A stretch of 41,418 nucleotides of DNA, from the NCBI GenBank assembly GCA_944327105.1, contig CALVGN010000032.1, positions 1-41,418 of the forward strand. The letters are read 5' to 3'. The notes beneath the pieces were generated by a model. That model was not told the origin of the DNA. It worked only from the letters and a program-made list of their open reading frames with translations, and ran no database searches. Below are positions 1-41,418 of the stretch, in pieces; within the stretch, counting starts at the first letter, position 1, and every line of letters starts with the position of its first letter. The DNA comes from an uncultured Erysipelotrichaceae bacterium. Lineage in GTDB: Bacteria; Bacillota_I; Bacilli_A; Erysipelotrichales; Erysipelotrichaceae. The position numbers and the translations under genes are program-made.

Positions 1-127
1 TTCTGCCCTACGATGGGTGATGGCACACCCGTAGCTCGCACTACGACCTAGCAGAAATGTACTGGTCAGCCACAATATGGTGGCGGGGTAGCGAGAATCC
101 CCTGACTTAAGTCATGGGGAGTGTCAA
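1..127 (+). mobile_element. Right end of an IS200/IS605-family element (IS1341/tnpB type)
   Basis: The last 30 bases form the hairpin seen at the right ends of IS605-type elements: CCCC(T)GACTT (99-108) pairs with AAGTC(A)..GGGG (109-119), followed by the terminal GTGTCAA (121-127). These ends are recognised as single-stranded hairpins by a TnpA HUH transposase. The tnpB reading frame would lie upstream, outside the window, so only the end is visible. The boundary is placed after TCAA at 127. No left end or tnpA is present here. Confidence rests on hairpin plus terminal sequence, not on a protein. Confidence 0.7.
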
Positions 128-145
128 CAAAAAGCCTTCAAAAAA
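1..145 (+). ncRNA. 3' part of a TnpB-associated omega RNA (reRNA), with guide running into flanking DNA
   Basis: The region is densely structured. TTCTGC (1-6) pairs with GCAGAA (51-56) and encloses CTACG..TGGGTG pairing with CACCCGTAG (to about 34). GCCAC (69-73) pairs with GTGGC (80-84), and the element-end hairpin (99-119) follows. In IS605/TnpB systems the omega RNA scaffold overlaps the right end, and its guide is the roughly 16 bases just outside the element, here from about 128. The 5' limit is outside the window and the guide length is inferred. Confidence 0.6.
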
Positions 146-204
146 CAAGAATAGAAATAATGTGATGCAACGGATTGTTACCGTTACTTTTTCATGGTCA
201 TCTT

Positions 205-236
205 TTGCCCTACTCATATGGCGGTTAGGGTACAAT
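205..236 (+). promoter_or_regulatory. Weak candidate promoter of the P-loop kinase gene
   Basis: A -10-like TACAAT lies at 231-236, 26 bases before the start codon. TTGCCC at 205-210 is the best upstream hexamer, but the 20-base spacing is too long for a good -35, so this rests on the -10 box alone. Nothing else is recognisable between the IS end at 127 and the gene. Confidence 0.3.
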
Positions 237-262
237 AATAGATACAAGGCAAGAAACCAACC

Positions 263-1012
263 ATGAATAAATCCATACAAACCATCACATTCACCATTAC
301 TGGGCAACCCGTCAGCGCCCAATTCAACGAAACTAAAAATAAAACGATCTGGTATCCTTTGTTGAATCATTGGAAACAGTTATTTACCGCGAAACAACAC
401 CGCATCATCGTCTACCTGGCTGCACCTCCGGGTGCAGGAAAAAGCACCTTAGCTGCTTATCTGGAATATCTGTCCAAAACGATACCGGATTATCCCAAAC
501 TCCAAGTATTACCCATGGATGGTTTTCACCATACCAATGCTTATCTCAACGCACATACCACGATCAAGGATGGTCAAACCATCGCCTTAAAGTCGATCAA
601 AGGCGCTCCGGAAACCTTTGATGTTGCCAATCTATCAACTCATATCCGATCTTTATCTGATGATCATCCCCTAAAGTGGCCCATCTATGATCGAACCCTC
701 CACGATCCCATCGATGATGCCATCCTCATCGATGGCGAGATCCTGTTGATCGAAGGCAATTATCTCTTGCTTGACTCTTCTCCTTGGAGTGATCTATATC
801 CCTATACCGATGACACCCTGTTTATTCAAGCGGATCCTGAGCAACTCAAAGGCCGTCTGATCAACCGTAAAGCCAAAAGCATGCATTATCGCCAGGCGGT
901 TCGATTTTATCAAGATTCAGATCGCATCAATGTCATGACGGTACTTCAACACTCTCGAGCTGCCCGCATCACACTTCGTCTTGAAGCCGATAACGATTAT
1001 ACGATGGTTTAA
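263..1012 (+). CDS. P-loop nucleoside/sugar kinase family protein (uridine kinase / FrcK-YggC-like)
   Basis: A 249-residue cytoplasmic kinase of the uridine kinase/pantothenate kinase-like P-loop superfamily. The Walker A motif APPGAGKST is at about residues 54-62, the DGFHH substrate-region motif at 86-90, and KGAPETFD at 113-120. The last is characteristic of the FrcK/YggC subgroup sometimes annotated as fructose-transport kinase. LLIEGNYLLL (161-170) is the Walker-B-like strand. The true substrate cannot be read from sequence. The start codon is preceded only by a weak AAGG (246-249). The stop codon lies inside an ATGGTTTAACCAT palindrome (1004-1016), and two more palindrome copies are inside the gene (519-532 and 570-582). 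It sits alone between an IS end and the metG leader. Confidence 0.8.
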   Translation: MNKSIQTITFTITGQPVSAQFNETKNKTIWYPLLNHWKQLFTAKQHRIIVYLAAPPGAGKSTLAAYLEYLSKTIPDYPKLQVLPMDGFHHTNAYLNAHTTIKDGQTIALKSIKGAPETFDVANLSTHIRSLSDDHPLKWPIYDRTLHDPIDDAILIDGEILLIEGNYLLLDSSPWSDLYPYTDDTLFIQADPEQLKGRLINRKAKSMHYRQAVRFYQDSDRINVMTVLQHSRAARITLRLEADNDYTMV

Positions 1013-1033
1013 CCATCAAAGCTGTGATAGAAT
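1004..1033 (+). promoter_or_regulatory. Candidate promoter of the metG T-box leader, palindrome in the -35 region
   Basis: TAGAAT (1028-1033) is preceded by TGA, giving an extended -10. The ATGGTTTAACCAT palindrome (1004-1016) occupies the place where a -35 box would be, and no consensus -35 is visible. The expected RNA start near 1040 matches the beginning of the T-box fold. Confidence 0.45.
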
Positions 1034-1039
1034 CTTAAC

Positions 1040-1260
1040 TGCGTTGAAGCAATGAGTAGAGATGGTCGAACCATAAGAGAGTCCGTGGTTGGTGAAAACG
1101 GATGGTCTTCCCATCATCGAACATGGTTGCGGAGCATTTCATCGAAGGATGAACGCCTCACCCCCGTTAAAAGGTCAATCAAGCGTACTGGTTCAACCAG
1201 TAAACCAGGATGGTACCGCGGTTCTTCAATCGTTCCTGAACAGTGTTCAGGAACGTTTTT
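1040..1260 (+). promoter_or_regulatory. T-box riboswitch, methionine-specific, with attenuator
   Basis: Stem I carries the conserved AGAGAG/GTGGTTGGTG elements (1076-1094), and a specifier ATG sits at 1123-1125 in the loop GAACATGG. The T-box core GGTACCGCGG (1212-1221) would pair with an uncharged tRNA acceptor end. It is followed by a terminator: CGTTCCTGAA (1231-1240) pairs with TTCAGGAACG (1246-1255), then five T. The specifier fits methionine and the downstream metG. The leader also contains ATGGTCGAACCAT (1062-1074) and the related ACTGGTTCAACCAGT (1187-1201). Uncharged tRNA-Met should promote read-through. Confidence 0.92.
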
Positions 1261-1297
1261 ATATGATTCAACCATATTTAAAGAAAGGAGTCACCCC

Positions 1298-3232
1298 ATG
1301 AGCAAGAAACCCTATTACATTACCACCGCCATTGCCTATACCTCCGGCAAACCCCACATCGGCAATACCTATGAAATCGTATTGACCGATGCCATCGCCC
1401 GCTTTAAACGCGAGGAAGGCTACGATGTCCGTTTCATGACCGGAACGGATGAACATGGTCAAAAAATCGAAGAAAAAGCCAAAGAAAATGGTGTCGATCC
1501 CCAAACCTATGTCGATGGTGTGGCCAAGACCATCAAAGCCAATTACGATCAGATGAATGTCTCCTATGATAAATTCATCCGCACCACCGATCCCGACCAC
1601 GTCAAACAAGTGCAGAAAATCTTTAAAAAGCTTTATGCGCAAGGCGATATTTACAAAGGCGAATACGAAGGATGGTATTGCACCCCATGCGAATCCTTCT
1701 GGACGGATTCCCAATTGAAAGATGGCTGTTGTCCAGATTGTGGCCGCCCGGTCAAAAAAGCCAAGGAAGAAGCCTATTTCTTCAATATGCAAAAATATGC
1801 ACCGCGTTTGATCGAATACATTGAAGCGCATCCGGAATTCATTCAACCGGAATCCCGTAAAAACGAAATGCTCAACAACTTCCTCAAACCGGGATTGCAG
1901 GATTTGTGTGTATCCCGCACCAGTTTTTCCTGGGGCGTACCAGTGGATTTTGATCCCAAACATGTCATTTACGTGTGGATCGATGCCTTAAGCAACTACA
2001 TCACCGGCCTTGGCTATGATGTGGATGGGAATAATGATCCCTTATTTGACAAATACTGGCCGGCGGATGTGCACATCATCGGTAAAGACATCTTACGTTT
2101 CCATACCATTTACTGGCCGATCATGCTGATGGCACTGGGATTGCCGTTACCCAAACAGATCTTCGGTCATCCGTGGTTATTGGTCGGCAATGATAAGATG
2201 AGCAAATCCAAAGGCAATGTCATTTATGCCGACGATCTGATCCATTATTTCGGAGTGGATGCCACACGTTATTTTGTCTTGCATGAAATGCCCTTTGCCC
2301 AAGATGGTACGATCACATGGGAATTGATGATCGAACGCGTCAATTCCGATCTGGCCAATATTTTGGGTAATCTGGTCAGCCGTACACTGGCGATGAGCAA
2401 TAAATATTTTGGTGGGACCATCGAAAACCCAAATGTCAGTGAACCATTGGATGATGAATTGATCGCATTGACCAATTCCGCTGCACAACGTGTCCAAGAA
2501 AAAATGGACCAGTTGCGTGTTGGTGATGCCATCGATGAAATCTTTGTTTTGTTACGTCGTTGCAACAAATACATTGATGAAACCACCCCATGGGTACTGG
2601 CCAAGGATGAATCCTTAAAACCACGACTGGCCACCGTGATCTATAACCTGTTGGATGCCATTCGTGTATCCGCCATTTTGTTGCGCTCATTCTTACCGCA
2701 AACCAGTGAAAAGATCTTGAAATCACTGAATACTGAAAAAACTACATTTGAAGATTGCACAGCTGGCGTATTGGAATGCGGCATCCAGATCGCACCAAAA
2801 AGCGAAAATCTGTTCAACCGCATCGATGCAGCAAAAATGTTGGAAACCATCCACAACGAATTGCAATCCAGTACCATTTTGGAAGAATCGCCAAAAGTGG
2901 AACACAAACCCGAAATTACCATCGACGATTTCGCCAAAGTGGAATTGACCGTCGGTCAGGTGGTTGCCTGTGAAAAACATCCAAAAGCCGATAAACTTTT
3001 AGTTTCTCAAATCGATATCGGTCATGGAGAAACCCGGCAGATCGTCAGCGGGATCGCCACCCATATCCGACCAGAAGATTTTGTCGGTAAAAAAGTGGTG
3101 GTCGTGACCAACCTGAAGCAGGCAAACCTGCGAGGTGTCAAATCGGAAGGCATGATCTTAGCCGGTGAGAATGATACGACCCTTGAAGTGTTGTCGATCA
3201 ATGCTTTGCAACCTGGCGATATCGTTCACTAA
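1298..3232 (+). CDS. metG: Methionyl-tRNA synthetase
   Basis: A 644-residue class I aminoacyl-tRNA synthetase that charges tRNA-Met. The HIGH-type motif is HIGN at residues 20-23. A zinc knuckle with Cys at about 128, 131, 145 and 148 follows, and KMSKS occurs in NDKMSKSKGN near residue 300. The C-terminal 110 residues are an OB-fold tRNA-binding domain (HPKADKLLVSQIDIG, then VVVVTNLKQANLRGVKSEGM), as in dimeric MetG. I chose the ATG at 1298 because AAAGGAG (1284-1290) precedes it. The reading frame is open upstream, but that part is T-box RNA, not protein. Regulation is by the T-box at 1040-1260. The gene contains no copy of the window's palindrome. Confidence 0.97.
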   Translation: MSKKPYYITTAIAYTSGKPHIGNTYEIVLTDAIARFKREEGYDVRFMTGTDEHGQKIEEKAKENGVDPQTYVDGVAKTIKANYDQMNVSYDKFIRTTDPDHVKQVQKIFKKLYAQGDIYKGEYEGWYCTPCESFWTDSQLKDGCCPDCGRPVKKAKEEAYFFNMQKYAPRLIEYIEAHPEFIQPESRKNEMLNNFLKPGLQDLCVSRTSFSWGVPVDFDPKHVIYVWIDALSNYITGLGYDVDGNNDPLFDKYWPADVHIIGKDILRFHTIYWPIMLMALGLPLPKQIFGHPWLLVGNDKMSKSKGNVIYADDLIHYFGVDATRYFVLHEMPFAQDGTITWELMIERVNSDLANILGNLVSRTLAMSNKYFGGTIENPNVSEPLDDELIALTNSAAQRVQEKMDQLRVGDAIDEIFVLLRRCNKYIDETTPWVLAKDESLKPRLATVIYNLLDAIRVSAILLRSFLPQTSEKILKSLNTEKTTFEDCTAGVLECGIQIAPKSENLFNRIDAAKMLETIHNELQSSTILEESPKVEHKPEITIDDFAKVELTVGQVVACEKHPKADKLLVSQIDIGHGETRQIVSGIATHIRPEDFVGKKVVVVTNLKQANLRGVKSEGMILAGENDTTLEVLSINALQPGDIVH

Positions 3233-3254
3233 ACCAATATCATTGCAAGATAAC

Positions 3255-3301
3255 AAAAGCGACCCAACGCACCAACAAAATGAAGCGTAGGGTCGCTTTT
3301 T
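3255..3301 (+). terminator. Rho-independent terminator of metG
   Basis: AAAAGCGACCC (3255-3265) pairs with GGGTCGCTTTT (3290-3300) around a 24-base loop, and the T-rich end follows. It is 22 bases after the metG stop codon. Confidence 0.85.
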
Positions 3302-3314
3302 CAAACCGCATACA

Positions 3315-3344
3315 TAAAATAAAAAGGAATCATAAAAGATTCCT
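3315..3344 (-). terminator. Candidate terminator downstream of the HAD gene (minus strand)
   Basis: AGGAATC (3325-3331) pairs with GATTCCT (3338-3344). On the minus strand the hairpin is followed by TTTTTATTTTATG. It lies 160 bases past the stop of the minus-strand HAD gene. The intervening 3345-3506 holds nothing else I can support. Confidence 0.55.
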
Positions 3345-3506
3345 CAAGCAAGCACCCGCCAATCAATTTCCGTTTAACGACGCGTCGCAACCGTCACTTG
3401 TCAAACGATAAAAGGATACTTGAAGGTCTTAACCATAATGGGGACAATCTTCCCTTATCGTATCTACAACATATCTCGGAGTAGATCTGACTCATCCAAT
3501 GAATAT

Positions 3507-4280
3507 TCATTCCAACACGATCAGCTTTTGATCGATCAGATATTGGATGGCTTTACCCACACCATCATGGTTATTGTCATCACTGATATGATCGGCATGG
3601 GGAAGCAAAATGGGATCGGCATTGCCCATGGCAATGCCATAGGCGGCCATATCCAGCATCTGGATATCGTTTTCGCCGTCACCGATGGCACATAAGTGTG
3701 CATTGGTCAAACCAAGACGATCCAATACCAGTTGCAATCCTTTGGCTTTGGATAAACCCATCGCCACACATTCAATGGACACTTTATCGCGAGTGATGGC
3801 CATGGTTTGATTAAATGATTCCGGGATCAATGCTCTGATGCGATCGACTTCCTGCTTATCCCCGATGGCACCGATCTTATAGATCGGATGTTGATCCAAA
3901 AAGTTGGATAAATCAACCACCGTGTTGAGCGGAATGATCCGATCATTGGTATAAATGGTCACTTCCAAGGATTGGGTGGTTGCAACCAAAAATTCGATCA
4001 ACGCTTTCCCGATCGATACTTCAATGGGAGAAGAATCGAGTACATGACCATTGCCATCGATGATATAACCACCGTTATAAGCAACGGTATATTGGTTGTC
4101 ACCATGCAATCCCAATTGATCGATATACGTATTCAAACTGCCCATGCCTCTGGCAGATGATAAGATGACATGCACATTGGATTTGATGGTATCGATCATG
4201 GTTTGGTTATAATCCGATATGGTTTTACCATCATTGAGCATGGTGCCATCCATATCAATGGCAATCGCTTTGATATTCAT
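3507..4280 (-). CDS. Cof-type HAD-superfamily phosphatase
   Basis: A 257-residue haloacid-dehalogenase phosphatase of the Cof subfamily (IIB). Motif I is DMDGT near residue 9 with the nucleophilic Asp. A Ser-Ala-Arg motif II follows at about 42, then a central cap domain, and motif IV GDGENDIQML near residue 215 supplies the Mg-binding acids. Relatives dephosphorylate small sugar phosphates, flavin or pyridoxal phosphates; specificity is not readable. AAGGAGAG stands 5-6 bases before the ATG. One ATGGTTTTACCAT copy (4219-4231) lies near the 5' end. Two other Cof-type HADs are in this window (17363 and 30815). Confidence 0.88.
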   Translation of the reverse strand: MNIKAIAIDMDGTMLNDGKTISDYNQTMIDTIKSNVHVILSSARGMGSLNTYIDQLGLHGDNQYTVAYNGGYIIDGNGHVLDSSPIEVSIGKALIEFLVATTQSLEVTIYTNDRIIPLNTVVDLSNFLDQHPIYKIGAIGDKQEVDRIRALIPESFNQTMAITRDKVSIECVAMGLSKAKGLQLVLDRLGLTNAHLCAIGDGENDIQMLDMAAYGIAMGNADPILLPHADHISDDNNHDGVGKAIQYLIDQKLIVLE

Positions 4281-4296
4281 GATCTCTCCTTACCAC

Positions 4297-4327
4297 TTAA
4301 AACCACCTTCACAACGTGAAGGTGGTT
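4297..4327 (-). terminator. Terminator of the Bax-inhibitor/SGNH operon
   Basis: AACCACCTTCAC (4301-4312) and GTGAAGGTGGTT (4316-4327) form a 12-bp stem with a 3-base loop. On the minus strand a short TTTT follows. It overlaps the ribosome-binding region of the downstream HAD gene, so read-through may matter. Confidence 0.75.
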
Positions 4328-4330
4328 TCA

Positions 4331-5104
4331 TTATTCCATATTTTCACGAATCAACCAATCATAAACTGCCGAAGCGATATAGCGCTTGCCCACGATATTG
4401 GGATGGATCCCATCCCCGTCATACCAGTCAAAATGACCATCGGTCAATGTATGTAGATCGATCATGGTCAAACCATATTCATCGGCCAATGATTCGATCA
4501 CATCATTGACATCATCGACATATTCGACCTGGATATCATAGTGCGCGATCCCATCGTGATCAGTGGTCGTATCAAAGACGTTGATGATCTTTCCAATCGC
4601 GATCTTCGCCATTGGGTAAGCGTGCTGATACTGTTCGATCAGATACGCATAATCATCATGAAACGGGTTAACACCATCCCATGTGGTGGTATTGGTATCA
4701 TTGGTACCAAACATGATCATGATGTAATCCGCATGATCATGCAACAATGAATCCGCATATGCATCCGTGGCAGTGTATGGTGTCACAGAATCCACAGTAA
4801 CGGTCGTACCGGAAACGCCATGGTTGTAGACCACCATGGAATCTTCCAATAACTGGGATAACAATGATGGATAATTTTCATCCACCAGCCCTTCGGTGAT
4901 CGAATCACCGATGCATAATACGACCATCCCTTCATCCATGTAACGATACGATGGCGTAATGGTTGGATCAGGTGTGGGTGGTTCAATGGAAGGGATACTG
5001 GTTTCAACCATACTGGTTACATCTGGTTCGACCACTTCCGCTTCATGCACCATATCACACCCGCTCAATCCCAAAACCAACACCATCCCGATCATCGGTT
5101 TCAC
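4331..5104 (-). CDS. SGNH/GDSL-family hydrolase lipoprotein
   Basis: A 257-residue exported lipoprotein. A short hydrophobic signal ends in the lipobox LSGC (Cys about residue 16), followed by a Pro/Thr/Ser-rich linker. Block I is GDSITEG near residue 67 with the catalytic Ser, block III is GTND, and block V is DGIHPN with the catalytic Asp and His. Such proteins deacetylate or de-esterify carbohydrates or lipids at the cell surface. The start is a GTG sharing one base with the TAG stop of the upstream gene (TAGTG). No clear ribosome binding site is present, so translation is probably coupled; ATG codons 3 and 6 residues further in are alternatives. Confidence 0.82.
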   Translation of the reverse strand: MKPMIGMVLVLGLSGCDMVHEAEVVEPDVTSMVETSIPSIEPPTPDPTITPSYRYMDEGMVVLCIGDSITEGLVDENYPSLLSQLLEDSMVVYNHGVSGTTVTVDSVTPYTATDAYADSLLHDHADYIMIMFGTNDTNTTTWDGVNPFHDDYAYLIEQYQHAYPMAKIAIGKIINVFDTTTDHDGIAHYDIQVEYVDDVNDVIESLADEYGLTMIDLHTLTDGHFDWYDGDGIHPNIVGKRYIASAVYDWLIRENME

Positions 5105-5817
5105 TAGTTATCGTTATGGTTGCCGAAAATCGCTAGGATCCGCAAGAACAGATTGATGAAGTCCAGATACAGACCGAATGCCGCATATGTCGAGAAGTTG
5201 GTGATCATCCGGGTATCCGCCGTGGATGCCACATAGAAACGTTTCAGATTCTGTGCATCCCAGGCGGTAATGAAAACAAACAGGATCACGACCAGATAGT
5301 TGTAGATGTTATTGAACAATGCATTGTGGACAAAGATGGAGACCACACCGACAATGGCCAATGTCATCAAACCGGCCACCATGATACCAGAAAATCGAGA
5401 GATGTCGATTTTCGTGGTCATACCGATCACACACAGATTGACAAACAAGATCGCACAGAAACCTAATGCCATGAAAATGGTGGCGATATCAAACACCAAT
5501 GGTAAAACACTGAGTGTCACACCCGTTAAGGCACTGTATAAATAGAAACAGACAATGGCAGTGGTCTTGCTCATATGGGTCAATCGGGCTGAGAAGAAAA
5601 TGGCGATACCCAACTGTGCCAATAAAAGCACCATGGATCCCCATCCGCCGATCAGATTCCAGATGAAGCCACCATTGACCAGATTGACAAAACCAAAGAA
5701 TGCAACGGCTGCGGTCACAACCAGACCCAATGCCATGCGCAGATATGTTTTGACGTAGAAGGAACGATAGCTTTCAGCAGATATCATGCCTTCATACATG
5801 GAACGAAATTCACTCAT
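5104..5817 (-). CDS. Bax inhibitor-1/YccA-family membrane protein
   Basis: A 237-residue protein with seven hydrophobic segments and the BI-1 family pattern: a short soluble N-terminus, paired helices, and a C-terminal NLFLRILAIFG segment. Family members (YetJ, YccA) are pH-sensitive calcium leak channels or FtsH modulators. AAGGAGG lies 9 bases before the ATG at 5817. The upstream in-frame ATG at 5826 directly abuts that site and was rejected. It is followed by, and overlaps by one base, the SGNH lipoprotein gene. Confidence 0.88.
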   Translation of the reverse strand: MSEFRSMYEGMISAESYRSFYVKTYLRMALGLVVTAAVAFFGFVNLVNGGFIWNLIGGWGSMVLLLAQLGIAIFFSARLTHMSKTTAIVCFYLYSALTGVTLSVLPLVFDIATIFMALGFCAILFVNLCVIGMTTKIDISRFSGIMVAGLMTLAIVGVVSIFVHNALFNNIYNYLVVILFVFITAWDAQNLKRFYVASTADTRMITNFSTYAAFGLYLDFINLFLRILAIFGNHNDN

Positions 5818-5852
5818 TATAATCATCCTCCTTGTTCAACAGGGTTAGTATC

Positions 5853-5889
5853 ATTATAGCATTGTCCAAGGATTCAATGGTTGAACCAT
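5853..5889 (-). promoter_or_regulatory. Extended -10 promoter for the Bax-inhibitor operon, palindrome at -35
   Basis: On the minus strand TGCTATAAT provides an extended -10 (TATAAT at 5858-5853). ATGGTTGAACCAT (5877-5889) starts 19 bases upstream of the -10, where a -35 box would be. No TTGACA-like box is seen. Confidence 0.6.
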
Positions 5890-5930
5890 GCTTTTATGAA
5901 ACAAAAACATCCTGATGTTACATTATTCCC

Positions 5931-5973
5931 ATGGTTCGACCATATTGATTTATATCTGACATTATGTCAGAAT
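5931..5973 (+). promoter_or_regulatory. Candidate promoter/operator of the ECF S-component gene
   Basis: TTGATT (5945-5950) and CAGAAT (5968-5973) are 17 bases apart. A perfect 17-base palindrome, TCTGACATTATGTCAGA (5955-5971), fills the spacer, the classical repressor position. ATGGTTCGACCAT (5931-5943) lies immediately upstream of the -35. The -10 is weak, so this is a candidate only. Confidence 0.4.
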
Positions 5974-5991
5974 CAAATCAGAGGTACTGAT

Positions 5992-6555
5992 ATGAATTCA
6001 AATCTGAAAAATATGATATTGGCCGCGTTATTTCTGGCAATGGGACTGGTCTTACCATTTTTTACCGGACAGATCCCCGCCATCGGCAATATGTTATTGC
6101 CCATGCACTTACCAGTATTTTTATGTGCATTTATCTGTGGTTGGCCATTGGGTGCATTGGTCGGATTCATTTTGCCACTTTTACGCTATGTCTTATTTGG
6201 CATGCCCATTTTCATGCCCACTGGTTTGGCCATGGCGTTTGAATTAGCCAGTTATGGTTTGATCGGTGGATATCTATACAGTCATGATAAATACCACTGT
6301 GTCATTGCGTTATATAAATCCATGATCATTGCCATGGTGGGTGGTCGAATCATCTGGGGTATGGTCCAAACCATCTTATTGAGTACTCAAGGCAATCCAT
6401 TTACATTAATGGCCTGGATCAGCGGTGGTTTTATCAATGCCATTCCCGGTATCATCTTACAGTTGATCTTGATCCCATCCATTATGGTCGCTTTGAATAA
6501 AACCGGACTGGTGGAATTCAAAAAACGCAATACCAATGTACGGTATGGAGAATGA
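5992..6555 (+). CDS. ECF transporter S component (substrate-binding membrane subunit)
   Basis: A 187-residue, six-helix integral membrane protein resembling vitamin-type ECF S components. Signatures are the N-terminal LKNMILAALFLAMGLVLPF and LGALVGFILPLLR. It would pair with a shared EcfA/A'/T module encoded elsewhere; substrate unknown (vitamin or metabolite). The ATG at 5992 follows GAGG (5981-5984). The frame runs back to a TTG at 5881, but that upstream stretch includes the palindrome and candidate promoter and has no ribosome binding site. One ATGGTCCAAACCAT copy is inside (6361-6374). Confidence 0.78.
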   Translation: MNSNLKNMILAALFLAMGLVLPFFTGQIPAIGNMLLPMHLPVFLCAFICGWPLGALVGFILPLLRYVLFGMPIFMPTGLAMAFELASYGLIGGYLYSHDKYHCVIALYKSMIIAMVGGRIIWGMVQTILLSTQGNPFTLMAWISGGFINAIPGIILQLILIPSIMVALNKTGLVEFKKRNTNVRYGE

Positions 6556-6575
6556 TCCATATCATCGATCATCAC

Positions 6576-6612
6576 AAAGACCTGCTTCTTTATGGAGAAG
6601 CAGGTCTTTTTA
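6576..6612 (+). terminator. Strong terminator of the ECF S-component gene
   Basis: AAAGACCTGCTTCT (6576-6589) pairs with AGAAGCAGGTCTTT (6596-6609), followed by TT. It can partly serve the convergent tcdA operon. An ATGGTTTGAACCAT copy (6612-6625) follows directly. Confidence 0.88.
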
Positions 6613-6642
6613 TGGTTTGAACCATGATTCATTCAATCAAGA

Positions 6643-7389
6643 TCAATCGATTTCCAACCCTCTGCGATTCAGTTCTTCGGCATCCAAACGCACCACGGGA
6701 TGGCCCACATGGGAAGCGATCAGATCATTGACACACACATTGGCAGCCAATAACCCGGCAACTCCGGGAACAAAGATCATACTGGGTAAGGGTTGTCCGT
6801 TAGTGACACCACTTGCGGGTTGTGTACTGTAGATCACTTTAGTTTTTAACGGGATCCCCGCATTGCGACAGGCAATGCGGACCTGTTTGGCTAATGGATC
6901 TTGTTGTGTATTGCTTAATTTGGTCACACCAAGGGCCAATGGATCGGTTTTACGTGCAGTGCCCATGATGGATAATTCCATGACGCCATGGCTTTGACAA
7001 TACCCCATCAGTTCCACTTTGGCTTTGACATCATCCATGCAATCCAATACATAATCCACTGGGTATTTATCCATGATAGATAAATCGAATTTCTGGTTTT
7101 CACCATACACTTTGCACTGTGGGTTGATGGTGTGGATACGATCGATAAACGCTTCGACCTTGGTTTGACCAATGCATTCCATGGTAGCAATGATCTGTCG
7201 ATTCAGATTGCTTTCTTCGATCGTATCATAATCCACTAATATCAATTTTCCGATACCACTTCGAACCAAGGCTTCCGTGGCAAAACCACCAACACCCCCT
7301 AATCCGACTACCATTACAGTTTTACCCGATAATAATTTGATATTTTCTTCACCGATCAGCAATGCGCTGCGGCTTGTTGCAACCACCAT
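6643..7389 (-). CDS. tcdA: tRNA threonylcarbamoyladenosine dehydratase (TcdA/CsdL, ThiF/E1-like)
   Basis: A 248-residue E1-like adenylating enzyme that cyclises t6A37 of tRNA to ct6A using ATP. It shows the Rossmann GLGGVGGFATEAL motif (residues about 30-42), the acidic ribose-binding DYDTIEESNLNRQ, and the later DCMDDVKAK segment. The N-terminal SRSALLIGEENIKLL is typical of TcdA. The ATG at 7389 is preceded by GGGAGA. It overlaps the end of miaA by 34 bases, so the two tRNA A37-modification genes are co-expressed after mutS-mutL. Confidence 0.9.
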   Translation of the reverse strand: MVVATSRSALLIGEENIKLLSGKTVMVVGLGGVGGFATEALVRSGIGKLILVDYDTIEESNLNRQIIATMECIGQTKVEAFIDRIHTINPQCKVYGENQKFDLSIMDKYPVDYVLDCMDDVKAKVELMGYCQSHGVMELSIMGTARKTDPLALGVTKLSNTQQDPLAKQVRIACRNAGIPLKTKVIYSTQPASGVTNGQPLPSMIFVPGVAGLLAANVCVNDLIASHVGHPVVRLDAEELNRRGLEID

Positions 7390-8288
7390 GATTCAATCTC
7401 CCTTATCACTTGATCCATATTATCGATAAATGGATCCACTTCCATCAGTTTATCAAACTGATGGCGAAAGAATGTTCGCTGTCGTTTGGCAAACTGATAT
7501 GAATGGATTTTAACAGTATCGATACAATCCTGACAATTACTTCGATGGTCAAACCATGGTTTAAATTCCTTATACCCGATCCCGCGCAATCCGGGATCAT
7601 CAAAGGTATATCCATGATCTAAAAGTGTTTGAATCTCATCGAGCAATCCATGTTGGATCATTTGATCGACCCGCTTGCTGATGCGGTGTTTTAATCGATC
7701 CCGATCGGTATCCAGATGAATGATTTTGGCATCATAAAGCAATTGATGGGATTGCTTGGCTTCCAGATCGGTTTTGGTCGAACCAGAAGACAATGCGATT
7801 TGCAATGCCCGCATGATCCGTACACGGTTATTGGGATGGAATTTTGATGCACTTTCAGGATCGACTTGGTTCAACCATGCATGCAATGCTTGATTGTCCA
7901 TGGATTCCATCGTGGTTAAAACCATGGGATCCAATGGGGTTTGATCCATAAATTGATAATCATACAGCAACGCTTTGATATACAACCCACTGCCACCGAC
8001 AACGATCGGACAATCCCCATCTTGAAGAATCGCATCAATGCAGGATCGGGCCATATTCTGGAATGTGGCAATATCAAACCGCTGGTTGGGATCAAGGATA
8101 TCCAGCAGATGGTGTTTGACCATCTGCTGTTCATGTTGACTGACTTTCCCACTACCGATGTTTAAACCACGGTAAACCTGGATGGCATCGGCATTGATGA
8201 TCTGACCATGAAGTTTCATGGCCAATTGGATCCCAAGATCACTTTTCCCCACCGCAGTGGGACCAAGGATCACCACCACGGGTTTCAT
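7356..8288 (-). CDS. miaA: tRNA dimethylallyltransferase
   Basis: A 310-residue enzyme that adds the dimethylallyl group of DMAPP to A37 of tRNAs reading UNN codons. The P-loop is GPTAVGKSDLG at residues about 8-18. It is followed by NADAIQVYRGLNIGSGK and GGSGLYIKALLYDY, both conserved in MiaA. The ATG at 8288 overlaps the mutL stop by four bases (ATGA), with AAAGGAG about 9 bases upstream inside mutL. The longer frame to 8354 lies inside mutL and was rejected. mutL-miaA adjacency is common in bacteria. Palindrome copy at 7545 inside. Confidence 0.95.
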   Translation of the reverse strand: MKPVVVILGPTAVGKSDLGIQLAMKLHGQIINADAIQVYRGLNIGSGKVSQHEQQMVKHHLLDILDPNQRFDIATFQNMARSCIDAILQDGDCPIVVGGSGLYIKALLYDYQFMDQTPLDPMVLTTMESMDNQALHAWLNQVDPESASKFHPNNRVRIMRALQIALSSGSTKTDLEAKQSHQLLYDAKIIHLDTDRDRLKHRISKRVDQMIQHGLLDEIQTLLDHGYTFDDPGLRGIGYKEFKPWFDHRSNCQDCIDTVKIHSYQFAKRQRTFFRHQFDKLMEVDPFIDNMDQVIREIESWWLQQAAAHC

Positions 8289-10090
8289 CGGTTGAACTCC
8301 TTTTCCAACAATGCATCTGAAAAATGAAGCATGATGGGACGACCATGCGGACAAGCATAGGGATCGTCACATTGATACAATTGATTGACCACTGCCTGGC
8401 ATTGGTAAATGTCCAGGTATTGATTGAACTTGATACTGGCTTTGCAGGCTTTGGTGGCGATTTTATGACGGATCAGATCATCAATGGATACCGTATGGTT
8501 GGACCATACGGTATCGATGATATCCTGATAAAAGGAAATATCCTGGATATCCCGGCTCCAGCCGGGTAAGGCATGCAATGCAAGATCTTGATTTGAAAAA
8601 GGCGTAAACACTAGTCCCAATGGTTCGACCATAGCATTGAGTATATCCACACCATTGACGATATCCGATCGTACCGGAATGATCAATGGTGTGACCATGG
8701 CATGCTGATCGATATTTTGGGTCATGGTGTTTTTGAATCGTTCATAATGCACCCTTTCTTGCGCTGCATGTTGATCAATGATGACCAGACCATCTTCATC
8801 TTCGGCAATGATGAATTTACCATGGATCTGACCGATGACACGCAATGGGGTGGTATTGACCATCGTGGATGCAAACAAAGAGTGGTGCGTGGAGGGATGA
8901 TCGCATGGATCAGCCATCGCAGGATAATTCGTTTTTTCATTGACCTTCGATAAATCAATCGATGGCTGATCCATGCGGGGATACGATGGTTGAACCATGG
9001 GTTTATGGGATGGTGTTGAACCATACTCATTGGATGGATCATTTGAAACGATGGGTTGATTTATTTTGATACGATCAAAGATCACTTCATTGATGGTCAC
9101 ACCAAGCCCAGCTTTGGATAAAGTATGTTTCAATGCATTGATGATCAATGCATCCAATTGATTTTGTTTACTGATCCGTACATCCAGTTTACCGGGATGG
9201 ACATTGACATCCACCAGACGATGATCCATGGATATATTGACAACGATCAATGGATATTTTCCATTCGCAAAATATTCCTTGGTGGCATCAATGATGACAT
9301 TGGTCAAACCATAGGGTTTGATGTAACGACCATTCAATCCGATGGTGATACCATTTTTATTACTGCGTCCATACTGTGGTAAAGCAAGTACACCATGAAT
9401 CGCCATGTCAAAACCATCTTCATCGATGGTCAATAAGTCCGTGGCGACATCTTTGCCATAAATGGCAAAGATGGTATTTTTATACGATCCTTTTCCATCA
9501 CTTTCAAAGATGGTTTTACCATCATGGATCAACGTAAAAGCCACATTTAAATTCAATAACGCCATCTTTTGGATGGTGGATGTGATCAATGCCAGTTCAT
9601 ACCGGTCATTTTTCAAATGTTTCAATCGTGCAGGGACTTTAGCAAACAGATGTTCCACGATCATTGTCGTTCCCTTGGCACAGGGATATGCATCGCATTG
9701 GATGGTTTGACCATTATCGACAATGATCCGATTCCCCCCACTGCCATCATTGGAGATACACGTGCATAACGATACTGAAGCGATACTGGGAATGGCTTCA
9801 CCACGAAATCCCATGGTATGGATATCAAATAATTGATCCACAGTGGATATCTTACTGGTGGCATGCCTTAAAAATGCCATGATCAGATCATCTTGATCCA
9901 TGCCTATACCATTATCGCTGACACGAATATATTCGATACCACCAGTCTTCAATTCGATTTCGATGGTCGACGCATTGGCATCCAATGCATTTTCCACCAG
10001 TTCCTTGACCACCTGAAGCGGTCGTTCGACCACTTCACCGGCAGCAATCATATTGGTCAATTGTTCATCCAGTATATGTATCTTCGCCAT
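8285..10090 (-). CDS. mutL: DNA mismatch repair protein MutL
   Basis: A 601-residue GHKL ATPase acting with MutS in mismatch repair. N-terminal motifs are VKELVENALDA, DNGIGM, RHATSKI and GFRGEAIPSIASV (residues about 25-110). The C-terminal domain retains the endonuclease motif DQHA-x2-E-x4-E (DQHAAQERVHYE) plus ACKASIKF and CPHGRP, so this MutL should nick DNA itself, as expected where MutH is absent. AAAGGAAA precedes the ATG. The gene carries six perfect palindrome copies, the densest of the window, mostly in the variable linker and C-terminal half. Confidence 0.96.
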   Translation of the reverse strand: MAKIHILDEQLTNMIAAGEVVERPLQVVKELVENALDANASTIEIELKTGGIEYIRVSDNGIGMDQDDLIMAFLRHATSKISTVDQLFDIHTMGFRGEAIPSIASVSLCTCISNDGSGGNRIIVDNGQTIQCDAYPCAKGTTMIVEHLFAKVPARLKHLKNDRYELALITSTIQKMALLNLNVAFTLIHDGKTIFESDGKGSYKNTIFAIYGKDVATDLLTIDEDGFDMAIHGVLALPQYGRSNKNGITIGLNGRYIKPYGLTNVIIDATKEYFANGKYPLIVVNISMDHRLVDVNVHPGKLDVRISKQNQLDALIINALKHTLSKAGLGVTINEVIFDRIKINQPIVSNDPSNEYGSTPSHKPMVQPSYPRMDQPSIDLSKVNEKTNYPAMADPCDHPSTHHSLFASTMVNTTPLRVIGQIHGKFIIAEDEDGLVIIDQHAAQERVHYERFKNTMTQNIDQHAMVTPLIIPVRSDIVNGVDILNAMVEPLGLVFTPFSNQDLALHALPGWSRDIQDISFYQDIIDTVWSNHTVSIDDLIRHKIATKACKASIKFNQYLDIYQCQAVVNQLYQCDDPYACPHGRPIMLHFSDALLEKEFNR

Positions 10091-10122
10091 GGTTTCCTTT
10101 CATTATGGTTGGACCATTGTTG

Positions 10123-12651
10123 TTATTGGTTTTTGTTCATCATTGCTTTTAATTGATAAATCAACTGCAATGCGGATAGTGGGGTCAATGTATCGGGATC
10201 CACCGATCGCAATGCTTCTTCCACTTCACTGGTTTTCGTTTCGATAGTGATGGGTTGGATCTCATCAAATAAGGATGGTTGGACCATGGATGGATTGTTT
10301 TCCATCTGCTGGACCAATACATTGGCCCGACTTAATACCCCACTTGGCAAATGGGCCAATCGTGCCACATGGATCCCATAACTTTTATCCGCTTTCCCTT
10401 TTTCGATGCGATACGTAAATTCGATGGTCGAATCATGTTCCACGACACAGGCATGCACATTGGATATCCCTTCCAAAGTTTGAGATAATTGGGTCAATTC
10501 ATGATAATGTGTGGAAAATAACGTATGACAATGAATGGTCGTACCAATGTATTCGATCATTGCCTGCGCCAGTGCCATCCCATCATAGGTGGATGTTCCT
10601 CGTCCGATCTCATCAAAGATGATCAAGGAATCTTTGGTTGCATGGGATAATGCATGATTGGCTTCGATCATTTCCATCATGAACGTGGATTGACCATTGA
10701 ACAAGTCATCACTGGCACCGATACGGGTATAAATGGCATCATAAATGGGAAATGTCGCTTGAGCGGCCGCCACATAACAGCCGATCTGTGCCAGTATGGC
10801 ATTGATGGCGATCATGCGCATATAAGTGGACTTCCCACCCATATTGGGACCAGTGATCAATAAGAGGTGATGGTTTTGATCTAAAGATACATCATTGGCC
10901 ACACTGCCATGGTTCAACCATTGATCCAATAGTGGATGTTTCCCGTTGACAATGGTCAAACCATTCCCAAATGTGGGCGCAACGAATCCTTTCGATGCCG
11001 AGGTTTCACTTAATGCATAAATGCAATCGATCGCACCCAAACAACTGGCGATCCCATAAAATGCCGGTACATGCGGTATGATGGTTTCAACCAATGCATC
11101 AAACAGATCACTTTCCAACTGGATGGATCTGGTTTGACCATTGATCAATAAATCTTCATGTTCTTTCAATGCAGTGGTGGTAAAGCGTTCCACATTGGTC
11201 AACGTCTGTCTGCGGATATAACCATATTCTTCCTTGATCAGACCAAGATTTCCCTTGGATACTTCCAGACAATACCCAAAGTTTCTGGAATAGACCACTC
11301 TTAAATTCTTGATCCCGGTCAATTCCTTCTGTTGTCTTTCATAGTCGATCAACCATTCTTTATGATGCGCTGCTGCATCGTGATAGTGATCCAATTGCGC
11401 ATTATAACCAGCCTTGAACATCCCACCTTCCTTAGTGGAAACCGGCGGATTGTCCACGATCGCATCATGCAGCAATCGTGCCAGAGATTCAAAACAGTCA
11501 AAATGGTTCAAATTATCAAAGACCGGATCCGATAAAACCGCTTTGATCGATGGTAAAACCATCAATGTTTTGGATAAGCGCAATAGATCGATCGCATTGG
11601 CCCGCTTCATGGCAATACGCGCCGAAAGGCGCGTCAAGTCATAAACGCCGGCCAATGCTTCTTTTAAATCATGCCGAACCAATGCATCCTGGATCAAAAA
11701 CGTGACTTGGTTTTGACGTTTCAATATGGCATTTGGATCTCTTAATGGATTTTCGATCCATTGTTTTAACATGCGTGATCCCAATGCACTTTGACAATGG
11801 TCCAGATAATGCCATAAATTGGCCATGGTCGAACCATGGTGTAACGATTGGGTCAATTCCAGATTCGTTAATGAACCATAATCCAATTTGCAGATCTTGG
11901 TCTCATCCACCAGCTGCATCGGTTGAAGATGGTTGAGCATCTGCTTTTGAGTGGTTTGAAGATAATTCACCAAAATCGAAAATGACTGTTTCACAAACTG
12001 ATCATTCACCTGGGAAACGATCGATGCATACGATGCATCGATCCCATTGCTCTGGCAATACGAGACCGCGATCCCGTTTTTTTGGATATCTTCGATCAAA
12101 TCATGGTTAAAACCATGACTGACCACCAATTCCATGACATTTTGACTCTTCAAACGCGCTAACAATGCTGCCAATTGATGTTCGATGGTATAACCATACA
12201 CTTCCCCGCTGGCCATATCCACGACCGATAGAAGATAATGCAATCCACCATCACACAATGCACCAATGGTAATCGTGGTCTTCTCATCTTCCACATCAAT
12301 AAACGTCCCGGGTGTCACCACCCGGATCACATCCCGCCTGACCATCCCTTTGGCCGTTTTCGGATCTTCCATCTGTTCCACGATGGCCACTTTTTTCCCC
12401 AGTTGCACCAACTTCTGGATATAGACATTGACACTTTTATGTGGCACTCCAGCCATCGGGGCTTTTTCCGACAATCCGGCATTTTTTCCCGTCAATACCA
12501 GATCCAGTAAACGTGACGCTTCCAATGCATCTTCAAAAAACAATTCATAAAAATCACCGGTACGATAAAAGATCAGGCAATCCGGCAAACTATCCTTGAC
12601 ACTTCGCCAATGCGCCAGCATTGGTGAAAGCTGTTCCTTTTTTTCATCCAT
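10123..12651 (-). CDS. mutS: DNA mismatch repair protein MutS
   Basis: An 842-residue mismatch-recognition ATPase. The N-terminal mismatch motif is in YRTGDFYELFFEDA. Walker A is GPNMGGKSTYM near residue 600, Walker B is IIFDEIGRGTSTYDG, and THYHEL follows. Length is normal for MutS1. It is the first gene of mutS-mutL-miaA-tcdA; mutL starts 32 bases after its stop, with one palindrome (10105-10117) in the gap. No ribosome binding site precedes the ATG, but TACAAT lies 7 bases upstream, suggesting a leaderless message. An internal ATG ten codons in has AAAGGA about 13 bases before it and is a weaker alternative. Confidence 0.96.
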   Translation of the reverse strand: MDEKKEQLSPMLAHWRSVKDSLPDCLIFYRTGDFYELFFEDALEASRLLDLVLTGKNAGLSEKAPMAGVPHKSVNVYIQKLVQLGKKVAIVEQMEDPKTAKGMVRRDVIRVVTPGTFIDVEDEKTTITIGALCDGGLHYLLSVVDMASGEVYGYTIEHQLAALLARLKSQNVMELVVSHGFNHDLIEDIQKNGIAVSYCQSNGIDASYASIVSQVNDQFVKQSFSILVNYLQTTQKQMLNHLQPMQLVDETKICKLDYGSLTNLELTQSLHHGSTMANLWHYLDHCQSALGSRMLKQWIENPLRDPNAILKRQNQVTFLIQDALVRHDLKEALAGVYDLTRLSARIAMKRANAIDLLRLSKTLMVLPSIKAVLSDPVFDNLNHFDCFESLARLLHDAIVDNPPVSTKEGGMFKAGYNAQLDHYHDAAAHHKEWLIDYERQQKELTGIKNLRVVYSRNFGYCLEVSKGNLGLIKEEYGYIRRQTLTNVERFTTTALKEHEDLLINGQTRSIQLESDLFDALVETIIPHVPAFYGIASCLGAIDCIYALSETSASKGFVAPTFGNGLTIVNGKHPLLDQWLNHGSVANDVSLDQNHHLLLITGPNMGGKSTYMRMIAINAILAQIGCYVAAAQATFPIYDAIYTRIGASDDLFNGQSTFMMEMIEANHALSHATKDSLIIFDEIGRGTSTYDGMALAQAMIEYIGTTIHCHTLFSTHYHELTQLSQTLEGISNVHACVVEHDSTIEFTYRIEKGKADKSYGIHVARLAHLPSGVLSRANVLVQQMENNPSMVQPSLFDEIQPITIETKTSEVEEALRSVDPDTLTPLSALQLIYQLKAMMNKNQ

Positions 12652-12664
12652 GCGTTCTATTGTA
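12652..12664 (-). promoter_or_regulatory. mutS: -10 box of mutS, implying a leaderless transcript
   Basis: TACAAT (minus strand, 12664-12659) ends 7 bases before the mutS ATG, so the first transcribed base would fall at or next to the start codon. The -35 region is only T-rich. Confidence 0.45.
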
Positions 12665-12684
12665 AACCATTATCGGGTATTGAA

Positions 12685-12709
12685 AAAAGCGAAGCATGGC
12701 TTCGCTTTT
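12685..12709. terminator. Terminator between the PTS-like gene and mutS
   Basis: AAAAGCGAAGC (12685-12695) pairs with GCTTCGCTTTT (12699-12709) with a 3-base loop, and T/A runs flank both sides. It separates the minus-strand PTS-like gene from mutS. Confidence 0.82.
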
Positions 12710-12712
12710 CAC

Positions 12713-14260
12713 TCACTCGCTCACATTTCTGATCTTCGCGGCGATCTGCGCATCGATGATCTTTTTGACCAGATAACTGTTTGCACCCAACAAGATCCCA
12801 TATCCGCTGCGTTTTTCAAAGATCCGATTGACGCCATATTTACGTAAGGCATACGGATCGATGATGGTATTGTCATAAACAGCCACTGTGCATTGGGTCA
12901 AACTGGCATTGACGAATTTGAAGTTTTCCACCCCGCCAAAGGCCGAAATGATCCCTTTGGCAAGCGGTAGCAGTTCTGCGCCGAATGTTTTGATATCGCG
13001 ACGTTTGAAATAGTATGAGATCACTGCAAAATAAATGATCCCGACGATCAAACCGACACCAAGGATTGCGATGCAGGTGAACCGATAGCGGTAATTGGCC
13101 AGATAAATGACGAATTCGACGATATTTCCAGGGATCGAAGTAATCGTGCTGGTGCCCACGAATCCCAGTGTGATGCCCACTGTATTCAAGATCCCAAACA
13201 ATGCCGCCATCATCAGCAAATGGAACAGATACAAAAAAGGTGAAACGATCAACAGGAACAATTCAAAGGGCAGTATCCCACCGCCGAAAATGGATAGCAA
13301 CATGCATACCCCCAACAAAAACAAGGTGCGTTTGCGTTCCATCTTGTCCGAATTGATGCGATATAACGCGATCAAGGATATCGGGATCACGATCAAATTC
13401 ATCACATAATACGGAGTGATCAGTCTTCCGGCATAACTGATGGTCAAATTGTCGGCGATCACGGCAGAGAATATCGACACATCCCCGCTGATGGCCTGAC
13501 CGGCGATGGTAGTGATCGAACCACCGGCATTACCAAACCAGAAGGGAGCGCGGATCAAGGAACTTAATGAGAACAGAGAACCGATGCGATCCAGCAAGCC
13601 ATAGCTCATCAAATTGATGGGATTGTTGAGATCTGAAGCCACAAATGTGATCATCGATTGCAAAAATTCATAGGCATAGGTCCATACAAACGAAAAGGCA
13701 AAACTGGCGATGATGGATAAGACCACCGTATAAACCAGGCCTCTTAGATCGGGATCGACATTGCCGAATAAGCCGATGGATGTGGTATTGCGTAATCGTT
13801 TGGAAACAAAGCGGACGATCACAATGATGATGATCGGACCAAAAATACCACTGATCAAAGGATAATTCACGCGATTGGCGAATTCGGCAATGGTGGAATT
13901 GTTGATGGAAATACCAAGGGTAGCATTATAAGCGGAACTGTCCAGTTTGTTCATGGAAAAGAAAATGGAAAAGACGACGAAGGTGATATAACCCACCAAT
14001 CCCATGGATATGTTGCGATAGGCTTGGTTTTTACTGATCACCAGACGAAACAGCATGAACAAGGGACTGTATATAATCAAAAATTGACCGATCCTTAAAA
14101 ACCCTTCGCCAAACATCAGGGCGATGGGGGAATCGATGACGTATAAAGAATAAAAGGCGGGATTGGTGATGATCTGACCAATGACGGTCAATGCGCAGCC
14201 AAATGCCACCAGTTTGACGATGAGCGATAATGGTTCATACAGGTTATGCCATTTGCGCAT
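12713..14260 (-). CDS. Degenerate PTS EIIC-EIIB-like permease (catalytic Cys replaced)
   Basis: A 515-residue protein with about ten membrane helices followed by an EIIB-like domain (residues about 440-510). It resembles glucose-superfamily PTS permeases (APFWFGNAGG, then ISGDVSIF). Two key sites differ. The conserved GITEPIEF-type loop reads GGILPFEL, losing the usual ITE glutamate. The EIIB phosphorylation motif (ACITRLRV-type) reads ASLTQCTV, with Ser in place of the phospho-Cys. A Cys lies four residues later but is out of register. It may be a non-PTS transporter or a sensor. AAGGAGG precedes the ATG. No palindrome copies are inside. Confidence 0.75.
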   Translation of the reverse strand: MRKWHNLYEPLSLIVKLVAFGCALTVIGQIITNPAFYSLYVIDSPIALMFGEGFLRIGQFLIIYSPLFMLFRLVISKNQAYRNISMGLVGYITFVVFSIFFSMNKLDSSAYNATLGISINNSTIAEFANRVNYPLISGIFGPIIIIVIVRFVSKRLRNTTSIGLFGNVDPDLRGLVYTVVLSIIASFAFSFVWTYAYEFLQSMITFVASDLNNPINLMSYGLLDRIGSLFSLSSLIRAPFWFGNAGGSITTIAGQAISGDVSIFSAVIADNLTISYAGRLITPYYVMNLIVIPISLIALYRINSDKMERKRTLFLLGVCMLLSIFGGGILPFELFLLIVSPFLYLFHLLMMAALFGILNTVGITLGFVGTSTITSIPGNIVEFVIYLANYRYRFTCIAILGVGLIVGIIYFAVISYYFKRRDIKTFGAELLPLAKGIISAFGGVENFKFVNASLTQCTVAVYDNTIIDPYALRKYGVNRIFEKRSGYGILLGANSYLVKKIIDAQIAAKIRNVSE

Positions 14261-14280
14261 ACCTTACCTCCTTTTTAAAA

Positions 14281-15057
14281 TCAGAATAACTGGGATAGAC
14301 GATTGAGATAACTCATGGTCTTACCATGTACGATATGGACTTTACGATGACTTAATGTGGTTTCAACCATGGTACAGCCATCCAATGGATACGAAAGGGC
14401 ATCGATGCCTAAACGTGCATTTTCAAAGGATGGACTGACCATTTTGATCTGACTGGTTGCGGATAAGATCAATGGGGATTGAAATGAACGGTATGCCATA
14501 TGGTGGATACCGGCAATGGGGGTCATTTCAATGGCATCCAACCCTTCCTGGATCACCGCTCCACCAATGGAGCGGTTATAAGCGGTGGAACCGAGTTGAG
14601 TGGTCACACACATGCCGGTTCCACGGTAGTCTTCAAAATATTCACCATTGATACTGATCTGCATATCCAATGAAACGACGATGTTTTCCACACGGCATTC
14701 ATTGACCGCATAGAAAATATGGTGATGACCATCCGTTTTAACGGATAATAAAGGATAATCATGGATCACCAGTGTATTGGTGGTCAGATCATGGATCAAC
14801 AGATCCACTTCATCATCTTTGTAATCGCATAAAAATCCCAGTGTTCCGGTTTTGATCCCCACGAATTTCATGGTTTCAACATGGTCGATATATTGGGATA
14901 TTCCATGGAGCATGCTGCCATCTCCACCGACAACGATGACCGTTGTCGGGTTGATTGGATCATAGATCCACCCGTTTGTGGTCAGTTTATAGCGGATATT
15001 ATCGGCATACGCATGGCTTTTTTGGTCATCTCGGATGATAATATCAAATCTTTCCAT
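14281..15057 (-). CDS. nadK: NAD kinase
   Basis: A 258-residue enzyme that phosphorylates NAD to NADP. It has the GGDGSMLHG motif near residue 38, the NECRVEN segment, and the Gly-rich GTGMCVTTQLGSTAYNRSIGG. I chose the ATG at 15057 because family alignment begins at MERFDIII. The frame extends to 15117, but that crosses the divergent promoter and CYTH start. There is no ribosome binding site. The start codon is the outer ATG next to an ATGGTTTTACCAT copy, and TATAAT ends 9 bases upstream, so the message is probably leaderless or nearly so. Confidence 0.92.
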   Translation of the reverse strand: MERFDIIIRDDQKSHAYADNIRYKLTTNGWIYDPINPTTVIVVGGDGSMLHGISQYIDHVETMKFVGIKTGTLGFLCDYKDDEVDLLIHDLTTNTLVIHDYPLLSVKTDGHHHIFYAVNECRVENIVVSLDMQISINGEYFEDYRGTGMCVTTQLGSTAYNRSIGGAVIQEGLDAIEMTPIAGIHHMAYRSFQSPLILSATSQIKMVSPSFENARLGIDALSYPLDGCTMVETTLSHRKVHIVHGKTMSYLNRLSQLF

Positions 15058-15076
15058 GGTAAAACCATTATATAAT
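15056..15076. promoter_or_regulatory. Overlapping divergent promoters for nadK and the CYTH gene
   Basis: ATTATATAAT (15067-15076) reads as TATAAT on both strands: minus 15072-15067 for nadK, plus 15071-15076 for CYTH. The start codons lie only 9 and 6 bases downstream. The palindrome ATGGTAAAACCAT (15056-15068) overlaps the nadK start and the CYTH promoter spacer, so one bound protein could affect both directions. Confidence 0.6.
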
Positions 15077-15082
15077 ATTTGC

Positions 15083-15622
15083 ATGCAGCAGAATTTGGAA
15101 ATTGAAACCAAGGTCATGATCAGTAAATCGACCTACCATCACATCTCAAGTACCTGTGAATTTGAACAAACATTTTCTCAATATAACCACTACTACAAAG
15201 CGATGGTCCAACCAGACGGCTCATCGTTACGGATCAGAAAAGTCAAAGATCGATTCTTGTTTACCATGAAAGTCAATGAAGGGGATTATAAACGGGAATA
15301 TGAAGAATATCTGGATGACGATAACATCGATGATCCAAAATTAAAACCATTGTTTGATCAACTCCATGTGGAAGGACCATTTACTGTTCTTGGTCAAAGC
15401 CATACCTTACGCTCTGTTTTGACCATCAAAGCCGGAACGATCTTCGTCGATCATACCTACTTTGACTGGGGCGATGATTTTGAAATCGAATTTGAAGCCA
15501 AGGATACGAATGAAGAAACCACCAATGAATTTTATAAATGGTTAAGATTCCATCATGTGGCCTATACCAAAAGCACCGCTTCAAAAATGAAGCGGGCATT
15601 GAACAAACCCAAAGAAAAATAA
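15083..15622 (+). CDS. CYTH-domain protein (triphosphate tunnel enzyme family)
   Basis: A 179-residue single-domain CYTH protein. The N-terminal EIETKV motif is the hallmark metal/triphosphate-binding ExExK. SLRIRKV, FTMKV and YKREYEEYL supply the basic and acidic tunnel residues, and FEIEFEAKD follows. Firmicute relatives (YjbK type) hydrolyse inorganic triphosphate or bind organic triphosphates; ppx-ppk elsewhere in the window makes a polyphosphate link plausible but unproven. The ATG at 15083 is chosen because EIETKV begins six residues later; TATAAT lies 6 bases upstream and no ribosome binding site is seen. Confidence 0.85.
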   Translation: MQQNLEIETKVMISKSTYHHISSTCEFEQTFSQYNHYYKAMVQPDGSSLRIRKVKDRFLFTMKVNEGDYKREYEEYLDDDNIDDPKLKPLFDQLHVEGPFTVLGQSHTLRSVLTIKAGTIFVDHTYFDWGDDFEIEFEAKDTNEETTNEFYKWLRFHHVAYTKSTASKMKRALNKPKEK

Positions 15623-15648
15623 AACGGCAACTTGCCGTTTTATTTTTT
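15621..15648. terminator. Bidirectional terminator between the CYTH gene and the XRE regulator
   Basis: AAAACGGCAA (15621-15630) pairs with TTGCCGTTTT (15632-15641). TATTTTTT follows on plus and TATTTTTC on minus. The stop codon of the convergent XRE gene lies in the stem. Confidence 0.88.
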
Positions 15649-16245
15649 GGTTCGTGAGATGGTTTTAACCATCTTTACCATGATCGCACCATTTAGCAGA
15701 ATATAAACGATCCAGAATAGTCCATAAGCGATCCAAGAATTCGCAAATAACAATGGATAAGGGGCGGCTAGGCGTACGGTTAAAAAATTGAAAAACAATG
15801 CCATGGGCAGAAACGATATAAGCCACGTATTGATCATCCAATAGAAACAGATCGAACGATGGTTTTTACCATAAGCATTGATGGTCAAACCATACAGCAT
15901 CATACTGATCGTCAAAATCATCACGCCGCATAGCACAGACCATTGATCCATACTGTAGCTATACCAAAAGGACGCAATGATCAGGCTCGATATATTTAAC
16001 CCACTCGAGATGATCAAACGTGCATTGAGTCCATTGGTTTTTCCATCTACTTTACCATTGAGCAGATCATCGATGGTCAAACCATAATAGTTACTGATCC
16101 GTTTCAATTTCTCGATATCCGGCATCGATTCCCCGCTTTCCCACTTGCTTACTGCCTGTCGGGATACACCGATGGTTTGACCAAATTCTTCCTGGGAGAT
16201 CCCATTTTTCTTTCTTAACATGATCAACATTTCATAAAATTCCAT
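15640..16245 (-). CDS. XRE-family regulator with membrane domain
   Basis: A 201-residue protein. An N-terminal helix-turn-helix (residues about 7-60) contains ISQEEFGQTIGVSRQAVSKWE. Four hydrophobic segments (about 85-195) make it a membrane-anchored transcription factor. Such proteins usually control a small local regulon, often their own gene, in response to envelope or growth state. AAGGAGG is 8 bases before the ATG at 16245; the longer frame to 16278 was rejected for that reason. It contains four palindrome copies (15659, 15859, 15881, 16073), the middle two only 9 bases apart. Confidence 0.82.
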   Translation of the reverse strand: MEFYEMLIMLRKKNGISQEEFGQTIGVSRQAVSKWESGESMPDIEKLKRISNYYGLTIDDLLNGKVDGKTNGLNARLIISSGLNISSLIIASFWYSYSMDQWSVLCGVMILTISMMLYGLTINAYGKNHRSICFYWMINTWLISFLPMALFFNFLTVRLAAPYPLLFANSWIAYGLFWIVYILLNGAIMVKMVKTISRTKK

Positions 16246-16325
16246 CGATTTTCCTCCTTCCACACTAAGAGTAATCAAATCGAACCATTGATTTCAACCA
16301 TCTTCACATTGCACTTTGTCAACGA

Positions 16326-16338
16326 ATGGTTGCACCAT
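16326..16338 (-). promoter_or_regulatory. Intergenic palindrome upstream of the XRE gene
   Basis: ATGGTTGCACCAT lies 81 bases before the XRE start codon. The surrounding minus strand contains TTGACA-like hexamers on both sides but no clear -10 at the right spacing, so a promoter is not assigned. The 147-base gap holds nothing else recognised. Confidence 0.35.
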
Positions 16339-16392
16339 GTCAACACCGTACATTTCGGGCAGATCGATGGTTCGATCTGCCCGATTTACTGA

Positions 16393-16956
16393 TCAGTTTC
16401 CATGATATAGGATTGCATCCAAGACTTTTTGAGCTGTCGCTTCATCCACCATTTCTCGAATCAATGCCTTGGCCACCAAATAACAAGCGCCCAACCCATT
16501 TCCGGTCAAAAAGATACCGTCATGTTCCATCTGGCTTGCCGTGTAATGGGCTTTGGATCCATAGTTTTCAAATCCAGGATAGCACGTATACGTCTTTCCA
16601 TCCAGGTAGCCATAGCGGCTTAATACACTGGGACCGGCACACACAGCAACGATGGTTTTACCATCATCCACGAATGATTGGATCCATGATTTGACCAATT
16701 CACTCCGTGCTAAATTATCCACTCCGACTTTACCACCGGGCAAATACATCACATCGTATTCTTTGGGATCATGATTACTTAAATAACCATCCGCTCTGAC
16801 GGTCACCATATGACTGGATGCGACCAGTAGATTCCCGGTTTGATCATTGATCGCCAGCATATCGACATCGATTCCCGCTCTGCGGCATAGATCCACAATC
16901 ACCAGTGCTTCACACTCTTCAAACCCATCGGCTAAAAATACAGCTAAACGTTTCAT
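16393..16956 (-). CDS. DJ-1/PfpI-family protein
   Basis: A 187-residue class I glutamine-amidotransferase-like protein. It has the conserved acidic residues in DGFEECEAL (residues about 10-18), LPGG at about 73-76, and the nucleophile elbow AVCAGPSVL (Cys about residue 105). This matches the YajL/ThiJ/DJ-1 group, proposed in redox stress, glyoxalase or protein-repair roles. AAAGGAGGG precedes the ATG, which overlaps the upstream stop by four bases (ATGA). It is the last gene of a HAD-unknown-DJ-1 operon. One palindrome copy (16652) is inside. Confidence 0.88.
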   Translation of the reverse strand: MKRLAVFLADGFEECEALVIVDLCRRAGIDVDMLAINDQTGNLLVASSHMVTVRADGYLSNHDPKEYDVMYLPGGKVGVDNLARSELVKSWIQSFVDDGKTIVAVCAGPSVLSRYGYLDGKTYTCYPGFENYGSKAHYTASQMEHDGIFLTGNGLGACYLVAKALIREMVDEATAQKVLDAILYHGN

Positions 16957-17381
16957 TGGTTCCCTCCTTTGAATAGTCTGATCTTTTCTTGAATCGACGC
17001 ATCATCATAACTCAATAATCTGCCATAGCGATATGCATACGCTTCATCATGGTCATGATCATTTACTGCGTTGGATTGATCGACTTCTTTTTTAAGTTGC
17101 AGATATTGATCATAGATCGCTGGATCTTTGATCAACAATACCACATATCTTCCGGTGTTATGAAACAATATGGTTTCAACCAAAGAAGTCTCTTCATAAG
17201 CATGGATATGGTATTTATCCGCCGCGATGCGTGCATATTCTAAATCTTTAAGATACGTGGGATAGTCATTGGTTGCATGCGACAATGCCATGGATTTGAC
17301 CCCGGCGGATACGACTTCCGCAAAAGCGTCAATGACGCCATTGCGGAAGTCTTGGTTTGTTTCTAATGGTTGAGCGGCCAT
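16953..17381 (-). CDS. Conserved-looking protein of unknown function
   Basis: A 142-residue soluble acidic protein I do not recognise. There is no signal peptide or membrane segment. A mid-region reading HNTGRYVVLLIKDP suggests an alpha/beta core, and the C-terminal half is rich in Asp, Tyr and His. It overlaps the upstream HAD gene by 19 bases and the DJ-1 gene by 4, so it belongs to a tightly coupled three-gene operon, the main reason to believe it is real. Its ribosome binding site inside the HAD gene is weak. Confidence 0.7.
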   Translation of the reverse strand: MAAQPLETNQDFRNGVIDAFAEVVSAGVKSMALSHATNDYPTYLKDLEYARIAADKYHIHAYEETSLVETILFHNTGRYVVLLIKDPAIYDQYLQLKKEVDQSNAVNDHDHDEAYAYRYGRLLSYDDASIQEKIRLFKGGNQ

Positions 17382-18208
17382 AATTCATCCATCCCAAGAT
17401 TCAGCTCTTTGTTCAATGCAAATGCAACGCCCAATTCTTCACTGGGTTTAGTCACCCATTTACTGACCGCCATGATGGTGGGTTCCCCATTGCCCATGGC
17501 AATGCCTAATGCTGCATCACGGATCATTTCATAATCATTCATGGAATCCCCGATGGCAATGACACCGTTCAAGTCATAACCATGGGTCTTGCAGACCCAT
17601 TTGATACCTTCATATTTATTACTGGCTTTTCCGGTGATTTCGTAATATTGATTGCTGTTTGGCATGATGCTTCCGGGAACCACGGTATATTTGGTTCCCC
17701 ACTGATCAATGATCGGTCTGGTTCTCTCCACATCATAGGTAGTGACATTCACTTTATAGATGGCTGAATCATGATAATCCGTGCCATTATTATAAATTTT
17801 TAACATCCGTTGATGATGTTCGTTTGGCATTGGACGATGATAATTCTGCGTTTCCACTTCTTCTCGGCGTTTGCCTAAGATATAGTCTTTGCGACCGGAC
17901 AAAAAGACGCCCATACCGTAAGATAACGCATCATTAACGATATCATCCACGATGTCCATGGGCATGATATCTTCGTACACGACGTGGTTGTTTTCAATGA
18001 CCATGCATCCGTTGACCAGAACAAATCCATCGACTTCTTTTGGTTCGACCATCCCGACAGCGTCGGCACCGCGACCGGTACAGATATAAACCTTATGCCC
18101 CTTACGCCGGGCTAGTTTGATGGCTTCGTGATTTTCAGGGGCGATCTGTTGATCGCCAAATGGCAATAATGTTCCATCAATATCCAGAAATACTGTACGT
18201 TGTTTCAT
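17363..18208 (-). CDS. Cof-type HAD-superfamily phosphatase
   Basis: A 281-residue HAD phosphatase. Motif I FLDIDGTLLPFG is near residue 8-19. Motif II is CTGRG, Lys of motif III is in GKASNKYEGIKW, and motif IV is IGDSMNDYEMI near residue 225. The large C2-type cap suggests a small phosphorylated metabolite; the substrate is unknown. AGAGG lies before the ATG. It heads the operon with the unknown protein and the DJ-1 protein. An extended -10 promoter with the palindrome at -35 lies upstream. Confidence 0.88.
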   Translation of the reverse strand: MKQRTVFLDIDGTLLPFGDQQIAPENHEAIKLARRKGHKVYICTGRGADAVGMVEPKEVDGFVLVNGCMVIENNHVVYEDIMPMDIVDDIVNDALSYGMGVFLSGRKDYILGKRREEVETQNYHRPMPNEHHQRMLKIYNNGTDYHDSAIYKVNVTTYDVERTRPIIDQWGTKYTVVPGSIMPNSNQYYEITGKASNKYEGIKWVCKTHGYDLNGVIAIGDSMNDYEMIRDAALGIAMGNGEPTIMAVSKWVTKPSEELGVAFALNKELNLGMDELWPLNH

Positions 18209-18230
18209 TTTTTATCCTCTTATGGATTCA

Positions 18231-18267
18231 ATTATACCAATCTTCCTTATTTCCATGGTTGAACCAT
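18231..18267 (-). promoter_or_regulatory. Extended -10 promoter of the HAD-unknown-DJ-1 operon, palindrome at -35
   Basis: TGGTATAAT on the minus strand (TATAAT at 18236-18231) is an extended -10. ATGGTTGAACCAT (18255-18267) begins 19 bases upstream, the same geometry as at 5853-5889. Confidence 0.6.
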
Positions 18268-18667
18268 GTTAAGGAAATATAAATATTATGGATTAATTCA
18301 TCGTATACACTGAAAACCGTTTATCTTCTATTGATTTGTTTCGTGTATTGGAAAACAACCTTTTTAAAAAAAACAGTCTTCAATCACTTAATCGAATCAA
18401 ATCCATCTGCGCAGAGTCATCGAAACGTTCAAATTTGTTACGTTACACTTATTCATTTGCATAAATAACGCAATAATTATTGATAAACGGCTTTTAAATA
18501 AAATGTTCTTGAAGGAAAATCAAAATTGTCATATCGATCGACAATAAATATGACAATTTGACTTACTCAAAAAACAAAAAATACGTCAAAATTGCGTCTT
18601 ATCGTTTCATCTTCACGTCAACATAGCATACCGCGTTGAAAACCTCTCTAGAATTGGAAGGTTGAAT
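18268..18667. other. AT-rich gene-free stretch with a 12-bp inverted repeat
   Basis: About 400 bases with no supported gene. They are visibly more AT-rich than the left flank and begin exactly where the iterated palindrome stops. AAATTGTCATAT (18523-18534) and ATATGACAATTT (18548-18559) form a perfect 12-bp inverted repeat with a 13-base loop. No T run follows, so an operator or recombination site is likelier than a terminator. No integrase or tRNA is nearby. Confidence 0.6.
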
Positions 18668-18838
18668 GTGCTCGAATCTTTACGTAAAGCTAAGGGATTA
18701 ACACAAACACAATGTGCTTCAATACTTGTACTATCTCTACGGACTTATCAACGATATGAAAAAAAACGAATCCATGGTGAAGCCATTGATTTTGAATACC
18801 ATCAAATCGCGTATCGAACAATACAACCAAATAAGTGA
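18668..18838 (+). pseudogene. HTH (XRE) half of a frameshifted HTH-nucleotidyltransferase gene
   Basis: GTG at 18668 follows GGAAGG by 6 bases. The 56-codon frame begins VLESLRKAKGLTQTQ and continues through an XRE helix-turn-helix (LRTYQRYEK). After the A8 tract at 18759-18766 it runs into unrelated sequence and stops at 18838. Removing one A joins it in frame to the nucleotidyltransferase below, giving a 164-residue protein matching the known HTH-MntA-type fusion (short XRE domain, NES-containing linker, then NTase). It is thus one broken or slippage-expressed gene rather than two. Confidence 0.65.
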
Positions 18839-19163
18839 AACAACCGGCATCCTTTCATTGGAATCCATCACCAAAACCGTAACAACGATCCTTTCAAACT
18901 ATGATGTTCAATTCTGTTATCGGTTTGGCTCTTATGCCAAGGGCAAACCGACTCCGATCAGTGATGTAGATTTGTTCATTGACGGAACAAATATTCACGG
19001 TCTTGATTATTTCGGATTAATTGAGGATTTGCGCGAAACTTTGCACAAGAAGGTAGATCCGATCCATTTCGATGACTTTTCTGCCAGTCCGTCGCTGCAA
19101 ATGAAAATGCTTAAAGATGGCATTCGGATCTATCGCAAATCTGATCTTTCCATGCACCGCTAA
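18756..19163 (+). CDS. MntA-like nucleotidyltransferase domain (second half of the frameshifted gene)
   Basis: This 135-residue frame carries the minimal nucleotidyltransferase motif FGSYAKGKPTPISDVDLFID (GSY...DxD), then VDPIHFDD and the typical end MLKDGIRIY. Family members AMPylate HEPN-type toxins or act as stand-alone enzymes; no HEPN partner is adjacent here. The ATG at 18756 has no ribosome binding site and lies inside the HTH frame, so expression likely depends on translation or slippage from 18668. If an A is lost at 18759-18766 the two halves fuse. The frame itself is open back to 18714. Confidence 0.7.
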   Translation: MKKNESMVKPLILNTIKSRIEQYNQISETTGILSLESITKTVTTILSNYDVQFCYRFGSYAKGKPTPISDVDLFIDGTNIHGLDYFGLIEDLRETLHKKVDPIHFDDFSASPSLQMKMLKDGIRIYRKSDLSMHR

Positions 19164-19186
19164 AGCATCAGGTACCCTACCAATCA

Positions 19187-19214
19187 AAAAGGTGAACCGA
19201 TCGATTCACCTTTT
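19187..19214. terminator. Bidirectional terminator between the nucleotidyltransferase and reductase genes
   Basis: AAAAGGTGAA (19187-19196) pairs with TTCACCTTTT (19205-19214). Both sides end in T runs on their own strand, and the two flanking genes converge here. Confidence 0.85.
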
Positions 19215-19240
19215 CTTTGGGATTTACAAAAGCCTCAGGA

Positions 19241-20953
19241 CTACTCGCTCAACGCAACAGCAGCTTGTGTTCCGGCAATGCGACCGAAGCACACGGAAGC
19301 GCTGTATCCACCACTTTGCCATGCCACTTCACCAGCAGCATACAGATTCGGAACGATGGAACCATCTTCATATTGAACCTGGGCATTTTCATTGGCGACC
19401 ACGCCACCTTTGGTCATGTGTAACGCTGGTTCGACACGAACACCATAATACGGACCTTCCGCATCAATGGGACGGGTGCCATCTTCACCCAGCGATTCCT
19501 GAGCTTCGTTGTAAGCCGCAACGTTTTCAGCCAGTGCGGCACCATCGATGCCCAATGCTTCACCCAATTCTTCCAGAGTCGCACCTTCACTGTAGTAACC
19601 TAAACCAACATGTTTGCGGATACGATAGAAGGAATCATAACCGGTGGAATCGGTGATGTAGAAGGTTGCGCCATCGGTTTGTTCAGCCATCTGGTTGTAA
19701 CGATCCAAACCACTGAGATTCTCGAGCAATTCACCTTCTTTATTGACCAGTAAATTCAAATCCGCACCGCCGGTCAGATCACGACGCGGAACGATGATGT
19801 TGGCAAACACACTCGGACGATCCATGTTCTGCAGGGCCATACCATGGGATTCAAAGACTTTGACAAAATCGCCGGTTGCACCCATTTGGTTGGATGTGTT
19901 CAACACTTCATAACCTGGCAAGTATTCAGCAACCAGATCTTTATTGGCGCAGAAGCCACCCGTTGCAACGATGGTTTGTGCAGCCATGATGTTGTAGCGT
20001 TCATTGGTATGGGTATCCAGTACCTGAACACCAACCACAGCGTCTCCATCCATGACGAAGTCTTCACCTTTGGTACCGGTGATGATGGTCACACCAAGAC
20101 GTTCGGCTTCAGCTTCCATACCGGACTGGATCACTTCACCAGCATATTGGTCTTCTTCAGCCATATGGTTGGTTGCGGAATAGTTGTAATTCAATTCAAC
20201 GCCCATATCGCGTAACCACTGGTCCATGGTCCATTCTTCATTGGCCCATGCTTCGATGCGTTCAGCGGTTTCGCCACTTTCCGCTTTCATTTCGATAAAA
20301 TCTTCCAAGGTATAGGTATTACCGGTTTCTTCCTGAGCTTTGGAATTGATCAGGTCGAAATAGTTCATATCGAACTTACCGTTACCGCTTAAAATATCCA
20401 ATTTTTCAACCACGGTAACATCCAAATCGGCATTGGCCTGTTTCGCAGCGATCGCTGCACCTAAACCAGCCGGACCACCGCCGATGATCACGATATCGGT
20501 GGTGATATCATCGATCACTGTGGGTTCGACCCCTTCAAAGCTGGGGAATTCACGAACAACTTCACCTTCCACGGTCAAACCATGCTGTTCCATGGCATCT
20601 GCCACAGCCTGTTTGACAGCGTAGGATGAGAATGTTGCAGCGGAAACGCTGTCAACCACCGGGGAATTGGCTTCCAGGATCCGTTCACGGATCACCGGGA
20701 ACGCTCTGTCGATGACCACATTGGTTTCGTGGTTGTCACCCAATTCGATATCGGTGATCGTATCCCCTTGGATGGAAACCTTCACATTCATCTCTCCGCC
20801 GTAACCGCTGGCGCTCACTTCATAAACAGCGACTTCGCCTTCGGCAGCACCGGTAGAGGCAGGTTGTGTGGTTTCAGTCGACGTTGTGCTCGAGCATGCT
20901 GCCAAAGATAACAACATCGCTGCGGAGCAAAGTACTTTACTCAAACGATTCAT
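19241..20953 (-). CDS. FMN-binding, FAD-dependent fumarate-reductase-like lipoprotein (flavocytochrome c family)
   Basis: A 570-residue exported lipoprotein. The signal peptide ends in lipobox LAAC (Cys about 20), followed by a Ser/Thr linker. An FMN-binding domain (about 40-125) contains DSVSAATFSS, close to the DxxSGAT site to which ApbE attaches FMN. A FAD-binding domain follows (IVIIGGGPAGLGAAIAAKQA, near 155) with the C-terminal fumarate-reductase/3-ketosteroid-dehydrogenase type fold (HMTKGGVVAN, then YAAGEVAW). It should reduce an external acceptor using electrons from a membrane donor; the acceptor is unknown. GGAGG precedes the ATG. GC content looks higher than in its AT-rich flanks, and the palindrome is absent. 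Confidence 0.88.
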   Translation of the reverse strand: MNRLSKVLCSAAMLLSLAACSSTTSTETTQPASTGAAEGEVAVYEVSASGYGGEMNVKVSIQGDTITDIELGDNHETNVVIDRAFPVIRERILEANSPVVDSVSAATFSSYAVKQAVADAMEQHGLTVEGEVVREFPSFEGVEPTVIDDITTDIVIIGGGPAGLGAAIAAKQANADLDVTVVEKLDILSGNGKFDMNYFDLINSKAQEETGNTYTLEDFIEMKAESGETAERIEAWANEEWTMDQWLRDMGVELNYNYSATNHMAEEDQYAGEVIQSGMEAEAERLGVTIITGTKGEDFVMDGDAVVGVQVLDTHTNERYNIMAAQTIVATGGFCANKDLVAEYLPGYEVLNTSNQMGATGDFVKVFESHGMALQNMDRPSVFANIIVPRRDLTGGADLNLLVNKEGELLENLSGLDRYNQMAEQTDGATFYITDSTGYDSFYRIRKHVGLGYYSEGATLEELGEALGIDGAALAENVAAYNEAQESLGEDGTRPIDAEGPYYGVRVEPALHMTKGGVVANENAQVQYEDGSIVPNLYAAGEVAWQSGGYSASVCFGRIAGTQAAVALSE

Positions 20954-21186
20954 AAAACCTCCATATTTCAGTACTGAGAACCATTTTAATCACAAAACGC
21001 ACACATTTAAAACATATTTTTAATTGAAACAGTGATTTTTCATACGAATTTCAATTATTGTGAAAGAATTAACACATAATTCGTCATCATCCTTTTCAAA
21101 TATCTTCGGCAAATTCGTATACTTTAAATTCGGAAGCGATACCAAAATTATGAAAACCATTTTCACTTCAACGAAAAATTACTGAC

Positions 21187-21951
21187 TTAAATCAGAAGTT
21201 CACTTCTATGTATAGAAATATAGCTAAAAAAGGCCGTCGGCTTAAAATCAATCAGAATGAAAATACTGGTATTCAAAACATAGATTTCCGAATGTTGTAC
21301 AAAATGCTCGTATTGTCGATCATATATTTCAAGGCCAGACCACTTCAAAAATGCCAATTCTGAGGGAGCTTCGTATCTGCCACAAATAACGAAATTCGCT
21401 TTTCTTAAATGGTGTACAGTCAATGCAATCAGCGTTTGATAATCATATTTTGTCAAATCACTGTATTTGCTGACTTTTCCAACCCTCTCTTTATAATTCC
21501 AGCATTCATTCACATCTACAGACAAAGTGCAAAATGATGGATCCGGCAATCGATTAAAATGTTTGTAAGATTGCATCATCGGATAATTAATAAACATTTT
21601 CCCCTGATCTGTCGATTCGTTAAAATACTGGATCATACGCCGGATCGTTGCAAAATTTGAACGAACTTCGTGAGGTTCAAAGTCAAAAACCATAAAAATA
21701 TCCGTGTAGGAATGATTCAGTATATTTTTTTGTTGATCGTCTGTTTCATACGATCGTAGCATCCTAAGTATATCAACTGAACCATCATCGAAATCCGGAT
21801 AATCCATCTCAAGACGTGTCGCCAAAACATGAACATTGGTTTTATATGTATAAAAGGCAAATGCATCTGGAAAGCAAATGGAAAACATTTTGCTGAAAAA
21901 AGCGGGTTCATCAACGGCTCCTTCCACAATAAAAAGGACGTCACGACTCAT
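21187..21951 (-). CDS. RloB/Toprim-like protein of an ATPase-linked pair
   Basis: A 254-residue protein whose N-terminus VLFIVEGAVDEPAFFSKMF resembles the VEG-x-x-(T/D)E segment of RloB/AbiLii and Toprim nucleases. VFDFEPHE near residue 95 could be the acidic metal site. The rest is unassigned. The ATG at 21951 has GGTGAG 5 bases upstream; a GTG at 21960 is an alternative. It overlaps the ATPase gene by about 10 bases, so both are one transcript. With an AAA15 partner, the likeliest reading is a nuclease or effector in phage defence (RloAB, AbiL or PARIS-like). That function is inference. Confidence 0.6.
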   Translation of the reverse strand: MSRDVLFIVEGAVDEPAFFSKMFSICFPDAFAFYTYKTNVHVLATRLEMDYPDFDDGSVDILRMLRSYETDDQQKNILNHSYTDIFMVFDFEPHEVRSNFATIRRMIQYFNESTDQGKMFINYPMMQSYKHFNRLPDPSFCTLSVDVNECWNYKERVGKVSKYSDLTKYDYQTLIALTVHHLRKANFVICGRYEAPSELAFLKWSGLEIYDRQYEHFVQHSEIYVLNTSIFILIDFKPTAFFSYISIHRSELLI

Positions 21952-23071
21952 TAAACTCACCCGACCTCAACAGTTTTTCTAAATTATGTCCTTCGCGCAA
22001 TTCTCTTTTGCTCGCCTTTGCAAATGATTTCAACTGTCCATTTTCCAGCATAAAACAGCAATCCGGTCGAGTGTAGCTGTTGTTTGCCAATGAAGAATTG
22101 TGAGTAGTACAAATTGATTGAAGATGATTGAAACCATAAATCAATTTCATTACATTGATAGCTAATTCCTGATGATAATACGCATCAAATTCATCAATAA
22201 AAAGAAAAGAAACCTCTTTGAAAAAACGGCTCCAATAAAATAATAGTTCAAGCGCTTTTGTCCCACTCGATGCAACAATCGGGAAAATCAACTGATTTTT
22301 TTTATGCTTTTCTACCAGAATCTGACGTCTTGTCATGTTTGTTCCGCTAACTTCAACGGTATCAAGGTCCAGCTCGATCTTACCTATATCCTTTAAAAAC
22401 TGCGCAAAATCTTTAACGACGCTATGATTAATAATCCAATCTTCGACATTTTCTGATCCGTTCGCAAAACCAATGTATTCATTTGACTGAACAGATCGGA
22501 ACCATAACATATGAGTGACAAAATCCATCAGTTTTTTTACAAGTGAATCCTCACTTTGCGAAGTATTGTAAGCCACATAACGTAACACTGCTAAATTTCC
22601 GTCAAAGTAATCAAATGTCAGATGATCTGCCCCAATTAAATTCATATTCAAAAAACGACCAACCCGTTGCTTAAAATCATATTGATATACTTCCTGATCA
22701 TTTAAGAATAACGACTCGCTTACCATCTGATAGAGTGCCGATTTTTGGTATTTGTAAACAAGGATGTCGTCATCAAATCTAAGATGGTATTCGAATTTTG
22801 CATACGGATCATCACTATCGGCATTCAAATAACCATGATCATCATGCGTTAAAGGAACAATATTCTTATCAGTCAAAGTTGCTACAATATCAAACAGAGC
22901 GAAACCAAGGTTACTTTTACCTGAACCATTTCGCCCATAAACGAGTAACTTTCCAATCAAGCCACGTGTTAAAGCAGTCGTGCTGAATTTATAATCATGA
23001 ACACGTGTAAAATCAATCTCAAGCGGGCAATTAAAACTTCGATAGTTCTCAACTTTAAATTTAAGTAGCAT
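21941..23071 (-). CDS. AAA15-family (RloA/OLD-like) ABC-type ATPase, putative defence component
   Basis: A 376-residue SMC/ABC-like ATPase of the COG1106 type. It starts MLLKFKVENYRSF, has Walker A GRNGSGKSN (about 47-55) and the signature-like SSGTKALELL (about 270). Walker B is FLFIDEFDAYYHQ (about 295), and the H-loop is CTTHNSSLANN. In RloAB, AbiL, PARIS and class-2/4 OLD systems such ATPases sense infection and control a partner nuclease, here the gene directly downstream. AGAGGAC precedes the ATG. The AT-rich codon use differs from the housekeeping neighbours. Confidence 0.8.
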   Translation of the reverse strand: MLLKFKVENYRSFNCPLEIDFTRVHDYKFSTTALTRGLIGKLLVYGRNGSGKSNLGFALFDIVATLTDKNIVPLTHDDHGYLNADSDDPYAKFEYHLRFDDDILVYKYQKSALYQMVSESLFLNDQEVYQYDFKQRVGRFLNMNLIGADHLTFDYFDGNLAVLRYVAYNTSQSEDSLVKKLMDFVTHMLWFRSVQSNEYIGFANGSENVEDWIINHSVVKDFAQFLKDIGKIELDLDTVEVSGTNMTRRQILVEKHKKNQLIFPIVASSGTKALELLFYWSRFFKEVSFLFIDEFDAYYHQELAINVMKLIYGFNHLQSICTTHNSSLANNSYTRPDCCFMLENGQLKSFAKASKRELREGHNLEKLLRSGEFNES

Positions 23072-23092
23072 GTTTTTGTCCTCTATAAGAAA

Positions 23093-23121
23093 ACTATAAG
23101 GCGTAACAGCACCAAAATCAA
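23093..23121 (-). promoter_or_regulatory. Promoter of the ATPase/RloB-like pair
   Basis: On the minus strand TTGATT (23121-23116) and TATAGT (23098-23093) are spaced by exactly 17 bases, about 20 bases before the ATPase start codon. This is a conventional promoter without the palindrome. Confidence 0.6.
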
Positions 23122-23142
23122 CATTGCCGTAATTTTTTTACG

Positions 23143-23179
23143 GAAAAAAGGATCAACTTCATGCTTCGAAGTTGATCCT
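23143..23179 (-). terminator. Terminator of the uppP-ccdA operon
   Basis: AGGATCAACTTC (23149-23160) pairs with GAAGTTGATCCT (23168-23179), and TTTTTT follows on the minus strand. It ends seven bases after the ccdA stop. Confidence 0.88.
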
Positions 23180-23185
23180 ATTTCA

Positions 23186-24370
23186 CTAATGCATTTGGTC
23201 TTCGACAACACTGATCAATTGATCCATGGTGATGGCACCAGGGATTTGACCAAGCAATGTTCCATCCGAATTAAAGAAGAAATTGGCCGGGAACGTTCCA
23301 CCGGTAAAATACATCGATACACTGCCACCGGTATCATAGACATAATCCATGGTATAACCATTTTCTGCCATGAATTCATCGACACTTTCCTGGGTTTCAT
23401 TATTGATCCCGCTGTCAGGATGGGAAACCAACAAAATGTTAAGATCATCATGATTATCTGCATATTCCTGAAGCGACGGCAATTCCTGACGGCAATAGCC
23501 ACACCATGTACCAAAGAACATCACCAATGTCTTTTTGCCTTTGTAATCACTCAAGCTCACTTCATTGCCTTCTTTATCCAACAGGGTGAAATCCAACGTG
23601 TCCATGGTCATTTCCACACTGTCACTGTCTTGGTTCGTTTCTTCATTGGTCGAACCAATCGTTGCCTGGTTATCTTGCAATACAAGTGTTGATGTGGCGG
23701 CTTCATAGAACACATAACATCCCATCAATACCATCACGGCGCCAGCCACCAAGCTCACCCACTTCATCATGGATCGAGCTTTTTCTATAAAATGAAGCAC
23801 GACTTTTCCGGCCAAGGCCAATGCGATAAACATCACCATGAATCCGGCGGCAAAACTCATGACATAAATGAAAGCATCACTGCCAGCGGACACTGCCATC
23901 GAGAAAGCAAACCCCAGCATCGGACCAATGCACGGAGTCCAGCCAAATGTGAATAAGAAACCCAGTAAAAACGCGGATAAATAATTCAATTGGTTGACAT
24001 TGATATGCAATGGCAATTTATGATCCTGGCGCAACCATGGGATCTGGATGGCCCCTAAATAAAACAAGCCAAACAGAATGATCACAAACGCAGCCACGTA
24101 TTCCAATACCAACGCATAACGGTTGAGCCATTGAGCAATCGCTGAGCTACTGAATGCCGCAATAAAAAAGATCACGGAAATCCCCGCTACAAATGCAATG
24201 GTCAAACCAATGAATTTAAGTGTCGATGTATGTTTTTTACCTTGTGCATCCACGTGTGTCGCACTGTTGGTCAAATAGGCCAGATAGAGTGGGATGATCG
24301 GTAAAACACATGGTGAAAAAAACGATAATACCCCTTCGGTAAACAAGGGGATCAATTTGCTGAAATCCAA
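23186..24370 (-). CDS. CcdA-type thiol transporter fused to a TlpA/thioredoxin domain
   Basis: A 394-residue membrane fusion. The N-terminal six-helix CcdA/DsbD-beta part (about 1-230) has its two redox Cys in FFSPCVLP and GWTPCIGP. A linker follows, then an extracytoplasmic thioredoxin-like domain with WCGYC (about 287-291) and the cis-Pro in GGTFPANFF. It should move electrons from cytoplasmic thioredoxin to outside thiols, possibly for methionine sulfoxide reductases or surface redox proteins. AAGGAG precedes the ATG, and its start is 16 bases after the uppP stop. One palindrome copy (23349-23361) is inside. Confidence 0.9.
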   Translation of the reverse strand: MDFSKLIPLFTEGVLSFFSPCVLPIIPLYLAYLTNSATHVDAQGKKHTSTLKFIGLTIAFVAGISVIFFIAAFSSSAIAQWLNRYALVLEYVAAFVIILFGLFYLGAIQIPWLRQDHKLPLHINVNQLNYLSAFLLGFLFTFGWTPCIGPMLGFAFSMAVSAGSDAFIYVMSFAAGFMVMFIALALAGKVVLHFIEKARSMMKWVSLVAGAVMVLMGCYVFYEAATSTLVLQDNQATIGSTNEETNQDSDSVEMTMDTLDFTLLDKEGNEVSLSDYKGKKTLVMFFGTWCGYCRQELPSLQEYADNHDDLNILLVSHPDSGINNETQESVDEFMAENGYTMDYVYDTGGSVSMYFTGGTFPANFFFNSDGTLLGQIPGAITMDQLISVVEDQMH

Positions 24371-24386
24371 TGTTTAAATACTCCTT

Positions 24387-25208
24387 CTACAAGAAAACCG
24401 TGATCAAAACCAGTATCCCCAGAATGATCCGATAATAACCAAACACTTTGAAATCATGCTTGCGGATGTAATATAACAAATATTTTACCGCAAACAGCGA
24501 TACGACAAAACTGACCACCGTACCTAATAAAATGGCCATCCAACCGATCCAGGTCATTCCCGCACCATAGCTGAACACTTTCAACAGCGATGCCCCCAGC
24601 ATCACCGGGCAAGCCAGGAAAAACGAAAATTCCGTTGCGACCGTCCGATTGACCCCAAGTAACAGGGAACCGACAATGGTGGCACCAGAGCGACTTGTTC
24701 CCGGAACGATCGCCAACGTCTGCGCACAGCCGATCTTAAATGCCGTAGCGTAGCTCAATTGGTCCAATGTATGGACTTTTTCCGGTAAGGGATGATTTTC
24801 AACGACAATAAATGCGATCCCATAGGTGATCAACATCACCGCGATCACAAATGAGGTATGGAAATATCGGTCGATAAAATCATTGAGCAGCAAACCGATC
24901 ACTGCGGTAGGGATGCAGCCAATGATCAATTTGATCCATAAACGGATGGTCGCACGCTTGGCTTTCATGGTTTTACGCGGATCAAATGGATTGAGTCGCT
25001 TGAAAAACAGATAAACGATGGCTAGGATCGAGCCAAACTGGATCACGACTAAGAACAGATTGAAAAAATCAGCATTGACCAATGGGTCTTCATACATCGT
25101 CAGACCAACCCAATGTTCAAATAATAGTAAATGGCCGGTCGACGAAATGGGCAGCCATTCGGTAATGCCCTGGATGATCCCCAGTATGACGATTTTCAAC
25201 CATTCCAT
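24387..25208 (-). CDS. uppP: Undecaprenyl-diphosphatase (UppP/BacA)
   Basis: A 273-residue, multi-helix membrane phosphatase that recycles undecaprenyl pyrophosphate for cell-wall synthesis and gives bacitracin tolerance. GIIQGITEWLPISSTGHL near residue 13-30 and PGTSRSGAT near residue 170 are the two active-site motifs. AGGGAGA precedes the ATG. It leads a two-gene unit with ccdA. No perfect palindrome copy is inside. Confidence 0.96.
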   Translation of the reverse strand: MEWLKIVILGIIQGITEWLPISSTGHLLLFEHWVGLTMYEDPLVNADFFNLFLVVIQFGSILAIVYLFFKRLNPFDPRKTMKAKRATIRLWIKLIIGCIPTAVIGLLLNDFIDRYFHTSFVIAVMLITYGIAFIVVENHPLPEKVHTLDQLSYATAFKIGCAQTLAIVPGTSRSGATIVGSLLLGVNRTVATEFSFFLACPVMLGASLLKVFSYGAGMTWIGWMAILLGTVVSFVVSLFAVKYLLYYIRKHDFKVFGYYRIILGILVLITVFL

Positions 25209-25233
25209 AGCCGTCTCCCTTCACTTGGTTCAC

Positions 25234-25239
25234 ATTATA
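25234..25239 (-). promoter_or_regulatory. Extended -10 of the uppP-ccdA operon
   Basis: TGATATAAT on the minus strand gives an extended -10 (TATAAT at 25239-25234), 26 bases before the uppP ATG and just after the prfB terminator. No good -35 is seen. Confidence 0.5.
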
Positions 25240-25251
25240 TCAAAAAAGCAA

Positions 25252-25277
25252 AGAGCCTGTTTAGTGAATCAGGCTCT
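25252..25277 (-). terminator. Terminator of secA-prfB overlapping the prfB stop
   Basis: AGAGCCTG (25252-25259) pairs with CAGGCTCT (25270-25277). The prfB stop codon is in the loop, and TTTGCTTTTTT follows on the minus strand. Confidence 0.8.
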
Positions 25278-26359
25278 TCAAATATGCAAAAATAAATCCA
25301 TCCAGTTCCCCGTCCATGACTTTTTCCACATTGCTCATTTCATAGCCGGTTCGAGCATCCTTGACCAATGTATATGGACAAAAAACATAGCTCATGATCT
25401 GACTGCCCCATTCAATGGCTTTTTCTTCGCCCTTCAAACTGGCCACTTGAGCTTGTTGCGCTTCGATCATGCGCTGGTAGAGTTTACTGCGCAGCATGTT
25501 CATCGCCCGCTCTCTGTTTTGAATTTGAGAGCGTTCGCTTTGGCAGTTGACCACGATCCCCGTGGGTTTATGGATGATTCTGACCGCAGAATCGGTTTTG
25601 TTGATATGCTGACCACCGGCTCCGGATGCACGGTGAGTTTCGATGGTCAGATCCTTTTCTTCAATGGTGATTTCCACATCGTCTTCAAACTGGGGCATCA
25701 CATCGATACTGGAGAATGACGTGTGTCGGCGGGCATTGGAATCAAAGGGTGAGATGCGCACCAAACGATGGACACCCTTCAATGCTTTCAGATAACCATA
25801 GGCATTCTCACCTTCAATACATAAGGTCGCACTTTTGATCCCTGCTTCATCGCCATCCTGCCAATCCAGGATGGTGGTTTTATAACCTTTGCGTTCCGCC
25901 CAACGACTGATCATGCGTTCCAGCATTTGTGCCCAATCTTGACTTTCGGTTCCCCCGGCACCGGGGTGGAAGGTCACGATGGCGTTGTTTTTGTTATAGG
26001 GATCCGATAATAAGACCATCAATTCAAATGCATCGAAGTTTTTCTTAAAATCACTGTATTCTTCTTCGATCAATTCCCACATGGAGGTGTCGGAACCATC
26101 ATACTCCTTGACCAGTTCTTCCAGATTGTCCAGTTGTTCGGTCAATGCCGTGGTTTTGGAAATGATTTCTTTTAACCCATTATTTTGTTTGATCACATGC
26201 TGGGCATGGTTTTGATCATCCCAGAAATGTTCATCCGCCATCAAGGCTTCATATTCATTCGATTGTTTTTGTTTTGCAGGCAAGTCAAAGTGAATCACCC
26301 AGCTGACGCACCTTGGTGGAAAGCTGGCTTAGCTCCTGCTTGAGTTCGTATTGTTCCAT
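25261..26359 (-). CDS. prfB: Peptide chain release factor 2 with programmed +1 frameshift
   Basis: RF2 terminates translation at UGA and UAA. The gene begins at ATG 26359 (AAAGGAG upstream, five bases after the secA stop). It reads 24 codons (MEQYELKQEL..LGDSL) to CTT TGA C at 26290-26284. Skipping the T at 26287 gives CTT GAC TTG and continues LDLPAKQKQSNEYEAL to the end, 365 residues in all. The GGQ peptidyl-hydrolysis motif is in ASGAGGQHINKTDSAVR, and anticodon-mimic and coiled-coil regions are normal. The frameshift is the classical RF2 autoregulation. An unspliced frame starting at 26298 would lack the N-terminus. Confidence 0.95.
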
Positions 26360-26364
26360 CGTGT

Positions 26365-28923
26365 TTATTCTCCTTTGGTGGAAGTCTTGGATTGCTGTGG
26401 TTTGACCATGGGATCAACAGGGGCATGATGCGGTTGCAACACACCGGGTTTCAATAATCCTTTCGCTTGGGCCGCACGCAATGCCGCTTGTTTTTTCGTC
26501 AATAATTCTTTGGCCTGCTGCTGACGTTTGGCCAGCAGTTCCTTCGCTTTTTCCTGCTGTTCGGGTGTCAGATTAGCTGGGTTTGGCGCAGGGTTGATCA
26601 CGATCTTGACATTGAGACAGAACATGACCACGTTGCGGGCGATCTGGTCTTTCATCTCTTCAAACAACTGATACCCTTCTTCCACATACGCCTGCAATGG
26701 ATTGGTTTGTGCATAACCCCTTAAGCCGATACCTTCTCTGAGTTTGCTCATCATATCGATATGATTGACCCACGACTGGTCGATCATCTTCAATACCATG
26801 GTCCGCTCAATGGGCATCACCTGCTTGCGTACCGGAGCGATCTTGTCTTCATAGATCTTCCACGCACCTTCGACACAGGTCGTTAAAATGGTTTGTTCGT
26901 CCTTACCGGTCAACATGGTTTCATCCACGTTTTCCTTCAATCCCATTTTCTGCAAGGCTTCCAGAACACCATGGACATCGATATGGCCTTTTTCATCCAT
27001 GTGCCCATGGATGATCCCGCTGACCACGGTTTCAAACATACCGTGGGTGATTTCATGCACATCTTCATGATCGAGGATGAAATTGCGTTGTTCATACATG
27101 ATCTCACGTTGCTGACGCATCACATCATCGTAGCCCAACAATGTTTTACGGGCATCGAAGTTGGCTCCTTCGACGCGGCGTTGCGCCCCTTCGATGAATT
27201 TGGTGATGGTTTTGCTGTGCAACGCCTCATCACCCAATTGCTGGAAAGCGCCTTGCATACGCTCGGCACCGAAGCGCTGCATCAGTTCATCTTCGATGGA
27301 TACATAGAAACGAGAATAACCTGGGTCGCCCTGCCGTCCGCTTCGGCCACGCAATTGGTTATCGATACGTCTGGATTCATGACGTTCGCTACCAAGTACC
27401 GCCAAGCCGCCCAATTCAACGACGCCTTCGCCCAATTTGATATCGGTACCACGTCCGGCCATGTTGGTCGCAATGGTGACCGCATTTTTTTGTCCGGCAC
27501 GTGCGATGATCTCGGCTTCACGAGCATGGTTTTTGGCATTGAGCACTTCATGGTGGATGCGACGGGATTTCAGCATTTTGGAAATCAACTCACTGGTTTC
27601 CACGGAAATGGTACCGACCAATACCGGTTGCCCTTTGGCATGACATTCCAAAACTTCATTGACCAATGCATTGAATTTCGCTTTTTTATTGCCGAAGATG
27701 GCATCGGGATGATCCACACGGATCATGGGACGGTTGGTCGGGATCTCGACCACCCGCATGTTATAGATTTCCAAGAACTCTTCTTCCTCGGTTTTGGCGG
27801 TACCGGTCATACCGCATAATTTATTGTATAAACGGAAGAAATTCTGATAGGTGATCGTGGCCAGTGTCACCGTTTCCTGTTTGATCGTGATCCCTTCCTT
27901 GGCTTCGATCGCTTGATGCAAACCATCGGAATACTCTCTTCCAGGCATGGTACGACCAGTGTTTTGATCAATGATCAGGATCAGATCATTTTCTTTATCC
28001 ACCATGTATTCAATATCCGAACGCATGATGTAATTGGCTTTCAATGCCTGCGTGATGAAATGGACCAGAGATGTATTGGATAAATCAAACAGATTGCTGA
28101 CTTTAAACATCCGCTCCGCTTTGTCCACCCCGCTGTCGGTCAAGGAAACGCTGCGCGATTGGATATCGATGGTGTAATCCTCATTCGCTGTCAAACTTTT
28201 GGCAAATTGATCCGCGCGAATATATAAATTGGCACTGATTTGTTTGCCGCCGGAGATGATCAACGGTGTGCGGGCTTCATCGATCAAAATGGAGTCGACT
28301 TCATCGATCAAAGCATAGTTCAAACCACGTAAAACACGGTCTTCCTTTTTGGTGACCATATTGTCACGCAAATAATCAAATCCAAGTTCAGCATTGGTGG
28401 TATAGGTGATATCGCATTCATAGGCGGCACGTTTTTGGGCCGGAGTGAGCTGACGTAAATTCAACCCGACGGTCAAACCTAAGAATTCATACACCGGTCC
28501 GTTGATTTCCCGGTCACGTGACGCCAGATATTCATTGACGGTGACCACATGCACCCCTTGACCGGTCAACGCATTGAGATATACCGGCATCGTTTCAGTC
28601 AACGTTTTTCCTTCACCGGTCTTCATTTCGGCAATATCCCCTTGATGCAAAACATAGGCACCCATCAGCTGGACATGAAATGGGGTCATGTGCAACACCC
28701 GGGTGCAGGCTTCACGCACGAGGGCAAAGGCTTCGATCAGAATATCATCCAAAGTTGATCCATTGGCTAAACGATCTTTGAATTCTTGGGTCTTGGCTTT
28801 TAATTGGTCATCGGAAAGGGATGCCATGGTTTGAGCCAGAGCATCGACTTCTTTCATTTTTTTATCGATGGTGTTGACTCGGCGTTGGTCACCGTTCAAC
28901 AGATTTTTCAGGAAATTGGGCAT
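26365..28923 (-). CDS. secA: Preprotein translocase ATPase SecA
   Basis: An 852-residue motor of Sec export. It shows MKTGEGKTLT (Walker A, about 105), DEVDSILIDEARTPLIISG, TNMAGRGTDIKL, and RIDNQLRGRSGRQGDPG. Helical wing and C-terminal linker follow. The C-terminus (TKKQAALRAAQAKG... ending in TKGE) lacks the CxCxSG..CC/H zinc motif that binds SecB in many bacteria. I chose the ATG at 28923 because GGAGG stands 7 bases upstream and MPNFLKNLL matches the family; the frame opens at 28938. It is co-transcribed with prfB. Perfect palindromes are absent. Confidence 0.96.
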   Translation of the reverse strand: MPNFLKNLLNGDQRRVNTIDKKMKEVDALAQTMASLSDDQLKAKTQEFKDRLANGSTLDDILIEAFALVREACTRVLHMTPFHVQLMGAYVLHQGDIAEMKTGEGKTLTETMPVYLNALTGQGVHVVTVNEYLASRDREINGPVYEFLGLTVGLNLRQLTPAQKRAAYECDITYTTNAELGFDYLRDNMVTKKEDRVLRGLNYALIDEVDSILIDEARTPLIISGGKQISANLYIRADQFAKSLTANEDYTIDIQSRSVSLTDSGVDKAERMFKVSNLFDLSNTSLVHFITQALKANYIMRSDIEYMVDKENDLILIIDQNTGRTMPGREYSDGLHQAIEAKEGITIKQETVTLATITYQNFFRLYNKLCGMTGTAKTEEEEFLEIYNMRVVEIPTNRPMIRVDHPDAIFGNKKAKFNALVNEVLECHAKGQPVLVGTISVETSELISKMLKSRRIHHEVLNAKNHAREAEIIARAGQKNAVTIATNMAGRGTDIKLGEGVVELGGLAVLGSERHESRRIDNQLRGRSGRQGDPGYSRFYVSIEDELMQRFGAERMQGAFQQLGDEALHSKTITKFIEGAQRRVEGANFDARKTLLGYDDVMRQQREIMYEQRNFILDHEDVHEITHGMFETVVSGIIHGHMDEKGHIDVHGVLEALQKMGLKENVDETMLTGKDEQTILTTCVEGAWKIYEDKIAPVRKQVMPIERTMVLKMIDQSWVNHIDMMSKLREGIGLRGYAQTNPLQAYVEEGYQLFEEMKDQIARNVVMFCLNVKIVINPAPNPANLTPEQQEKAKELLAKRQQQAKELLTKKQAALRAAQAKGLLKPGVLQPHHAPVDPMVKPQQSKTSTKGE

Positions 28924-28956
28924 GGTTAACCTCCACAACTAGCAAATACGCAAAGT

Positions 28957-28996
28957 ATTATATCCTATACGATCGATTTTTTTATGGTTTAACCAT
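28957..28996 (-). promoter_or_regulatory. secA: Promoter region of secA with upstream palindrome
   Basis: TATAAT (minus strand, 28962-28957) lies 33 bases before the secA ATG. ATGGTTTAACCAT (28984-28996) begins 22 bases further upstream, at or just above the -35 place, and also contains the comFC stop codon. Confidence 0.5.
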
Positions 28997-29602
28997 GTGT
29001 TTGAGGTGTTTAGCCAGCACAAGGATACGGATATCGGTTATTCCGATGGTTTTTAATGCATGGATACAGGCAATAAGGGTGGAGCCGGTTATGCATACAT
29101 CATCAAACAGGATCACTTTTTTCGAGATGGTTTGAAAAGGTTTGATGTGGATCTCGATGGATTGGCGTTGGATATATGTTCTCTGTTTCTGTTGGGATTG
29201 ATCCAAACGATAGAAGGGATGAAGGATTTGGGGATGCAATGGTTTGACCATTCGATCCAATGTATGAAATCCTCTTTCTTTCATCACATTTAACGATGAG
29301 GGTGCCATCAATAATGGTCGTCGAGCGATATACAACTTCAGTTTTAACAATGATACAGGTAAAAAGGCCGGTGCTAGTGTGATATCTTGCATGGTTTTAT
29401 ACTGATAGAGCATATCCTGGATGGTTTGATCATATTCATAAATGGTTAGACCAGAGCATCCTTCCAGTTGGAAGGATGCATAAACTGGTTTTAACAATGA
29501 TCGACATTTGGGACACAATACATCATGGCCAAAAAAGATTTGATACGGATTTTGACCCAAATATATGGATTGGTCACACCATTGACAATGTGTGGTTTGC
29601 AT
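28982..29602 (-). CDS. comFC: ComFC-like phosphoribosyltransferase-fold protein
   Basis: A 206-residue protein with an N-terminal zinc-binding CxxC pair (CQWC, CPKC) and a C-terminal PRPP-type loop VILFDDVCITGSTL (about 160-173). ComFC partners with ComFA in natural DNA uptake in Firmicutes. AAAGGATC precedes the ATG at 29602, which overlaps comFA by 29 bases. The protein ends MVKP, encoded by an ATGGTTTAACCAT copy whose TAA is the stop. Another copy (29239) is internal. Confidence 0.85.
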   Translation of the reverse strand: MQTTHCQWCDQSIYLGQNPYQIFFGHDVLCPKCRSLLKPVYASFQLEGCSGLTIYEYDQTIQDMLYQYKTMQDITLAPAFLPVSLLKLKLYIARRPLLMAPSSLNVMKERGFHTLDRMVKPLHPQILHPFYRLDQSQQKQRTYIQRQSIEIHIKPFQTISKKVILFDDVCITGSTLIACIHALKTIGITDIRILVLAKHLKHMVKP

Positions 29603-30722
29603 ACTGGATCCTTTCAATGCAATCATGGATCGCATCGCTGCGTTTTAGACAAAGGAAAAGACACCGTCCTTGATAATATTGGGGATGCCGGCCGACACGG
29701 CCGGCCATCTGCTGCAATGCTGCCTGATCGAATATTGGATGGTCGGCTTGATAGATCAAAACATCGATATCAATAAACGTGACCCCTCTTTCCAATACAC
29801 TGGTCGAAATCAATATGGGATATTCTTTATTGCGAAATGATTCGACCAACGTCTCCTTGGTTTGAGTCTGACTGGTTAAATACTGACAGTTGAATACGGG
29901 TTTGAGCCATTGATATAACATCTTGGCCATATGGATGGTTGGAACAAAAATCAATACAGAACGCTTTGCTGTATGTAAAAACCACAGTAGTTTCATCCAT
30001 AGCATCCACACAAAACCATAGAATGCCTGTGGTACGACCATGGGTTTATTGGTATAACGACTGTTTAATTCCACAACCGATAAATCCTTGCTTTTTACCC
30101 GATTCAGTAATGATCGACTCGGTGTTGCTGTGGAATAGATCATCCTGCCCTTTCGCGTCCGTTGGACAATGGATTCCAATATGGCATTCCCTTTATACGG
30201 GAATGCATCCGGCTCATCCAAGATCAATAAATCAAAAGCTTTCGGATACCGCACCGCCTGATGGGTGGTTGCAACCACGATATCTCCGATCAGATCATCC
30301 TGGTATCCACCACATACGGCAACGACTTTGGCGTGAGCAAACGCATTCGCCAAACGCTGCTTGACTTCTAAGACGACTTGTCGTCGAGGGATCAAAAATC
30401 CCACCCGACCACCGCACGATAATGTGTATTGGATCGAATCCATCATCATTTCGGTCTTACCTGCCCCACATACCGCCCATAACAGCACATCATGGCCATG
30501 TTGGAGCTTGGCTAACACCTTTGCAGCACAGTCTTTCTGTGCTTTTGATAATGCGTAATCCAGTTGATAATCACTGATGTTTATATCATGTACCATTTCC
30601 TGCATGGTCAAGGCTTCGCGGACATAATGGATGCATTTCTTACAGACGATCTTGGTTCCAACCATGAATACTGTGGTCGGATCATCATTCCCACATATCG
30701 GACAAATCAAATCATTGCTCAT
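29574..30722 (-). CDS. comFA: ComFA-like DNA translocase/helicase
   Basis: A 382-residue superfamily 2 helicase for competence DNA import. An N-terminal zinc finger (CPICG, then CKKC) is followed by Walker A AVCGAGKTE (about 83-91), a DExD box LILDEPDAFP (normally DEVDAFP), STATPS, and motif VI QMAGRVGRHP. It is shorter than some homologues but all helicase motifs are present. AAGGAG lies almost adjacent (one base) to the ATG at 30722, so the exact start is uncertain; an in-frame TTG begins at 30740. It overlaps comFC. Confidence 0.88.
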   Translation of the reverse strand: MSNDLICPICGNDDPTTVFMVGTKIVCKKCIHYVREALTMQEMVHDINISDYQLDYALSKAQKDCAAKVLAKLQHGHDVLLWAVCGAGKTEMMMDSIQYTLSCGGRVGFLIPRRQVVLEVKQRLANAFAHAKVVAVCGGYQDDLIGDIVVATTHQAVRYPKAFDLLILDEPDAFPYKGNAILESIVQRTRKGRMIYSTATPSRSLLNRVKSKDLSVVELNSRYTNKPMVVPQAFYGFVWMLWMKLLWFLHTAKRSVLIFVPTIHMAKMLYQWLKPVFNCQYLTSQTQTKETLVESFRNKEYPILISTSVLERGVTFIDIDVLIYQADHPIFDQAALQQMAGRVGRHPQYYQGRCLFLCLKRSDAIHDCIERIQYANHTLSMV

Positions 30723-30765
30723 ACTCCTTAAGAGACACAAATCATGATTTATGCCATCGATTCGT

Positions 30766-30814
30766 ATGGTTTAACCATGAAATAATCCATACACTCCATG
30801 CTACAATCAAAGCC
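30766..30814 (+). promoter_or_regulatory. Extended -10 promoter of a leaderless HAD gene
   Basis: TGCTACAAT gives an extended -10 (TACAAT at 30802-30807), with only seven bases between it and the ATG. ATGGTTTAACCAT (30766-30778) ends 23 bases above the -10. It also lies just upstream of the divergent comFA start. Confidence 0.55.
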
Positions 30815-31642
30815 ATGAAAACAAAACCCGATATCAAAGCCGTCTTTGTCGATGTTGACGGCACATTGCTGACCTGTGCTCAAACCGTCGACCCCAGAAC
30901 GATCGAATCCATCAAAAAAATCAGAGAAAAGGGAATACTATTTGGTTTGGCCACCGGCAGAGATGCTACCAGTTGCGAAACATTAATCGAAACCCATTGG
31001 AATCTATCCGGATTGGTGGATTTGATCGTGGGTACCTCTGGTGCTGCACTAATGGATAATATCCATCACACGTATCAATCCAGTTATCCGTTAAGCGGTG
31101 AATTGATCACTTCTATCATGGATCATTTCAAAGATCTTCCGGTCAATTTCTGTATCCCTGATTCTGGTGTATTGGTTGGACCAAAGGATGATGAATTATT
31201 GCGTGGTTTAGCCAAAGCTGACAATGTATCATACCGAGTCGAAGATTACACCACTTATCTTTCGGGTAAAGACCACAGTAAGTTGATCATCATCTGCAAT
31301 CCGGAAGATATGGAAAAAATCATTGAACGGGGTTCAACCTTCCATAACGATGCGTTCCGTTCCCAAGGACTTAAAACCTGTGCCATTTTATACGAATACA
31401 TGGATTCCAGGGTAAGCAAGACCAGTGGGATCGAACAGATCCTCAAACCCTTTGGTCTGACCATGGATAACGTCATGGTCTTTGGTGATGAAGACAATGA
31501 TATCGATATGTTGACCAATGCTGCCATCGGCATCGTCATGGCCAATGGTTCAACCAATGCCAAAAATGCTGCCGATGAAATCACCGACAGCAATGATGAC
31601 AATGGTATCGGAAATGCACTGGACCGATACTTTCACCTTTAA
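30815..31642 (+). CDS. Cof-type HAD-superfamily phosphatase
   Basis: A 275-residue HAD phosphatase. Motif I is FVDVDGTLLTC at residues 11-21, motif II ATGRDA, then a C2 cap. GKDHSKLII supplies the motif III Lys and FGDEDNDIDML (about 228) is motif IV. No ribosome binding site precedes the ATG, and the -10 box ends seven bases upstream, so it is probably translated from a leaderless message. Divergent from comFA. Palindrome variants with one arm mismatch lie inside. Confidence 0.88.
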   Translation: MKTKPDIKAVFVDVDGTLLTCAQTVDPRTIESIKKIREKGILFGLATGRDATSCETLIETHWNLSGLVDLIVGTSGAALMDNIHHTYQSSYPLSGELITSIMDHFKDLPVNFCIPDSGVLVGPKDDELLRGLAKADNVSYRVEDYTTYLSGKDHSKLIIICNPEDMEKIIERGSTFHNDAFRSQGLKTCAILYEYMDSRVSKTSGIEQILKPFGLTMDNVMVFGDEDNDIDMLTNAAIGIVMANGSTNAKNAADEITDSNDDNGIGNALDRYFHL

Positions 31643-31645
31643 ACC

Positions 31646-31721
31646 TTTGAAGAAATATTGATTTTACATTCGATCATTTTGAAGAAATGTCGATTCTTGT
31701 TGAAAATCATTTTGAAATAAT
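31646..31721 (+). repeat. Three imperfect direct repeats, period 32-33 bases
   Basis: TTTGAAGAAAT occurs at 31646-31656 and 31678-31688, and TTTGAAATAAT at 31711-31721. Each is followed by related GATT/ATCAT sequence. The spacing of about three helical turns would place copies on one DNA face. The array lies just before a small open frame and after the HAD gene. Confidence 0.5.
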
Positions 31722-31730
31722 GCAATTGAT

Positions 31731-31892
31731 ATGGGAAAACACCCGATAAATACAGACTTTTCGATTATGCTTGAATCAAGGATTATCTATGAAGTATTTT
31801 TATCGAAAAAAGATGTGGATTATAAAGATGGCATTCGCTATTTGCCCGTGTATTTTGCACCGTTATTTTTGGAAAAGAATCCAACTGAATGA
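31731..31892 (+). CDS. Possible small protein of unknown function
   Basis: A 53-codon frame that reads plausibly (basic and aromatic residues, GIRYLPVYFAPLFLEKNP near the C-terminus) and ends immediately before the terminator at 31896. No ribosome binding site is evident. It could be a short gene behind the direct repeats or a remnant of a longer one. I recognise no family. Confidence 0.3.
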   Translation: MGKHPINTDFSIMLESRIIYEVFLSKKDVDYKDGIRYLPVYFAPLFLEKNPTE

Positions 31893-31895
31893 AAT

Positions 31896-31918
31896 AAAAG
31901 CCATGCGCATGGTTTTTA
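31896..31918. terminator. Terminator at the end of the ABC importer operon
   Basis: The perfect palindrome CCATGCGCATGG (31901-31912) is flanked by AAAA and TTTTT, so it can act in both directions. On the minus strand it overlaps the stop codon of the ABC ATPase gene. Confidence 0.65.
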
Positions 31919-32500
31919 TTTGATCTCAATAATATTTGGTTTACCGAAATAATGCATTTCACTTGGATGATGGGAAACCCAGATAATGGTTTTACCAGTG
32001 CATACCTTAAGCAAATAATCCATGACCGTCTGTTCGGTTTTTTCATCCATGCCTTTCAACGCTTCATCCGCGATCAGTAAATCAAAATCCACCAATAATG
32101 CCCTTAATATGGCGACGCGACGGGCCATCCCACCGGAACATTCACGGATGCTTTTATGACGATCATCATATAATCCAAACCCATGCAAACCATCATCCAG
32201 GCGTTGGTTGAAACCATCATCATCTTTTGGTTTGACCAAACGCAGATTGTTCAGGATGGATAATGGTTCGACCAGATGATCCTGTTGGAAGATCATGGAG
32301 AGTCGATAATCATTTAACCCTTCAATGGTTCCTTCATATGCTTCCAAAGATGCCAGGATACGACATAGTGTGGTTTTACCAATGGCAGATGGACCAGTGA
32401 TAAAGGTGGTTTGACCATTTGGAATAGTGGCATTGAAATCCTGGAATATGGTGATCTCATCATATACTTTGGATAAATGTTCAATGGTAATATCCTTCAT
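31916..32500 (-). CDS. ABC importer ATP-binding protein (Ssu/Tau/nitrate type)
   Basis: A 194-residue ATPase, short for the family (about 240 usual). Walker A is GPSAIGKTT (about 34-42), the Q-loop is MIFQQDHL, the signature is CSGGMARRVAILRALL, Walker B is LLIADEALKG, and the H-loop is SHH. The missing length is C-terminal. It overlaps the permease gene by four bases (ATGA). With the permease and NMT1-like binding protein it forms a complete importer for an unknown organic substrate (sulfonate, thiamine precursor or similar). Confidence 0.85.
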   Translation of the reverse strand: MKDITIEHLSKVYDEITIFQDFNATIPNGQTTFITGPSAIGKTTLCRILASLEAYEGTIEGLNDYRLSMIFQQDHLVEPLSILNNLRLVKPKDDDGFNQRLDDGLHGFGLYDDRHKSIRECSGGMARRVAILRALLVDFDLLIADEALKGMDEKTEQTVMDYLLKVCTGKTIIWVSHHPSEMHYFGKPNIIEIK

Positions 32501-33240
32501 TTTCCATTGATCCTTTCCATGGTTAACACCATCAATCGATGAATCAGATATCGAATCAATATGGATAAGACCACGATCACTGCGGTATATGCCAATAGAT
32601 CCGCTGAAGCCAGAAAAATTTTCGCTTGATAAAGATAACTGCCTAACGAATGATCGGGAAGTCCGATCAATTCGGCTGCAATACCGGCTTTAAAGCATAA
32701 GGAGATGCCCATGGTCAAACCAGTGGATAACCAGGGAAGTAATTGTGGTGCCACGATAAAACGCAGATGGTTGAAACCATGAACATGGAATATCGTGGAT
32801 ACATCATTCAATCCGCGATCCAAATGGTTCAATCCATTGCATAACTGGATATACATCAATGGCGCAACCATCAATGCACTGATGATCATCGATAAATATT
32901 GACTGGGATACCAGATCAATACCAGAATGATGAAACTGGCAACAGGGATGGTTTGAACCAAATGCATCAAGGGTGATATCCATGCATCGATCCATGGATA
33001 ACGATATTGCAGCATGGATAACACCGATGCAACCACTGCACCAATGGTAAAACCAATTAAAATCCGTAATGTACTGTTCAATAGCGCTTGATAGAATTCA
33101 AACTGGCCCAACCAATACACCAATGATCGAACCACTGCAATCGGTGAGGCCAGCAATAAACTGGAATCCACCACCATAGCCATGATCTGCCATACCAGTA
33201 TCCAAAATATGATCGGTATAAGTTTTGATGGTTTCACCAT
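32497..33240 (-). CDS. ABC importer permease (SsuC/TauC type)
   Basis: A 247-residue, six-helix BPD_transp_1 permease. The EAA-like loop is weakly visible around STIFHVHGFNHLRFIVAPQLLP (about 145-166). The start ATG shares one base with the TAA stop of the binding-protein gene (TAATG). That ATG also lies inside an ATGGTTTCACCAT copy (33228-33240), so the protein begins MVKP. Two further copies with 4-base spacers are inside or at the end (32519, 32767). Confidence 0.86.
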   Translation of the reverse strand: MVKPSKLIPIIFWILVWQIMAMVVDSSLLLASPIAVVRSLVYWLGQFEFYQALLNSTLRILIGFTIGAVVASVLSMLQYRYPWIDAWISPLMHLVQTIPVASFIILVLIWYPSQYLSMIISALMVAPLMYIQLCNGLNHLDRGLNDVSTIFHVHGFNHLRFIVAPQLLPWLSTGLTMGISLCFKAGIAAELIGLPDHSLGSYLYQAKIFLASADLLAYTAVIVVLSILIRYLIHRLMVLTMERINGK

Positions 33241-34247
33241 TACGCTCCATAATAGAAATCATCATTGGGAAGTCCTCCCCCGATACTTTGTGGATTTGCA
33301 TCATAAAGCACACTCAAGTATCCACTCAATACATCTTTCATTTCACTTTTTGTGATACAGACCATATGACAATATGGAATCGCTTTTGCAGCAATGGACG
33401 CATTGACGATATCGTAGCCTTCGATCCATGTGGATGCTTCATCGACATGGTTGTTGACATAATCCACACTGTGGTCATAGTCAATTAAGAATTGTTCGAT
33501 TATATCGGGATATTGTTCGATAAATTCACTTCGAGCCACCATCACCCCAGTGACCATGGTCGAACCATTGTTCAATTGATCCCAAGCATCCGTCAAATCG
33601 ATATCGATGGTCAAACCATCGATCTGATTTAAAGCTGAAGTGACAAATGGTTGGGGTAACATTGCTATGGTATATTGACCAGAAGCCAGTGATGCGACTA
33701 CTTCACTCTGTTCACTTTTCCATTCCACAAAGACATCTTCACCAATGGTTAGACCATATTGATCCAACAAGTATTCCAAGGCATACTGTGGGGTAGAGTC
33801 TTTACCGGAAGCCACGATGGTTTGACCATTTAGATCTTCCATGGTTTCAACCACTCCCCCAACGGATACAATGGATAAAACCCCCAATGTATTCAACGCG
33901 ATGACTTTGATATCCCCATCACTGTTGTTATAAACCACACTGGCCACATTGGCCGGCAATGCGGCAATATCCACATTGCCTTGAACCAAAGCTGCGGTGA
34001 TGGCATCAGCTGCCCCTTCAATGGTATAGGTATAATTCAAATCGACCATTTCAGAATCAATATCATGATAGAGTTTGACCAATCCCATGGATGTTGGACC
34101 TTTCATGGATGCGATACGGATTGTTTCCGGTTGATCCATGGATGAAGGAGCATTGGAAGTTACAGAGGTGGATGGTTGAACGGTTGTACTGGTACAACCC
34201 GAAAGTAATGTGACCATTACCATGGATAAATATGATTTGAGTTTCAT
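33240..34247 (-). CDS. ABC importer substrate-binding lipoprotein (NMT1/SsuA-like)
   Basis: A 335-residue exported lipoprotein with lipobox LLSGC (Cys about 18), a Thr/Ser-rich linker, and a two-lobed periplasmic-binding fold of the SsuA/TauA/ThiY type. Marks are GPTSMGLVKLYHD, ALVQGNVDIAALPANVAS, and ASGKDSTPQYALEYLLDQYG. The substrate is unclear; no thiamine or sulfur enzymes are adjacent. AGAGGATAT precedes the ATG. It carries four perfect palindromes in 260 bases (33556, 33607, 33745, 33817), one of the densest clusters. Confidence 0.87.
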   Translation of the reverse strand: MKLKSYLSMVMVTLLSGCTSTTVQPSTSVTSNAPSSMDQPETIRIASMKGPTSMGLVKLYHDIDSEMVDLNYTYTIEGAADAITAALVQGNVDIAALPANVASVVYNNSDGDIKVIALNTLGVLSIVSVGGVVETMEDLNGQTIVASGKDSTPQYALEYLLDQYGLTIGEDVFVEWKSEQSEVVASLASGQYTIAMLPQPFVTSALNQIDGLTIDIDLTDAWDQLNNGSTMVTGVMVARSEFIEQYPDIIEQFLIDYDHSVDYVNNHVDEASTWIEGYDIVNASIAAKAIPYCHMVCITKSEMKDVLSGYLSVLYDANPQSIGGGLPNDDFYYGA

Positions 34248-34300
34248 GGTTATATCCTCTTCTTTTTGATTGCTTTTAGTCTACACCCTTTTTCAAATCT

Positions 34301-34313
34301 ATGGTCAAACCAT
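34301..34313 (-). promoter_or_regulatory. Palindrome upstream of the ABC importer operon
   Basis: ATGGTCAAACCAT lies 53 bases before the binding-protein start. A weak -10 (TAGACT, minus strand near 34282) is 19 bases downstream of a TTGACC hexamer formed by the palindrome itself. The assignment is tentative. Confidence 0.35.
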
Positions 34314-34386
34314 GCATTGTTATGGTTTGTTCACTCTTATTTTAATGGTTCCACCAAGACTTAACCTGGATTTAACCATTGAAAAT

Positions 34387-34413
34387 ATCGCTATCGCTTA
34401 AAATAGTAGCGAT
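34387..34413 (+). promoter_or_regulatory. Inverted repeat upstream of ppx
   Basis: ATCGCTA (34387-34393) and TAGCGAT (34407-34413) are inverted repeats immediately before a TATATA (34416-34421), consistent with an operator at the ppx-ppk promoter. No convincing -35 was found. Confidence 0.35.
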
Positions 34414-34446
34414 TTTATATAGATCCACTAGTTAAAGGAGTTTGTC

Positions 34447-35367
34447 ATGCATCCAGTCGGCATCATCGATTTAGGCAGTAATACGGTTCGTTTGTCCATC
34501 TATACCGTGGATCAAACCAACCACTTTGAAAATCTGCTCAATAAAAAAGAAACCGTCGGTTTAGCCGGTTATATCGAAAACGGACGAATGAGCGAAGCCG
34601 GCATCAGCCGGGCAATCGCCACATTATCCCGTTTTAAAACCATCTTGGAAGGATTCAACATCAGCGATGTCCATGTATTAGCCACCGCACCTTTGCGCAA
34701 TATTGACAATACCAGTGAATGCATTGATCGTATCCAATTCCATACCGGATTGAATATCGATTTGCTTAGTGGAGAAGAAGAAGCCACATTGGATTTTGAT
34801 GGCGCCATGTTATGTACCGATTTATCCGATGGTTTACTCATCGATATCGGTGGTGGATCCACCGAATTGGTCTGTTTCAAAGACCGTTCCATCTTGCAAG
34901 CCGTTTCCTTACCCATTGGTTCATTAAGCGGCTATACCCGTTATTTCAAAACACTGACCCCTTCTAAAAAACAAATCAAAGCCTTAAAGGAAAACGTCAA
35001 GGAATTATTATCTGTCGCAGATTTTATCAAAACACAGAATACTTCCAATGCTGTCGGTGTGGGTGGATCGATCCGGGCGGTCAATAAATGTTTCAAACGT
35101 TTACATTCCCTCAATGAAAATATGGTTTTAACCACCCAGCAGATCAATGAATTATATAAATTGATCAAAACCATGGATGATGATGGGTTGAATCTCGTAT
35201 TAAAGGCCGCACCGGATCGCATCCACACCATCATCTCTGGTATGACCATCTTAACCACCATTCTCAATCATTTTGATGTATTGAATTTAACCATCTCTTC
35301 CTATGGTGTCCGGGAAGGCTATTTGAATCAATGGTTAAACCATCAGGAGTTACACCATGGCGCGTGA
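34447..35367 (+). CDS. ppx: Ppx/GppA-family exopolyphosphatase
   Basis: A 306-residue actin-fold phosphatase. It has IIDLGSNTVRLSIY (about 5-18), a GEEEA segment near 118, and LLIDIGGGSTELVCF near 143. It releases phosphate from polyphosphate or the terminal phosphate of pppGpp; the short single-module length favours the former or either. AAAGGAG precedes the ATG. The last 11 bases overlap ppk, making a polyphosphate turnover operon. A perfect palindrome lies only at its 3' end (35331-35343, encoding WLNH). Confidence 0.9.
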   Translation: MHPVGIIDLGSNTVRLSIYTVDQTNHFENLLNKKETVGLAGYIENGRMSEAGISRAIATLSRFKTILEGFNISDVHVLATAPLRNIDNTSECIDRIQFHTGLNIDLLSGEEEATLDFDGAMLCTDLSDGLLIDIGGGSTELVCFKDRSILQAVSLPIGSLSGYTRYFKTLTPSKKQIKALKENVKELLSVADFIKTQNTSNAVGVGGSIRAVNKCFKRLHSLNENMVLTTQQINELYKLIKTMDDDGLNLVLKAAPDRIHTIISGMTILTTILNHFDVLNLTISSYGVREGYLNQWLNHQELHHGA

Positions 35368-37459
35368 TTACAGCTATACCCAAAATCGTGAACTATCCTG
35401 GTTGAAATTTGACCAGCGTGTCATGGAAGAAGCCACCATTCCATCCGTTCCTTTATTCGAACGTTGCAAATTTTTAAGTATCTTCTGCAGCAACCTTGAT
35501 GAATTTTTCATGATCCGTGTCGGTTCACTGAATGATCTAAACGATGAAAAAAATGATCATGTGGATAACAAAAGCGGCATGAGCGACGCTGAACAATTGG
35601 ATGCCATTAATGAAACCGTCGCCAAACTGACCATAAAAAAAGACATTGTATACCATGGTCTAACCACCGAACTCGAACGAAATGGCATCATCATTGCCGA
35701 TCCTATGGTTTTAGACAAAGATGAAAAGAAAGTCATCTCCCGTTATTTCAAGGATCGGATCGCCCCGATCCTTTCCCCGATGATCATCGACGCGCATCAC
35801 CCCTTTCCGCATCTGATCAACAACCGATTGTATGTGATCTCCTTATTGAAACACAATGAAGGCAAACAGCTTGGAATCGTGATGGTTCCAACCACGAATC
35901 GTCTGGTTGAAATCAGCGAAAACAACTTCATCCTGTTGGAAAATTTGATCAATGCACGCATCAAAGATCTTTATCCCGCAAGGGATGTATTATCATCTGC
36001 CGTGATCCGCGTCACCCGCAATGGGGATATTGATGTCAATGATGAGATCCTGGATCAAATGGATGATTACCGGGATGCGATGAAACAAGTGTTGAAGCAA
36101 CGTCGTCGTTTGGCACCGGTTCGACTAGAAATCCAAGGAACATTAAAAAAGGATGTAGTCGATTCATTGTCGAAATGGTTAAACCTTGAGAAAAACCAGG
36201 TATATACCATGGAATGTCCATTGGACATGAGTTTCATGTATCCCTTGGCATCACGGTATGAAAAATCATTACCCACCTTATTCTATCCACCTTTTGCACC
36301 CCAATTGCCATCGTGGTACAACAGCGATGAGTCGATGATCAATACCATTCAGAAAAAAGATCAATTGTTGTATTACCCCTATGAATCTTCCACCCCGTTT
36401 TTACGATTACTGAAAAACGCCGCGGAAGATCCGCGGGTGGTTTCAATCAAGATCACGCTGTATCGACTGGCCAGCAATTCAAAAATCGTGGAATATCTGT
36501 TGCAAGCGGCTGAAAACGGTAAGGAAGTCGCTGTATTGATCGAATTGAAAGCCCGATTTGACGAACAGCACAACATTGATTGGGCCAAGGAACTGGAAGA
36601 TGGTGGTTGTCGGGTTTTCTATGGTTTCGATGAGTTGAAAGTCCATAGCAAGATTTGTCTGATCACTTATCAAACCACGCACCATATCCGTTATATCGTT
36701 CAGATCGGTACTGGCAATTACAATGAAAAGACCATGAAACTTTATACCGATCTGACCTTGATGACCTCCAATCCAAACATTGCCGAAGATGCCGTTGCAT
36801 TCTTCAACAATATGGCTTTAGGGAATCTGAATGGTCAATACCATGAATTATTGGTTGCCCCCAATCATCTGAAAAATGAAATCATCGCCAAGATCGATGA
36901 TCAAATTGCCTTAGCCCGAAACGGTCAGTCCGCATATATCTTTATGAAACTCAACTCATTATCCGATGTGGATATCATCGATAAACTTGTGGAAGCCAGT
37001 ATCGCCAATGTCAAAATCGATATGGTCATCCGTGGTATCTGCTGCATGATTCCACAAATCCCTGGTAAGACGGAAAATATCACCATTCGATCCATTGTTG
37101 GACGTTATCTCGAACATGCACGAATCTATGTATTCGGAAGACGTGGTCAGGACCAGATCTACATTGCATCTGCCGACATGATGACACGAAATACCGAAAA
37201 CCGAGTAGAAGTGGGTGTCCCCATTTATGATAGTGATGTGCGTCAGCGTATTTATCAGATCATTGACATTTCCTTATCGGATACCATCGGGGCCCGGATA
37301 TTGGGTAGTGATGGTGAATACCATCCAGTTCAATCCGATGAAAAACCATACGCCTCCCAGGATGAATTCATGAAACTGGCAATATCAAATGCATCACAAG
37401 GTAAAACGCGGCGCAAATTACCCGCGTGGAAGAAATTCTTTCGAATACTTGGACAATAG
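35357..37459 (+). CDS. ppk1: Polyphosphate kinase 1
   Basis: A 700-residue enzyme that makes polyphosphate from ATP reversibly. The N-domain begins ELSWLKFDQRVMEEA. The catalytic phospholipase-D-like halves include VHSKICLITY (the autophosphorylated His), IGTGNYNEKTMKLYTDL, and YLEHARIYVFGRRG (second His). Length is typical. AGGAG precedes the ATG. No terminator follows directly. The bacteriocin-like module downstream is on the opposite strand. No palindrome inside. Confidence 0.96.
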   Translation: MARDYSYTQNRELSWLKFDQRVMEEATIPSVPLFERCKFLSIFCSNLDEFFMIRVGSLNDLNDEKNDHVDNKSGMSDAEQLDAINETVAKLTIKKDIVYHGLTTELERNGIIIADPMVLDKDEKKVISRYFKDRIAPILSPMIIDAHHPFPHLINNRLYVISLLKHNEGKQLGIVMVPTTNRLVEISENNFILLENLINARIKDLYPARDVLSSAVIRVTRNGDIDVNDEILDQMDDYRDAMKQVLKQRRRLAPVRLEIQGTLKKDVVDSLSKWLNLEKNQVYTMECPLDMSFMYPLASRYEKSLPTLFYPPFAPQLPSWYNSDESMINTIQKKDQLLYYPYESSTPFLRLLKNAAEDPRVVSIKITLYRLASNSKIVEYLLQAAENGKEVAVLIELKARFDEQHNIDWAKELEDGGCRVFYGFDELKVHSKICLITYQTTHHIRYIVQIGTGNYNEKTMKLYTDLTLMTSNPNIAEDAVAFFNNMALGNLNGQYHELLVAPNHLKNEIIAKIDDQIALARNGQSAYIFMKLNSLSDVDIIDKLVEASIANVKIDMVIRGICCMIPQIPGKTENITIRSIVGRYLEHARIYVFGRRGQDQIYIASADMMTRNTENRVEVGVPIYDSDVRQRIYQIIDISLSDTIGARILGSDGEYHPVQSDEKPYASQDEFMKLAISNASQGKTRRKLPAWKKFFRILGQ

Positions 37460-37517
37460 ATCATGCAAACAGGATTGGTTTTTTCACAAAAAATGATTTA
37501 AAACGATGGGATTGTAT

Positions 37518-38057
37518 TTATGAGTCAGACCAATTAGACATATCGATCCACGTATCAAGCGAATCAATTTTCTGAATACTCACCGCATAGTCCAGATAAT
37601 CCAAATATGAATTGATTACTAGAGAATCTGGAAAACTTGCCGTCAAAATTGCCCATTGGAAGTTGGTAGGTTCCTCTCCCATAGTGGTCAACTCATCCTT
37701 ACGTATTTTTGCCACGGGATCCATTGACCAATTTCCATCAAATTGTGGCAATAATGTTAAATAATATACGTCAAGGGTATTTGCATTTATACCAACCAAC
37801 ATTTGATTTCCATCGATCCACGGATTTCCTTCAATATAAAACTCTGGAATGCCTAAAATTTCAGATTGCGCTTGGTAAAAATGAGAAAATTCAGTCGCTG
37901 TATACTGATCATATCGATTTATCGTTTTTGTCGAAACCATAAGATCGCTTGTAATTTTCGTTACTCCGCAACGCACAGATGAACATCCTGAAATCGTAAT
38001 AGTAAGAAATAATAAAACAAAATTACTAATGATGCTTGGCAATATACACTTTTTCAT
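37518..38057 (-). CDS. Lipoprotein of the bacteriocin-like module
   Basis: A 179-residue protein with a hydrophobic signal and lipobox ISGC (Cys about 25). The mature part is unrecognised (mixed, aromatic-rich, ends SNWSDS). It overlaps the upstream ABC ATPase gene by 32 bases and is last in the module. Small lipoproteins in such modules often give self-protection, which is an inference here. AT-rich codon use matches the rest of the module. Confidence 0.65.
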   Translation of the reverse strand: MKKCILPSIISNFVLLFLTITISGCSSVRCGVTKITSDLMVSTKTINRYDQYTATEFSHFYQAQSEILGIPEFYIEGNPWIDGNQMLVGINANTLDVYYLTLLPQFDGNWSMDPVAKIRKDELTTMGEEPTNFQWAILTASFPDSLVINSYLDYLDYAVSIQKIDSLDTWIDMSNWSDS

Positions 38058-38658
38058 CGGCGAGCCTCAAAATATCTTCATCGTGTGATGCAATGATCAC
38101 ACAACCTCCTTTTTTTGCCAAATTTTGTAGAAGTTTTATAATCACATTTTTATTTTGTGCATCCAGATTTGCTGTAGGTTCATCTGCGAGAATCAAGTCA
38201 CTGTTTTTAAGAAGTATCCGTGCAAAAGCAACCCGTTGCTGCTCTCCACCGCTCAGTTCATAAACATAGCGATCTAATACATCCGTTAATCCGACTTCTA
38301 ACAATGCGTTTTGCATGACTTCACGACAATTTCGTAACCGATCAAAGCGATATAGAATTTTTAAGTTGGTAAATACCGTTTCATTTTCCATCAATCCAAA
38401 GTCTTGAAACATAAACCCACATTGATTTCGTAGAAAATACCTTCTTTGTCTTGAAGTACTAATTAAATTTCCATCGTACAAAATCTTTCCTGAATCATAT
38501 TTTTCCAACTGACCAATAATATTGATCAAAGTGGTTTTCCCCGATCCACTCGGACCATAGAGACAATAAAGACGTTTGGATTCCGCATGAAAATTGAAAT
38601 CATCCAATACGATATGTTTGCCATATGCTTTTTTTAGCGCTTTACACTCAATTATCAC
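38026..38658 (-). CDS. ABC ATP-binding protein of the bacteriocin-like module
   Basis: A 210-residue MacB/LolD-type ATPase. Walker A is GPSGSGKTT (about 33-41), the Q-loop FMFQDFGLM, signature LSGGEQQRVAFARI, Walker B LILADEPTANLD, and the H-loop SHDE. I chose the GTG at 38658 (protein IIECKALKKAYG...) because AAAGGAGG lies 6 bases upstream; the longer frame to 38703 extends into the permease gene. It overlaps the permease stop by four bases. It would energise the large membrane protein encoded upstream. Confidence 0.86.
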   Translation of the reverse strand: MIIECKALKKAYGKHIVLDDFNFHAESKRLYCLYGPSGSGKTTLINIIGQLEKYDSGKILYDGNLISTSRQRRYFLRNQCGFMFQDFGLMENETVFTNLKILYRFDRLRNCREVMQNALLEVGLTDVLDRYVYELSGGEQQRVAFARILLKNSDLILADEPTANLDAQNKNVIIKLLQNLAKKGGCVIIASHDEDILRLADEKVYIAKHH

Positions 38659-40700
38659 TTGGTCCTCCTTTGGCAAAAATAAGAATAATATGCATAAAGA
38701 CAAATTTCACACCCTAAAAAAAACAGTAATGAAATCATCGATGACAACAATGAAGATCGATTTATAATCAATGAACAAATAACAAATGTCATCGGGATTA
38801 GAAAGAATCTTAAAAGATAGTCCCCCACCTTATATGCTGGTTTCCCTTCGATATAATTCAAGAAATACCTTGTTTTATTATCGCTATAGTCGCTAATGAA
38901 AACTATCATCGATACCATAAGATAAGCAATTACTAGCAATATCGGTGTGGCTAAACTATGTACATTGGCATTTTGAACAACATCAACGTAAGCTTGATAG
39001 TCATTACGCAGCGATCTAACCCGATATGGTGATTCAAGATTAAATTTTTCAAATATTGAATCCACCTTATTTCGCACTTCATCTAAAGATAAATCAGAAA
39101 CAAGAAAATCTCCATAGACTTCACCAAGTTGAGAACGATATTCCGGGTGAATTATTAGCGGAATATCTTTTGCACAATTAGAATATAATAAATCGCCTAA
39201 ATCATAAGAAAATAATGGTTCAGTACATTCTATTGCCACAACAATGTAGTTAGGATACAAGGATTCATACTTTTCAACTTCGTAATCCGCCCCATCTGAT
39301 ACAAATATGTATCCTGTATAAATATCATAATCTGTGGGTAAGACATTAATCATATCTGCAAATTCAGCAGAGATTTCATACCATTCCAGTTCATCTTCCG
39401 TTACCATCATCGGATTTCTATTACTCACTTTCGCGAAAGAAAAAAGATTAAATTCATGGATCAGTTCTTTACGAATTTCAATAGTTTCAGGGAAGCCAAG
39501 ATGATTATCAAATAGTGTAGAACCCGTATTACCAGAGAAATAATAATAGGAAGATAATTCACTTTGAACAGCCGCTTCATTTACCCAAATATGCACACAA
39601 TTCGACAAAGTTATTAAACTATTTAAGACAAACGGACTTAAATAAAGCAAAATAAAACCTTTTGAAAATACCAACGCATTCGTGATGCTAGACTGTTTAT
39701 TTGCACCTTTTATGGTGGATAGAATCGGTATTGTTCTAAATATGTAAATATAGAAAGCCGAGAAAAACAAAGTAAGACATATTATTTGGAATAGTTCTAA
39801 AGAATAAACAAACGCTATAACTAAAAATGTATATAAATTCCAACCGTATAAAAGACCAAAGGCACACAAAAATAAAGCCCATAATACTAAGATATTTTTT
39901 ATATAACTCGATAAAAAGAATTTTCTATAAATATCAAAATTTGAATATCCCTGGACTTTTAGGAGAGAGATTTTTCTTACGAAAGTAAGTAAAATACATA
40001 ATAACAACAAGGTGCCAATAACAACTAAAGCTATTTTTACACCCAACGACTGAAATAAGGTTTGATCAAAATAGGCAATAAATGTGGTTTCAACATTGTG
40101 CTCTATTTCTTCATTATAACTATTTATAGATATCAAGACGCCTTGACAATTATTAGACAACTGCTGAATAAATGAATCCAATTTATACTGTTGTCCATTC
40201 TTATAAACAAAATTATATAAGGATCCCGGAGCTAAATCATCATAAATGCGCCCATAGTACAGTGTTTCATTTATCCCTGGCCACGTTACAATACGTAAAC
40301 TCTTGTTTTCAGAATCGCTTGAATAAGCAAACGAGGAAGCGTTGACAGACAACGCATCCTCGATTAACAAATTTTGCTGGCCAAATCCGTTACTTGTGGA
40401 ATAGATCGCTGTCTCTGTTAACGAAAGTGCAGTATCCACATGTAATTTATAAACAATCACATCATTCGATATAGCTGCATTATTGATGAGTTCGTTAACC
40501 TCATGCCGATCAAAATCTACATGTGAAAAATCAATAAAACCACTAACAGTTGTATACCCCTGTCTACTATAAAAATCAGAAAGACGATAGACGGTATTGA
40601 CTGAGTAAGTATTGATTGGAGTTGCTGAAAAGAATATGGCAATCAATACTTCTAAAATAGATAACACCAAGATGCACAATCGAAAACGAGATATTTTCAT
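38655..40700 (-). CDS. Bacteriocin-associated large membrane protein (DUF1430-like permease)
   Basis: A 681-residue protein with an N-terminal anchor and an extracytoplasmic domain (about 30-215). A cluster of helices (about 225-370) and a second outside domain (about 385-585, including SSYYYFSGNTGSTLFD) follow, and the protein ends in helices. This layout fits the 'bacteriocin-associated integral membrane protein' family found beside lactococcin-972-type peptides and an ABC ATPase, thought to export the peptide or give immunity. Its start is 12 bases after the peptide gene stop. No palindrome is inside, and base composition is AT-rich. Confidence 0.7.
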   Translation of the reverse strand: MKISRFRLCILVLSILEVLIAIFFSATPINTYSVNTVYRLSDFYSRQGYTTVSGFIDFSHVDFDRHEVNELINNAAISNDVIVYKLHVDTALSLTETAIYSTSNGFGQQNLLIEDALSVNASSFAYSSDSENKSLRIVTWPGINETLYYGRIYDDLAPGSLYNFVYKNGQQYKLDSFIQQLSNNCQGVLISINSYNEEIEHNVETTFIAYFDQTLFQSLGVKIALVVIGTLLLLCILLTFVRKISLLKVQGYSNFDIYRKFFLSSYIKNILVLWALFLCAFGLLYGWNLYTFLVIAFVYSLELFQIICLTLFFSAFYIYIFRTIPILSTIKGANKQSSITNALVFSKGFILLYLSPFVLNSLITLSNCVHIWVNEAAVQSELSSYYYFSGNTGSTLFDNHLGFPETIEIRKELIHEFNLFSFAKVSNRNPMMVTEDELEWYEISAEFADMINVLPTDYDIYTGYIFVSDGADYEVEKYESLYPNYIVVAIECTEPLFSYDLGDLLYSNCAKDIPLIIHPEYRSQLGEVYGDFLVSDLSLDEVRNKVDSIFEKFNLESPYRVRSLRNDYQAYVDVVQNANVHSLATPILLVIAYLMVSMIVFISDYSDNKTRYFLNYIEGKPAYKVGDYLLRFFLIPMTFVICSLIINRSSLLSSMISLLFFLGCEICLYAYYSYFCQRRTK

Positions 40701-40712
40701 CTATAACACTCA

Positions 40713-41063
40713 CTATTGGACCAAATAATCAATTGTGGAGTATGTAGAACTCCAAAGAAAATGCACGTGATTAGAATGAGTGCCACTCTTCTCGTTGTAC
40801 TGTCCAACGTAAGTGTCAGCTCCACAAGTGAAAGAATCACTGTTCGCAATGCCCACACATGGCTTGTAAACGTTTGCGCCGGTTTTATTAGTAACACCAG
40901 TCCAATACGTATGAATATCATTCTGATCCCAGTAAATCATATGAACACGTGAATCATCAATTTCGCCTGTAGAAGCGCCAACGAACGAAAATCCAAATGT
41001 CATGAAAATCGCCAAAAGGCAGGAAAACAAAACTAGCCCATTGTTTCTCCTTTTATTTTCCAT
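40713..41063 (-). CDS. Secreted peptide, candidate bacteriocin precursor
   Basis: A 116-residue precursor. A basic n-region (MENKRRNNG) and a hydrophobic core (LVLFSCLLAIFMTFGFSF) end near VGAS, leaving a mature peptide of about 87 residues with two Cys (VYKPC..FTC) able to form a disulfide and many Tyr, Trp and His. AAGGAGG is 5 bases before the ATG at 41063; the ATG at 41078 overlaps that site. It resembles the lactococcin-972 layout (Sec-type signal, small exported protein, then membrane protein and ATPase), though sequence identity to it is not obvious. Confidence 0.65.
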   Translation of the reverse strand: MENKRRNNGLVLFSCLLAIFMTFGFSFVGASTGEIDDSRVHMIYWDQNDIHTYWTGVTNKTGANVYKPCVGIANSDSFTCGADTYVGQYNEKSGTHSNHVHFLWSSTYSTIDYLVQ

Positions 41064-41114
41064 GGTGTCCTCCTTCAATATTTTTAAACATTCACATTTT
41101 TTAAATCACCAATA

Positions 41115-41151
41115 CAAGCAACCGATTTTATAAGAGCGAATCGGATGCTTG
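41115..41151 (-). promoter_or_regulatory. Leader hairpin upstream of the peptide gene
   Basis: CAAGC (41115-41119) with GCTTG (41147-41151), and CCGATT (41122-41127) with AATCGG (41139-41144), form a two-part stem in the peptide leader. No T run follows, so it may stabilise the message or regulate it. Confidence 0.45.
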
Positions 41152-41176
41152 TCCTTTATATCTCCATTTTTATACC

Positions 41177-41191
41177 TTTGTATCATACAAA
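41177..41191. promoter_or_regulatory. 15-base palindrome, candidate operator
   Basis: TTTGTATCATACAAA is a perfect inverted repeat around one base, between the peptide gene and a minus-strand TATAAT (41234-41229). It could bind a dimeric regulator of the module. Confidence 0.45.
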
Positions 41192-41228
41192 ACCTCTCAG
41201 ATAATTAGTACGCATTTTAATTAATTAC

Positions 41229-41234
41229 ATTATA
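41229..41234 (-). promoter_or_regulatory. -10 box of the bacteriocin-like module
   Basis: TATAAT on the minus strand, about 165 bases before the peptide start, leaving a long leader that contains the palindrome and hairpin. No clear -35 box is visible. Confidence 0.4.
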
Positions 41235-41321
41235 ACCCTTTTTAAGATGATTTTAAGTTTATTTGAGTTCGGGACTTTGACAAAATCCATCCCTATAAAT
41301 AATCCAAAAATAGAAAAGAAG

Positions 41322-41343
41322 CTCGATTTTATCGAGTTTTTTT
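41322..41343 (+). terminator. Plus-strand terminator with no obvious gene before it
   Basis: CTCGAT (41322-41327) pairs with ATCGAG (41331-41336), followed by seven T on the plus strand. The nearest plus-strand gene upstream is ppk, ending at 37459, so it may be a displaced ppk terminator or end an unseen small RNA. Confidence 0.7.
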
Positions 41344-41367
41344 ATTGTCAAGTCAAAAAATTTTTGC

Positions 41368-41395
41368 GTTCTTAATGTTCTTAATCGTTCTTAAT
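41368..41395 (+). repeat. Three tandem GTTCTTAAT repeats at a promoter
   Basis: GTTCTTAAT occurs at 41368-41376, 41377-41385 and 41387-41395, roughly one helical turn apart, directly upstream of the -10 box at 41400. They occupy the -35 region, where a regulator could bind cooperatively. Confidence 0.6.
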
Positions 41396-41396
41396 A

Positions 41397-41411
41397 TGGT
41401 ATAATAGAGCC
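41397..41411 (+). promoter_or_regulatory. Extended -10 promoter of the gene starting at 41412
   Basis: TGGTATAAT is a consensus extended -10 (TATAAT 41400-41405). The ATG comes six bases later, so the transcript should be leaderless. Confidence 0.65.
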
Positions 41412-41418
41412 ATGTATT
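41412..41418 (+). CDS. Start of a gene truncated by the window edge
   Basis: Only ATGTATT is visible. It is called because a consensus extended -10 box and tandem repeats stand directly upstream. Nothing can be said about the product. Confidence 0.35.

What the first reader, a model, noticed from the sequence alone, without database searches (positions are those of the whole stretch)
15056..15083. nadK and CYTH genes share one ten-base double -10 and start 25 bases apart
ATTATATAAT serves both strands, and both starts follow within 6-9 bases, so two polymerases cannot bind at once. The palindrome sits on top. This is a compact mutually exclusive switch between NADP synthesis and a triphosphate-binding enzyme.
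Basis: partly seen in the sequence, partly recalled or inferred. Interest (0 to 1): 0.5.

Follow-up and report, generated by a model that had tools for sequence, protein, structure and literature searches.

The report
Genome-wide palindrome on a two-way promoter
Two neighbouring genes read in opposite directions seem to start from one shared promoter that is conserved in many relatives, and the short mirror-image sequence lying on it is one of 836 copies scattered through this one bacterium's genome, many of them inside genes.

Summary
ATTATATAAT (15067-15076) is a perfect -10 hexamer on both strands. nadK (ATG 15057, -) and a CYTH gene (ATG 15083, +) start 9 and 6 nt from it. The layout matches a core, most often ATTGTATCAT, in relatives' nadK/CYTH gaps (52 of 80; shuffles at most 3 of 80): a conserved bidirectional promoter, predicted starts 23 bp apart. 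Relatives' gaps have median 58 bp, mostly with ribosome sites; here 25 nt and none, so CYTH should be leaderless and nadK nearly so. A "switch" is not supported: published E. coli bidirectional promoters do not compete at basal activity.

The larger result is the palindrome on top, ATGGTAAAACCAT (15056-15068). ATGGTNNNACCAT occurs 836 times in this 1.6-Mb genome (reversed control 1; 0-23 in each of 293 other genomes of the order). It also occurs with a 4-nt spacer, is densest between divergent genes, peaks 46-60 nt before starts, and has written its translation into the proteome. It behaves like cyanobacterial HIP sequences but looks like the site of a dimeric DNA-binding protein (PdhR/FadR-like core).

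The parts
14281..15057 (-). nadK (NAD kinase), ATG at 15057
15083..15622 (+). CYTH-domain protein, ATG at 15083
15058..15082 (.). 25-nt gap between the two start codons, no Shine-Dalgarno-like site on either side
15067..15076 (.). double -10 ATTATATAAT (bidirectional promoter core)
15071..15076 (+). -10 TATAAT for CYTH; predicted start 15083 = A of the ATG (leaderless)
   Evidence: 7-bp spacing from PMC12825309; inferred
15067..15072 (-). -10 TATAAT for nadK; predicted start 15060, 3-nt leader
   Evidence: 7-bp spacing from PMC12825309; inferred
15056..15068 (.). copy of the iterated palindrome, ATGGTAAAACCAT, overlapping the nadK ATG and the double -10
14315..14327 (.). iterated palindrome copy inside nadK
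12185..12197 (.). iterated palindrome copy in mutS (others in mutS start at 10275, 10909, 10952, 11550, 11825)
8495..8507 (.). iterated palindrome copy in mutL (others in mutL start at 8620, 8686, 8986, 9342, 9510, 9702); one at 10105 between mutL and mutS
5877..5889 (.). iterated palindrome copy, centre 57 nt upstream of the ORF at 5104-5826 (-)
18255..18267 (.). iterated palindrome copy, centre 53 nt upstream of the ORF at 17363-18208 (-), before a TATAAT
28984..28996 (.). iterated palindrome copy, centre 52 nt upstream of the secA-like ORF (26365-28938, -; named by eye), before a TATAAT
30766..30778 (.). iterated palindrome copy in the divergent gap between the ORFs at 29574-30740 (-) and 30815-31642 (+)
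35331..35343. iterated palindrome copy 20 nt before the 35357 start; the remaining exact copies of the 40 in the window are listed

Best explanation
Two layers share this spot. (1) An inherited bidirectional promoter: two -10 elements on opposite strands overlap by 2 bp (ATTRTATMAT layout), so RNA polymerase binds in one orientation or the other and gives divergent starts about 23 bp apart, which at ordinary activity should co-express nadK and CYTH rather than switch between them. In this lineage the gap shrank to 25 nt and both ribosome sites were lost, so CYTH should be leaderless and nadK nearly so. (2) A genome-wide iterated palindrome, ATGGTNNNACCAT (also with a 4-nt spacer), kept or spread by a DNA-level process across coding and intergenic DNA, here lying across the nadK start. 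Its form (two 5-bp arms, nearly invariant TG at arm positions 2-3, two tolerated spacers) fits best as the binding site of a dimeric sequence-specific protein of PdhR/FadR type that has become chromosome-wide. At nadK such a protein would cover -10 and start codon and dampen both genes. Shown: sequence, conservation, counts, distribution, proteome imprint. Inferred: transcription starts, leaderless translation, any binding protein, its identity and its effect.
For: Promoter: the core family (ATTGTA[TCA]CAT, ATTATATCAT or ATTTTATCAT) is in 52 of 80 relatives' gaps, dinucleotide-shuffle mean 0.17, max 3 in 100 rounds; exact ATTGTATCAT in 30 of 80, shuffles 0 (50 and 28 of the 78 distinct gaps). 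Both hexamers at least 5/6 in 51 of 80, shuffle mean 9, max 15. SD-like sites (a liberal pattern) on the nadK side in 74 and the CYTH side in 65 of 80, on neither side in the window. 23 bp is a common TSS distance of bidirectional promoters (PMC12825309). Palindrome: 40 in the window, 0.21 expected; 836 in the genome, reversed control 1; 0-23 in each of 293 other genomes of the order; for ATGGTTNAACCAT 173 against at most 5 in 394 other genomes of the class. In 441,118 bases: spacer 3 gives 264, spacer 4 gives 71, the other spacers from 0 to 11 give 0-9; single mismatches number 264 at arm position 1, 9 at 2, 11 at 3, 74 at 4, 67 at 5. It heads the list of over-represented 5+5 palindromes. Synonymous shuffles of coding DNA give mean 39.8, max 51 in 40 shuffles, observed 190; density 2.18/kb in divergent gaps, 1.29 and 1.09 in other gaps, about 0.5/kb in coding DNA; 24 sites in the bin 46-60 nt before starts, neighbouring bins 10 and 12. 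Peptide [DNHY]GxT[IM]: 152 (119 per 100,000 aa) against 6 (5.2) in relatives' stretches, 143 of 152 encoded by the exact motif. The core GGTnnnACC is the PdhR box core (PMC7660256, passages).
Against: No expression or binding data. 28 of 80 relatives' gaps lack the core family, and 27 loci and 6 of 40 had no divergent CYTH detected close to nadK, so the layout is not universal. Most palindrome copies lie in coding DNA (189 of 264), unusual for a transcription-factor site. The synonymous shuffle leaves 39.8 copies, well above the Markov expectation, because the motif-encoded peptides are themselves enriched. I know of no PdhR-like protein that accepts a 4-nt spacer. The candidate protein seems to differ from FadR at recognition-helix residues (recalled, not tested), and its own tandem sites (TGGTCTGACCA, TGGTCAGACCA) are not the commonest form of the motif. 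The composite TATAATGGTNNNACCATG seen at nadK appears 3 times in the 100 places listed (of 151 matches), about what 836 sites would give by chance (about 2, my estimate). Some own stretches hold few copies (L161 and L168, 3 each in 20 kb).
Confidence: 0.6

Rival explanations
1. One reading: a mutually exclusive switch between NADP synthesis and a triphosphate-binding enzyme.
For: One double -10, so binding is exclusive at any instant; conserved in relatives.
Against: Basal bidirectional promoters tested in E. coli do not compete (PMC12825309, abstract and passages). No -35 was found for either TATAAT; the palindrome is genome-wide, not local. Activator sites were not searched for systematically.
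Confidence: 0.08
2. The palindrome is a HIP in the strict sense: a by-product of a DNA methyltransferase whose methylation biases mismatch repair, with no binding protein needed.
For: Density (836 in 1.61 Mb, one per 1.9 kb), dispersion over genes and gaps and restriction to one lineage resemble HIPs, for which such a model exists (PMC4390886, section 3.4 part 1).
Against: Two spacers (3 and 4) are both enriched, odd for one methyltransferase. The two methyltransferase families searched gave a type I HsdM beside two HsdS-like ORFs, a type-III-like Mod split over two ORFs, and a weak HsdM-family hit in an ORF that does not look like a restriction gene (names by eye); types I and III usually read asymmetric sites (recalled). 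Families PF00145 and PF02086 were not searched.
Confidence: 0.17
3. The palindrome is a DNA uptake sequence for natural transformation.
For: Copy number and spacing are in the range of uptake sequences (recalled); ComF/ComFA-like ORFs lie at 28982-30740 (recognised by eye, not searched); mutS and mutL carry 13 copies.
Against: Known uptake sequences are not palindromic (recalled) and I know of none in this phylum; the two-spacer form and the peak 46-60 nt before starts are not explained.
Confidence: 0.08
4. The palindrome acts as an RNA hairpin (5-bp stem, loop of 3-4).
For: Only spacers 3 and 4 are enriched, the smallest loops an RNA hairpin allows. With spacer 4, changes at position 1 that keep a G-U pair outnumber those that break it (49 against 12), and at position 5 for both spacers (19 against 4; 7 against 4).
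Against: The sense-strand test is not consistent: position 4 goes the other way for both spacers (21 kept against 30 broken; 6 against 19), and position 1 with spacer 3 is even (39 against 37). Codon constraints may cause the differences. The enriched stems are variants of one sequence.
Confidence: 0.05
5. The promoters of nadK and CYTH lie elsewhere (inside each other's coding sequence, with leaders) and the double -10 is unused.
For: No -35 for either TATAAT and no TG before either hexamer; relatives keep 19-61 nt between core and nadK start.
Against: Position matches the relatives' conserved core; the scan of 2.2 kb finds fewer promoter-like sites than its shuffles.
Confidence: 0.15

Closest known systems
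Bacterial bidirectional promoters (Warman, Grainger and colleagues)
   Same: Overlapping -10 elements on opposite strands, predicted starts 23 bp apart (a common distance according to PMC12825309), exclusive polymerase binding
   Different: Conserved between one gene pair across many genera; in this lineage both leaders and ribosome sites are gone; not measured experimentally
Highly iterated palindromes (HIP1 GCGATCGC and alternates) of cyanobacteria
   Same: Hundreds of dispersed copies at about one per 1-2 kb, in genes and gaps, a lineage-specific palindrome, strong excess over chance
   Different: Interrupted 5+3+5 (and 5+4+5) palindrome with 10 fixed bases, not GC-rich, outside cyanobacteria, no matching methyltransferase identified, proteome imprint measured
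PdhR/FadR-type GntR operators, AATTGGTnnnACCAATT
   Same: Core GGTnnnACC identical; dimer-like symmetry; some copies at promoters
   Different: 35 targets for PdhR (PMC7660256) against 836 exact copies here, mostly in coding DNA; second spacer of 4; outermost base only loosely kept
matS sites of MatP, GTGACRNYGTCAC (recalled)
   Same: 13-bp palindrome with 5-bp arms and 3-nt centre, chromosome-scale
   Different: Different arms, far more copies (matS: a few tens, recalled), present in all 21 stretches sampled rather than one macrodomain

Membership tests
Bidirectional promoter | Overlapping -10 elements on opposite strands | tested here: met
   ATTATATAAT, 6/6 on both strands
Bidirectional promoter | TSS pair at about 10, 18 or 23 bp | not testable with these tools
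   Predicted 15060/15083 = 23 bp; not mapped
Bidirectional promoter | Conserved as a unit (my added test, not part of the published definition) | tested here: met
   52 of 80 relatives' gaps, 28 without
HIP (highly iterated palindrome) | Large excess of one palindrome over chance, dispersed | tested here: met
   836 against reversed control 1; 3-40 copies in each of the 21 stretches sampled
HIP (highly iterated palindrome) | Present within coding sequence | tested here: met
   189 of 264 wholly inside ORFs; 190 against 39.8 under synonymous shuffling
HIP (highly iterated palindrome) | Cognate methyltransferase in the genome | tested here: inconclusive
   Type I and split type III only in two families searched, plus one weak hit; PF00145 and PF02086 not searched; specificity untested
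PdhR/FadR-type operator | GGTnnnACC core | tested here: met
PdhR/FadR-type operator | FCD/FadR-type GntR protein in the genome | tested here: met
   One of five GntR hits, G000:C27:11405-12154, FCD 27.2 bits over cut-off 24.3; of the other four, two carry UTRA and two no second domain above cut-off
PdhR/FadR-type operator | Binding shown | not testable with these tools
   No binding assay
DNA uptake sequence | Non-palindromic word (recalled) recognised by uptake machinery | tested here: not met
   Motif is a perfect palindrome; recognition not testable

The most novel reading that the evidence does not exclude
A bacterial lineage has turned the operator of a single GntR/FCD-type regulator into a chromosome-wide code: thousands of TGGT-N3/4-ACCA sites, strong enough to rewrite amino acids, bound by one protein that acts both as promoter regulator and as nucleoid organiser. 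The candidate gene carries a 13-bp tandem of such sites at its own start, the only one in the DNA scanned, and lies between infB-rbfA-like genes and an Xer-type recombinase gene.
Probability: 0.25. Interest if true: 0.85.

Novelty: new variant of a known kind. Interest (0 to 1): 0.6.

Why it matters
Highly iterated palindromes have been a puzzle of cyanobacteria since they were described in 1995 (as cited in PMC4390886). A second, unrelated and interrupted palindrome in a small genome of another phylum, not seen in its relatives and visibly marking its proteins, gives a natural comparison of the methylation and protein-binding explanations. The promoter itself is a modest but clear case of a bidirectional promoter conserved across many genera.

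Tried and rejected
Chance palindrome: rejected. Codon or protein bias as the whole cause: rejected by synonymous shuffling, though shuffling still leaves 39.8 copies because the motif-encoded peptides themselves are enriched. A motif shared by the order or class: not seen in the genomes sampled. Other iterated palindromes in relatives: not seen in one 17-20 kb stretch from each of 20 relatives; the commonest 5+5 palindrome of any of them has 6 copies, against 3-17 in the 20 own stretches (4 of the 20 own stretches have a top count of 7 or less) and 29 in the first 20 kb of the window. The composite TATAATGGTNNNACCATG (nadK, a TetR-like gene, a trmB-like gene) as a special element: three copies seen, about chance. 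RNA hairpin: mixed, no consistent support. A regulator present only in this genome: the FCD regulator has long homologues (27-29% identity) in G020, G042 and G047, whose motif counts are 4, 5 and 7, and some weaker, shorter ones; most other hits cover mainly the DNA-binding domain, so presence/absence does not single it out. Literature: no iterated palindrome outside cyanobacteria appeared in the listings (TGGTNNNACCA) listed three papers, of which I read passages of one.

Limits: ORFs were called crudely (90 aa or more, greedy), start codons by nearest in-frame start. In one search the script moved the window's CYTH start by 12 nt, so I use for the window and left it out of the 80. The 80 gaps hold 78 distinct sequences and are not independent phylogenetically.

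It also had 28 instead of 29 copies in the first 18.3 kb, left out the spacer-4 hairpin counts, and described from its top-four list only; one search gives the full maxima.

Full report
What is at the coordinates. The gap between the nadK ATG (15057, minus strand) and the CYTH ATG (15083, plus strand) is 25 nt, GGTAAAACCATTATATAATATTTGC. ATTATATAAT at 15067-15076 is a perfect TATAAT on both strands, sharing 2 bp. Gene identities are supported by Pfam and by matches in 52 of 60 genomes for CYTH and 56 of 60 for nadK, the window's own genome being one of the 60.

Is it more than chance? ATTATATAAT occurs 7 times in the 1.61-Mb genome, so about 7e-5 copies are expected in a gap of this size. The stronger test is conservation. 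In many relatives nadK and CYTH are also divergent, with a median gap of 58 bp (52 of 80 gaps at most 60 bp). Of 80 relatives' gaps, 52 hold the core family ATTGTA[TCA]CAT / ATTATATCAT / ATTTTATCAT (dinucleotide-shuffle mean 0.17, maximum 3 of 80 in 100 rounds) and 30 hold exactly ATTGTATCAT (shuffles 0); of the 78 distinct gaps the numbers are 50 and 28. Read as the window is, ATTGTATCAT gives TATCAT on the plus strand and TACAAT on the minus strand, the latter preceded by TGA (an extended -10), with the same 2-bp overlap. So the window's double -10 is most simply an inherited bidirectional promoter. Results against: 28 of the 80 gaps lack the core family; 27 loci and 6 of 40 showed no divergent CYTH close to nadK; the second family (f2) often shows longer gaps and other arrangements.

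What changed in this lineage. Shine-Dalgarno-like sites (a liberal pattern, not shuffle-controlled) are found on the nadK side in 74 and on the CYTH side in 65 of the 80 relatives' gaps, but on neither side in the window; 150 of 278 ATG-starting ORFs in the sampled part of this genome have one. With the 7-bp -10 to start distance used for bidirectional promoters (PMC12825309, passages), starts are predicted at 15083, the A of the CYTH ATG, and 15060, three nt before the nadK ATG, 23 bp apart; 23 bp is one of the common distances in that paper. Short leaders may be more general here: TATAATN{5,9}ATG occurs 151 times against 44 for the reversed pattern, and -10-like hexamers upstream of ORFs show a small group 5-9 nt from the ATG (12) besides the main peak at 20-29 nt (36). 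These are inferences; no transcript was seen.

Switch or not. Exclusive binding follows from the geometry. A switch does not: for all five E. coli bidirectional promoters tested, basal transcription was too low for competition, and repression of the partner appeared when transcription in one direction was substantially raised (PMC12825309, abstract and passages). The consensus scan gave no -35 for either TATAAT. The expected behaviour is steady co-expression.

The palindrome on top. ATGGTAAAACCAT at 15056-15068 overlaps the nadK start codon and the edge of the double -10. The pattern ATGGTNNNACCAT occurs 40 times in the window, 0.21 expected, largest of 100 shuffles 2, and 836 times in the genome against 1 for the reversed control. 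In 293 other genomes of the order it occurs 0 to 23 times each; ATGGTTNAACCAT occurs 173 times here and at most 5 times in 394 other genomes of the class. No other genome of this genus turned up among those searched. In one 17-20 kb stretch from each of 20 relatives the commonest 5+5 palindrome has 6 copies.

Anatomy of the palindrome. In a sample of 441,118 bases (27% of the genome) there are 264 copies with a 3-nt spacer and 71 with a 4-nt spacer; the other spacers from 0 to 11 give 0 to 9. Fourth-order Markov sequences give 4-11 and 3-10. Single mismatches are common at the outermost base (264), fewer at the fourth and fifth (74, 67), and nearly absent at the second and third (9, 11). TGGTT-N1-AACCA and TGGTT-N2-AACCA follow it in the list of most over-represented palindromes. 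Relaxed sites TGGT-N3-ACCA and TGGT-N4-ACCA number 643 and 280 against 27-36 and 22-40 expected, which scales to roughly 3,000 sites genome-wide (my extrapolation). Some sites pair at a 21-bp centre distance (8 pairs).

Where it lies. 189 of 264 copies are wholly inside ORFs, in all three frames but mostly one (142, 32, 15). Synonymous shuffling within genes gives 39.8 on average, maximum 51 in 40 shuffles, against 190 observed. Outside ORFs it is denser: 2.18 per kb between divergent genes (18 sites), 1.29 between co-directional (36) and 1.09 between convergent genes (10), against about 0.5 in coding DNA. Sites peak in the bin 46-60 nt before start codons (24, neighbouring bins 10 and 12) and within 15 nt after stops (20). 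The reading frames leave a mark in proteins: [DNHY]GxT[IM] occurs 152 times (119 per 100,000 residues) against 6 (5.2) in relatives' stretches, and 143 of the 152 are encoded by the exact motif; MVxP 79 against 5. Residues encoded by the motif match homologues less than residue-matched background (0.32 against 0.48; 200 residues, 44 genes with homologues), so the motif sits at, or creates, poorly conserved positions; residues within 10 of a motif are also below background (0.39), so part of the effect is regional.

What reads it. The core GGTnnnACC is that of PdhR, a GntR-family regulator (PMC7660256, passages; family recalled). The genome has five GntR-domain hits. One, G000:C27:11405-12154, has an FCD domain (27.2 bits, cut-off 24.3); two carry UTRA and two show no second domain above cut-off. 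Between a TACAAT and the FCD gene's start lie TGGTCTGACCA and TGGTCAGACCA 13 bp apart, the only 13-bp pair in the roughly 456 kb scanned, which suggests autoregulation. The gene lies downstream of infB- and rbfA-like ORFs and faces an Xer-type recombinase ORF (names by eye). Against it: the iterated motif prefers TGGTT over TGGTC, long homologues exist in three relatives without motif excess, and no binding is shown. Other DNA-binding families were not examined. The methylation model for HIPs (PMC4390886, abstract, passages and section 3.4 part 1) is not excluded: only two methyltransferase families were searched, giving a type I system, a split type III one and one weak hit.

Verdict. The promoter is an ordinary kind of thing, well conserved and unusually compact. 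The palindrome is the surprising part: by behaviour a highly iterated palindrome, by form a protein operator, seen in this one genome only.

Noticed in passing
window 18268-28983: Only one exact palindrome copy in about 10.7 kb (23349), against 29 in the first 18.3 kb; the whole window (0.97 per kb) is nearly twice as dense as the genome (0.52 per kb).
   Followed up: partly
window 8285-12651: mutL and mutS carry 13 exact palindrome copies between them, plus one in the gap between them (10105), reminiscent of the reported bias of uptake sequences towards repair genes (recalled).
   Followed up: no
G000:C3:30697, C5:14137, C15:31525, C19:46042: Repeated ATTATATAAT followed by (A/G)TTGGTATG; those on C3, C15 and C19 lie about 30-110 bases from contig ends (lengths), so probably a repeated gene family or mobile element at assembly breaks.
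   Followed up: no
L242 1051-2546 (G000:C25, around 12.0-13.0 kb): A type-III-like methyltransferase matching PF01555 in two pieces in two ORFs, next to a restriction-helicase-like ORF: broken or phase-variable.
   Followed up: partly
L159 504-4657 (G000:C3): Type I restriction locus (names by eye): HsdM, two HsdS-like ORFs and two tyrosine-recombinase-like ORFs between them, suggesting a shufflon-like HsdS inversion system.
   Followed up: no
G000 genome: TATAATN{5,9}ATG 151 times against 44 for the reversed control: leaderless or short-leader transcripts may be common in this lineage.
   Followed up: partly
L164 around 6653 and 8538, L167 around 17107 and 19205, L174 7321, L175 16516: Pairs of palindromes with 21-22 bp between centres, about two helical turns: possible cooperative binding.
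   Followed up: partly
window 12713-14260: 515-aa ORF between mutS and nadK that looks by eye like a PTS-type membrane transporter, without any Pfam hit at 0.001.
   Followed up: no
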